Of a stretch of DNA of 41,260 bases, positions 1 to 41,260 are shown one piece after another. A program made the translations under genes and the position numbers. Source of the DNA: a virus. The stretch is from the IMG/VR virus record IMGVR_UViG_3300005832_000036, positions 1-41,260 of that record, one strand, 5' to 3'. The notes beneath the pieces were generated by a model that saw only the letters and a program-made list of their open reading frames with translations, was not told where the DNA came from and did not search any database. Numbering within the stretch: position 1 is the stretch's first letter; each line of letters starts with the position of its first letter.

Positions 1-257
1 TTATTGAATAAAGAATATCTTTGCGTGTAGTCACATCCCTCCAACCCAAAAACCTTTGTTTCAAATACTAGTGGTACGCTGCCTAATCCTGAGCAAATGC
101 CTAAAAATATTGTTGATATTAAAATTCTATGTTCTTGATAAAAAAATGTATCTCTAAATAATAATCTATTAGAATTATTACTAATGAAAATTCTCCATTC
201 GGCATTATCTTCCGCAATTTTAACAGCACCGCTGTTATCTAAAATATAGAATTCCAT
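1..257 (-). CDS. hypothetical protein, cut by the window edge
   Basis: An open frame begins with ATG at 257-255 and runs off the left edge after 85 codons. The product starts MEFYILDNSGAVKIAEDNAE, and I do not recognise the family. Its start overlaps the stop of the upstream ParB-like gene in a TAATG junction, so the two are probably translationally coupled. If the window ends are joined as a circle, the frame continues seven more codons (ending FWGIGD) to a TAG at 41241-41239, giving 92 residues. No motif or membrane segment is evident. Confidence 0.6.
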   Translation of the reverse strand, partial: MEFYILDNSGAVKIAEDNAEWRIFISNNSNRLLFRDTFFYQEHRILISTIFLGICSGLGSVPLVFETKVFGLEGCDYTQRYSLFN

Positions 258-1189
258 TATTTAACCGCCCTTGGCTCTTCGTATACTAATTTACCAGAAA
301 ATTTATATTTTTTATCATCAATATAGCAATTCCATGCCTTGATAATTTCAATCAAAAATAATCTTCTTTTCACGTAACCTTTTGGTAAAACTAAAAATGA
401 GTTTCTAAATATCGCTGTCGGGCAATGTTCACTTATATTGTAACCATATATTACTTTTGAGAGAAATTTTGTACGAAATTGATCTTTTTTATCAAGAGAT
501 AGTAATAAAAACGCAATATAAGTTACGTGAGATATCGGTGCTAGAATCAATGCACTTTTATTATTGCAAAGTTTATAGCATGCCTTCAATTCCTTTTCGT
601 GTTTTTTGTAGGTAGATAAGCCGAGTTCGTGATCGAACCATTCTGTCGATAAATCCAACCTACTACTTAAATTATTAAAATGAAATATAATAAATTTCAC
701 AACAATTGCCATTGCTTTTGCATGTTCTACGCCTTCAATCTCAAGAAATCCATACAAGTGTCTTTTTGCGCCGATATCGATAGTTTTTTGTACGTCTGGC
801 TCTAGTCCGAGCGCAAAAAAAGTTTTGATGGTTTCCCCTGATTCAATGATAGCAAAAAGACGATTTGACCCGTCAATTAAATTCATGTTTTTATCGATTC
901 TAATTGAATCCCCATTACACAAAAATTGTTTTTTTTGCATTTTATTTTTGAGATAATCTATATTCTTGCTCAATGGATTTCTATTTTTTTTTGTGAGTTT
1001 AAGAATTTGATATGCCAAGAAAGGATCGACATGCCAAACTAATGCAGTTTCTTCTTTATATTCAGTTTTTATTTGTGTCTCGAAAAACAATTTTTGTGAA
1101 ATAGGCATATTCTTTATCTTTGTTATTTCAGGAAATTTTTTCTCTACTTTTATCAATCTATCTTGAAATTTCATGTTATTATTAGACAT
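257..1189 (-). CDS. ParB-like (ParB/Srx fold) phage protein
   Basis: The 310-residue protein has a central segment (about residues 90-155) with GDSIRIDKNMNLIDGSNRL, then FALGLEPDVQKTIDIGAKR. This arrangement is typical of the ParB/sulfiredoxin-like proteins common in phages, where the DG(S/Q)(N/H)R motif sits in the nuclease-like fold. The helical C-terminal half also fits that family. The start ATG is preceded by AAAAGGATATAAA, a reasonable ribosome binding site. The gene heads a minus-strand run of small genes. Its role here (DNA binding, nicking or regulation) is unknown; the fold assignment rests on motif resemblance only. Confidence 0.6.
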   Translation of the reverse strand: MSNNNMKFQDRLIKVEKKFPEITKIKNMPISQKLFFETQIKTEYKEETALVWHVDPFLAYQILKLTKKNRNPLSKNIDYLKNKMQKKQFLCNGDSIRIDKNMNLIDGSNRLFAIIESGETIKTFFALGLEPDVQKTIDIGAKRHLYGFLEIEGVEHAKAMAIVVKFIIFHFNNLSSRLDLSTEWFDHELGLSTYKKHEKELKACYKLCNNKSALILAPISHVTYIAFLLLSLDKKDQFRTKFLSKVIYGYNISEHCPTAIFRNSFLVLPKGYVKRRLFLIEIIKAWNCYIDDKKYKFSGKLVYEEPRAVK

Positions 1190-1241
1190 TTTATATCCTT
1201 TTTTAAATTATTTAATTTTTTTTGTGTATTTTTCGGTCTAG

Positions 1242-1526
1242 CTATATTTTTTTCGACAATTTTTGATCTAATTCTTTTGATTTCCTCTTTAAATCATGAA
1301 TATTTTTAAGATATTTTTCCAATCTAGTTATTTCTTTTTTTGCTTTCCTTGATTCATCAAATTGCACTCTCATAAGTAAATATGTAATTGGTACACCGAC
1401 AATAAAAAGGCTGTTTTTGACAACTCCTATCAAGGTTATACCGCACATAGCTATGAGAAATATAAAGTTTGCAATTTGAAATAATAAATAGCTTTTTTTT
1501 ATGCCTTTTAAATCTTCGTTTTGCAT
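1242..1526 (-). CDS. small membrane protein with two TM segments and a coiled coil
   Basis: The product has 94 residues from the start MQNEDLKGIK. I chose this start because GGGAGGGG lies five bases upstream, whereas an in-frame upstream ATG at 1574 lacks such a site and overlaps the preceding micro-gene. Residues about 14-33 (LLFQIANFIFLIAMCGITLI) and 36-50 are hydrophobic and likely form two membrane helices. They are followed by a charged Lys/Glu-rich segment (about 55-94) that looks like a coiled coil. No family is recognised. A membrane-associated accessory protein is the most that can be inferred. Confidence 0.6.
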   Translation of the reverse strand: MQNEDLKGIKKSYLLFQIANFIFLIAMCGITLIGVVKNSLFIVGVPITYLLMRVQFDESRKAKKEITRLEKYLKNIHDLKRKSKELDQKLSKKI

Positions 1527-1564
1527 AAATTCCCCTCCCTTTTTTTTGAAATATTTTGATCTAT

Positions 1565-1657
1565 TTAATTCCATTTTTTCTTTCTCGCTATTTTATTAAT
1601 ATCATCAATTATTTTCTTGCAATCGTTTATAAATGCATTTGTATTTATAGATTTCAT
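1565..1657 (-). CDS. 30-residue micro-protein
   Basis: A short frame (MKSINTNAFINDCKKIIDDI then NKIARKKKWN) is preceded by GAGAAGGA five bases from the ATG. It fills the gap between the 54-residue gene and the two-TM gene. The sequence is amphipathic and basic at its C terminus. The spacing and good ribosome binding site support translation, but no family is recognised. Confidence 0.45.
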   Translation of the reverse strand: MKSINTNAFINDCKKIIDDINKIARKKKWN

Positions 1658-1687
1658 TCGTCCTTCTCTTTAAAGCAATCGTCAATT

Positions 1688-1852
1688 TTAATAGCCCCGA
1701 TAAATGGCAAAAAAATAAAGGCCAACACTCAAATATGGGCCTCTTCCTTGATGCCAGGAAGGAGTCCAGATATCGAGCCAAAATTTTTTGCGCGCTAATT
1801 TAGATATGTGCCATTTAGCCGGCTCACAATTAGGGTCTGTTTTTATTCTCAT
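1688..1852 (-). CDS. 54-residue conserved-type phage protein
   Basis: The frame starts ATG at 1852 with AAAGGAGTAA directly upstream, a strong ribosome binding site. The product is rich in tryptophan and aromatics: MRIKTDPNCEPAKWHISKLA, then a segment containing FWLDIWTPSW and a hydrophobic C terminus ending FFAIYRGY. The hydrophobic tail could touch a membrane. No function can be assigned. Its start lies inside the tail of the radical SAM frame that continues past the amber codon. Confidence 0.6.
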   Translation of the reverse strand: MRIKTDPNCEPAKWHISKLARKKFWLDIWTPSWHQGRGPYLSVGLYFFAIYRGY

Positions 1853-2033
1853 TTACTCCTTTCTTAATTTTTGCATTATATTTTTTTATCGCCTTAATAA
1901 GGTCTTCAGAAGTTTCTATTTGCCAAATATCGCAAATATAAAATTTGCTCTTTTTTGACATTTCTTGATATGAAAGATTGCAATTCGAAAAAAGCAGCCC
2001 ATCGCAGGATAAATAGAATTCAGGTTCTGTGAT
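1830..2033 (-). pseudogene. C-terminal part of the radical SAM gene, downstream of an in-frame TAG
   Basis: Immediately after the TAG at 2036-2034 the same frame stays open for 67 more codons to TAA at 1832-1830. It begins ITEPEFYLSCDGLLFSNCNL and ends KNRP. The FYLSxDGxxxxxCNLSY pattern resembles the segment that follows the core barrel in radical SAM proteins, so this looks like the natural C terminus rather than chance. An in-frame internal ATG (EMSKKSKFY...) could start a separate peptide but has only a weak ribosome binding site. Either the gene is freshly broken by a point mutation, or the amber codon is read through. Confidence 0.6.
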
Positions 2034-2825
2034 CTAATATTCTTGATTGTCATAATTATCTATTTCTATTACGTCAGGTTCGAGAATTCTATTTCCAAAA
2101 GTGCAACGTCCCATTTGAATTAGGCCATTCTTTCCCGAATATGCGTTTGCATCTGTATGCTTTCTATTACCTATTTTCTTGTAATTTATTTCTCTATTAA
2201 TGAGCTGATTTATACTCATTACGCGTGTATGGTATTGATCGAAAGAAAATGTTATTCCTCCTATTGATTCTTCGCCAAAATTTTGATTATGACATTGAAT
2301 TTGTTTACAACGATCCGTAAATTTCTTTGAGTATCTTTTCGCCCCATTCAAAACCAAGAAATAATTCTCAATGTCGTCCCCATGTTCCAAAAAATATTTC
2401 GATATTTCTAAAAATGTTTTTTCATCTGTTCCAGGCTCACCGCCCGAAATTGTCAACGTAGATATTTGACTCAAAAAACCAAATAACTTTACAATTGTTT
2501 TTATTTCAATACTTTTCTTTTGTGCGTTGCCTCTGCAACAATGATCACACCGAAGATTGCATTTTCTAGTTAACTCAATAATCAGACTATTTATTGAAAT
2601 ATTGCCCCGTAATGATCTTTCCTTGCCGATTGCTTCGAGTATAAAATGTTCTGGCATACAAAGATTTTCTAGCTGATATTGTGTTATATGTTTATTTTCA
2701 TATAGATTATCTAAAAATTCGCTAAAATAAGTTCGGAGTAAAATTTTATCAGATCGATCAAGTTTAAACTCCTCTATTTCATATTCAAAACTTTCAAATA
2801 TTTCTTTTTTTGTCATTTTTTTCAT
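2034..2825 (-). CDS. radical SAM domain protein, ending at an in-frame amber codon
   Basis: The 263-residue product carries the radical SAM iron-sulfur motif CxxxCxxC as TRKCNLRCDHC (Cys89, Cys93, Cys96) and the SAM-binding GGEP motif in LTISGGEPGTDEK (about residues 124-136). Radical SAM enzymes bind a 4Fe-4S cluster and generate a 5'-deoxyadenosyl radical; the substrate cannot be told from the sequence. The start ATG overlaps the stop of the upstream gene in a TAATG junction. The frame ends at TAG (2036-2034), but homologous-looking sequence continues in frame to 1830, which would give 331 residues with one amber position. TAG is an ordinary stop elsewhere in this genome (large terminase, putative small terminase, several late genes), so wholesale code reassignment is unlikely. 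Confidence 0.8.
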   Translation of the reverse strand: MKKMTKKEIFESFEYEIEEFKLDRSDKILLRTYFSEFLDNLYENKHITQYQLENLCMPEHFILEAIGKERSLRGNISINSLIIELTRKCNLRCDHCCRGNAQKKSIEIKTIVKLFGFLSQISTLTISGGEPGTDEKTFLEISKYFLEHGDDIENYFLVLNGAKRYSKKFTDRCKQIQCHNQNFGEESIGGITFSFDQYHTRVMSINQLINREINYKKIGNRKHTDANAYSGKNGLIQMGRCTFGNRILEPDVIEIDNYDNQEY

Positions 2826-3028
2826 TAGATTCCCTCAAATTCTGCTTTTTTGGACAAAAAGCCAGGGTCATGATTGCAATTCCAAACGCTACACCAGTCC
2901 CTGGCCTTCTCTATGCTATCTGTATACCCGAGTATTCGTTTTCTCCCCACATGCGGTTTACGTCCGCCAGGATATTCTTTATCTTTTACCCACCATGTAC
3001 GAACATAAATTCTATATTTATTTTTCAT
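2825..3028 (-). CDS. small conserved-type phage protein
   Basis: The 67-residue protein begins MKNKYRIYVRTWWVKDKEYP and has a GRKPHVGRKRILGYTDSIEK segment, followed by ARDWCSVWNCNHDPG and a C-terminal LSKKAEFEGI. I recall this YRxYxRTWW...GRK...A..xCxxWNxxxxPGxLSxKAEFE layout from small proteins of many phages and prophages, with no assigned function. The start ATG is preceded by AAAGGGCTACTC and overlaps the end of the 182-residue gene by 11 bases; its stop overlaps the radical SAM start. It may act with the radical SAM gene, but this rests only on coupling. Confidence 0.6.
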   Translation of the reverse strand: MKNKYRIYVRTWWVKDKEYPGGRKPHVGRKRILGYTDSIEKARDWCSVWNCNHDPGFLSKKAEFEGI

Positions 3029-3566
3029 GAGTAGCCCTTTCTAACTCAAGAAAATAAAATCTTGATAAATTATGCCTGCAATAATATTTTGCATCTAAAA
3101 GACTTGAGAAGATTTTTGCGTTTGATATTTTGGGATGTGTAAAAATACTGCTACGAGATACTTTGCAAAGGTATGTTCCTCTTTCTCGAAACACGGCAAT
3201 GGTTCTCTTTTTTTTTCTTTTCAAAAATTGCCGGTAATTTTGATATAAAAACTCCTTAATTTCCTCAATTTTTTGCGCTCTAACTTCTTTTGAATCATCA
3301 TATTTAATATAGTCCCAATTAAACTTTACACTATAAGCAGTTCTAACAGATTTTTCAAAAGCATTGTGCGTGTCTTGGAATTCCCCACTCCAATAAAGAT
3401 GTAAAATTTCTTTGATTGTTTCCGTTTTCCCTTTTGTTTTTAATATATTCGAAAGATACTGGCATTCTTGAATAAAATATTGTTTCGGAAAAACATTGCT
3501 CGAAGCATGTCTTATGAAAACCTTATTTTCTTTTATTTTCAATGATTTAACTTTACTATAACTCAT
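3018..3566 (-). CDS. hypothetical protein, 182 residues
   Basis: I do not recognise this protein. It is basic, with a KRKKKRT cluster near residue 120, and has no signal peptide or obvious membrane helix. The start ATG is preceded by AAGGGGTAGTAA, a good ribosome binding site, three bases after the upstream gene stops. The C-terminal segment FFSSLLDAKYYCRHNLSRFY-like region looks helical. It sits in the minus-strand accessory operon between a 74-residue unknown and the YRxYxRTWW protein. Confidence 0.6.
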   Translation of the reverse strand: MSYSKVKSLKIKENKVFIRHASSNVFPKQYFIQECQYLSNILKTKGKTETIKEILHLYWSGEFQDTHNAFEKSVRTAYSVKFNWDYIKYDDSKEVRAQKIEEIKEFLYQNYRQFLKRKKKRTIAVFRERGTYLCKVSRSSIFTHPKISNAKIFSSLLDAKYYCRHNLSRFYFLELERATHEK

Positions 3567-3569
3567 TTA

Positions 3570-3794
3570 CTACCCCTTTTTAATTTTATAAGCTTTTATT
3601 TTCGTGCCAACCCGAAAGGTTTTCGCAATAGGCCTTACCATTATTGAAGAAAGATTCAGCTCAACTTTTTTTTCAGATATTTTGACTTTGTCAACAAAAA
3701 AACAATAACCATCCTTAGAAAATACCATATCTTTCACTTTTAATTTTTCAACCGGAACATAGAAAATATTATTTGTTTTTTTTATTCTTTCCAT
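3570..3794 (-). CDS. hypothetical protein, 74 residues
   Basis: The product is a small basic protein (MERIKKTNNIFYVPVEKLKV...) of alternating hydrophobic and charged residues, suggesting a compact beta-rich domain. The leader contains AAGGGGTTAGGAATGGA, identical over 17 bases to the leader and start of the 245-residue gene at 4603. A terminator-like hairpin lies just upstream (3830-3857), so expression may depend on read-through. No function is assigned. Confidence 0.55.
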   Translation of the reverse strand: MERIKKTNNIFYVPVEKLKVKDMVFSKDGYCFFVDKVKISEKKVELNLSSIMVRPIAKTFRVGTKIKAYKIKKG

Positions 3795-3824
3795 TCCTAA
3801 CCCCTTTCTTCTGTTGAATTTGGT

Positions 3825-3857
3825 AGAAAAAGGGCAGGCCTATAAACACCTGCCCTT
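3825..3857 (-). terminator. intrinsic terminator, minus strand
   Basis: On the minus strand a seven-base stem GGGCAGG / CCTGCCC (3849-3855 with 3832-3838), extended by two A-T pairs, is followed by TTTTT. It lies just after the stop of the 245-residue gene, so it would end transcripts from that gene and attenuate the 3794-to-1 part of the operon. Confidence 0.7.
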
Positions 3858-3865
3858 AAATTAAT

Positions 3866-4603
3866 TTATAAGACTCCCTCTTCTTCTAGTTTTTCAATCG
3901 TTTCTTCATCAAGATATTCTTTGATTTGATCTATAATTTCATCGTTTTCATTTGTCATTTTTTCGATGATCTGTTTCAATTTCTCATTTTCATTTTTCAA
4001 TCTCTCAATTTCTTGTGCGAAATATATATTGTCATAGTTTGCGAGAGCTTTTTCTTTGTTTTGCTCGTTTATTACGTTAATATGCGCAAGAAGTTCTTTG
4101 TATACTTCTTCAACAAAAAACGATTTTTCTAACAGCTCGATGATAGAATCAGCCGAAATATCAAAGTCAAATAAACAGAGCTGGGAATGTGAAAACGTGT
4201 TTCTGAAAGTGATGCTAGACAAATGACACAACTGAAAATAATCATAATATATCGTGCGAGAATCTATTATAATTTCTTTTTTCTCTCTTTTGCAATATAC
4301 AGCGATCAAATTTTCTTTTCTCTTTTCAATATCAAAATTATTCTTTAAAAACAAAATACTAATATTATCAATTCTTTCCAGATCGTAGCAAACACGTACC
4401 AGTTCGCCAGCTAAGTTCAAATATATTTTTCCGTTTAATTTGCAAAAATGAAAAGCCCAACGATGTTTTTTGATGATATCTTTGTCAAAAACCAATTCTT
4501 TTTCGTAGTATTTCGTTACTGATCTACCTTCAAGAATTTCGTTATCTTCTGTTTCCTGATTTATCCGAAAAAAAACAGTTACCTTTATTTTATTTTTATC
4601 CAT
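3866..4603 (-). CDS. hypothetical protein, 245 residues, C-terminal coiled coil
   Basis: The start MDKNKIKVTV is chosen because AAGGGGTTAGG lies directly before it; the longer in-frame extension overlaps the upstream gene and lacks a ribosome binding site. Residues 1-175 are mixed alpha/beta with no motif I recognise. About residues 180-245 are Glu/Lys/Leu/Ile rich (AQEIERLKNENEKLKQIIEK, then a strongly acidic tail DEETIEKLEEEGVL) and look like a coiled coil with an acidic end. It is the last gene before the terminator at 3830. Function unknown. Confidence 0.6.
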   Translation of the reverse strand: MDKNKIKVTVFFRINQETEDNEILEGRSVTKYYEKELVFDKDIIKKHRWAFHFCKLNGKIYLNLAGELVRVCYDLERIDNISILFLKNNFDIEKRKENLIAVYCKREKKEIIIDSRTIYYDYFQLCHLSSITFRNTFSHSQLCLFDFDISADSIIELLEKSFFVEEVYKELLAHINVINEQNKEKALANYDNIYFAQEIERLKNENEKLKQIIEKMTNENDEIIDQIKEYLDEETIEKLEEEGVL

Positions 4604-4637
4604 TCCTAACCCCTTGCTTTTTGTAGTTTTTAGTTTT

Positions 4638-4832
4638 TCAAAATAATTCTTTGTAAGCGACAATGTAGCCAATATGATTAACCCGTGTAAAAACCATGTA
4701 ATTGTATTTACCAATTTTATGTAACTCTATCCAAGGCGGAAGTTTACCATCCCAACTAACCGACTTGTCTTTATTGATATGTTGCCAAATATCAGAAGTT
4801 TTAAATTGTTTGATAAGTTTACCTTTTTGCAT
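4638..4832 (-). CDS. hypothetical protein, 64 residues
   Basis: The start MQKGKLIKQFKTSDIWQHIN is preceded by AAAGAGGGCTAGGG, a variant of the leader found at 3794 and 4603. Upstream in-frame codons overlap the 98-residue gene and lack a site. The product is tryptophan-containing with an amphipathic pattern (WDGKLPPWIELHKIGKYNYM). No family is recognised. It overlaps the preceding gene by 14 bases. Confidence 0.5.
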   Translation of the reverse strand: MQKGKLIKQFKTSDIWQHINKDKSVSWDGKLPPWIELHKIGKYNYMVFTRVNHIGYIVAYKELF

Positions 4833-5115
4833 CCCTAGCCCTCTTTTGCTCGTATTTTTTAATCCAGCAAGGCAATACGCCTGACAAAAAGACAGCACTT
4901 TTACCCCACAATTTTTGTGCGATTTGCTTTGCTGCTTGATTGTAGAGACGATTAAATTCTTTTTTTGATATTAATTGTGCGTAGTTTTTTTGATAGAGTA
5001 TATCTGCTATTTTTGCTTTGTAGACGTGTGAAATATCAGTTTTTGAGAGCGAATATTTTCGGGACCAGCTCACGCAATCGTGATAAATCCTTTCCTCGAT
5101 TTTTAAGTTACCCAT
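4819..5115 (-). CDS. hypothetical protein, 98 residues
   Basis: The start MGNLKIEERIYHDCVSWSRK has AAAGGAAGG upstream. The product is basic, mostly helical, and ends in a charged tail (KKYEQKRARDAKR). It is the first gene downstream of a good minus-strand promoter (5157-5185), so it begins a sub-operon running to the terminator at 3830. No function assigned. Confidence 0.55.
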   Translation of the reverse strand: MGNLKIEERIYHDCVSWSRKYSLSKTDISHVYKAKIADILYQKNYAQLISKKEFNRLYNQAAKQIAQKLWGKSAVFLSGVLPCWIKKYEQKRARDAKR

Positions 5116-5156
5116 TTTTAACCTTCCTTTCTTAAAATGTTTAGTTCTACATAAAC

Positions 5157-5185
5157 ATTATAGCTCGGGAAAAATCGGCTGTGAA
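5157..5185 (-). promoter_or_regulatory. sigma70-type promoter, minus strand
   Basis: On the minus strand TTCACA (5185-5180) and TATAAT (5162-5157) are separated by exactly 17 bases, five of six and six of six matches to consensus. The predicted start is about 40 bases before the gene at 5115. It sits in the only non-coding gap of this part of the operon. Confidence 0.7.
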
Positions 5186-5198
5186 GAGGGTAATATAA

Positions 5199-5570
5199 CT
5201 AATATTTCTGTTGTTTATCAATCATAATTAAGTCAGGCACAAATTCGTTGAAGTTTTCCAACAAAGAGTTTTGTATTTCTTTCAGCGTGAAATTCGGAAA
5301 TTTTTCGAGCATATCATCGATTCTTTTTTGATTTTTTTTCAAAAATGATTCTTTTGTCGTATCAACGAATACACGCATGCCCGGCCCTGGCTTGAAATTA
5401 GGGCAATATCTCGACAAGTGACTATCAAGACCCGCAACTTCCCCGCATTTTGCGCACGAAATGAAAATTGATACTTGCCCATCACGTGAATTAAAAATGA
5501 TCTCTTTTGTTTGACAGTTTGTACAAACGTATGTGACGAGGCAAAAAGCGTGACGAAACAAATAACTCAT
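5199..5570 (-). CDS. zinc-ribbon-type hypothetical protein
   Basis: The start MSYLFRHAFCLVTYVCTNCQ is chosen because its ATG overlaps the upstream stop in an ATGA junction; a longer frame would lie wholly inside the upstream gene. The 123-residue protein has CTNC and CAKC pairs about 25 residues apart, then one more Cys in SRYCPNF, consistent with a treble-clef or zinc-ribbon fold. The C-terminal half is helical. A nucleic-acid-binding or structural zinc role is inferred, not shown. Confidence 0.6.
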   Translation of the reverse strand: MSYLFRHAFCLVTYVCTNCQTKEIIFNSRDGQVSIFISCAKCGEVAGLDSHLSRYCPNFKPGPGMRVFVDTTKESFLKKNQKRIDDMLEKFPNFTLKEIQNSLLENFNEFVPDLIMIDKQQKY

Positions 5571-5872
5571 TTTTTTTGCTTGTGTTTTTCTTGCGCATAT
5601 TCGGAAAAAATATTTTTTACAAAAGTCTCGAAATCTGAAAACATCTGCTTTCCGGGCTCGGTTTCGCAAATTTTGTTCAAATTGATGAGACTGTCCATTT
5701 CCGATTGTTTTAATATAGAGCGAATTGATGCAAATACCCTAAAAAATGGTATACCTTCTTCCCTTGCCCATCTTAAAATTCCCTGAAATTGATGTGCAAT
5801 TTTAGCGTGTATTTCACAGTCAATACTTGCCCAAGTTTCCAATTTATTTTTATCCATTTTATTGTTATCCAT
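5567..5872 (-). CDS. small helical protein, member of a possible paralogous trio
   Basis: The 101-residue product starts MDNNKMDKNKLETWASIDCE; a second in-frame ATG five codons on could also be the start. A segment IAHQFQGILRWAREEGIPFF followed by FASIRSIL has the same outline as the next two upstream genes: helix, short turn with EG or QG, helix. It ends with an ATGA overlap into the zinc-ribbon gene. Function unknown. Confidence 0.5.
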   Translation of the reverse strand: MDNNKMDKNKLETWASIDCEIHAKIAHQFQGILRWAREEGIPFFRVFASIRSILKQSEMDSLINLNKICETEPGKQMFSDFETFVKNIFSEYAQEKHKQKK

Positions 5873-5873
5873 T

Positions 5874-6122
5874 TTATTGTTTACCTTCCATATTTTTGAG
5901 TTTCTCAGTGCTAATTACTTTGAATCGTGTTTTCATAAACATATCTATTTTTATATTGATTATGAGGTCATTCAAAAATGTCATGATTGTTCCGCTTGTT
6001 ACACCTTGCGCTTGATATTCATTCAAAATACGCTTGATTTTTTCTTCCAATTCAGCATACAGCTTCACAAAATGACAAAATGATTCGCTCTGATCGTGAA
6101 AAAAATGTTTTTTTGTTTTCAT
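5874..6122 (-). CDS. small helical protein, member of a possible paralogous trio
   Basis: The 82-residue protein carries EEKIKRILNEYQAQGVTSG, then IMTFLNDLIINIKIDMFM. This resembles the upstream gene's IKEIFHNGIKKGFSSHLILM, then MKELLTQIDIF. The shared outline is helix, G(V/F)(T/S)S, helix, ID(M/I)F. The ATG overlaps the upstream stop by four bases. The three adjacent genes may be diverged duplicates. Confidence 0.5.
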   Translation of the reverse strand: MKTKKHFFHDQSESFCHFVKLYAELEEKIKRILNEYQAQGVTSGTIMTFLNDLIINIKIDMFMKTRFKVISTEKLKNMEGKQ

Positions 6123-6337
6123 TTTTGTTTCTCCAATACATTTTCAACAATCCGAAAAATATCTATCTGTGTCAAAAGTTCCTTCATGGTCATCAGAATT
6201 AGATGACTTGAAAATCCCTTTTTTATCCCATTATGAAATATTTCTTTGATGCATGTATCTATATATTTGAAACAACCCGAAATTACTTTATCGTTAATTT
6301 TATCTTTATCTTTATCTTTATCTTTTTCGTTTATCAT
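6119..6337 (-). CDS. first gene of the leftward operon, small helical protein
   Basis: The start ATG at 6337 (MINEKDKDKD...) is preceded by GAAAGGGATACAA; an upstream in-frame TTG is less likely. A hexanucleotide repeat encodes a Lys-Asp run near the N terminus, followed by a helical domain of about 55 residues related in outline to the next two genes. It is promoter-proximal in the minus-strand operon that starts at the divergent region. Function unknown; a regulatory role is possible from position only. Confidence 0.5.
   Translation of the reverse strand: MINEKDKDKDKDKINDKVISGCFKYIDTCIKEIFHNGIKKGFSSHLILMTMKELLTQIDIFRIVENVLEKQK
6301..6324. repeat. hexanucleotide tandem repeat (TATCTT)x4
   Basis: Four perfect tandem copies of TATCTT encode alternating Asp-Lys on the minus strand. 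The unit is six bases, so length changes would keep the reading frame. Confidence 0.85.
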
Positions 6338-6509
6338 TTGTATCCCTTTCAAACTTTTTGATTCAAAAACAAATATATACTGAAAACACCGAAAATATAT
6401 AGAAATGCAGTAAAAAGAAACAAAAAAACCTCAAAAAAAATAACAATATAACCAATTACTTTTGCCAACCATTCCCCGGTCATGTTCTATATATTATTAT
6501 TTTTTTTAT
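6338..6509. promoter_or_regulatory. divergent intergenic control region
   Basis: This 172-base, very AT-rich gap separates the leftward and rightward operons and should hold promoters for both. Minus strand: TTGTTT, 18 bases, TATATT is a weak candidate. Plus strand: TTGCCA at 6462 with TATATA-like sequence about 20 bases on is also weak. I see no convincing consensus promoter, no clear operator palindrome and no gene here. Poly-A and poly-T tracts suggest bent DNA. Confidence 0.45.
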
Positions 6510-7169
6510 ATGAAAGTCAAGAATAATCTCGATACAAAACTCGTTGAAAGTATTGTTTCTTCAAATATTTCAAAATTGAAAAAAAATATCAAGAAATCTA
6601 CTACTCTCAAACAAGATATTCAGAATATTAATATATATAATAAGGATAGTATTCTACCATCTCAAGATACAAATACTCCTCTTGAGTCTGTAGAAAACAA
6701 GAATCTTAATCCTACTAATAAGCTTAATCATAAGCTTATTTATGACTTGTATTTTAATTCAAATCTTTCTCTTACAGATATATCTCAAAAATTAAATTAT
6801 CCTCTTTCATCTGTGTGGTCAGTAATTGCAAGAGCGGAAGTAGTAAAATCGGCGTCGGAACAGTATCGAAACAGTCGAAACGATATTTTAGCATTTCAAC
6901 AGCTCGAGAATCTCGAAGCACAACAGATGATCTCTTCCGAAATTCTTCGGAGAATTTCGGAGAAATCCGAACGGGATTTGATGACTATGCGAGATCTCAC
7001 TGATGCAAAACGAGCCCTCGCATACGAATTTAAGCATTCATACGAGACTGAGCGTAGCGAGATGGGAAAGGCTATCAACTCTGTCAATAATTTCTTTGCT
7101 GTACTCATCAAAGAATCAAAAGAAGAGAGAAAGAAAATGCTTACGAAAGAGGTAGTGATTGATGTTTAG
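6510..7169 (+). CDS. putative terminase small subunit, HTH protein
   Basis: The 219-residue protein (start MKVKNNLDTKLVESIVSSNI) has a helix-turn-helix-like segment LSLTDISQKLNYPLSSVWSV in its middle and long helices in its C-terminal half. This fits a small terminase that recognises phage DNA for packaging, as does its place at the head of the rightward operon before the large terminase. The large terminase is about 1.9 kb downstream rather than adjacent, so a generic DNA-binding protein remains possible. No Shine-Dalgarno sequence precedes the ATG, only a T tract; an in-frame TTG at 6462 is the alternative. The gene contains a striking 40-base array of TCCGA/TCGGA boxes (6935-6974), which would fit a pac-like site. 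Confidence 0.45.
   Translation: MKVKNNLDTKLVESIVSSNISKLKKNIKKSTTLKQDIQNINIYNKDSILPSQDTNTPLESVENKNLNPTNKLNHKLIYDLYFNSNLSLTDISQKLNYPLSSVWSVIARAEVVKSASEQYRNSRNDILAFQQLENLEAQQMISSEILRRISEKSERDLMTMRDLTDAKRALAYEFKHSYETERSEMGKAINSVNNFFAVLIKESKEERKKMLTKEVVIDV
6935..6974. repeat. 10-bp-phased TCCGA/TCGGA box array with perfect hairpin
   Basis: Four consecutive 10-base blocks each carry TCCGA or TCGGA: 6936-6940, 6947-6951, 6957-6961 and 6966-6970. Within it CCGAAATTCT, TCGG, AGAATTTCGG is a perfect 10-bp stem-loop (6937-6960). The array uses CGG, TCG and TCC codons that look uncommon in this AT-rich genome, hinting at selection on the DNA itself. A related array lies in the initiator gene at 37392-37449. 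Confidence 0.75.
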
Positions 7170-7362
7170 CCCTATAGCATTGCTTATCATTGATGCATAT
7201 TTGAGACTATTGAAAGATAACTATGTCAATTAGTTTTACAAATAGTTTTACTTTTGTACTATTTTTGACACGGGGGGGTAGGGGCGCCCATTTGTTTTTT
7301 TTGTTTCCATCTCTATTGTGTTCCGCTCTCTGTGAAAATTATCAATTAAACGGGGCAAAAAA
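7170..7362. other. non-coding gap with a GC-rich island
   Basis: This gap contains a seven-G run (7272-7278) followed by GGGGCGCCC (7281-7289, including the palindrome GGGCGCCC), flanked by AT-rich DNA. A TTGACA at 7265-7270 has no good -10 partner. A 47-codon open frame (7223-7366) crosses the island but has no ribosome binding site. Position between a putative small terminase gene and the packaging genes makes a cos, pac or regulatory role conceivable. Confidence 0.5.
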
Positions 7363-7605
7363 ATGAAGTTACGGCTACTAGACCTTTTTAGTGGGATCGG
7401 GGGTTTTAGTTTAGCTGCTAGATGGACAGGGGAGATTGAGACTACGGCTTTTTGTGAGATAAATAAATATTGTCAAAAAATATTAAAAAAGCATTGGCCT
7501 GATGTGCCAATCATAGAAAGGATACAGGATTTAAAAAATGGAAGACAATTTGGAACAATTGACATTATTACAGGTGGCTTTTCATATATTAAATTTTATC
7601 GTTAG
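7363..7605 (+). pseudogene. truncated C5-cytosine DNA methyltransferase
   Basis: The 80-residue product begins MKLRLLDLFSGIGGFSLAAR, the SAM-binding motif I of C5-cytosine methyltransferases. It continues through the usual acidic segment (AFCEINKYC) to TIDIITGGFS. In intact enzymes this last motif reads GGFPCQPFS and contains the catalytic cysteine. Here GGFSYIKFYR and a TAG replace it, with TAA four codons later, so the catalytic and target-recognition parts are missing. The fragment cannot be an active methyltransferase. It looks like a deletion remnant; a SAM-binding leftover with another use is less likely. The ribosome binding site is weak (CGGGGC). Confidence 0.75.
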
Positions 7606-7632
7606 TATCGAAAATAAAAAAAGGAGGCATTT

Positions 7633-7848
7633 ATGAATAGATTTGGGATTTCCTGTAACGAGTGTGGAAACGAGTTATTAATCGATCTAACCGAGATAAA
7701 TATGATTAAGATAGCAAAGGAAATAGATAATCAGCTTGATAAGTTACAGATTAAATCAGAAGAATACGGCAAGGAATTAAGAGAGCAGATTGTAAGTTTA
7801 TGCAAGAGGATAATTTTAGCTTTAAGAGAAAAGGACGGGGTAAGGTAA
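7633..7848 (+). CDS. small protein with an N-terminal Cys pair
   Basis: The 71-residue product starts MNRFGISCNECGNELLIDLT, with a CNEC pair suggesting half a zinc-binding site, followed by a long helix. AAAGGAGGCATTT before the ATG is an excellent ribosome binding site. The C-terminal helix (about residues 25-70) has a Leu/Ile heptad-like pattern that may dimerise. Function unknown. Confidence 0.6.
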   Translation: MNRFGISCNECGNELLIDLTEINMIKIAKEIDNQLDKLQIKSEEYGKELREQIVSLCKRIILALREKDGVR

Positions 7849-7875
7849 CTGAAAGGAAGGGAAGGGAAGGTAAGG

Positions 7876-7974
7876 ATGGATTATATGGCATTTACTTATA
7901 TTTTGGTTGTGTTTGTATGTTTTTATATTGGGTATTTTTTAGGTTATTACATGAGCAAAAAAACTGGATGGTGA
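7876..7974 (+). CDS. 32-residue single-TM peptide
   Basis: The frame MDYMAFTYILVVFVCFYIGY, then FLGYYMSKKTGW, is a single membrane helix with a short basic tail. It is preceded by an unusual purine tract of repeated GGAAG (about 7852-7875) that supplies several possible ribosome binding sites. It ends four bases before the DUF6496-like gene. A small membrane effector or structural peptide is possible; nothing more can be said. Confidence 0.5.
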   Translation: MDYMAFTYILVVFVCFYIGYFLGYYMSKKTGW

Positions 7975-7977
7975 GAT

Positions 7978-8151
7978 ATGGGAAAGTTTGAGGATAAGAT
8001 TTCGTTTGTAATGGGGGAGTATGCAAAAGGCAAATTACACAGCAGTTCTGGCGAGGTAGTGCGAGATAGGAAGCAGGCTTTAGCAATAGCATACAGTGAG
8101 GCCCGGGCCTTAACTGGCAAAAAGAGAGAAAGGAAGGGATCGAGCGCATGA
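7978..8151 (+). CDS. DUF6496-like small protein
   Basis: The 57-residue protein starts MGKFEDKISFVMGEYAKGKL and continues HSSSGEVVRDRKQALAIAYS, EARAL. The pattern K(V/I)xFVMxE(F/Y)xxGKLxSxSG...xRKQALAIAxSEA is characteristic of the DUF6496 family found in phages and environmental bacteria, whose function is not known. The TGA stop overlaps the next start (ATGA). Confidence 0.7.
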   Translation: MGKFEDKISFVMGEYAKGKLHSSSGEVVRDRKQALAIAYSEARALTGKKRERKGSSA

Positions 8152-8384
8152 AATTTATAGGAAAAACTGTTAAGCGTTTTGAGGAAGGTCAAAAAGAGCA
8201 TGGTGATGATTGGCTCAAAGTTAAGCATAAAAAAGAGCTGATGGAAGAGCTATTAGATAGCTGGAATTATTTGCTTGGATTGGCCGAATATAATGATACC
8301 AAACTAGTCAAGAATTTAATGTTAGTTGTAAAAACACTTTGGACAATAGTTGATAAACAGATAAAGGAGAATCCGAATGAATGA
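8148..8384 (+). CDS. MazG-like / nucleotide pyrophosphohydrolase-like small protein
   Basis: The 78-residue protein has GQKEHGDDWLKVKHKKELMEELLDSWNYLL near the start of its helical domain. The (Y/H)GD-W...EL-EEL-D--NY pattern is typical of short MazG-superfamily proteins of phages, which hydrolyse non-canonical or excess (d)NTPs using acidic residues on a helix bundle. Here the EELLD acidic residues are visible, but the protein is short and may be only a partial domain. It is coupled to DUF6496 upstream by ATGA and overlaps SSB downstream. Confidence 0.45.
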   Translation: MKFIGKTVKRFEEGQKEHGDDWLKVKHKKELMEELLDSWNYLLGLAEYNDTKLVKNLMLVVKTLWTIVDKQIKENPNE

Positions 8385-8784
8385 GATTTGCTTATTTGGC
8401 AGAATTACTAAAGATTTTGAGTTAAAGGTCTGTAATGGACTATCTGTAGCGAAGACTAATATTGCTGTTAGGCGCAAGGTAAAAAAAGATAGTAAAGAGC
8501 AAGAGGTTGATTTTGTTGATATTGTCGCTTTTGCAAAGACAGCCGAGAACTTAGCGAAGTATTTACACAAAGGGGATCAGTTAGCTCTTACTGGAAATTT
8601 GAGAGTTAATATCGTAGGGCAGGGTGACAGCATCAGAAAAATATATCAGGTCACTGTTAACAATTTTGATTTTGTTAGTTCAAACAAGCGTGAAAGCAAT
8701 AATGTTTCTAATGTTTCTAATGTTTCTAATGTTTCTAATGTTCCGGATGAATTCGCTTATGGAATGGAAAATGGCAATTATTAA
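8377..8784 (+). CDS. ssb: single-stranded DNA-binding protein
   Basis: The 135-residue protein begins MNEICLFGRITKDFELKVCN and has the OB-fold order of bacterial-type SSB: GRITKDFEL, a central VDFVDIVAFAKTAENLAKYL segment, then GDQLALTGNLRV. It would coat ssDNA during replication and recombination, with the RecT-like and SbcCD-like proteins encoded at 32-36 kb. The C-terminal linker contains four perfect Asn-Val-Ser repeats. The tail (DEFAYGMENGNY) lacks the canonical DDDIPF-type tip, so interaction with host partners may differ. The start overlaps the upstream gene by eight bases. Confidence 0.9.
   Translation: MNEICLFGRITKDFELKVCNGLSVAKTNIAVRRKVKKDSKEQEVDFVDIVAFAKTAENLAKYLHKGDQLALTGNLRVNIVGQGDSIRKIYQVTVNNFDFVSSNKRESNNVSNVSNVSNVSNVPDEFAYGMENGNY
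8701..8736 (+). repeat. 9-bp tandem repeat (AATGTTTCT)x4 in ssb
   Basis: Four perfect copies of AATGTTTCT, with a partial fifth (AATGTT), encode Asn-Val-Ser repeats in the SSB linker. Nine-base units preserve the frame, so copy-number change would alter only linker length. Confidence 0.9.
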
Positions 8785-8956
8785 GTTTTTGATAGGTTAT
8801 TGTTTTATTCACGGTAGATTTACCTTTTTTGGTAATTGTAGGGAATGCGAGAGAAAGCCTATTTTTAGGTTTAGTTTGATTTTTAAAAATTATGTTCGAA
8901 GGAGAATAAAGAATGCCCGATGCAATAGATTCGAAATTAACCAAGCTGGCTTATGA
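8771..8956 (+). CDS. possible small Cys-rich protein
   Basis: An ATG within the end of ssb opens a 61-codon frame: MAIIKFLIGYCFIHGRFTFF, then GNCRECERKP. The CxxHG...CxxC arrangement resembles small zinc-binding phage proteins. The preceding GGAATGGAAA could serve as a weak ribosome binding site. It overlaps the next gene by 44 bases, and its C terminus (RRRIKNARCNRF...) is basic. It otherwise explains the gap between ssb and the next gene, but the large overlap makes this call tentative. Confidence 0.4.
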   Translation: MAIIKFLIGYCFIHGRFTFFGNCRECERKPIFRFSLIFKNYVRRRIKNARCNRFEINQAGL

Positions 8957-9104
8957 AAAATTAATGTCAATAGCTAGACGTCAAGAATTAATGTATGGAA
9001 AAGCTCAAATTATCTTTGAATTAGAGTTCAATGATAAATCTGGCGAGCCTGTATTTTTAAATGTTGAGGAAAAATTTCGGCATAGTGCCTTATTGAAAAA
9101 ATGA
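8913..9104 (+). CDS. hypothetical protein, 63 residues
   Basis: The frame starts MPDAIDSKLTKLAYEKLMSI with AAGGAGAATAAAGA upstream, a strong ribosome binding site. The product is helical at its N terminus and beta-like after that (AQIIFELEFN). It ends in an ATGA overlap with the large terminase, so it is probably translated together with it. I do not recognise it; a packaging accessory or alternative small terminase role is conceivable from position alone. Confidence 0.55.
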   Translation: MPDAIDSKLTKLAYEKLMSIARRQELMYGKAQIIFELEFNDKSGEPVFLNVEEKFRHSALLKK

Positions 9105-10702
9105 TTGAAAATTTAGATCAATTTAAAAAATTAGCGGCCGAATGGCTATTTGATCCTATGAAATACTGCAAAGAAGTCGTAGGGATGTACCAGCTACAGG
9201 AAGATGGATCGTATAACTATGCTTTAGACCCGGAGCAACTCAAGGCATTTTTAGGTTTCACGAAACTGTGCCAGGTCAAAGAAAAAAAGGCGTACAAATT
9301 AGATTTAACGGAAATTGAAAATGAACTAGCAAACAAAATTGGCGTTTCAATACAGAGTAGCAAGGGAGTCGGTAAAACTTCATTAGCTGCTCTATGCACA
9401 CTTTGGTTCTTTTGTTGTTATGTAGACGCTCGAATAGTAATTCTTGGTCCTCGCTATGAGCAAATAAAGAAAAATCTCTGGCCTGAAATAACAAAATGGA
9501 TTGGGTTATCAGAGGAAGTATACGGAAAAAATTCAATTTTGGGTAATATCATAGAGATCAGATCAGACTTGATGTACATGAAACATCAAACTAAAGCTAA
9601 ATTGGGTAAGAAATGGGTCATATTCATTATGACTTTTCCCAAGAACACGTCAATAGAACAGCAACAAGCAGCTATCCAAGGACAGCATGACGATAACATG
9701 CTCTTTGTTCTTGATGAAAGTGCTGGTATTCCAGATCATATTTTTGAGCCGATTGAATCAACGCTCACATCCCAAGCAGGACCTAATGTTGTTTTTAATA
9801 TTTTTAATCCTAATAAATCTGTGGGTTGGGCAATCGAAACGCATGGAAAGATGAAATCAAAATGGTTAACCTACCATATTGACCATTTCAAAAGCACACT
9901 TTCGCCAGCTTCGGTAGAAGAGTACATGCGACTTAGGTATGGAGTAGATAGTAATAAATACAGAGTGTCTATTCTGGGTTTACCTCCATTGCAGGAAGAG
10001 GGTTCATTAATCCCTTGGGATTGGATTCAAAGAGCAAGGGAAAGATATGATGAAATTTTATGTGATGATAATGATCCCCTACTAATTGGTCTTGATGTTG
10101 GTGGAGGCGGTGATAAATCAGTTTTATGTAGACGCTTCGGAATGAAAGTTTTGCCTTTTGAGCAAAATAGTGATGCTGATACCAATATCGTTTTCAATTG
10201 GGTTATAAGAAATTTGAATAAAGACGAGCCAGACTCCGTGAATGTAGATATGAACGGTATCGGTAACAAGATTTATTATGATTTACGGGCGTTAAAGCGT
10301 TGGAAAGTGAATGGTATTAATGCAAAACAGCGTGCTTATGACAATAAATTATTCGAAATGATACGTGATGAATTGGGATGGCGTGTGCGGGAAGCATTCG
10401 AAAAAGGAGAAATCGCAATTGACCCGAATGACGAGGAACTAGAGGGAGAATTATCGCTCTTGAAATATGATGACGAAGGGACTTTCGGCAGAACCAAAAT
10501 TGTATCAAAGAGAAATACACAGTACAAGCAAAGCATGAGTTCATTGTTGGGTTATAGCTCACCAAATAAATTTGATTCTTTAGCGTTAACTTTTTATGAG
10601 GATTATACGAACTTACGTTATCGTAAGAAAAATAAGAATTCAATAAGAAGTAGACACAATAGCAGGGGGCGTAAATTAGAACGTGCTTGGATGGCAAGAT
10701 AG
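9101..10702 (+). CDS. terL: terminase large subunit
   Basis: The 533-residue protein has the large-terminase domain order. The ATPase Walker A is SSKGVGKT (residues 86-93). Walker B is LFVLDES (201-207), followed by a coupling-motif-like segment VVFNIFNPN (about 230-238). The RNase H-like nuclease begins GLDVGGGGDKS with Asp332. A second acidic site is likely around NVDMNGIGNK. It drives DNA into the prohead at the portal and cuts concatemers. The length is normal. The start overlaps the upstream stop (ATGA), and the stop TAG is followed by the portal ribosome binding site. Confidence 0.95.
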   Translation: MIENLDQFKKLAAEWLFDPMKYCKEVVGMYQLQEDGSYNYALDPEQLKAFLGFTKLCQVKEKKAYKLDLTEIENELANKIGVSIQSSKGVGKTSLAALCTLWFFCCYVDARIVILGPRYEQIKKNLWPEITKWIGLSEEVYGKNSILGNIIEIRSDLMYMKHQTKAKLGKKWVIFIMTFPKNTSIEQQQAAIQGQHDDNMLFVLDESAGIPDHIFEPIESTLTSQAGPNVVFNIFNPNKSVGWAIETHGKMKSKWLTYHIDHFKSTLSPASVEEYMRLRYGVDSNKYRVSILGLPPLQEEGSLIPWDWIQRARERYDEILCDDNDPLLIGLDVGGGGDKSVLCRRFGMKVLPFEQNSDADTNIVFNWVIRNLNKDEPDSVNVDMNGIGNKIYYDLRALKRWKVNGINAKQRAYDNKLFEMIRDELGWRVREAFEKGEIAIDPNDEELEGELSLLKYDDEGTFGRTKIVSKRNTQYKQSMSSLLGYSSPNKFDSLALTFYEDYTNLRYRKKNKNSIRSRHNSRGRKLERAWMAR

Positions 10703-10711
10703 GAGAAAAAA

Positions 10712-12832
10712 ATGGCAAAATTAATAAGAGCGATAGGTGAAAACCATAATCATTATGGAATAATTCATGATGATGGAGAGGGAATAACTTCAAAAGTTAA
10801 AAATCATATACACGGAATTAAACAAGAGGTTATGGGTCAAGATGAAGCCGGTAATGCAATTATCGGATTTATTGTTTTGCCTGATGTAAAAGATGGTCAT
10901 ACTCATGAAATTTCGCTAGAACTTGATTTTGAAAAAAAGAAAAAAGAAATAACTAAGAATAACAAAAACGATTTAGCTAGAGCAATTGCCTTAACAGAGA
11001 GTGCGTTTGCTAACAATAGAGACTATTTTAAAAAAGCCAAGACCAATATGGATTTTTATTTAGGCGGGGACGGACAATGGGACAAAGACGTAATCGCAGA
11101 ACTTAGAAGAAAGGGATTAACTAGAGTTACTCTGAATTATATCAAGGTTATAATTAACTTTTTTTGGGGATATTCACAGGAGAATAGTAAGATACCAAAA
11201 TGCTATCCAACGGAAAATGGTGATGAAAAAATAGCGGACTTGCTAACTCATTTATTGATGTACTTCTGGGAAAAGAACAATACAAAATACGAAAGAGGAG
11301 TTTCTAATTTACATCAAATTAGTACGGGTCGGGGCGTCCTTCATGTCAGGATCGATGGACCGAAATATATCAACGGTGAACTAACAATTGAAGATAGAAA
11401 ATATGATGCTGATATAGTAATAGATCATTGCCCTTACGATGATGTTGCTTTTGGGCCTCATACTAAACAAACATTAGATGATTGTGAGTATTGCGTTAGA
11501 AGAATTTGGGTTTCATTAGATAAAATAAAATCACTGGTTCCCAATGATGCAAAAAATTTAACGGATTTCTATTTCTTTGGTGGTGATGATTGGAAGATGA
11601 TTGAGACTATAGGCGATCAGTTAGTTCCGTTTGACCCAAAAACATATTTTAACCGCACAAAGGAATTCATCAATAAAAAAGATAAAAAAATTGCGCTTAT
11701 GTATCTTTATGAAAAAAAATACAAATTTGAAAAGTTTATTGCGGATTTAAATTCTGATTGGGAAGTAAGTTTTGATGAATACGATCTAACCGAAAAGCAA
11801 CAGAACGAATTGCTTACTATTGATGGTTTTGAGAAAATTAATAAAAGTACCCAAAAGATAGTTGAGACTACTTATGCGGGTAATATTCATATATCTACTC
11901 AAGAAAAAGATTTTAATATTCTTCCGCTTTTACCGTCATATGCGACAAAGATAGGCGAAATTATCCAAGGGAAAATAGAAGATTTACAAGACCCGCAACG
12001 GGAAAAGAATCATCGTAGATCACATCTTTCAGATCAGGCAAATAAATCAGGTAAAGGTTACTATGCAAAAGCTAATACTTTTGATGAAACACATACTTCA
12101 TTGGATGATTTTGAAGAAATGGCAGGTACGAACGGTTGGTTAGCAATAATTAACGACAATGAGGAACCGCCCAAAGAAGCAACGGGTATTTTAATTGACA
12201 AGAATTTAGTGGTTCTTGACCAAATAGCAAGTCGGGATATGGAAGAAATTTCTGGTAGGCCAGAGGCTTTATTTGATAGTAATGTTAACAGCAATATTTT
12301 ATTCCAAAAAATAAAACAAACTGCGCTTACCTCTAATTCTTATATTTTCGAGGGTCAATCCATACAGCAAAAACTCATTGCAAGATTGTTAATAGATTAT
12401 TTTAGAATTATTCTGACACCTGAACGAGTGTATAGGATATTATCGAAGCGAAGCGCAGATACCGAAAGCCCACAAATTTTATTAGCTGGTCAACCTTTTG
12501 AATCATACTCGAAAGAAACGATTATGCGTTTATGGCAGTATGCTGATCTTTATCAGTATGATATTGTTGAGGCTGAAAATGATTATTCTCCAGCAAAAAT
12601 TTTGCAGGATTTTGAAACCTGGATTCCAATTATTACGCAAGTCAAAGACCCGATGGCATTAAAATTTATTACCGAAATGGCCCCGTTCCCTCCAGCCCAA
12701 AAAGAAAGACTAATGCAAATTACAAATGAGGGCGCACAACAACGTATAGCTCTCGAACAAATGAAGAGCCAAACCGAACTTACAAAAACAGAAATAGCGA
12801 GACAGGGGAGGCAGCAAAAACAGGTAGAATAA
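10712..12832 (+). CDS. P22-type portal protein with a His-rich N-terminal extension
   Basis: The 706-residue protein matches the P22 portal family in outline. From about residue 90 there is a helical segment, then MDFYLGGDGQWDKDVIAELR, GLTRVTLNYIKVIINFFWGY, and a long body ending in a charged helix. Portals form the dodecameric ring at the head vertex that binds terminase and later the tail. The first about 70 residues are unusual: HNHYG, NHIHG and GHTHEI contain seven histidines (12, 14, 19, 32, 34, 63, 65) in HxH pairs, suggesting metal binding. GGAG precedes the ATG. Encoded between large terminase and scaffold, as in P22-like phages. Confidence 0.85.
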   Translation: MAKLIRAIGENHNHYGIIHDDGEGITSKVKNHIHGIKQEVMGQDEAGNAIIGFIVLPDVKDGHTHEISLELDFEKKKKEITKNNKNDLARAIALTESAFANNRDYFKKAKTNMDFYLGGDGQWDKDVIAELRRKGLTRVTLNYIKVIINFFWGYSQENSKIPKCYPTENGDEKIADLLTHLLMYFWEKNNTKYERGVSNLHQISTGRGVLHVRIDGPKYINGELTIEDRKYDADIVIDHCPYDDVAFGPHTKQTLDDCEYCVRRIWVSLDKIKSLVPNDAKNLTDFYFFGGDDWKMIETIGDQLVPFDPKTYFNRTKEFINKKDKKIALMYLYEKKYKFEKFIADLNSDWEVSFDEYDLTEKQQNELLTIDGFEKINKSTQKIVETTYAGNIHISTQEKDFNILPLLPSYATKIGEIIQGKIEDLQDPQREKNHRRSHLSDQANKSGKGYYAKANTFDETHTSLDDFEEMAGTNGWLAIINDNEEPPKEATGILIDKNLVVLDQIASRDMEEISGRPEALFDSNVNSNILFQKIKQTALTSNSYIFEGQSIQQKLIARLLIDYFRIILTPERVYRILSKRSADTESPQILLAGQPFESYSKETIMRLWQYADLYQYDIVEAENDYSPAKILQDFETWIPIITQVKDPMALKFITEMAPFPPAQKERLMQITNEGAQQRIALEQMKSQTELTKTEIARQGRQQKQVE

Positions 12833-12839
12833 AAAATAT

Positions 12840-12868
12840 TTGACATTTAAAAAATAAAGTTTTATTCT
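12840..12868 (+). promoter_or_regulatory. sigma70-type promoter, plus strand
   Basis: TTGACA (12840-12845) and TATTCT (12863-12868) are separated by 17 bases. Transcription would start near 12875 and meet a strong terminator at 12904-12943. Confidence 0.65.
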
Positions 12869-12875
12869 TGAATTA

Positions 12876-12943
12876 AAGACTAAAAAGTCTCTATCAGTCA
12901 CGGAAAAACCGGATTGGGTTCGCGCCCAATCCGGTTTTTTTTT
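12876..12943 (+). ncRNA. candidate short RNA between portal and scaffold
   Basis: A promoter just upstream and an intrinsic terminator just downstream delimit a transcript of about 65-70 bases with no open frame. It contains a small stem-loop, AGACT-AAAA-AGTCT (12877-12890), a short linker, and the terminator hairpin. It could be a phage small RNA or a terminated leader controlled by antitermination for the scaffold-capsid genes. This is inference from signals only. Confidence 0.4.
12904..12943 (+). terminator. strong intrinsic terminator
   Basis: The stem AAAAACCGGATTGGG / CCCAATCCGGTTTTT (12904-12918 with 12925-12939), a six-base loop and a nine-T run make a strong Rho-independent terminator. 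The A tract on the left would also allow some activity on the minus strand. It would stop transcripts from the terminase-portal genes before the scaffold gene unless they are antiterminated. Confidence 0.85.
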
Positions 12944-13005
12944 GCCTAAATGGGATACCAAACGACACCCTAACGGATACTGTCTAATGCCCCAAGAAAG
13001 GAAAA

Positions 13006-13965
13006 ATGATGGCGGAAAATGAAAACGTTGCTAATGAAAACAAAGTAGAAACAGAACAGAATGTAGAACAAGTAGAATCAAATGATGATTCACTTGATTC
13101 TGAAAATAAAATTGAGGAAGACTTAGCTTTCAAAAATATGATTGAATCTCGAGAAGAGCAAGAGCCTGAGAAAGTCGAGTCCGAACCCAATGACCAGGGT
13201 AGTAAAGAGAAAATAACTACTACCGACACCAAAACTGAGCAAGAAACAAAAGAAGAATTTATCTTTGATTCTGAAAAATACAAAAAAGAAGGAATCGAGG
13301 ACGAAAAGATACTTAAGACATTAGAAGAACGTGACAAGAAAATCTACCATCAAGAAAAACTGATAGGCAAACAAGGTCAGAAGATGGGGGAAAACAAAGA
13401 GATCGCTGAGCAGAAAATCAAGAAATTAGAAAGCAGAATTGAAGAACTAAATAAACATAAAAAGCTGACAGATGAAGAGTATAACGAACTAGCAGACGAA
13501 AACTTATCCAAAGCCCTAAAACAGAGGGAAATGGATCAAGCAATAGAAAAAGAGAGACAAGAGTTAGAGGTCGAAAAGAAAATGTTGGTTAATAAGAGAC
13601 TTGTACTTGAATCGATAGAAGGTTTTGACGGCAAGATTCAAGGTATCAAGGAAATTCTAAAGTCAGAAGCCACAGAAGAACTGGCAGAGGAATTTATCAA
13701 AGAACCATATTCTTTTCCGCCAGCTCTAACGATTAATTTAGCAAAGAGGGTTGAATTACAAAATCAACTCGCTGAGAAAGAAAATAAAATAAACGAGCTT
13801 GAAGCTAAATTGAAAGACGCACCTAATAAGGTGGTCAATCGTTTGAAAACTATCGGAAAGAACGTTATTACACCTCCAACTTCGGAGAAAGGAAAATCAA
13901 AAGATACCGCCTACGATGAAATGTCAATAGGTTTGATGTCAATGGAAGAGCTTCAAGACGACTAA
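13006..13965 (+). CDS. scaffold protein
   Basis: The 319-residue protein is very acidic in its first about 90 residues, then a long coiled coil rich in Glu, Lys and Gln (for example QKIKKLESRIEELNKHKKLT). It ends with a compact tail containing KTIGKNVITPPT. Composition, length and position between portal and major capsid fit the internal scaffold that directs prohead assembly. The ribosome binding site AAAGGA precedes two adjacent ATGs; the second (MAENEN...) has better spacing. Confidence 0.75.
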   Translation: MMAENENVANENKVETEQNVEQVESNDDSLDSENKIEEDLAFKNMIESREEQEPEKVESEPNDQGSKEKITTTDTKTEQETKEEFIFDSEKYKKEGIEDEKILKTLEERDKKIYHQEKLIGKQGQKMGENKEIAEQKIKKLESRIEELNKHKKLTDEEYNELADENLSKALKQREMDQAIEKERQELEVEKKMLVNKRLVLESIEGFDGKIQGIKEILKSEATEELAEEFIKEPYSFPPALTINLAKRVELQNQLAEKENKINELEAKLKDAPNKVVNRLKTIGKNVITPPTSEKGKSKDTAYDEMSIGLMSMEELQDD

Positions 13966-13983
13966 AAATCTTGGAGGTTTGAA

Positions 13984-15078
13984 GTGGCTACTAATAATTT
14001 TGTAGATAATACAAATGTACGAGCGCAGAAGTATTCCGAAAGAGTTTGGCGAGAAAAGTTACCAGAGGCATTTTGGTCTAAATTCATGGATTTTCCAATG
14101 CCAGGTGACAAAAATTTTTCTAAAGATCAATATATAATTGATCGCAATACAGGTCAGTATAGAGGTTATAGATCAAAAGACACATCCCCTATTTTTGTTG
14201 TTAGAGATTTAATGTCAGGTTTTGGCGATAAAATTACTTTTCCTCATGTAAAGGCTTTAAGGGGAGAAGGTATTTTAGGAAGCTCTGGTGAAACTCTAAA
14301 GGGTAGAGAGGAAGAAATGACAACTTCTAATTATGCGATAGAGTTAGAAGAATACTCTCATGCTGTTAGCGATAAATCGCCATTGGGACGTAAGCGAGTT
14401 CAGTTTGATATTCTTCGAGAAATGGGTAATCAAATAATGAGCTGGGGCGTTGTGAAAATGGACAAAAATATTTGGGAGGCATTTTATTCGGGAACACCAA
14501 CCACAATAATTTACCCCGGTACTAGATCAGCCACAACTCAATTAACAGATTCAGATGAAGATAAACTTTCTTTAAAGCTTTTACGAACAGCAAAAGCAAT
14601 CGCACGGGACTCCAATAATGGCGCACGTTATCTTATTGAACCATATATTTGGGAAGGCAAAGAATACTATTTTGTTGTGGGTGACAATGATACATTTCTT
14701 GATCTTATAAATGACTCCGAGGTTCGTCAGAATTGGCAACAAGCAGGACCGAGAGATATGTCTAATCCACTCTTTAGCGGAGCGCAATATATCACAATGG
14801 ATGGCCTAGTTATTTTTGCACATGAAAGAGCAAAAAAAGTCACCAACTGGGGAGCTAGTGCAAACGTAGCAGGTTCCAGAATTAAACTATTTGGTAAAAA
14901 TGCTATTTGTCATGCCTTAGGTGAACCTCCTCAACTAGTTCAGGAAAATGATGATTACAACCGCAAAAGAGGTTTAAGTATACAGTTTATTACCAAAACC
15001 TCACGACCAATTTTCAACTCAGTAGACTACGGATCGCTTGAAATTCGAGTATCAAGAACTCGTAGAACTGACGCTTAA
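13984..15078 (+). CDS. major capsid protein (N4-gp56 / DUF4043-like)
   Basis: The 364-residue protein starts at GTG with GGAGGTTTGAA upstream. It has the outline of the N4-gp56/DUF4043 capsid group: GFGDKITFPHVKALRGEGIL, then GSSGETLKGREEEMTTSNYA, an arginine-containing segment LGRKRVQFDILREMGNQI, and a C terminus with SLEIRVSRTRR. These proteins are thought to use the HK97 fold and build the icosahedral head. Position right after the scaffold supports the call. No protease gene is nearby, as expected for the P22-like assembly route. Confidence 0.8.
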   Translation: MATNNFVDNTNVRAQKYSERVWREKLPEAFWSKFMDFPMPGDKNFSKDQYIIDRNTGQYRGYRSKDTSPIFVVRDLMSGFGDKITFPHVKALRGEGILGSSGETLKGREEEMTTSNYAIELEEYSHAVSDKSPLGRKRVQFDILREMGNQIMSWGVVKMDKNIWEAFYSGTPTTIIYPGTRSATTQLTDSDEDKLSLKLLRTAKAIARDSNNGARYLIEPYIWEGKEYYFVVGDNDTFLDLINDSEVRQNWQQAGPRDMSNPLFSGAQYITMDGLVIFAHERAKKVTNWGASANVAGSRIKLFGKNAICHALGEPPQLVQENDDYNRKRGLSIQFITKTSRPIFNSVDYGSLEIRVSRTRRTDA

Positions 15079-15100
15079 AAAATTATAAAGGAGAAAACCA

Positions 15101-15553
15101 ATGGCTGAAATTACAATGTTTGTTGATTATGATGTTGCTGATGAGCAACCGAACGGTTTAAAAAGTACTCAGGAGAGAATTATTGATTTTGGACAATCGG
15201 GACAGGGTGTTTCTGCTGGTGATGTAGTCAATATCTTCAAAGTAAAAAAAGGAATGATGGTTGAAGATGTTGACTATAGGATTATTACACCTGAGGACGG
15301 TGCTGTAGCAGGAACCGTTGGGGATGGCGATGATGTTGACGGTTATGACGCAGACGTCGATTGTGATGCGGTAGCAAATTACACGGCACACTCGCTACCA
15401 GGTACAGACGCATATGCTACAAAAAAGAAATATTATCCTAATGCTGACACAATCGATTTTATTCCTGATGGTGATTTAGACACTCTTGTTATTGCATTTA
15501 CTATGACATACAAAATATGTTCAAAATTAACCTCAAGAGTCCTACAAAATTAG
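15101..15553 (+). CDS. probable head decoration or minor structural protein
   Basis: The 150-residue acidic protein has a DVVNIFKVKKGMMVEDVDYR segment, then VGDGDDVDGYDADVDCDA, then AYATKKKYYPNADTIDFIPD. Phage proteins found next to capsid genes often show this order (beta-sandwich with xVGDGDDxDG and a (K/G)YY.xADTIDF strand). No signal peptide is present, unlike the next genes. A ribosome binding site AAAGGAGAAAACCA precedes the ATG. Confidence 0.55.
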   Translation: MAEITMFVDYDVADEQPNGLKSTQERIIDFGQSGQGVSAGDVVNIFKVKKGMMVEDVDYRIITPEDGAVAGTVGDGDDVDGYDADVDCDAVANYTAHSLPGTDAYATKKKYYPNADTIDFIPDGDLDTLVIAFTMTYKICSKLTSRVLQN

Positions 15554-15563
15554 GAGAAAAAGC

Positions 15564-16307
15564 ATGAAAAAATTTCTTATCTTAATTTTATTAAGTGTTT
15601 TATTTTCTGCTAATTCTTTTGGTATTCAACTCAAATCTGCGGGCATGTCTGATAAAGACATGCTGGAATTTGACACAAATGTAAAAGACTTCGCATTAAA
15701 TTCCGCACTTAATAAGGCTGGAATAACAATTGACAGTATAAATACGGAAGACATCAAGATAGTTAATCCCGTTAATTATACTTATTACGGTCGCTTTTAT
15801 CAGGCGTTACCTCAAACCATTGATTTAAGTGCTGTCGTCAATGCAAGTGTCGGAACTCAAGCAGTTAGTACGTACCGTAAATATTTACTTAGTGTAAATA
15901 CAAGTGGAACTTTCAACGTTACTGCTGGAGAATCGAAAGCGTATGATACTGCAACGTTACCGGAAGTACCTACTGGTTATACCGCAATCGGATATTTCAA
16001 AGTAAAAACCGATGCAAGTACAACCTATATCTGTGGTACTACAGGACTTGATGATTCTGGATTAACAGTTACTTATATTAGTCTTCGGGCCGTGACTTCT
16101 GGTCCATCGAAGGTCGCAATAAATGAAACTGTAATTGATTCAGATTCTACTACAGAATCGACAAGTTTGACGGTTGGTTCAGGTTTATTTTTGTTAGTTC
16201 CAACTTCGACAACACCCAACTCACCCGTAACAGGCAATATGTTTTACGATGAAACAGCAGGAAAATCATTCATATACGATGGTAGTTCCTGGAACGCTCT
16301 TTGGTAG
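15564..16307 (+). CDS. signal-peptide-bearing phage structural-type protein
   Basis: The 247-residue protein begins MKKFLILILLSVLFSANSFG, a clear Sec signal peptide with a probable cleavage site after SFG. The mature part is rich in Thr, Ser and Val and looks all-beta. Its C terminus PNSPVTGNMFYDETAGKSFI, YDGSSWNALW, matches the GxMxYDxxxxxxxxYxGSxW motif common at the ends of phage tail-fibre-type proteins. It is the first of six consecutive signal-peptide genes between the decoration gene and the gp4-like adaptor. A role outside the cytoplasm is inferred. Confidence 0.65.
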   Translation: MKKFLILILLSVLFSANSFGIQLKSAGMSDKDMLEFDTNVKDFALNSALNKAGITIDSINTEDIKIVNPVNYTYYGRFYQALPQTIDLSAVVNASVGTQAVSTYRKYLLSVNTSGTFNVTAGESKAYDTATLPEVPTGYTAIGYFKVKTDASTTYICGTTGLDDSGLTVTYISLRAVTSGPSKVAINETVIDSDSTTESTSLTVGSGLFLLVPTSTTPNSPVTGNMFYDETAGKSFIYDGSSWNALW

Positions 16308-16313
16308 TTTTTA

Positions 16314-16335
16314 GAGGGCGTCTTCGGACGCCCTT
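16314..16335 (+). other. UUCG-loop hairpin after the 15564-16307 gene
   Basis: GGGCGTC-TTCG-GACGCCC (16316-16333) is a very stable hairpin capped by a C(UUCG)G tetraloop, placed right after the TAG stop. It lacks a downstream T run, so it is not a classical terminator; mRNA stabilisation or weak attenuation is more likely. Confidence 0.7.
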
Positions 16336-16351
16336 CCGAACGGAGGTAAAC

Positions 16352-16699
16352 ATGAAGCGCATAATATTATCTTTTCTCGCTGTTTTTTTTATTTATGGAC
16401 AAATCTTTGCTGATGGAATATCACCTGTAAAAAGAATTAAATTTCAAGAACAAACAACAAAAAATATTCTAGCCTCTTCCACAGCAATTACTAGAACAAA
16501 TGATGGTTATGTTTATATTATTCCCACAGACGGGGATATACGAGTAAACCTCAATATAACCGCTAATGCAACGTATGATCCAATTGTATATCAAGATTCT
16601 AAATTTGTTTCTCCGTATTTAAAACAAGACGATGTTTTAAATGCAATTTCAGATGATGGTACTACGGTTAGCGTCACTATCATTGTTGAGAACTACTAG
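16352..16699 (+). CDS. small signal-peptide protein
   Basis: The start MKRIILSFLAVFFIYGQIFA is preceded by CGGAGGTAAAC; the upstream extension has no ribosome binding site. The N-terminal 20 residues form a Sec signal peptide with an IFA cleavage site. The 95-residue mature part is Thr/Asn-rich and beta-like. It lies in the run of secreted-type late genes. No homologous family is recognised. Confidence 0.6.
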   Translation: MKRIILSFLAVFFIYGQIFADGISPVKRIKFQEQTTKNILASSTAITRTNDGYVYIIPTDGDIRVNLNITANATYDPIVYQDSKFVSPYLKQDDVLNAISDDGTTVSVTIIVENY

Positions 16700-16708
16700 G
16701 TGATGATT

Positions 16709-18463
16709 ATGAGAAAAATATTATTTTTTCTATTTTCACTTTTATTCTGTGTGCAAATTCATGCTTTTGACATAACTGGTCCTTATGCGACCCCATTGAA
16801 TATACAGAGAGCGGTTTTAAAGTTAGGAAATGTGACTTTTAATGAAATCACAGTTACGACCTTAAACGTAACTACATTAAACATACCAATTGTGGATACT
16901 GCTAATTATTCTCTCGATTCTGATAAATTAGACGGAGAACATGGATCTTTTTATCAAGACGCTGACAATATTAATGCAGGAACATTATCATTAAACAGAT
17001 TAGATTCAAATGTTGTTACTAAAAATTACTATGAATCTATATCAGTAGTGGGTACTGTTGACGCAACTATTCTAAGAAGCTCAACTGTGAATATTAGTTC
17101 TGGATTTATAATAACTGAATCAAGTGCAAATCTTAAATTAGTTCCTAATGGTTCAGGAATAACACAAATAGGTGATGCGGGAAGTACAAGCAGAGGATTA
17201 ATCGCAAATGATGATTTATTTGTGAGTGGTAAACTTGAAGTAGATGGCATATCATATTTTGACGGGGCTGTTTTTGATTATAATTCTTTAACTGTACGTG
17301 ATGATATTCCGTTTGTATTTGGAAATTCTTCTGACGTTCAAATTGATTGGAGTACAGGACAAACAAATAATTCTTTGGTATTTGGTTTAGGAAATACTTC
17401 AAAATATATACTGCTATGTGAAACAAATGATATTGCATTTAATTTTGCACATTCGAATCAAGCTGATCCTACAATATTTATTCATTCCTCAAATCAAAAC
17501 ACCGAGGAGTGGATTGGTTTTACGCATGATAAAACAGACGGTATTATTTTCGTTGGTTCAGGAAATATTAATCTAACTTCTACAGTAGATATAACACAAG
17601 ATTTATTTGTTGGCGCAGGCATAGGTTCAAATGGAACAAGAGTCAATAAGGGTTGGTTTACAGACATTGATTTTACAAATTATCCGATGATTGCGGGAAC
17701 TGCTTTTTCCGATCAATTATTAAGAACTTCCGATTTTGTTACTTTTAACATTCTCAATTCTACAACTTCAATTCGATTGAATGGGAATGATATTAATACG
17801 GCGGGAACACTTACAAATGTCGCATATGAAAATCAGGCTAATACTTTTAGTGAATCGCAAACTTGGCAAAATGTTACAAATAATATTGAAAGATTAATTA
17901 TAAATGATGAAATATTTTTTGAGGGTGGTCTAAGTACAGATTATACCGTTTTTGCTGGAACGCTTGGATTATCAATTGTTGGGCAAACTGGTGTTGGCTT
18001 TATGACTCTATACCCTAAAATTGGTGACGGAACAAGTGACTGCAAATATTTTGCTGTAGCTTATGGTACTCCAGACACGATTTTCAGTAATAGTAATTCT
18101 CTAGGAATAGGTTTTGACCAATCGTCAAATCAATTTCAAATTAGTTCTTTAGTAGTAGGATCACCGCCATCGAACTACGATTTATCAATATTTACTTCTG
18201 GTAATGACGATCAATTATTACTTAGATATGATGGTATTACTGAGTTAACCACAACGACAAATATTGAAATATTAAATGTGACTCAAAATATTAAAACTAA
18301 CGATTGGGTAATAGTAAATGATACCGCTAAAGGAATATATATCGGGAATGATCCTAATGTTCCTGCAACAGGAGATCAAAGATTTATAGCCTCTGGAAAT
18401 ACAACTGTTATTGAAAGATTTGACGGTGCTGATTGGGTTACAGGATTGACTGTTACTTTTTAG
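16709..18463 (+). CDS. tail-fibre-like protein with signal peptide
   Basis: The 584-residue protein starts MRKILFFLFSLLFCVQIHAF, a Sec signal peptide with an IHA site. ATG at 16709 is best spaced from TAGG; 16700 GTG and 16703 ATG are alternatives. After it comes SDKLDGEHGSFYQDADNINA followed by GTLSLNRLD, the (K/T)LDGxHGSxY motif typical of phage tail fibres and tail-fibre repeats. The body is a long Ser/Thr/Asn-rich beta structure. The C terminus (GDQRFIASGNTTVIERFDGA, DWVTG) resembles that of the first signal-peptide gene. Receptor-binding or surface role inferred; export signals on a tail fibre are unexpected. Confidence 0.65.
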   Translation: MRKILFFLFSLLFCVQIHAFDITGPYATPLNIQRAVLKLGNVTFNEITVTTLNVTTLNIPIVDTANYSLDSDKLDGEHGSFYQDADNINAGTLSLNRLDSNVVTKNYYESISVVGTVDATILRSSTVNISSGFIITESSANLKLVPNGSGITQIGDAGSTSRGLIANDDLFVSGKLEVDGISYFDGAVFDYNSLTVRDDIPFVFGNSSDVQIDWSTGQTNNSLVFGLGNTSKYILLCETNDIAFNFAHSNQADPTIFIHSSNQNTEEWIGFTHDKTDGIIFVGSGNINLTSTVDITQDLFVGAGIGSNGTRVNKGWFTDIDFTNYPMIAGTAFSDQLLRTSDFVTFNILNSTTSIRLNGNDINTAGTLTNVAYENQANTFSESQTWQNVTNNIERLIINDEIFFEGGLSTDYTVFAGTLGLSIVGQTGVGFMTLYPKIGDGTSDCKYFAVAYGTPDTIFSNSNSLGIGFDQSSNQFQISSLVVGSPPSNYDLSIFTSGNDDQLLLRYDGITELTTTTNIEILNVTQNIKTNDWVIVNDTAKGIYIGNDPNVPATGDQRFIASGNTTVIERFDGADWVTGLTVTF

Positions 18464-18471
18464 GTAAAAAA

Positions 18472-19281
18472 ATGAAAAGATTCTTTTTCTTTTTGTTCGT
18501 AATTATATTTGTCAATATTCCGATTTTTGCAGGAATAAAAACAGATAAAATTTTGTCTGATAGTGGAATAATGCAACTTGGTGGAATCTGCGGGCTAGTC
18601 GTGAAATACTCCGATGAAGATACAATTGCAATATGTCCTGGCTATTGTGAAGCAAACGGAAAATTTTATGAGCTTCAAGAACAAACTACTCATGATTTAA
18701 CATCACTGGTATCTAGTTTTAATTTTCATTATATCTATATTGATGATGATAGTTCTGAACCAACACCTGATTTTATTGATTCTATTAGTGAACCGACTTG
18801 GAACGAAGTTAAAAATGGATGGTATAATTCAGTTGATAGATGCATTGGTGTTATAGCTAGTCCTTCTGGTTCAGCAACAATCAATTACTTTGATGCAATA
18901 GATCATGGAAAGAATGTACTTACTAAACACGGAGTCATAACACTTCCAGCACTATGTACAAACTTTTCTCCGGATTTTACTTGGCAATCTCCAAACGTGA
19001 ATGAAAGCAGCCTACTAACACCAGTAAATTGTTTAAGACTTTGGGTATGGTGTTCAAATGTCGATGCTGGTAATCCAATTGCAATATACTTTTCCTCATC
19101 CGAAATGGCTGCGATAAACACAAGTGTTTCAACGGGGGAAAATAATATTCAAGGTTACAACAACATGGCAAGAAACGCAATAATTACATTGGGTTCAAGT
19201 CGTAATATCAAAGTTAGCGGTGCGGATGATGACGACAATACTCTTAATACATCGCCGATTGGCTTTGAATATTCTAGGTAA
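18472..19281 (+). CDS. signal-peptide protein, tail-associated type
   Basis: The start MKRFFFFLFVIIFVNIPIFA is chosen over an upstream in-frame TTG because it begins a signal peptide with an IFA cleavage site; TAGGT lies before it. The mature protein starts GIKTDKILSDSGIMQLGG, similar to the mature start of the 19570-20700 product. The body is beta-rich with several Cys residues (for example CGLVVKY, AICPGYCEANG) that could form disulfides outside the cytoplasm. Total length is 269 residues. Confidence 0.6.
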   Translation: MKRFFFFLFVIIFVNIPIFAGIKTDKILSDSGIMQLGGICGLVVKYSDEDTIAICPGYCEANGKFYELQEQTTHDLTSLVSSFNFHYIYIDDDSSEPTPDFIDSISEPTWNEVKNGWYNSVDRCIGVIASPSGSATINYFDAIDHGKNVLTKHGVITLPALCTNFSPDFTWQSPNVNESSLLTPVNCLRLWVWCSNVDAGNPIAIYFSSSEMAAINTSVSTGENNIQGYNNMARNAIITLGSSRNIKVSGADDDDNTLNTSPIGFEYSR

Positions 19282-19290
19282 GGAGCATTA

Positions 19291-19566
19291 ATGAAAAAAA
19301 TAGCGATAATTTGTTTTATTCTTATTTTCTCAAATTTTATAGTTGCAACTGAATATGTTCTTCAAATTATTACGGCAAATAATAAATTAATTAAAAGTTA
19401 TACAGTAACAGAACAATGTCCTATTAGAGAAACTGTGCCAGAAGGAAGAATTCAAATAGTGACAACAAATACAACTGTTTTTGAAGAAATTAGAAATCAC
19501 TATAAGGTTAATCCGAATACAGAATTTAATTACGATCCAGAAACGGGAATAATTAGCTGGGAGTAA
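19291..19566 (+). CDS. small signal-peptide protein
   Basis: The 91-residue product starts MKKIAIICFILIFSNFIVAT, a Sec signal peptide with an IVA site, then a short beta-rich mature domain ending NYDPETGIISWE. AAGGAGCATTA precedes the ATG. It is packed between two larger signal-peptide genes. No family is recognised. Confidence 0.6.
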   Translation: MKKIAIICFILIFSNFIVATEYVLQIITANNKLIKSYTVTEQCPIRETVPEGRIQIVTTNTTVFEEIRNHYKVNPNTEFNYDPETGIISWE

Positions 19567-19569
19567 AGA

Positions 19570-20700
19570 ATGAAAAAAATTCTAATTTTATTTAATATTT
19601 TAATATTCTCGAGTAATGTAGTATTTGGGAGCATAAAAACTGAAAACGTATATACTTCTGATACTGGAATAATATCGAACATATCAAATGTCGCAAATAC
19701 AAAATATAAATTTTTAATCTATAACTTATCAGGAACACAAACACTAGATCAATATAACGCTGTGTATAATGCTTCAAATTCTAGCTCGAATCCTTACCAA
19801 TCAATCACATGCGCTAAATCGGGAAAATTATCAAGCATAACTCTACGTAATGGAAGTGGGGTTACCGCAACAAACTGTACAGTTACATTTTACGAAGGTG
19901 TTGGTAGAGGAGGAACTTTATTAGCAACTGAATCAAATCTAACATTTCCTCATGCAGCAGTAATAAATGTACAAATGACAGATTACCCTTGGCTCGTATC
20001 TGGAAATACATATTCTATTGGGATAAGTGGAACTAATTGGGGTACCTCAATAAATACCTCTGATGTATATCCAGGTGGCAACTTCAATGGAATTGGTAGT
20101 TACGATGCGTTTTTTTATGTTTATGTTGATGAAGGAAAAACGTTTGCAATTAGAAATGACTCAAATAAATTTTCGATTAACAACCTAGAACCTAATTATG
20201 ATTTTGAATTAGTGGGAACTAGTAATTTAAGCGGAGATTGCATTATAACTGGTGAGCGATATGAGAGTCAACTGGCTTATGGAGGAATGGGAGCTAGCTA
20301 TAATACTACCGCAACAAACATTGATGCTTCGGGAGTTTATTATGACGTTACTCAAAATATTCTTCCTTACCTACCAAGCAAAAATATTTCCGTAGCAGAT
20401 TCAATTTTGACAATACAAAAGGCTGGTATTTATAGAGTTCAGCTTAGTGCCTCTATCTCGGGATCAAATTCAAAACAATTTCATGGTGGAATCAGCAAAA
20501 ATAATGCACTACCCCTAGGGTGCTTAGAATTTAATCATACTTTTGGCGCAAATTCTACTGATGCAACTGTAGGTGCTGGTGGACATTTGTCGTTAGATAT
20601 AAACGATACCCTAAGAATTAAAATTGAAAATATGACTGATAATTCTGACATAATTTTTAGGAATTGGTACCTATATATTGATAAAGTAGCACCGAAATAG
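19570..20700 (+). CDS. signal-peptide protein with a C1q-like C-terminal domain
   Basis: The 376-residue protein starts MKKILILFNILIFSSNVVFG, a signal peptide, then SIKTENVYTSDTGI. Residues about 75-190 form a Gly/Thr-rich beta sandwich. The last about 120 residues read GVYYDVTQNILPYLPSKNIS, ILTIQKAGIYRVQLSASISG and LSLDINDTLRIKIENMT. This resembles C1q/TNF-type jelly-roll domains that occur at the tips of phage and bacterial surface proteins and mediate binding. A carbohydrate- or receptor-binding role is inferred. The ribosome binding site is weak (GGGAGTAAAGA). Confidence 0.6.
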   Translation: MKKILILFNILIFSSNVVFGSIKTENVYTSDTGIISNISNVANTKYKFLIYNLSGTQTLDQYNAVYNASNSSSNPYQSITCAKSGKLSSITLRNGSGVTATNCTVTFYEGVGRGGTLLATESNLTFPHAAVINVQMTDYPWLVSGNTYSIGISGTNWGTSINTSDVYPGGNFNGIGSYDAFFYVYVDEGKTFAIRNDSNKFSINNLEPNYDFELVGTSNLSGDCIITGERYESQLAYGGMGASYNTTATNIDASGVYYDVTQNILPYLPSKNISVADSILTIQKAGIYRVQLSASISGSNSKQFHGGISKNNALPLGCLEFNHTFGANSTDATVGAGGHLSLDINDTLRIKIENMTDNSDIIFRNWYLYIDKVAPK

Positions 20701-20710
20701 GAGAAAATAA

Positions 20711-21772
20711 TTGTCTTTTGTTAGAGAAAAAAATATTAATGATATAATTTATTCTGCGCTAAGAGAGCTTGATGCTTATCCGGAAAACGAACAGCCCGAC
20801 CCCGAAATGGTTAATAACGCTTTGGAAGCATTTCAAGATATAATTGATGATATTGAAATTAATGATGGCGTATCAATAATTCAAAAGGAATGGCGTCAGA
20901 GAACTTTTGAGGAATCTAACTCGATAAAGGGAGATACGGACAATTATTATCGCTGTATCAAAACTCATAATGTTCCAGATATTACAACTTGGCAAGCCTC
21001 AACAAGTTATCAAAATAACGTTTATGTCTATCCTACGACTGAAAATGGGTATTATTATAAAGCAATCGTAACGGCTAATCCTGATAATGAACAAGCACAA
21101 GGTTTATCAGGTTTAACAGAGCCAAGCTTTCCTGAGTATCAAAATGAAACTGTGATAGATAATCAACTCACCTGGAAAGCAATACCCGATACGAAACCTG
21201 AAACGGGTAAAAATTTCTCGGCGTACTGGGTTCAAGATGATAGTATAGAAAGTGCGGATGATTATGCCGTGAATCAAACTTATCGTTCTGCCAGTGATAT
21301 TTTACTCGATGAAGACGAGGCATATATTATAGATTGTTTTTTTAGACATATTACCTTTGACCGAACACCAATCGAAATTATAAATTCAAAAGAATACGCA
21401 AGCCTAAAATTGAAGTGGTTAAAAGGAATACCCACACGAATTTATCTCGATCATATCGATAAAAATACTAGGTATGCAAGACTTGAATATACGCCCCAAT
21501 TAACAGGGCCAAGTGGTTATGTTTTACATTATTTGGTAGCAAAGCGGAGTAAGAACTATAATGATGGAAGTGACAAATTAAATTATAGCGAAAATTGGAA
21601 TAGGGCATTAAAATGGATGCTAATTTCTGAAATACAAGGAGAGCATAATGTTTCAATAGAAGAAAAACATTACAATGATCGCAAAGCTGTTTATTATTAT
21701 AAAAAAGCATGCAAGAGCAAAACACAAAAAAGGACTAGGAGAATGATAAAATCATGTTTTACAAGACATTAA
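20711..21772 (+). CDS. P22 gp4-like head-to-tail adaptor
   Basis: The gene starts at TTG, with AGGAGAAAATAA upstream and no better ATG nearby. The N-terminal 60 residues (SALRELDAYPENEQPDPEMV, then NNALEAFQDIIDDIEINDGV) match the outline of gp4-type adaptors: helix, ALxxL/F, DxxDxW-like. In P22, gp4 binds the portal ring and starts the tail. At 353 residues it is about twice P22 gp4, with a central insert (about 85-190). No signal peptide is present, in contrast to its neighbours. It overlaps the tailspike gene by 19 bases. Confidence 0.6.
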   Translation: MSFVREKNINDIIYSALRELDAYPENEQPDPEMVNNALEAFQDIIDDIEINDGVSIIQKEWRQRTFEESNSIKGDTDNYYRCIKTHNVPDITTWQASTSYQNNVYVYPTTENGYYYKAIVTANPDNEQAQGLSGLTEPSFPEYQNETVIDNQLTWKAIPDTKPETGKNFSAYWVQDDSIESADDYAVNQTYRSASDILLDEDEAYIIDCFFRHITFDRTPIEIINSKEYASLKLKWLKGIPTRIYLDHIDKNTRYARLEYTPQLTGPSGYVLHYLVAKRSKNYNDGSDKLNYSENWNRALKWMLISEIQGEHNVSIEEKHYNDRKAVYYYKKACKSKTQKRTRRMIKSCFTRH

Positions 21773-24420
21773 AAAAGTTTTTAGTTTTTCTCTTAATAAT
21801 TGGAACATTTAACTTCCTCGTAGCAGCGGAAAAAGCACAGATAGTTCACTTTTTGATGGGTGGAACATTAAAAACTGATGGCCGGCCCAATGCTTATGGG
21901 AAAGTGTATTTATGGGATGATAGCGGAAAAACCACTGAAAAATCGGCATGGGATAATCCAGAAAAATCTGGTACTGAATTGTCAATGCCATTAACGCTAG
22001 ATGTTAAGGGTGCATACGAGGTATATGTTGATGGGCAATGTTACATAGAGGTATTTGATAAGGATTTAAATTCAATTAATACTTTTACTGGGCCTAGTTA
22101 CTTTTCCGCAGCGACAATTCCGTTGGTGATTGATATTCTAGCAAATTATGGCAATGTAGCTGATGGTGATACTAGTACAGGTATAGATTTAGCTATAGCT
22201 CAAACAACTTCGAATTATTCCTATGAGTTTTGGTTTGATGGTACAAATAATCAGGAATATGTTTTTAGTGCCAATACTACTTTTCCCTCAAATATTAAAA
22301 TAGTATTATTTCCGGGGGCGCATTTTACTAATTCCGCAGTATTAACTTTTGCTGGAAATCAGATTGAGTTAAATCAAAATAGTTACATCAATTCTACCGA
22401 TCAGGTCATAGTATCAGGAAATATAAAATTTGGTCAAAATACTCATATAACAAATAGCTCTACAACAACACTAAGAAATACTCATATTTGGGCAGATATA
22501 GGGCAGAATATTTTTAGGGGTGCTGGTTCTGTAACTGGAAATATTTCAAATAATGAAATATTTCCTGAGTGGTTTGGTGCAATAAAAGATGATTCTGTAA
22601 ATGATGCAGATTCGATCCAAAAGTGTTTTGAATTGGTGAAAAACAATGGTGGAATAGTCAGACTGGGCAATGGAGAATATACTTGTAATAGTCAAATAAC
22701 TGGATACAATAAGACATCTTTACTTGGTTCAGGCATTGATATTTCAATATTAAATTTTAGTGGAGCGACAGGTTCTTTTTCAAATAATGCTTGCTTATAT
22801 TTTGCAGGAGAAGGTCTTGAATCTTTAGGGACTCTTAATGTAGCAATAACGAAAAATAGTACATTTTTAACTCTATCAGCCGAACCCGATCTTGATGTGG
22901 GTGATATTATTTTTATATACGATTCTTCTGATACCAGCTATAGTTCCTTCCGTTCATATTATCGAAAAGGAGAAATATTCAGACTGCTTTCTCAATCTTC
23001 GAATGTACTGTTTTCAGAAATACCTTTGTATGACTCATATACTACGACTAACGTTACTATATATAAGCAAAATCCGATTACTTGCTCACTGAAAAATTTT
23101 ACTTTGAGAGGACAGGGTATTGCGGGGAATCAGGCAAACATTAAAATAGTTGATGGTTATAAATGTGTAATTGATTCTGTCAAATCATACGACTCTGATT
23201 ATGTTTTAATAAACTTGCAAAGAAATTTTGACAGTTCAATACAAAATTGCATCGGGTCGGATTACAACCCCGCAATTGGCCTCAACTATGGCATTCAGGT
23301 AGCTAATTCACAGCGAATATTAGTTTCAAATAATAACTATTCAACAACTCGACACAGCTTTACGATTGGTGGTGGTGATGATGTAGGTGATATTGTTAAT
23401 AGAGAAATTTATGTGCAGGGTAATATATTTTCAGGAATTGGATATGGTGGTCTTGAATCGGTCGATATTCACGGGAATTCAGAATTTAATACTATAATTG
23501 GAAATCAAATTTTAAATGGTATGTCAATATGTTCTAATTATTCAACTATTTTAGGGAACACAATTCGATCTTCGAGACAAGGATATGGGATTCTATTAGG
23601 AGAGACAAAAGTATTTAATGCGACCATTGCGTCAAATATTATACATCATATTGCTGATTCTCCTACGAATCGTGGTTGTATAGATTTTCAAATTGGTTCA
23701 GGAACGACAGACAATGGCAATTTTATTATCAAAGATAATATATTTGAAATGAACAATTATGACGGTATGGCAATTCATTTATGGAATGTTGCCAGCACCG
23801 CATCTTTAAATCTGGTTCTCGAAAATAATATTGTAAATAAATATGATCTGGCTTTTGGCGATTTAGGATTAACGATTAGATCGCAAAATGGTTATAGCTT
23901 TAAAACTCTTAAAATAATAGGAAATATACTAGAAAATACTGGAATTTATTGTAATAAATCAAACCCGGAATATTTGCTAATTAAGGATAATATAATTACA
24001 AGCTCAAATGCACAGGGCATTGCTATTAGTGCAAATCCAACCCCAAATAATTATGAACATTATGAGATTGTTGAAAATACGGTATATTGGTCAGGTAGCA
24101 CAGGAATTAGTGTTTTTGGTTCTGATGAAGATAATACTCTTCTAATTTTAAAAGATAATAGATTGGCTAATGCGGTATATAAAGGTACAACTGGCACGGC
24201 TGCTGCTGATAGCAATATTTATTGTGCTAATATGGATTCTCTTCATATTCAGAACAATACAATGGGAGATACAAGATCAAACCAGCAGTACTTATACGGA
24301 CTAAATAACATAAATAAACTTTACTATCAAGATAATCATGATTTTAATCCGGCTGCTGCTTTGGGGGTAAGCTTTACAGATGTATCGGCAACAAATAATA
24401 TTGAATCGGAAGATATTTAA
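21754..24420 (+). CDS. beta-helix tailspike with signal peptide
   Basis: The 888-residue protein starts MFYKTLKKFLVFLLIIGTFN, then FLVAAEKAQ, a signal peptide with an LVA or VAA cleavage site. A tailspike N-terminal domain follows (GGTLKTDGRPNAYGKVYLWD, DVKGAYEVYVDGQCYIEVFD), of a type often seen at phage spike N termini. From about residue 270, EWFGAIKDDSVNDADSIQKC starts a pectate-lyase-like right-handed beta-helix with many Asn-rich turns to about residue 850. It probably binds or cleaves host surface polysaccharide. AGGAG lies 12 bases before the ATG, slightly far. Its stop overlaps the gp10-like start. Confidence 0.8.
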   Translation: MFYKTLKKFLVFLLIIGTFNFLVAAEKAQIVHFLMGGTLKTDGRPNAYGKVYLWDDSGKTTEKSAWDNPEKSGTELSMPLTLDVKGAYEVYVDGQCYIEVFDKDLNSINTFTGPSYFSAATIPLVIDILANYGNVADGDTSTGIDLAIAQTTSNYSYEFWFDGTNNQEYVFSANTTFPSNIKIVLFPGAHFTNSAVLTFAGNQIELNQNSYINSTDQVIVSGNIKFGQNTHITNSSTTTLRNTHIWADIGQNIFRGAGSVTGNISNNEIFPEWFGAIKDDSVNDADSIQKCFELVKNNGGIVRLGNGEYTCNSQITGYNKTSLLGSGIDISILNFSGATGSFSNNACLYFAGEGLESLGTLNVAITKNSTFLTLSAEPDLDVGDIIFIYDSSDTSYSSFRSYYRKGEIFRLLSQSSNVLFSEIPLYDSYTTTNVTIYKQNPITCSLKNFTLRGQGIAGNQANIKIVDGYKCVIDSVKSYDSDYVLINLQRNFDSSIQNCIGSDYNPAIGLNYGIQVANSQRILVSNNNYSTTRHSFTIGGGDDVGDIVNREIYVQGNIFSGIGYGGLESVDIHGNSEFNTIIGNQILNGMSICSNYSTILGNTIRSSRQGYGILLGETKVFNATIASNIIHHIADSPTNRGCIDFQIGSGTTDNGNFIIKDNIFEMNNYDGMAIHLWNVASTASLNLVLENNIVNKYDLAFGDLGLTIRSQNGYSFKTLKIIGNILENTGIYCNKSNPEYLLIKDNIITSSNAQGIAISANPTPNNYEHYEIVENTVYWSGSTGISVFGSDEDNTLLILKDNRLANAVYKGTTGTAAADSNIYCANMDSLHIQNNTMGDTRSNQQYLYGLNNINKLYYQDNHDFNPAAALGVSFTDVSATNNIESEDI

Positions 24421-25889
24421 TGCCAATAGTAAATATTCCATTTAAAGGTCCAAATCGGGATACTGATGACACTTCCTTAAATTTAAATCTAAAATATATT
24501 AAAAATGGGTATATTGATAGATTAGGTAATATAAAAAGTATTCCAGGCAAAAGACTTTTCTGTGATTTAGGAACCAGTTCAAGAGTAGATGGTATCCATG
24601 AGTCTTCTCAGTTAAATATAAATACAAATAAAAAATTTGCTTATGTGGTTTCTGGAGGAAGAATATTTACATTAGAAGATATGAAGGGTAATTATCGGGA
24701 AATTACTGGAGATAAATTACAAAGTTATAGACGCACTACTTTTACCGAATTATATTCTGGTTCAGATGTTTATAGTTTTTTTGCAAACGGAGGACAGATT
24801 GTATATTCAAAAAGAGGAGAGACAACACAATTTCATCCTGATGTAGATGCGCCTCAAAAGTGTTCACATATAGCAAAATTTTATACCTATTTAGTTTTCA
24901 ATAAAGAAGATAGCAGTAGTTTTGGCTTTTCTAATCCCAATTTGCCTTTTACCATAGATCCTACTGATGAATATGACGCAGAAATGTCTGTGTCTAATAT
25001 TGATGCTTTGCATGTAGTCAACAATCAATTGATTTTGTGGTCAGAAAAATCAATTGAAAATTGGATCAATGCTGGAACTCCTGGCGATCCTTTTTTGCGA
25101 AGATTAAATACATACATAAATGATAATGGTATTTTGGCTCGAGATTGTATTTCAATAGCAAATCTACATGGAATTAATATACCTGTTTTTATTGATAAAA
25201 ATTTAAATGTAATGGCTCTTATTGGAGGAACGACAAAAAAATTGAGCGATCCCTATGAACGATACATTTCTGAGTTTCAACGAATCTCAGATGCGAGATC
25301 ATTTATTTTGCAATCTCCAGGACTAAATTTATATATCATGACTTTTCCCTCTGAAAATAAAACACTTGCCTATGATCTAAATACAAACAACTGGTATGAA
25401 CTGGGCAATTATAAATCTTTGTTAGAATATGACATTTATGATGGTTTCTGTTCCGAGTATATTCGAGATTGGAATAAGTATCTCATTGGTGGTGATAACG
25501 GTAAAATTTATGAGATATCAAATGATTATTATACAAATGCTGGAGAGCCTCTTGGATGTTCAATTGAGACAGGTCACATAAATCATGGCAATGAGTCAGA
25601 ATTAAAATTCTGTGAAGGTTTAAAGGCCAGGATAAAACGTGGATTAGGTAAAAGTTCTGATCCGACTGAAACCCCATTTTTTTTATATAGGCATAAAGAC
25701 AACAATAAAAATCAATGGTCAAATTGGAAAAAAATAAGTCTTGGTCGTAGAGGCGATACAAATATTAATGTGGATATTTTTCGGAATAGAGGCGGTAAAT
25801 ATTATACTAGAAAACATCAAATTGTATTACCTGATGATACAGAATTAGTTATTTCACAATTAGAAGAAAAAATTAGGATGGAAAAATAG
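24420..25889 (+). CDS. P22 gp10-like packaged-DNA stabilisation protein
   Basis: The 489-residue protein begins MPIVNIPFKGPNRDTDDTSL and has an all-beta, propeller-like sequence: KSIPGKRLFCDLGT, LHVVNNQLILWSEKSIENWI, LIGGDNGKIYEISND. This layout is that of gp10-type tail proteins, which in P22 plug the portal-tail channel and carry the tail needle. It follows the tailspike gene by a one-base overlap. It has no signal peptide. Confidence 0.7.
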   Translation: MPIVNIPFKGPNRDTDDTSLNLNLKYIKNGYIDRLGNIKSIPGKRLFCDLGTSSRVDGIHESSQLNINTNKKFAYVVSGGRIFTLEDMKGNYREITGDKLQSYRRTTFTELYSGSDVYSFFANGGQIVYSKRGETTQFHPDVDAPQKCSHIAKFYTYLVFNKEDSSSFGFSNPNLPFTIDPTDEYDAEMSVSNIDALHVVNNQLILWSEKSIENWINAGTPGDPFLRRLNTYINDNGILARDCISIANLHGINIPVFIDKNLNVMALIGGTTKKLSDPYERYISEFQRISDARSFILQSPGLNLYIMTFPSENKTLAYDLNTNNWYELGNYKSLLEYDIYDGFCSEYIRDWNKYLIGGDNGKIYEISNDYYTNAGEPLGCSIETGHINHGNESELKFCEGLKARIKRGLGKSSDPTETPFFLYRHKDNNKNQWSNWKKISLGRRGDTNINVDIFRNRGGKYYTRKHQIVLPDDTELVISQLEEKIRMEK

Positions 25890-26182
25890 TGACTTTTAGT
25901 GAGAAAATATTATATGTTTATAAAGAAAAATGGGTTTTTACTAGCAAGTATTTAAAAGGTGATTGGGTAAAAGGTAGTAACAATAAACTGTATAAGTCAA
26001 TAAAAGATGGCGGGGAAGCACAGGACCCTGTCACAGATTCTAGTAAAACATATTGGATTTTAGCCGACAACCAAGAGCACGTTTTTGCGAATAGTATAAA
26101 TGACACACAGGGTCAAAATGGTATTAATATAGCAATTGAGAAAATTAATAGATTGATTGAGTACATTAATGCAAATATTTGA
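25889..26182 (+). CDS. small carbohydrate-binding-like tail protein
   Basis: The gene starts at GTG, overlapping the upstream TAG, with AGGATGGAAA upstream. In the 97-residue product, KYLKGDWVKGSNNKLYKSIK, then PVTDSSKTYWIL, shows the (Y)xxGDxVxxxxxxYxxxxD...PxxSxxxW layout of carbohydrate-binding CBM5/12-type modules found in phage tails. The last 30 residues form an amphipathic helix suited to oligomerisation. It may sit on the tail or bind surface sugars. Confidence 0.5.
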   Translation: MTFSEKILYVYKEKWVFTSKYLKGDWVKGSNNKLYKSIKDGGEAQDPVTDSSKTYWILADNQEHVFANSINDTQGQNGINIAIEKINRLIEYINANI

Positions 26183-26630
26183 AGTCGAAAAACAAGAATT
26201 GAATTTTATAGAATCATTATTAAGAGAATTTTATATGGATTCTGACCTTTTCGGTATTAAAAAAGATGAATATGATAAGAATTCAGTTATGAAAACATTA
26301 TTATTTTATTTCAACGATCAGAATTACATACTCAAAAAAGTAGTTGAAGATGATAAAATTATTGGACTATTCATTATTGCAATTATTCCTAATTTTCTTA
26401 ATTTTAATCATAAAGCATGTGTTGAGGTCCTTGTACGGCCAGTTCCAAACTTAAATAAAATTAAGAAATCTAGGGTGATGATTAAGATGTTCAGTGAAAT
26501 AGAAAAGATAGCAAAGGAAAAAAAATGCAAACAAATACAAATGTTTTTGGAGCGAAATAATCAATGTTGTGATTATTTAGCCAAAAAAGGTTATAATTAC
26601 AATGAAATAGTTATGATTAGGAGGTTTTAA
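26169..26630 (+). CDS. GNAT-like acetyltransferase
   Basis: The 153-residue protein (start MQIFEVEKQELNFIESLLRE) has the N-acetyltransferase outline: an N-terminal helix, a central strand with DKIIGLFIIAIIP, then VEVLVRPVPNLNKIKKSRVM before a helix, and a C-terminal QIQMFLERNNQCCDYLAKKG, YNY segment, the (N/A)xxAxxxYxKxGF-like end. The acetyl-CoA loop is poorly conserved, so activity is uncertain. The ATG lies inside the end of the upstream gene; no clear ribosome binding site. It immediately precedes the ejection-protein genes, an unusual place for an enzyme. Confidence 0.55.
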   Translation: MQIFEVEKQELNFIESLLREFYMDSDLFGIKKDEYDKNSVMKTLLFYFNDQNYILKKVVEDDKIIGLFIIAIIPNFLNFNHKACVEVLVRPVPNLNKIKKSRVMIKMFSEIEKIAKEKKCKQIQMFLERNNQCCDYLAKKGYNYNEIVMIRRF

Positions 26631-26631
26631 G

Positions 26632-27315
26632 ATGGCAGCAATAACATCAACTTTAGCAATTGCAGCTGCAGCAGCAGACTTTGTGGGTTCGGTTGCTTCC
26701 GCAAAAGCACTTGAATCTGCTGCTAATGAACAGGCTGCTATAATTAATAACCTAAAATCAGAGGAAAGAATAGCAGGAGAAGAACGAAAAAAAATAATAG
26801 AATCGGGTAGGGAGCGAGAATTAGAAGCCATTGAACCATATACTAAAGCTAGTAAAAATGTTTTAGATTTATATATGAAAGGTTTAGAGGATACTGGTGC
26901 AATTACGAAAACCCCTACATATGAATTCAGAAAAACAGAACTAATGAAAGATATTGCACAACAGGCTGCAGCAGCAGGAAAGGGTCGTTCTGATATTGCA
27001 TTAAAAGAATATTATACTCCAGCACTCATGAATTTAACTGGACAAGAAACTGAAGCATATTTTCAAAGATTACAACCAGGCTTAAAATTAGGTTCACAAT
27101 TCGCACAGTCTCAGGTAGGAATAGAAAGTCAGGCATATAAGAATTTACTACTATCAGAGCTTGCAAAAAGCTCAACAATTAATCAGCTAGGATTAAAGAG
27201 CGCAACTATCGCCGGGGAGAAGGGCAAAATAAAATCAGATTTGTATAAAGGCATGGGTAAAATAGGTAAAGGTACGATAGAAGATATAGCCTATTTTCAA
27301 GGAATGGGAGGATAA
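26632..27315 (+). CDS. putative ejection (internal virion) protein, gp7-like
   Basis: The 227-residue protein starts MAAITSTLAIAAAAADFVGS with AGGAGGTTTTAAG upstream. The Ala-rich N-terminal helix, Gln/Ala/Lys-rich body and order (first of three before the lysis cassette) match P22-type injection proteins gp7, gp20 and gp16, which are packaged in the head and pass into the cell with the DNA. The helix may insert into membrane. Sequence similarity is not verifiable by eye. Confidence 0.55.
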   Translation: MAAITSTLAIAAAAADFVGSVASAKALESAANEQAAIINNLKSEERIAGEERKKIIESGRERELEAIEPYTKASKNVLDLYMKGLEDTGAITKTPTYEFRKTELMKDIAQQAAAAGKGRSDIALKEYYTPALMNLTGQETEAYFQRLQPGLKLGSQFAQSQVGIESQAYKNLLLSELAKSSTINQLGLKSATIAGEKGKIKSDLYKGMGKIGKGTIEDIAYFQGMGG

Positions 27316-27318
27316 AAA

Positions 27319-28380
27319 ATGAATGCATATACTGGAATTAGGGGAGCTTATTCCGAAGGAGCCAGATTAGCCATTCAACAACAGGAATCTAAAAGAGCCG
27401 AACAGCAATTAGCATTGCAGGAAAGACAACAGAGCAGACTAGAACAAGAACAACAGCAACAAACATTAGCAAATCAGGCAACAAATATTTTGAAATTTAA
27501 TTATTCTCCGAGGTCAGAAGATATTACAAATAAATATCGAACCGGACAAATAACCTTAGAGGAAGCGAATAAACAAAAAAAACAGCTTAGTGAAGAAATC
27601 TATAAAACATTTCCGGATATGAATAAAGTTATTCCGGGCGGAGAAATTTGGGAATCTATTAATCCGCAAGGATTTACAGAAGTACATCAAAAAATTGATC
27701 CTGAACAAGCAAAGAAAGAGGGATTAGACCCTAATAAGCAATATGCAATTACACAAACAGTTTTTAACGGCAAGCCAGTAGGCGATAAAAAAATTAATGA
27801 ATTATACTTAGAGCCTAAAGAACAGGCTACCCTTGGTATAGCTCAATTGAAAGCTTTCGGAGAACAGCAAACAAAACTTTCAGAGGGAGAAGCATCATTA
27901 AGACAAGAATTCGAAAAGGCACCGCAGGTCAAGGAATTCACGACCGTTGCACAATATTATCAACGCTTACTAAACGTTTCTAATGATCCTTCTGCAGCCG
28001 GAGATTTATCGATAATATTTTCATATATGAAAATGCTCGATCCGCCTTCTGTGGTTAGAGAAGGGGAGCAAGCAACAGCGAAAAATGCTAGAGGCGTACC
28101 AGAAACACTTAGAAGTCTTTACAATAGACTTCTAAGTGGTGAAACGCTTGGAACTAATCAAAGACAAGATTTTATTAGTAAAGCAAAGGATTTATATTCC
28201 GCACAAAATTCTTTTTATGAGGCAAGAGCAGGCGAATTTGAGAAATTAGCAAAGGCAAGAGGTTTTGATCCAGGTAAAATTATTTTGAAACAATATCCGA
28301 ACCCTGAACCTCAGTCAGGCAAGACACAAAATACCTCATACACCGCACCCTCAGGCAAGACCTACAAATTAAAATTTTAA
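27319..28380 (+). CDS. putative ejection protein, gp20-like
   Basis: The 353-residue protein opens MNAYTGIRGAYSEGARLAIQ and has a highly Gln/Glu-rich coiled segment (about residues 25-55, for example RQQSRLEQEQQQQTLANQAT). A mostly helical body follows. Such composition and position between the first and third internal proteins match the second P22-type ejection protein. It has no signal peptide or membrane helix. Spacing to neighbours is 3-4 bases. Confidence 0.5.
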   Translation: MNAYTGIRGAYSEGARLAIQQQESKRAEQQLALQERQQSRLEQEQQQQTLANQATNILKFNYSPRSEDITNKYRTGQITLEEANKQKKQLSEEIYKTFPDMNKVIPGGEIWESINPQGFTEVHQKIDPEQAKKEGLDPNKQYAITQTVFNGKPVGDKKINELYLEPKEQATLGIAQLKAFGEQQTKLSEGEASLRQEFEKAPQVKEFTTVAQYYQRLLNVSNDPSAAGDLSIIFSYMKMLDPPSVVREGEQATAKNARGVPETLRSLYNRLLSGETLGTNQRQDFISKAKDLYSAQNSFYEARAGEFEKLAKARGFDPGKIILKQYPNPEPQSGKTQNTSYTAPSGKTYKLKF

Positions 28381-28384
28381 AAAA

Positions 28385-30319
28385 ATGGCTAATTTAACCG
28401 AAGAACAATTAAAGCAAAACATCATATCTCTTACGGAACAAAATGCAGAACCGGAAGATATAACTTCTTATATAAGTGAACAAGGATTTGATCCTAAAAA
28501 TTATATTGAGATTAATTCCGAGGCAAAACCCAAAGAAGAAAAATCATTTTTTAAAGATATGTCAACTATAGCTGAAAAAGCGATGCCAATAGCAGCAGCA
28601 GCTATTTCTCCAGTTAAAAAATTCCCGCAAACAGAAAAATCTAAAGAAGCATTGCAGGAAATTGCTCAAAAAGTTAGCCCGACTGCAAAAGTAGTACTTC
28701 CTATCACAGCAGCCTTTTTAGCACCGTCATCTATCATTCCGCAAGCAATAGCAGCGGGGAGCGCTGGTACAATTGCTGGAATGATAGAATCTTTTGGCAA
28801 AGAGGGTAAAATAAAGGTAGGGACAATGAAAAAAGAAGCTATTAAGGAAGCTGGAACTTCTATTGCGGTTGATTTGGCCTTAGGAGCAGTTGGAAAAAGC
28901 ATTAAAATAACGGGTGGTATTTTGAAAAAAATAGCTAAACCAGCCATAGAATCAAAAATAGCTCAGGAAACAATAGAGAGCATGACAAAGTTCGGTAAGA
29001 AAGCAGAGAATTATTTTAAAGAAAGAACCGCAAAATTCACTGATATTTTAGCTAAAAAAAATGAGGTTTCGATTAACGAAATATCGAAGGGGATCGAACT
29101 TATTGATAAAGACATAAAACTAAGTAAAGTTAAATTAGAAAAAAGTCTAAGCAATCCTATAAGACAAATGAAAAAAACTCTAAAAAAACAATACAAGGAA
29201 ATTATGAGTATAAATGGTATGAATCCAGTTGATATTGAAAACGAAATTAATGCTGCTTCTGACATTTTAGGATTAGAAACTAAAGGTCTAAGAAGTGGAA
29301 AAGCAAAAATAAAAAGAATTTTAAAGGGCTTCGATAATGATGTTATAAAGGAATCTGAAAATATAACAGGGGCTTTACCAGAGAATCTTTTAAATCTAAG
29401 AGCAAAAGAGCATGGTATTGACATTGTAAATCAGGTAACTTTTCAAGATGCACATATTTTAAAGCAACATCTTAATACTCTAAGATATAAAATTGCGACT
29501 TCATCAGATTCAGTGCAAAAAAACTTAATTCCTCAACTTGATGAGGTTTTAAATAGTCTTAATTCAAAATTAGATGCTGTATCAGGGGAAATTTACAAGA
29601 AAACAAACAGGCTTTACAGCACTCTTTTATCAACTGAGGAATTTTTAAACAGAAAGCTAGGAAAAGTTTCTTATGCAGCAGGACTAAGTGGATATAGAGA
29701 AAACATTAAAACAGGAATAGACAATCTTCTTAAAAAAGGAGAAACGTTAGGGCCAGAAGTTTTTGATTCTTCAAATTCTTACATCATTGCACTAAAGTCT
29801 CAAATTGATCTTCTCAAAGATAGCGGAATTGATAGAATGTCAAAGTACGGACAGGCATTAGAGAAAAGAATGCTTTCCGTTGTCGATTTGGCATTTAGCA
29901 AAAAATCTATGGATGACACAATTAAAAAACTTAAAAATAGCGATCCTAAAGATTTTGATTTAATACGTTTAACAAATAGATTAAATAGAGATGTTGCTGA
30001 TAAAATCGAATCAGAGATATCACAAAATAGACTAAAAATTAGGGACAAAAAAGTCGATTATGGCGTATTATCTCTTTCAATAGCAGGTAGCGCATTTTCT
30101 TTTTTTCTACCCAAGGAACTTGGTTTGCCTGTTTTTGCGCTTACAAACTTAGCAATATTGCGAAAATATTCGCCCACAGCAGCAGCCTTAACGTTAGAAT
30201 TTGCGGATGATATTTTAAAATATGTAGATAAAATACCAATGAAAGAAAATCTAAAAAATTCCACAAGAATATTTGCAAAGAGATTAATTGCTGAAAATAC
30301 TGAAACGGAAAATTTGTAG
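28385..30319 (+). CDS. putative ejection protein, gp16-like
   Basis: The 644-residue protein starts MANLTEEQLKQNIISLTEQN, and hydrophobic segments at about residues 60-77 and 99-125 (for example VVLPITAAFLAPSSIIPQAI, then AAGSAGTIAGM) could span membrane. The rest is long Lys/Glu-rich helix with another hydrophobic stretch near residue 560-590. This fits the largest P22-type ejection protein, which helps DNA cross the cell envelope. No Shine-Dalgarno sequence is visible; it may be coupled to the upstream stop. A peptidoglycan-degrading motif is not evident. Confidence 0.5.
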   Translation: MANLTEEQLKQNIISLTEQNAEPEDITSYISEQGFDPKNYIEINSEAKPKEEKSFFKDMSTIAEKAMPIAAAAISPVKKFPQTEKSKEALQEIAQKVSPTAKVVLPITAAFLAPSSIIPQAIAAGSAGTIAGMIESFGKEGKIKVGTMKKEAIKEAGTSIAVDLALGAVGKSIKITGGILKKIAKPAIESKIAQETIESMTKFGKKAENYFKERTAKFTDILAKKNEVSINEISKGIELIDKDIKLSKVKLEKSLSNPIRQMKKTLKKQYKEIMSINGMNPVDIENEINAASDILGLETKGLRSGKAKIKRILKGFDNDVIKESENITGALPENLLNLRAKEHGIDIVNQVTFQDAHILKQHLNTLRYKIATSSDSVQKNLIPQLDEVLNSLNSKLDAVSGEIYKKTNRLYSTLLSTEEFLNRKLGKVSYAAGLSGYRENIKTGIDNLLKKGETLGPEVFDSSNSYIIALKSQIDLLKDSGIDRMSKYGQALEKRMLSVVDLAFSKKSMDDTIKKLKNSDPKDFDLIRLTNRLNRDVADKIESEISQNRLKIRDKKVDYGVLSLSIAGSAFSFFLPKELGLPVFALTNLAILRKYSPTAAALTLEFADDILKYVDKIPMKENLKNSTRIFAKRLIAENTETENL

Positions 30320-30342
30320 ATAAGACAAATTTGTTTTATAAT
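30314..30342 (+). promoter_or_regulatory. candidate promoter before the lysis cassette
   Basis: TTGTAG (30314-30319), 17 bases, then TATAAT (30337-30342). The -35 is weak, the -10 perfect. The spacer holds a 10-bp palindrome ACAAATTTGT (30324-30333) that could be an operator. The terminator at 30363 lies just downstream. Confidence 0.4.
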
Positions 30343-30362
30343 TAAATCGTCATGAAAAAATC

Positions 30363-30385
30363 AGGCGTCTTCGGACGTCTTTTTT
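30363..30385 (+). terminator. intrinsic terminator with UUCG loop
   Basis: AGGCGTC-TTCG-GACGTCT (30363-30380, one G-T pair) is followed by a T run. It lies between the last ejection gene and the lysis cassette, so it would end the structural operon or attenuate the next genes. It shares the GCGTC-TTCG-GACG core with the hairpin at 16314. Confidence 0.75.
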
Positions 30386-30399
30386 AATTGGAGGTTATT

Positions 30400-30630
30400 A
30401 TGGGAATAGTTACAATAATAAAAGATAAGGAAAGTGAAGAGGGTAAGTTTAAAGTTCGCATGAATGGCCAGTATCTTGATGGTAATTTCGATCAAAACGA
30501 AGTTAATCATATTATCAGAACTGGCAAAACTAAAATAGAAGAAACGAAAAATAAGAATGAAGAAAAAAATAAAATAAGCACCAAAAATAAGCAAAATAAA
30601 ACTATACAAAATGAAAAATCAGATGAATGA
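30400..30630 (+). CDS. hypothetical protein, 76 residues
   Basis: The ATG at 30400 is preceded by TTGGAGGTTATT, a strong ribosome binding site. The N-terminal half (MGIVTIIKDKESEEGKFKVR...) is a small beta domain; the C-terminal 35 residues are an extended Lys/Asn/Glu tail of low complexity. It is the first gene of the lysis cassette, after the terminator. Function unknown. Confidence 0.55.
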   Translation: MGIVTIIKDKESEEGKFKVRMNGQYLDGNFDQNEVNHIIRTGKTKIEETKNKNEEKNKISTKNKQNKTIQNEKSDE

Positions 30631-30868
30631 TTTTACTAAATATTTTAGTATTTTTATTGTACTCTGTGGCGTTGTTTTTGGATACGGCAGTCTAAACACG
30701 AAGGTGTCTGCTGTTTCAGATCAGATTATGCCAAAGCAAGAAATAATTTCAAATTTTCAAAACAAACAGATTCAAATAGATATTCTAAATACGAATATCA
30801 AAGAAATAAAAGACTACTTAAAAGATATAAAAATTATTTTAGTAAAATCTATAAAGGATAATTCATGA
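30611..30868 (+). CDS. membrane-anchored small protein with coiled coil
   Basis: The 85-residue protein has one N-terminal hydrophobic segment (FSIFIVLCGVVFGYG, about residues 12-26) acting as signal anchor, then a helix with heptad-like pattern to the C terminus. Overlapping the previous gene by 20 bases and preceding the wall-lytic-type gene, it could be an i-spanin-like, holin-like or antiholin-like component. No motif decides which. Confidence 0.5.
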   Translation: MKNQMNDFTKYFSIFIVLCGVVFGYGSLNTKVSAVSDQIMPKQEIISNFQNKQIQIDILNTNIKEIKDYLKDIKIILVKSIKDNS

Positions 30869-31245
30869 TAATAGTTGAAACAACTAATAAAACCGATAAA
30901 GAAAAATCAGGATTTTTTCATATTCTGGATTGTCATGTAACATTTGAATTTCTGTCAGGGCCATGGGGACATGGCGCATTGCCTGATGGTTTGTATTTAA
31001 TGGATAAATGTTATGAACTTAAAGAAGACAAATCAACTCTACCTTACAAGGGAGAGTCAATAGCCTGGGTAGCAAATTTAATTCCGCAATTCGAAACTGA
31101 TCGTACAGATTTATATTGTCATGGCGTTGGAGAAAGAAGAGGAACCAAAGGGTGTATTGAAATCATAAGATATGATTTAGCTTGCTTTAGTTATTTGAGA
31201 AGCTTAGTCAATCACCAGAAAAAAATAAAGGTTGTGGTTCTATGA
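30865..31245 (+). CDS. L,D-transpeptidase-like (DUF2778-type) wall enzyme
   Basis: The 126-residue protein has SGPWGHGALPDGLYLM (about residues 31-46) and, near the C terminus, DLYCHGVGERRGTKGCIEI with His86 and Cys97. The spacing HGxGxxxGTxGC(I) is that of L,D-transpeptidase-fold enzymes including DUF2778-type proteins, which cut or link peptidoglycan with an active-site cysteine. In this cassette it may be the phage endolysin or a lytic effector. It has no signal peptide, so it would need the neighbouring membrane proteins to reach the wall. Confidence 0.6.
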   Translation: MIIVETTNKTDKEKSGFFHILDCHVTFEFLSGPWGHGALPDGLYLMDKCYELKEDKSTLPYKGESIAWVANLIPQFETDRTDLYCHGVGERRGTKGCIEIIRYDLACFSYLRSLVNHQKKIKVVVL

Positions 31246-31871
31246 TAAAAAAAATAATCATTATTTTAATACTTTTTGGGGCAGTCAGTGTGAATGCAAT
31301 TGAAAAGCAACGTTATTTTCTGATGGGTGGAAATAAAACGGAATCGTCTAGTGTGTGGAATTTTGAATATTTCCAAAGCTATAAGGATAAAATTGAAGAA
31401 TCTTCTTTTCTAGCAAAATATACAACCAAACAATCCAATGAAGAAATTAAAATACTATTCAATAATGAAACAGAAATCAATGATTCAAGTGATTATTTTT
31501 ATTTTGGTGAATATGCGAAATGTGTGTTGCTAGATAAGATTGCCTATGATGTTGGGGTTGGTTATGGAATATATACCTATACAAATAAAAAAACTAGTAA
31601 CAAAATATCCATTGCCTTAATCGAAAGACAAAATGAGTCTTCTTATTTAGAATCAATTATTTCTTTTCGTAATAAAACAACGCTAATTAGTAATTTTTCA
31701 AAAGCATCTTTGATTGTTAATTACAAATACCCGATTAATGAATTAGAATTAGATTTTGATTATGAGATTAATTTTTTTGAGATTTTAAATTTAATTTTTA
31801 ATATTGATTATTTTATGAATAATAAGGGCGAGACTTATTTGATTGCCCCATCTTTCAAATTTGAATTTTAG
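31242..31871 (+). CDS. probable outer-membrane beta-barrel protein
   Basis: The 209-residue protein begins MIKKIIIILILFGAVSVNAI, a Sec signal peptide with a VNA site. The mature part alternates polar and hydrophobic residues in strands and ends in a terminal phenylalanine (APSFKFEF), a typical outer-membrane barrel signature. The outline resembles DUF481-type salt-induced outer membrane proteins. ATGA overlap couples it to the wall enzyme. It may alter the host surface, for example to block superinfection, or help disrupt the outer membrane at lysis. Confidence 0.6.
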   Translation: MIKKIIIILILFGAVSVNAIEKQRYFLMGGNKTESSSVWNFEYFQSYKDKIEESSFLAKYTTKQSNEEIKILFNNETEINDSSDYFYFGEYAKCVLLDKIAYDVGVGYGIYTYTNKKTSNKISIALIERQNESSYLESIISFRNKTTLISNFSKASLIVNYKYPINELELDFDYEINFFEILNLIFNIDYFMNNKGETYLIAPSFKFEF

Positions 31872-31880
31872 GAGGGTATT

Positions 31881-32135
31881 ATGGATATTTTCGAGATTAC
31901 TAAAAATATACTTGGTTCAGTTGGAACTATTTTTGCGGAGGATTGGCCAAAACTTCTTTTGACTTATGTTGTTGCTCATATACTTAGTTTGAATCAAATT
32001 GCGAAATTTATTGTTATTTTTCTTAAAAAAATTGTCCCGCAACCATTTCGTAATGCTGCTCTATTATTTTTAGATAAACTTGCAAAAGCTATTGACAACG
32101 AAATTCCAGATGATATTAAACAACTTAACCCATAG
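31881..32135 (+). CDS. holin-like small membrane protein
   Basis: The 84-residue protein starts MDIFEITKNILGSVGTIFAE and has hydrophobic segments at about 25-40 (LLLTYVVAHILSL) and 40-50 (AKFIVIFLKK), followed by an amphipathic basic region and an acidic tail. AGGAGGGTATT precedes the ATG. It is the last plus-strand gene, next to the wall enzyme and barrel protein, so holin is the best guess. Confidence 0.45.
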   Translation: MDIFEITKNILGSVGTIFAEDWPKLLLTYVVAHILSLNQIAKFIVIFLKKIVPQPFRNAALLFLDKLAKAIDNEIPDDIKQLNP

Positions 32136-32149
32136 AACTTAAAACTACT

Positions 32150-32467
32150 TTAATCGAATGAGAACGATCCCTTTTTGATTTGTTTATCATCTTTGTAAGC
32201 GATTGAATTAAGTGCATCCTCCACGCCTTTGAGGTAATTAGACCCGTCACCCCTTGCGATTGTAGGGATTGTGACGGAAATTTCAAGAGGTAGGCTTCCA
32301 AATAGCATAATGCAATCAATAGTTTTGAGATAACGTAACGTTTCCACTGCCTGTTTATATGCATACTCAAATTCGTTGTTCTGGTATATGGTGTTACGAG
32401 TCCTGGAACCTCGAATTTTATGATTGATTTTTCTTTTAAAATCTTTTTCATTTTTGAACCTCAGCAT
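32150..32467 (-). CDS. rusA: RusA-like Holliday-junction resolvase
   Basis: The 105-residue protein ends with the RusA hallmark in GDGSNYLKGVEDALNSIAYK, DDKQIKKGSF: RusA enzymes have (P)DxDNxxKxxxDAL-xxxxxDDxQ with acidic residues that bind Mg2+. RusA cuts four-way junctions, here likely resolving recombination or replication intermediates before packaging. The protein is slightly shorter than typical (about 120 residues). The first Asp is preceded by RG rather than P, and the DN pair reads SN, so one acidic ligand may differ. It converges with the holin-like gene, only 14 bases apart. Confidence 0.7.
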   Translation of the reverse strand: MLRFKNEKDFKRKINHKIRGSRTRNTIYQNNEFEYAYKQAVETLRYLKTIDCIMLFGSLPLEISVTIPTIARGDGSNYLKGVEDALNSIAYKDDKQIKKGSFSFD

Positions 32468-32470
32468 AAT

Positions 32471-32629
32471 TTATTTACCCATAAATAAATGTAACGCACC
32501 GTCAAAACCACAAAACCGACAAATGCAAATTATTCCTTTGCGATCAAATGTATGTGACTTTGATGTAAACTCACAATTCGGGCATTTTAAATGTCCTTTT
32601 CTTCTTATAACTTTTTTTTCTTTAGACAT
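32471..32629 (-). CDS. small zinc-ribbon protein
   Basis: The 52-residue frame starts at an ATG overlapping the SbcC-like stop. It holds CPNC (LKCPNCEFTS) and, 20 residues later, CICRFC, a classical zinc-ribbon arrangement. No ribosome binding site is visible; translational coupling is likely. It sits between SbcC-like and RusA genes, so a nucleic-acid-binding accessory role is plausible. Confidence 0.55.
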   Translation of the reverse strand: MSKEKKVIRRKGHLKCPNCEFTSKSHTFDRKGIICICRFCGFDGALHLFMGK

Positions 32630-34157
32630 AAATTTTATTGCACTCGTCAAACACTAAATTATCATTATGTGTTACAAAAATAATTTTCTCAAAATAATTC
32701 TTAGTCGCTTTTAAAAGATCAATAATATATTCTGTGTTTTCAGAATCAAGAGTTTCAAATAATTCATCAAAATGAATTGTACTTACCTGTTTTTGCTGCG
32801 AGGAACTATTGTATATCGCTAGGGCAAGTCGTATAACAGTCTTGAATATTTTTTGCTCTCCGCCACTAAATAGTTTTATATCTAATTTAGAATTATTATT
32901 ATAACATAATAATTCTAAACTTTCTTTATTAGTGCCATCCTTATTAATTTTTATTGTTTTAATCTCGATCCTGAAATTAAAATCTTTTAAAGATGACAGC
33001 AATTTATTCGCAATATTCTGAATTTCGGGAATTGATTTTTCAATGAGTAGTGCTTGTATGCCGTTGGGTCCGAATGCTTCAAAGACATAATCATTGATTT
33101 TAATTTTTTTATCTGTTTTTAATTCATGATCTTTTAAAAAAGTTAGCTTCTTAGATTTTTCGTTTTTAATTTTATCAACTGTTTCATATTTGACTATACG
33201 ATTATTAATTGCATGTGCCTGTCTCGTTAATTCGGCAATTTTTAACTCCTGTTCTTTTATTTGCTTTGATAATTTATCTCTGAATGCTCTTAGTGCTGTA
33301 TTTTTTATTCCAGGATTTGGTATTTTCTGTATTGATTCGATTAAGTATTTTTTGAGATTATCTTTGTCTATCTCGAGTTTTTCCAGTGCTTCTTTTTTTT
33401 CCTGTAGCTCTTTTGCGTATCTCATATTCTTTTCAGTTTCTCGATGTTTTTCTAAAGTTTTTTTGTAACAATTATCTAATTGTTTAATCTCTTCTTGTAA
33501 TTTCTCAAATTCTATTCTTGAATTAACTAAATCTATTTCCAAAATTCCTTGTGATATTTCGCTCTCAATTATTGCCATTTCGTTCCTTATTTTAGTAATC
33601 TCTAAATCAAATTTCTGACGAATATCTTTAAATTTTTGACTAATTTCGCCAAGATGATCTAGTCCAAGTAAGTTATTAAATATTTTCTTTCGTTCCATTT
33701 GCGTTATATCGACAATTTCATTTTTAGAAAATTGAGAAGAAAAATAGATTGAAAAAAACAAATCCTTTGAGCATATGAGATTTTCGACACTATTATTAAA
33801 GCTGTTCAGGTCTGGTCCCGCTATAAGTTCGATTACATTATTAGTTTTTTTTGATAATAGAGCCTCTTGATTAATCGTTTTAGCCATTATTTTTATTTTT
33901 CTTGTCGCAATGTATGTGATATTAGAAACAATGAATTCTTCTTCAATCATACAGTCCCCAATGAAGTTTTTTGTAATGCCATTTGTTATTGGGCCACGAG
34001 AGGGCCAATATCCAAATAAACAAGCGCATATTGACTCTAGTATGAATGTTTTCCCTTTGCCATTGTTACCAACAATGCAATTTATATTTTTATTGTAATT
34101 TATTACTAAATTTTTATGCGGACCAAAATTTCTCATTGTTGTTTTAATTCGAATCAT
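32622..34157 (-). CDS. SbcC/Rad50-like recombination ATPase (T4 gp46-like)
   Basis: The 511-residue protein has Walker A GNNGKGKT (30-37), a long coiled coil (about 190-345), the ABC signature LFSGGEQ (from 429), Walker B with FDE near 463 and a VTHND His loop (about 495). It pairs with the SbcD-like nuclease, whose gene overlaps by 14 bases. Such complexes resect DNA ends for recombination-dependent replication, as T4 gp46/gp47. The hinge lacks the CxxC zinc hook usual in Rad50/SbcC, so dimerisation may differ. The length is close to phage-type short members. Confidence 0.85.
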   Translation of the reverse strand: MIRIKTTMRNFGPHKNLVINYNKNINCIVGNNGKGKTFILESICACLFGYWPSRGPITNGITKNFIGDCMIEEEFIVSNITYIATRKIKIMAKTINQEALLSKKTNNVIELIAGPDLNSFNNSVENLICSKDLFFSIYFSSQFSKNEIVDITQMERKKIFNNLLGLDHLGEISQKFKDIRQKFDLEITKIRNEMAIIESEISQGILEIDLVNSRIEFEKLQEEIKQLDNCYKKTLEKHRETEKNMRYAKELQEKKEALEKLEIDKDNLKKYLIESIQKIPNPGIKNTALRAFRDKLSKQIKEQELKIAELTRQAHAINNRIVKYETVDKIKNEKSKKLTFLKDHELKTDKKIKINDYVFEAFGPNGIQALLIEKSIPEIQNIANKLLSSLKDFNFRIEIKTIKINKDGTNKESLELLCYNNNSKLDIKLFSGGEQKIFKTVIRLALAIYNSSSQQKQVSTIHFDELFETLDSENTEYIIDLLKATKNYFEKIIFVTHNDNLVFDECNKIYV

Positions 34158-35220
34158 TTAATACCCCTATGATTTCATTTCTATTCAATCCTGCTGGAAT
34201 ACCTTTTATTTTTATGTATTCACCAAGAAGCTCAATAGGACTCATTGTTTTTTTGACAGTTTCGCATCTTATGATTGGCGTTTGCTGTACACAATTTTCT
34301 ATGAAATATTCTTTATGAGAAGGTAGTTTTTTATGCAGTTCTAAAGCTAGTTCAGAATGAAAACGCAATTTGATAATATCATGTTTATTATATTCAAGAA
34401 TTTTTGACAGGTCGTTCTCACTTTTAATATCAATCGTTATGTACTTAGGCATATCTATTTCAATATACTTTTCGTTAATGTTATTTTCTTGAATTTCAAT
34501 ATATTCAAATCCTTGCGGATTGCTTTCTTCACCAAAATTATTTTGATATAATGCGCCAATATACGGCCCGGATCGAGTATGAATATGTCCTAAGGAAATA
34601 TATGAGCAATTTGTTGCTCTGAGGTAATTATAATTAAATGAAAAATATTCATCTTTTACAAGATAGTTTGCTGGTAATTTTGTTCCTTGCAGATTGCAAT
34701 GACCTAGTAGAAAAGAAGTTCCGTCATGCTTTTCAAATTCATATTTGAATTTCCCTAATATTTTTTGAGTTTGTAAATTAAATAAATCCTTAGATTCATT
34801 TATCGTTTTATCAATTCCATAATTTTCAAAAAAATATTTTTTATCTAGCCACGGTAGAGTTCCAATTAGTAAATTTTCAAATCTCAAAAATTCGGGTTTT
34901 TCACTTATAAATATATTTTTTCTGTATTTTAAATATTCTAGTGACGATTTTCCGACACCAATAGAGTCATGATTCCCGCCAATAATCAGCACCTTTGTAT
35001 TTAAACTTAGAATAAAATCCAAAAAAAGTTTTTGTTGTTCTCCGGTTGTTTTGTAATTATCACCTACATTATATTTTGTAAAAACGTCACCTAAAAAAAT
35101 TGCAAGATCAACCCCCCCGAGTTCTTTGATCTTTTTGTATGTTTTGAATAATGCGGATTTAGCTCTTTCAAATTTTTTGCCTGTGATATGAATATCACCA
35201 ATTTGAGCTATTTTAATCAT
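34144..35220 (-). CDS. SbcD/Mre11-like nuclease (T4 gp47-like)
   Basis: The 358-residue protein carries the calcineurin-like phosphoesterase motifs in order: QIGDIHITG (Asp9, His11), IFLGDVF (Gly-Asp 44-45), IGGNHDS (about 81-86), LLGHCNL and SLGHIHT. These residues bind two metal ions for exo/endonuclease activity on DNA ends. The C-terminal about 110 residues should bind the SbcC partner. The start ATG overlaps the upstream stop by four bases; the end overlaps the SbcC-like gene. Confidence 0.85.
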   Translation of the reverse strand: MIKIAQIGDIHITGKKFERAKSALFKTYKKIKELGGVDLAIFLGDVFTKYNVGDNYKTTGEQQKLFLDFILSLNTKVLIIGGNHDSIGVGKSSLEYLKYRKNIFISEKPEFLRFENLLIGTLPWLDKKYFFENYGIDKTINESKDLFNLQTQKILGKFKYEFEKHDGTSFLLGHCNLQGTKLPANYLVKDEYFSFNYNYLRATNCSYISLGHIHTRSGPYIGALYQNNFGEESNPQGFEYIEIQENNINEKYIEIDMPKYITIDIKSENDLSKILEYNKHDIIKLRFHSELALELHKKLPSHKEYFIENCVQQTPIIRCETVKKTMSPIELLGEYIKIKGIPAGLNRNEIIGVLNDSN

Positions 35221-35822
35221 TTTTTTAGAAGACCTTTTTCTTGAATTTCTTTCTGGGAAATTGTTGCCTTGCTACATTCTCCATTCGAATGCTGTAAAAC
35301 GAATGGAACATATTTGACCCAACGGCCAAGGCTTCGGGAAATTCTGAGAAATTCTCCAGAATTTTTATTTATGAAAATAATATCTAAAGGAATAAATTTT
35401 GCGACCTCTTCTATTTGATTAAAATAATCGTCCATTTTTTTTTTGGCGATTTCGTATTCATCTCTAAGAAAAAGGAATTTTTTGAAAGCTTCTAACTGTA
35501 CAGAATTTATTAATAGTGGTCCTTTTTCCGTCATGATTACGTTTTCAAATTCTTTATCTTGACTTTGATACGTATTTTCAGGATATGCCCCATTGGGTTC
35601 AACACTAAAATTTACTTTGTTTCCTTCATCTGATTCCTTTCCGAGTAAAGCTTCGTAATTTTTATTGCCACAATTAAAATAATTCTTTTCTTTTTGATCT
35701 AATTCAGTTATGAGGGGAGCTTCATTTTTATTTGTTGTGTCTTCCTCTAACTTATGCTCATTTTCATCAGCATAGCCGATCTCATAGTCTCTTCTATCTG
35801 ATTTTATTTCAACTACTGCCAT
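35217..35822 (-). CDS. hypothetical protein in the recombination operon
   Basis: The 201-residue protein has an acidic, likely disordered N-terminal half (to about residue 95) and a compact C-terminal half with a helical stretch (LRDEYEIAKKKMDDYFNQIE) and a beta region. TTAGGAGGAAATT precedes the ATG. It lies between the RecT-like and SbcD-like genes, so a recombination accessory role is possible. No family is recognised. Confidence 0.55.
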   Translation of the reverse strand: MAVVEIKSDRRDYEIGYADENEHKLEEDTTNKNEAPLITELDQKEKNYFNCGNKNYEALLGKESDEGNKVNFSVEPNGAYPENTYQSQDKEFENVIMTEKGPLLINSVQLEAFKKFLFLRDEYEIAKKKMDDYFNQIEEVAKFIPLDIIFINKNSGEFLRISRSLGRWVKYVPFVLQHSNGECSKATISQKEIQEKGLLKK

Positions 35823-35831
35823 AATTTCCTC

Positions 35832-36470
35832 CTAATAAATAATCATATTTTCTTCGTGATTTTTGGGATCAATACTCCTTTCTTCCTGAATGTCAGGATT
35901 TGCACTTTGTAGTTTTTGCTCAGTTAAATCTTTAATAGCTTCCTCGCCTTCATTTTGTTGTAAAATTATTTCAAAATTCAAGGTCTTGTAATCCGGCGCA
36001 AACATTCTTAATGCATTTGTAACATTTCTGTAAAACAACATTAATTCTGTTCTTTTTTTCCACATATCTTTTACTAAACCGTCTTTGGTGTAGCAATCTC
36101 TAGTTTGTTTCGCTTTATTGATATCATAAGTATATTCAAATGGTTCTCTGTCTGTTCGTCTATATCGAATTGTGCAAGCATTATTGTCAAGTTTCAAAAT
36201 ATCATAGTTGAAGCCAGGTATTCTTTCTATTGCCATTTGTAATTGCAATTCTGCTTTAAGCATTGCTCTATTTTTTACAACATAAATCTCAGCCAGTGCT
36301 TGCGCTGGTGGTATGCCTATTTCCTTTCCTCTTTGCATTATCATCATTGCTTTTGGCATATCTATTTCAGGATCAAGCATTTTTGCTTGAATCATTTTCT
36401 TCGCTATTTCTGTCATTTCAATTTCAGTTGTTTTGAGTGCTAATTCTTTCGAATTGTTTATTTGTCCCAT
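35832..36470 (-). CDS. RecT-like ssDNA-annealing protein
   Basis: In the 212-residue protein, KAMMIMQRGKEIGIPPAQAL followed by AEIYVVKNRAMLKAELQLQM resembles the xxxxGxELGIPPxQALxxIxVIxGxxxLxAxL pattern of RecT-family phage annealing proteins. A later WKKRTELMLFYRNVTNALRM matches the WxxxPxxMLxxRAxxxAxR motif. These proteins pair complementary single strands and would work with SbcCD-like resection and RusA. The C terminus is acidic and variable. The start overlaps the upstream gene by 47 bases. Confidence 0.65.
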   Translation of the reverse strand: MGQINNSKELALKTTEIEMTEIAKKMIQAKMLDPEIDMPKAMMIMQRGKEIGIPPAQALAEIYVVKNRAMLKAELQLQMAIERIPGFNYDILKLDNNACTIRYRRTDREPFEYTYDINKAKQTRDCYTKDGLVKDMWKKRTELMLFYRNVTNALRMFAPDYKTLNFEIILQQNEGEEAIKDLTEQKLQSANPDIQEERSIDPKNHEENMIIY

Positions 36471-37017
36471 TTATTAAACCTCCAAAATTAATTTTTGCTA
36501 AAATATTTTTAGAAATATTCTCTTTTTTTAAAAATCTACAGCTATTAGATTCAATATATTGTGATGCAAGAGGGTCGCTTTGTATCTTAATTTTACCTTC
36601 CCTCAATTCTTTATAAGCCTGAATTGCAGCTTTTCTTAGAAACACTTCCTCAGTCTTAAGACAATTTTCGCACCATTGTGAACCGATAATTTTTTTGACG
36701 GTGTAAACATCATCATCAATTTTTTTAAATTCAAGATTGTTGTTTTTTGTCTTCATAAATTTTTGTATAAAAATATTTACTGCTGTTTCCTCTTCAAAAT
36801 CATAAATTTTTGTCAAAATAGTGCCTGGACTGGGAAAAAACTTTTCTCTATTTCTTGCCTCTAAGATTAAAGACATTATTTTTTCAATACCGTATTTTTT
36901 TGCTTGTTCGCACATAATTTTAAGGTATTCTGCATATTGCATACAGATATTCTGGTCCTTAAAATCTTTATTGAACGTAATAAATAAACTATTTAATGCT
37001 GATTTTATATCTTTCAT
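36424..37017 (-). CDS. putative helicase-loader-like replication protein
   Basis: The 197-residue protein is helical with FFPSPGTILTKIYDFEEETA (about 61-80), a motif seen in phage loader/inhibitor proteins (lambda P or G39P type). Two Cys pairs are absent; a single WCENC (about 115-119) is present. It is coupled to the initiator by a four-base ATGA overlap. No DnaB-type helicase gene is visible, so loading of the host helicase is inferred. Confidence 0.45.
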   Translation of the reverse strand: MKDIKSALNSLFITFNKDFKDQNICMQYAEYLKIMCEQAKKYGIEKIMSLILEARNREKFFPSPGTILTKIYDFEEETAVNIFIQKFMKTKNNNLEFKKIDDDVYTVKKIIGSQWCENCLKTEEVFLRKAAIQAYKELREGKIKIQSDPLASQYIESNSCRFLKKENISKNILAKINFGGLINGTNKQFERISTQNN

Positions 37018-37802
37018 TTCAAATCCTTTTCAATTGCCTCCATTAATTTATCTTGCCAGTCCGAGGGTAAAGAATTATCTCGATTTCTATAATTACCCTC
37101 CAAAATCGCAAAATAATTTTTGCAGTCATTTTTTGTTGAAAAAATAAAATCAAAGTTAACTCGCCAGTGATTTTTTCGTCCCAACAAAAAATCCGAATTT
37201 TCTATTTCATTTAAAATGTTTCCAAAATTAAAATTAGGTAACCCTGTTATTTTATCTATATTTTTTCTCCTGAATTTCGTAAGATTATGAATTGTTGCTA
37301 AATTATTAGTTTCAGCAAAACCATTCCAGATTTTTTTAATGTCAAAATAAATATTATTCAGTTCTATTCTATTCTTTTCTATTCTAATACTACCGGATTT
37401 CTCCGAATTATCTTGCATATCCTCCGAATCTCTCCGAATTTCTTCGGAAATAACATCAGGTTTTTCGATTAACTGAAATTCTCGACTTGATAGAAGATTA
37501 AAAGCTTTTTCGAATGATCGTTCGGGAAAATTTGTTAGTAGTTGACAGTCTTTCGCTGTGAGTGGCCCTTGATCTGTTTCAAGAATGCCCCGTTTTGGCA
37601 TTTTTGATGCAAGCTGTAGTAATAGAATCCATGCTGTAAATATTTCAGCAGCATTTTCTAGCATTATAATTTTTCTAAAAATTAAATTATCGTGATTATT
37701 AGACAATGGCAGCCATTTTAGGTTCTGATATTTTTTTGTTTCAGAATTTTCGTACAAATTATCCCAATCCCGAATTTTATAACTTTTTGAAGTACTTTTC
37801 AT
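37014..37802 (-). CDS. O-like replication initiator / replisome organiser
   Basis: The 262-residue protein begins MKSTSKSYKIRDWDNLYENS and has WLPLSNNHDNLIFRKIIMLE, then FTAWILLLQLASKMPKRGIL, the winged-helix outline of phage replisome organisers (N-terminal DnaD/O-like). The middle (about 110-140) is Ser/Glu/Arg/Asp-rich and contains a run of TTCGGAG boxes at the DNA level, as origin iterons lie within lambda O. The C-terminal about 100 residues would bind the loader protein. It overlaps the preceding 135-residue gene by 26 bases. Confidence 0.6.
   Translation of the reverse strand: MKSTSKSYKIRDWDNLYENSETKKYQNLKWLPLSNNHDNLIFRKIIMLENAAEIFTAWILLLQLASKMPKRGILETDQGPLTAKDCQLLTNFPERSFEKAFNLLSSREFQLIEKPDVISEEIRRDSEDMQDNSEKSGSIRIEKNRIELNNIYFDIKKIWNGFAETNNLATIHNLTKFRRKNIDKITGLPNFNFGNILNEIENSDFLLGRKNHWRVNFDFIFSTKNDCKNYFAILEGNYRNRDNSLPSDWQDKLMEAIEKDLK
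37392..37449. repeat. iteron-like CTCCGAAT array in the initiator gene
   Basis: On the plus strand CTCCGAAT occurs at 37401-37408, 37422-37429 and 37432-37439, at spacings of 21 and 10 bases (two and one helical turns). TCCGAA-TTTC-TTCGGA (37433-37448) adds an inverted copy. On the minus strand the boxes read ATTCGGAG. A matching array lies at 6935-6974. This resembles origin iterons placed inside an initiator gene. Confidence 0.65.
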
Positions 37803-38184
37803 AATCTGGTGCCTTTCCGGGACACTGATTCAAAAACAAAGGAATTGGCGATTTTTGCACACGATCTAGTCTAATATGTTGAAAAGAATGAAAGTCATAG
37901 AAATGTAAATATTCAACTGAATCTTTCTCATAAGGAATTAATAGTCCGGCCTCAATTAATTCAAGAAGCATTTTTTCAATATCATTAATCTGGACTAAGT
38001 TATTTTTATTTGCGTCAAATTTAATTTCAGGAAATGCCATATCCTTCAGCCCGTGCAGTCTTCCACGCACATTGCCATTATCGTCGCAATAATTCATCAG
38101 TCGCAGATAAAAAACTTCGGCAGCGTAGCTAATATTTTGAAATTGTTTATGAAAACAAGTATTTCTTAATATTCTTGATTTCAT
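37777..38184 (-). CDS. replication-organiser N-terminal-domain-like protein
   Basis: The 135-residue protein starts MKSRILRNTCFHKQFQNISY and has AAEVFYLRLMNYCDDNGNVR, then LHGLKDMAFPEI, the typical start of phage replisome organisers (xxSxExxxLFxRLxxxxDDxGxxxGxxxxLxxxxFP). It has no C-terminal domain. It may be a stand-alone winged-helix DNA-binding partner of the larger initiator immediately downstream. Confidence 0.55.
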   Translation of the reverse strand: MKSRILRNTCFHKQFQNISYAAEVFYLRLMNYCDDNGNVRGRLHGLKDMAFPEIKFDANKNNLVQINDIEKMLLELIEAGLLIPYEKDSVEYLHFYDFHSFQHIRLDRVQKSPIPLFLNQCPGKAPDYEKYFKKL

Positions 38185-38270
38185 CTTTGCACCTGAAATA
38201 TACCTTGTTTAATCTCAATCAATTTTGGCTTTCTTTTGAAAATATTTTTAAAAAAATTTAATAAATACAT
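38181..38270 (-). CDS. 29-residue micro-protein
   Basis: A short frame MYLLNFFKNIFKRKPKLIEI, KQGIFQVQR starts 12 bases after AAGGAG and ends in an ATGA overlap with the replication gene. Amphipathic and basic. It may be a coupling leader peptide or a small membrane-binding peptide. Tentative. Confidence 0.4.
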   Translation of the reverse strand: MYLLNFFKNIFKRKPKLIEIKQGIFQVQR

Positions 38271-38289
38271 AAATAAAATCACTCCTTTC

Positions 38290-38589
38290 TTAAGAAAAAA
38301 CATGTTTGTTTTTTTCAAGTATTTCAATTAATTGCGATTTTCGATAACGTGGATGGGTAATGCTTCCGGCTATATCTTCAAGTCCTTTGATTAATAACTG
38401 TCTAAATCTCTCATGTCCTATTTTTAACGCTTTTCGAATTTGACTACCACTGCAAACTTCTGGCAAAATCTCGAATGGCGTAGAGGTCCTCTTTTCTAAT
38501 TTATCTATTTTTTTATTTATTTCGTGTAGCATGCTTAAAATTTGTCTATTTTCAGGAATACTTAATTTTATTGTATTTTCTTCAATCAT
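38290..38589 (-). CDS. small HTH-type DNA-binding protein
   Basis: The 99-residue protein has a coiled segment (LSMLHEINKKIDKLEKRT) then EVCSGSQIRKALKIGHERFR, a helix-turn-helix-like region as in excisionase or MerR-type small regulators. CAAAGAAAGGTTAATAAAA precedes the ATG. It is the first gene of the replication operon and just downstream of a candidate promoter, adjacent to int, so a regulator or excisionase is plausible. Confidence 0.5.
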   Translation of the reverse strand: MIEENTIKLSIPENRQILSMLHEINKKIDKLEKRTSTPFEILPEVCSGSQIRKALKIGHERFRQLLIKGLEDIAGSITHPRYRKSQLIEILEKNKHVFS

Positions 38590-38659
38590 TTTTATTAACC
38601 TTTCTTTGATTACCAGTTGACTTTCAAAGCTTAATATTCTTTCCGAAGCGTACTTTATT

Positions 38660-38688
38660 AAGGTATAAAATAATAAAAATTAAGTCAA
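38660..38688 (-). promoter_or_regulatory. candidate promoter of the replication operon with palindromic operator
   Basis: On the minus strand TTGACT (38688-38683), 17 bases, then TACCTT (38665-38660). The -10 is poor. The -35 overlaps the perfect palindrome CAATTAATTG (38686-38695), a candidate operator for an AT-rich-site repressor. Confidence 0.4.
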
Positions 38689-38744
38689 TTAATTGGTAAT
38701 AAAATCTATTTTTTTAGAAAATCATTCCTAATCCAAAACAATGA

Positions 38745-38775
38745 GAATAACCTCCTTTCTCAAAAGAGGTTATTC
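38745..38775 (-). terminator. hairpin downstream of int, possible terminator
   Basis: A perfect 10-bp stem GAATAACCTC / GAGGTTATTC (38745-38754 with 38766-38775) with an 11-base loop lies past the int stop. No long T run follows on either strand, so termination may be weak. The 246-base gap 38590-38835 otherwise holds the promoter above and no gene. Confidence 0.5.
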
Positions 38776-38835
38776 CCTAGAAAAATCTTTTCTAAACATT
38801 TTTAATTAAAGAAAAAAAATAAGTATGTAATATTT

Positions 38836-39876
38836 TTAGAAGATTGTTTCGATTTGCTTCATGTCATTTTCTAAATATTTGTGTTGAACGTTGATATAAT
38901 GATCCTCACCAATTTTGATACTATTGCCCATTATCAAAGCTAATTTACCCCGATCAACATTTTTCTCAGCCATAATCGATCCAAACGTCTTTCTTAGTGC
39001 GTATGGATTTAATTTTACGCCGATTTTTTTTGCTTCTAACCGCATGGCACGGTTGAAAGATTGACTGATCCGGTATGGCAAAACAAAGATAGTGTCTGTA
39101 AAGTACAGCTCTTTTAGCTCAAGAAGAAAAGTTTCTAGTTTCGGATAAATAGGTATTATTCTTCCTGGTTTATTTTTATTTTGTGAAATTATATTGAGAG
39201 TTTTTTTTTCAAAATCAATGTCTTGCCATTTCAGATTTCTTGCTTCCTTTGGGCGCATCCCTGTCATCAGCATAAATTGAATACAGGATGCTATCTTTTT
39301 GTTCGGTATTTTTTGTAATAATTCTAATTCTTTCTCTTCTAATCGCTCGGGCTTCCTTTTCATTTTAACTCTAAATCTTTCGATAATTGGTAAATTTTGC
39401 AAATAATCATTTTTTACACAAAATGTTAATATTTTTTTCAATTCAGCTAAAATCATATTGTTGTATGTATTACTAAATTTGTATTGTAGCAGAAAGTTTT
39501 TAAAGCTTTCTATGAGTCGATAATTGATGTCATTGACGATTTGTGTGTTGAAAAAACTAAGGTGCTTTGAAGTATTCATGTTTATAATAAAAGTTCTCTG
39601 CTCAATTTCTATGTTAATTTTTTGCTCAAGTTTTTTACTATATAGGCTCTTTGCCTCTTCAAATGTAATCTTCCGATCATTTTGGCTAGGGGAATCTAAG
39701 TATCTTGCTAACTCTAATTGAGCTTGTTTGGAATTTACGGCTCTCAAATTTTTCAAAATTTTTCGTTTCCTGATTTTAACCCCGTTCTTTATCACTGTGT
39801 AATTCTCGACAATGTATGCATATCTTTCCTTTTTGCCGTCTTTTAGTTTTTTATTTACCCATTGTATCGTAGCCAT
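38836..39876 (-). CDS. int: tyrosine integrase with altered catalytic boxes
   Basis: The 346-residue protein has the phage integrase layout: an N-terminal arm-binding domain (about 1-65), a core-binding domain (about 70-165) and a catalytic domain. Box I is MTGMRPKEARNLKWQDID with Arg208. Box II is PYALRKTFG with Arg295. The nucleophile is likely Tyr327 in DHYINV. Both usual histidines differ: HxLR reads YALR (Tyr292), and LGHS reads MGNS (Asn318). The beta-hairpin Lys is probably within NKNKPGRIIPI. It would catalyse integration at attP/attB. AAAGGAACAAAA precedes the ATG, and a good promoter lies upstream. Confidence 0.9.
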   Translation of the reverse strand: MATIQWVNKKLKDGKKERYAYIVENYTVIKNGVKIRKRKILKNLRAVNSKQAQLELARYLDSPSQNDRKITFEEAKSLYSKKLEQKINIEIEQRTFIINMNTSKHLSFFNTQIVNDINYRLIESFKNFLLQYKFSNTYNNMILAELKKILTFCVKNDYLQNLPIIERFRVKMKRKPERLEEKELELLQKIPNKKIASCIQFMLMTGMRPKEARNLKWQDIDFEKKTLNIISQNKNKPGRIIPIYPKLETFLLELKELYFTDTIFVLPYRISQSFNRAMRLEAKKIGVKLNPYALRKTFGSIMAEKNVDRGKLALIMGNSIKIGEDHYINVQHKYLENDMKQIETIF

Positions 39877-39941
39877 TTTTGTTCCTTTCGTTTAAAAAAT
39901 ACTTTCGTAAAAAAATCGTAAAACCAAGGCCATAAAATTTA

Positions 39942-39970
39942 ATGATAACAAAGCTAATTCCTGGCGTCAA
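39942..39970 (-). promoter_or_regulatory. promoter of int, minus strand
   Basis: On the minus strand TTGACG (39970-39965), 17 bases, TATCAT (39947-39942); five of six matches at each element. The start would be about 55-60 bases before the int ATG. It lies inside the candidate attP region, so integration could separate or preserve it. Confidence 0.65.
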
Positions 39971-40048
39971 TGATTGGCTTGTATCGCTAGCTTATCATGA
40001 ATGTCCTAAGCATTCCTAAGGTCTATTTTGAGTGTATTTATTGAACGG

Positions 40049-40063
40049 TGTTATCAGATAACA
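40049..40063. promoter_or_regulatory. palindromic operator candidate
   Basis: TGTTATC-A-GATAACA is a perfect 7-bp inverted repeat with a one-base centre, typical of a dimeric repressor or integration-factor site. It lies about 80 bases upstream of the int promoter, within the non-coding stretch 39877-40170, which holds no gene. Confidence 0.45.
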
Positions 40064-40170
40064 ACAATAAACTATCTGTATATTTAACTTAAATGTAAAA
40101 CTATAGTAAAACTAAAAAACAAGTAAAATCATCACAATTATCATAAAAAAGTCTTGATTTATTATTTTAA

Positions 40171-40365
40171 TTATATTATTATTTCTGTGTTGGAAGTTAC
40201 CCAATTTTTAACACCAGAAGGACTTTTGCCTAGCTTTAGTCCTTTTCTGGTTTCTATGTACAGTCTTAATAAACCATATTTTAATTCAAGATTAATTCTA
40301 TTTATTTCAATTATGATCTGTATTTTAATTTTTTGAAGATATTCTTCATTTTCAAGGTCCAGCAT
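40171..40365 (-). CDS. hypothetical protein, 64 residues
   Basis: The frame starts MLDLENEEYLQKIKIQIIIE with AAAAGGAAATTAAC upstream. The helical N-terminal half is followed by a basic loop (RKGLKLGKSPSG) and ends WVTSNTEIII. It is the last gene of the rightmost minus operon before the integration region. Function unknown. Confidence 0.5.
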   Translation of the reverse strand: MLDLENEEYLQKIKIQIIIEINRINLELKYGLLRLYIETRKGLKLGKSPSGVKNWVTSNTEIII

Positions 40366-40377
40366 GTTAATTTCCTT

Positions 40378-40596
40378 TTATTTAATTTGTATGTCTTCTA
40401 TTTCCCAAACATATTTAAAACCCGCAATACCACTTCTAAAGACACATTTTTCAGAGATTAAAAGTCGTTCCAAAAAAACAAATACTAATTTTTGCTTGTG
40501 AAAAAATATTCTTGGAAAAAGAATAAACTTCTCTCTTTTTCTAGTTTTTCCGAGATACAAATTCTCATTTTTGTTTAGACGAATAATTATTTTCAT
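40378..40596 (-). CDS. hypothetical protein, 72 residues
   Basis: The ATG is coupled to the stop of the HTH gene (TAATG), with AGGGAATA before it. The product (MKIIIRLNKNENLYLGKTRK...) is basic and beta-rich, ending FKYVWEIEDIQIK. No family is recognised. Confidence 0.5.
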   Translation of the reverse strand: MKIIIRLNKNENLYLGKTRKREKFILFPRIFFHKQKLVFVFLERLLISEKCVFRSGIAGFKYVWEIEDIQIK

Positions 40597-40775
40597 TATT
40601 CCCTGTACTCGTAGTATGTTTTTCCTCCAAGTTTCAAAAACCTCAGGTTTTGGTTTTTCAGCCTTGTCGAAATACCATGTGTATTTAGTCCAATTTTTTC
40701 AGCGAGTTTTTTTTGTGTCTCGAATTGATTTTTCAGCAGTAACAATTTTCCTAGAGTTAGTTTTGTTCTTGGCAT
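40596..40775 (-). CDS. small HTH protein, 59 residues
   Basis: The frame starts MPRTKLTLGKLLLLKNQFET, then QKKLAEKIGLNTHGISTRLK, a helix-turn-helix, and a short C-terminal beta hairpin (LRFLKLGGKTYYEYRE). This is the size of phage Cro-like or small regulators. The start overlaps the upstream gene by 19 bases; the ribosome binding site is weak. It could act on the nearby palindrome or promoters. Confidence 0.55.
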   Translation of the reverse strand: MPRTKLTLGKLLLLKNQFETQKKLAEKIGLNTHGISTRLKNQNLRFLKLGGKTYYEYRE

Positions 40776-41065
40776 TTTATTTCGCTTTCTATTATTTTTT
40801 TAATAATTGCAGATTTTTTTAATTCCGAATATTTTAATTCTGTTCCCCAAATACAGCCTATATCTGTAGCTATTATTACTTGTTTTTCTTTTTCTAGTGC
40901 TATTTTTAAGTGACAGCTAACTAAAAACCAGTTATAATCCATTATTTTTATTCTGCGTTTATTCGCAAAACCAAGCGTATTTTGTGAAAATAAGCTTTTT
41001 GCTAATTTTGTGATGTCAACAAAAACATTCATTGAAATAAAAAAATTAATATCACTATTTTTCAT
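40757..41065 (-). CDS. hypothetical protein, 102 residues
   Basis: The frame MKNSDINFFISMNVFVDITK... continues with a mixed alpha/beta region and a Lys/Glu-rich helix (LKKSAIIKKIIESEIKCQEQ). It is coupled to the TM-peptide stop (ATGA). No clear ribosome binding site and no known family. Confidence 0.5.
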   Translation of the reverse strand: MKNSDINFFISMNVFVDITKLAKSLFSQNTLGFANKRRIKIMDYNWFLVSCHLKIALEKEKQVIIATDIGCIWGTELKYSELKKSAIIKKIIESEIKCQEQN

Positions 41066-41205
41066 GTTAGTTTGAGAGACTGCGATATTTTTAATATTGC
41101 TAATATGCTGATAGATAAAAAAGTAAATATTAAAAATAACGCTAAACTAATTTTGTAAATTCTTTCGTCCCTAATTTCTCTATAGCCTTTATTGATTTTT
41201 TGCAT
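41062..41205 (-). CDS. 47-residue single-TM protein
   Basis: The frame starts MQKINKGYREIRDERIYKIS, followed by a hydrophobic helix LALFLIFTFLSISILAIL and a short tail. TTAAGGAGAGAAA precedes the ATG, a strong ribosome binding site. If the ends are joined, it lies 33 bases after the 92-residue gene that begins at 257, continuing the leftward operon. Confidence 0.55.
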   Translation of the reverse strand: MQKINKGYREIRDERIYKISLALFLIFTFLSISILAILKISQSLKLT

Positions 41206-41260
41206 TTTCTCTCCTTAAAAAATTTCTTATTTTTCTAACTAATCGCCTATGCCCCAAAAA

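Follow-up and report, generated by a model that had tools for sequence, protein, structure and literature searches.

P22-type spikes are not known to carry a signal peptide (SP); both their synthesis and their use take place in the cytoplasm. To our knowledge, assembly is treated as cytoplasmic until lysis for all known tailed phages. Tailed phages do use the Sec pathway for some proteins (for example, PMC7143992), such as lipoprotein spanins and secreted endolysins of the SAR or SP kind. However, the role of these proteins is in lysis and not in adhesion of the virion, in which they differ from the proteins described here. The closest cellular parallel is WceF from Pantoea stewartii, which is an exported trimeric tailspike-like beta-helix protein with a signal peptide (PMC7949094). 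It has a similar N-terminal domain, but it is a chromosomal biofilm enzyme with a Tat signal and is not a phage part. A full-text literature search, whose coverage excludes many journals and preprints, returned no report of SP-bearing spikes or fibers in tailed phages.

We analyzed the whole of one IMG/VR record, which has 41,260 bases (the window). It is a temperate P22-type podovirus whose late module includes genes for terminase (at 9101), portal (at 10712; phrog_156, E = 3e-45), capsid (at 13984), and a gp10-like protein (at 24420). As in phages of the P22/Sf6/HK620 type, and in the cyanophages Pam1 and Pan3, the spike has an N-terminal head-binding domain and a beta-helix body; the gp10-like hub, the P22-type portal, and the gene order of a temperate podovirus are also shared. 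Unlike P22-type spikes, the spike of the window carries a Sec signal, and so do all of its fiber genes (Table 1).

Table 1. Features of the window. A slash marks the predicted cleavage site of a signal peptide.
Feature	Position	Strand	Signal peptide	N terminus	Remarks
Major capsid protein	13984..15078	+	none		phrog_334, E = 2e-33
Small protein, decoration position beside capsid gene	15101..15553	+	none
Family A fiber-type protein	15564..16307	+	15564-15623	MKKFLILILLSVLFSANSFG/I	phage-fiber-type C terminus GNMFYDETAGKSFIYDGSSWNALW
Small SP-bearing protein	16352..16699	+	16352-16411	MKRIILSFLAVFFIYGQIFA/D
Fiber-type protein, LDGEHGSFY motif	16709..18463	+	16709-16765	MRKILFFLFSLLFCVQIHA/F
SP-bearing protein, no assigned family	18472..19281	+	18472-18531	MKRFFFFLFVIIFVNIPIFA/G
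Small SP-bearing protein	19291..19566	+	19291-19347	MKKIAIICFILIFSNFIVA/T
SP-bearing protein	19570..20700	+	19570-19629	MKKILILFNILIFSSNVVFG/S	Asn in core
Candidate tail adaptor, gp4 position	20711..21772	+	none		19-nt overlap with spike start
Tailspike	21754..24420	+	21754-21825	MFYKTLKKFLVFLLIIGTFNFLVA/A
P22/Pam1-type head-binding domain of spike	21832..22104	+			residues 27-117, directly behind SP
Pectate-lyase-like beta-helix of spike (LKA1 Gp49 type)	23197..23721	+			PF22442, phrog_13768
gp10-like tail hub / head closure protein	24420..25889	+	none		phrog_578, E = 2.8e-33
Small beta-barrel-like protein, near lysis genes	31242..31871	+	present (score 5.3)
Tyrosine integrase	38836-39876	minus

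Signal peptides on the spike and fiber genes

The initial annotation had claimed that seven late genes begin with signal peptides and that the neighboring virion genes do not. All seven ORFs are present with the same starts, and each of them encodes a Sec-type SP with a positive n-region, a hydrophobic core of 10 to 16 residues, and a small-x-small cleavage motif. Between the capsid and gp10-like genes, six consecutive ORFs and the tailspike gene all begin this way.

To score signal peptides, we used a strict home-made rule: a positive n-region, a core without polar residues, small residues at -3 and -1, and no later transmembrane segment. Six of the seven genes pass; the seventh (19570), which misses solely because of the Asn in its core, was recognized by eye. 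As background, the rule was passed by 45 of 3,944 long ORFs (1.1%) across all phage loci then collected, and by 0.16% of shuffled window proteins. For the eight genes at 15564 through 21754, the binomial probability that six or more would pass is about 6e-11. No SP was found on the scaffold, portal, capsid, 15101, gp4-position (20711), or gp10-like proteins or on the ejection proteins (26632, 27319, and 28385); for the capsid, adaptor, gp10-like, and ejection genes, this had been claimed. In the window, seven of seven fiber-type genes and no core genes carry signals, and the first interpretation, that the fiber and spike genes of a P22-type tail module bear export signals and its core does not, stands to that extent. 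Two non-fiber genes (31242 and 30611) also pass the strict rule; the product of 30611 is short, with a single hydrophobic segment.

Shine-Dalgarno sites lie 4 to 12 nt upstream of the SP start of every one of the seven genes, and no convincing site was seen upstream of the mature starts. The same pattern holds in two relatives, L088 and L168 (see below). Translation of these genes likely begins at the SP start. Among 16 SP-bearing proteins that we checked, none has a lipobox, a T9SS motif, LPXTG, or a C-terminal transmembrane segment, and a Pfam search of the window proteins gave no Por-secretion match. We strongly infer that the seven fiber- or spike-type proteins are exported via Sec. Disulfide formation is unsupported as the reason for export: cysteines are not enriched in the exported proteins (0.67% versus 0.53%), so oxidative folding does not account for it.

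As for the individual proteins, an LDGxHGSxY motif had been noted in the 16709 product, and it is there at residue 74; this protein has no family match in Pfam and PHROG-type searches. The products of 18472 and 19570 have zero tblastn matches in phages. Homologs of the candidate adaptor (20711) occupy the equivalent position in L168 (39%) and L174 (34%), and the PHROG matches of this protein are weak only. The small protein beside the capsid gene (15101) is conserved in L088, L168, L172, and L174. No gp26-type needle was recognized among the products of the window.

Relatives with and without signal peptides

Relatives were found by scanning IMG/VR with capsid and terminase alignments, and a further scan added more distant phages. 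A search for homologous gene runs, which the initial annotation had proposed, identified four more SP-bearing uncultivated phages: L088, L168/G001, L274/G005, and L279/G006. The capsids of L088 and L168/G001 are 65% and 61% identical to that of the window. In L088, SPs are present on all three of the genes visible past the decoration gene (9997, 10776, and 12774). In L168/G001, they are present on 11141 (family A), on 12377 (a homolog of the 16352 product, with 28% identity), and on the spike (14270), and there is none on the gp4-position, gp10-like, or ejection genes. The SP of the L168 spike is less regular in its core and does not pass the strict rule; much of it is read, in a different frame, from the stretch (14270-14339) that the spike gene shares with the gp4-position gene at the 3' end of the latter. 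L274/G005 has at least six SP genes, including the spike and family A, and L279/G006 has four, with the same split between SP and no SP. Family A has SPs in L088 (two copies), L168, L274, and L279 as well as in the window, and the mature parts from these five phages share as little as 22 to 59% identity even as the SP features are kept.

Homologs that start past the hydrophobic stretch, which the initial annotation had named as a finding that would refute it, do exist in sister phages (L172, L174, L265, L267, L269, L271, and L272), but the four phages above share the SPs. Two of the sisters, L172 and L174/G004, are 50 to 53% identical to the window in terminase and 43 to 44% identical in capsid (44% and 43%, respectively). 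At positions corresponding to those in the window, L172 encodes a family A homolog and L174 a spike homolog, but these begin at the mature N terminus, with no signal. Family A of L172 (leave-one-out E = 3e-23) starts with MSYDIKASGF, exactly at the post-SP sequence YEIKPGGF of L168, and the L174 spike starts with MVDLIAKQVDF, at the post-SP sequence EARQIDF of L168. SP-less spikes are found in L174, L262, L265, L267, L269, L271, and L272. In phages with and without SPs, family A and the spike keep their positions beside the capsid and gp4/gp10 genes. Given the SP-less homologs in sister phages and the four phages that share the signals, the SP is best read as having been added to virion proteins that already existed, and not as a miscalled start. 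GenBank phages that share the core gene order (C72C1 and the Manatee Spring phages) have no SP on their virion genes. We dropped L275 as an SP-less member of family A (leave-one-out E = 0.17).

The concatenated, portal, and capsid trees unite the window with L088 and L168 (98 to 100% support) in a clade that is not resolved in the terminase tree. SP-bearing phages are not monophyletic on a broader capsid tree: they lie in three places, which implies a Fitch minimum of three changes. In a tree of the short head-binding domain, L274 lies among SP-less spikes (80 to 93% support), and the window and L168 lie near the SP-less L174. The three changes on the capsid tree and the placement of L274 suggest, as the simplest reading, that SPs were probably gained repeatedly. 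However, the polarity and number of these gains are uncertain because the gp10 tree partly conflicts with the capsid tree. Gene exchange may possibly lie behind the distribution of SPs.

Three of the SP-bearing contigs come from a co-assembly from Ace Lake (metagenome 3300035698). This anoxic Antarctic lake contains Cloacimonadota and Omnitrophota among many others (PMC8542988), and we take its community as a lead only toward the host. A scan of genome contigs found distant terminases only, and no host. The integrase of the window had no match among plasmids, and peptide patterns derived from its portal and gp10 had no matches.

SP-bearing phages also encode small SP proteins with beta-barrel-like C termini near their late or lysis genes (window, 31242-31871; L168:3863-4339; and L291, or G005 31480-31881). 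The product of 31242 ends in ...SFKFEF and is possibly linked to the presence of SPs on fibers; it has no detectable sequence similarity to the barrel-like SP protein on the lysis side of G001. SP-bearing late genes are found in two other contigs as well. In L204 (13500-18408), an HK97-type contig, SP genes lie right after the capsid gene (13500), and an SP gene of the late region, at 16330, encodes a GH10-xylanase-like protein. In L160 (475-4672), a distant relative, three consecutive SP genes (242, 771, and 380 amino acids) lie just upstream of the terminase. Neither contig was counted, as our evidence does not indicate homology.

The head-binding domain of the spike

The beta-helix that had been proposed for the tailspike, of the right-handed type, is borne out by matches to PF22442 (residues 482-656, E = 1.5e-14) and phrog_13768 (E = 4.6e-45); the Pfam matches of this protein are pectate-lyase and TSP-Ig. 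A profile of the head-binding domain built from mixed sequences matches the head-binding domain of the Pam1 tailspike (7eeq, E = 1e-8) and the Pan3 tail spikes (9vyg, E = 3e-8). The AlphaFold models had low confidence (pLDDT of 52 and 48). With the low-confidence spike model, the best Foldseek matches were the spikes of P22 (2xc1/2vnl), Sf6, and Pan3, with E values of 1e-4 to 1e-3. VIA-align gave Z scores of 6 to 7 for the spike domain over 73 to 79 residues, as compared to about 5 for unrelated rows. We do not claim a fold for family A, whose AlphaFold model is low confidence.

We compared the head-binding-domain profile to all of the phage ORFs that we had collected. The domain starts at residues 3 to 5 in the SP-less spikes (L174, L262, L265, L267, L269, L271, and L272) and at residues 24 to 32 in the SP-bearing spikes (the window, L168, L274, and L279). 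All four of the SP-bearing spikes are recovered (E = 1e-14 to 6e-30) by a profile built from SP-less spikes only; a profile of SP-bearing spikes likewise recovers SP-less ones. It is well supported that SP-bearing spikes still carry the hub-binding part and retain virion binding. Since the domain is recognizable in these spikes, selection probably continues to act on their binding to the virion.

A possible route of export and assembly

Our best explanation, to which we would give an even chance, is that spikes and fibers leave the cytoplasm through Sec, undergo maturation in the periplasm, and are joined to cytoplasmic heads only at lysis. The broader claim, that some tailed phages finish their virions outside of the cytoplasm by a route that was gained repeatedly by placing SPs before existing virion proteins, we put forward more tentatively, as a little short of an even bet. 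Under this proposal, Sec signal peptides would have been added to the genes for the receptor-binding spikes and fibers of a P22-type podovirus. The head, filled with DNA, and its core of portal, gp4-position, and gp10-like proteins would be built in the cytoplasm, and Sec would export the spikes and fibers while they are unfolded. These would lose the SP and would fold and trimerize in the periplasm (or outside), and the head-binding domain of the spike would dock on the tail hub once lysis mixes heads with periplasm, so that two compartments would take part in finishing the tail. The signals, the likely translation starts, the conservation across five phages, the SP-less homologs in sister phages, and the intact head-binding domain form the basis in sequence; from these we infer export, SP cleavage, and attachment after export. 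A likely reason for such a route is that receptor-binding enzymes would be kept away from the cytoplasm or from intermediates of their own receptor, or that they could strip glycans from the producing cell ahead of release. Heads and tail parts of P22 are reported to join in vitro (Israel et al. 1967, as cited in PMC3741392), so late joining is chemically possible. On the other hand, the burst would dilute periplasmic spikes, which would make joining after lysis costly.

We also considered whether the exported proteins might act on the producing cell, by coating its surface or trimming its own polysaccharide, with attachment to the virion being secondary or lost. The effects might include superinfection exclusion, self-clearance, or help in lysis or biofilm escape. 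Bacteria do have exported tailspike-fold enzymes, such as WceF (PMC7949094). In structural comparisons, the spike domain matches the N-terminal domain of WceF, among others (6tgf, Z = 6.1), and this parallel keeps self-trimming alive; the small barrel-like SP proteins of the SP-bearing phages would also fit. However, the head-binding domain is kept, with good scores, the genes occupy a structural position between capsid and gp10, the proteins carry no anchoring signal, and sister phages have homologs without SPs. We consider action on the producing cell to be unlikely but worth keeping in view. Among the options that were first offered, attachment to the virion is favored over permanent decoration of the host, given the retained domain and the lack of a sorting or anchor signal.

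Another possibility is that the hydrophobic N terminus is not cleaved and tethers the proteins to the inner membrane, so that heads dock on patches of spikes before lysis. Sec-targeted N termini can persist as membrane anchors, tethering would gather all of the fiber proteins on a single surface, and the c-region of the L168 spike is irregular. But all seven signals in the window resemble cleaved SPs in that the core is short and the -3 and -1 residues are small, and tethered proteins would point into the periplasm and not toward the heads. This seems quite improbable. Slightly more doubtful still is that the block is cargo (morons), a set of secreted host adhesins or enzymes that have nothing to do with the virion. 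Several proteins of the block have no family match, and other phages have SP-bearing enzymes in their late regions, such as the GH10-like protein of L204, but morons would not explain why the spike bears a tailspike head-binding domain or why family A and the spike hold their places by the capsid and gp4/gp10 genes with or without an SP. Finally, although SP-less homologs begin at the mature position, we reject the idea that translation starts downstream, with the hydrophobic stretches never made or a minor form, as very improbable, because of the Shine-Dalgarno sites and the conservation of the SPs.

In related phages, some spikes carry an export signal and their homologs lack it, which amounts to a comparison run by evolution. 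If the spikes and fibers are indeed exported, then receptor-binding proteins could be provided extracellularly, in trans, phages in co-infected communities could mix their spikes, and spikes could act on the host envelope before lysis. Export would also imply a new rule for annotation, as SP-bearing fiber genes may be taken for host genes and disregarded.

The genomes have a few other features of note. The window encodes a pair of SbcC- and SbcD-like proteins (32622-35220, minus strand), in a temperate podovirus; a search of phages with the SbcD-like protein gave no match, and G001 encodes a 35% homolog. An 80-amino-acid ORF at 7363-7605 matches PF00145 (E = 1e-11), the C-5 cytosine DNA methylases, over their first part only and is apparently a truncated methyltransferase. 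Similar tandem-repeat ORFs (VMRGYTVMQGYP...) lie at both ends of G005 (L290:83-442 and L292, or G005 41780-42337), and these are possibly assembly-end repeats.
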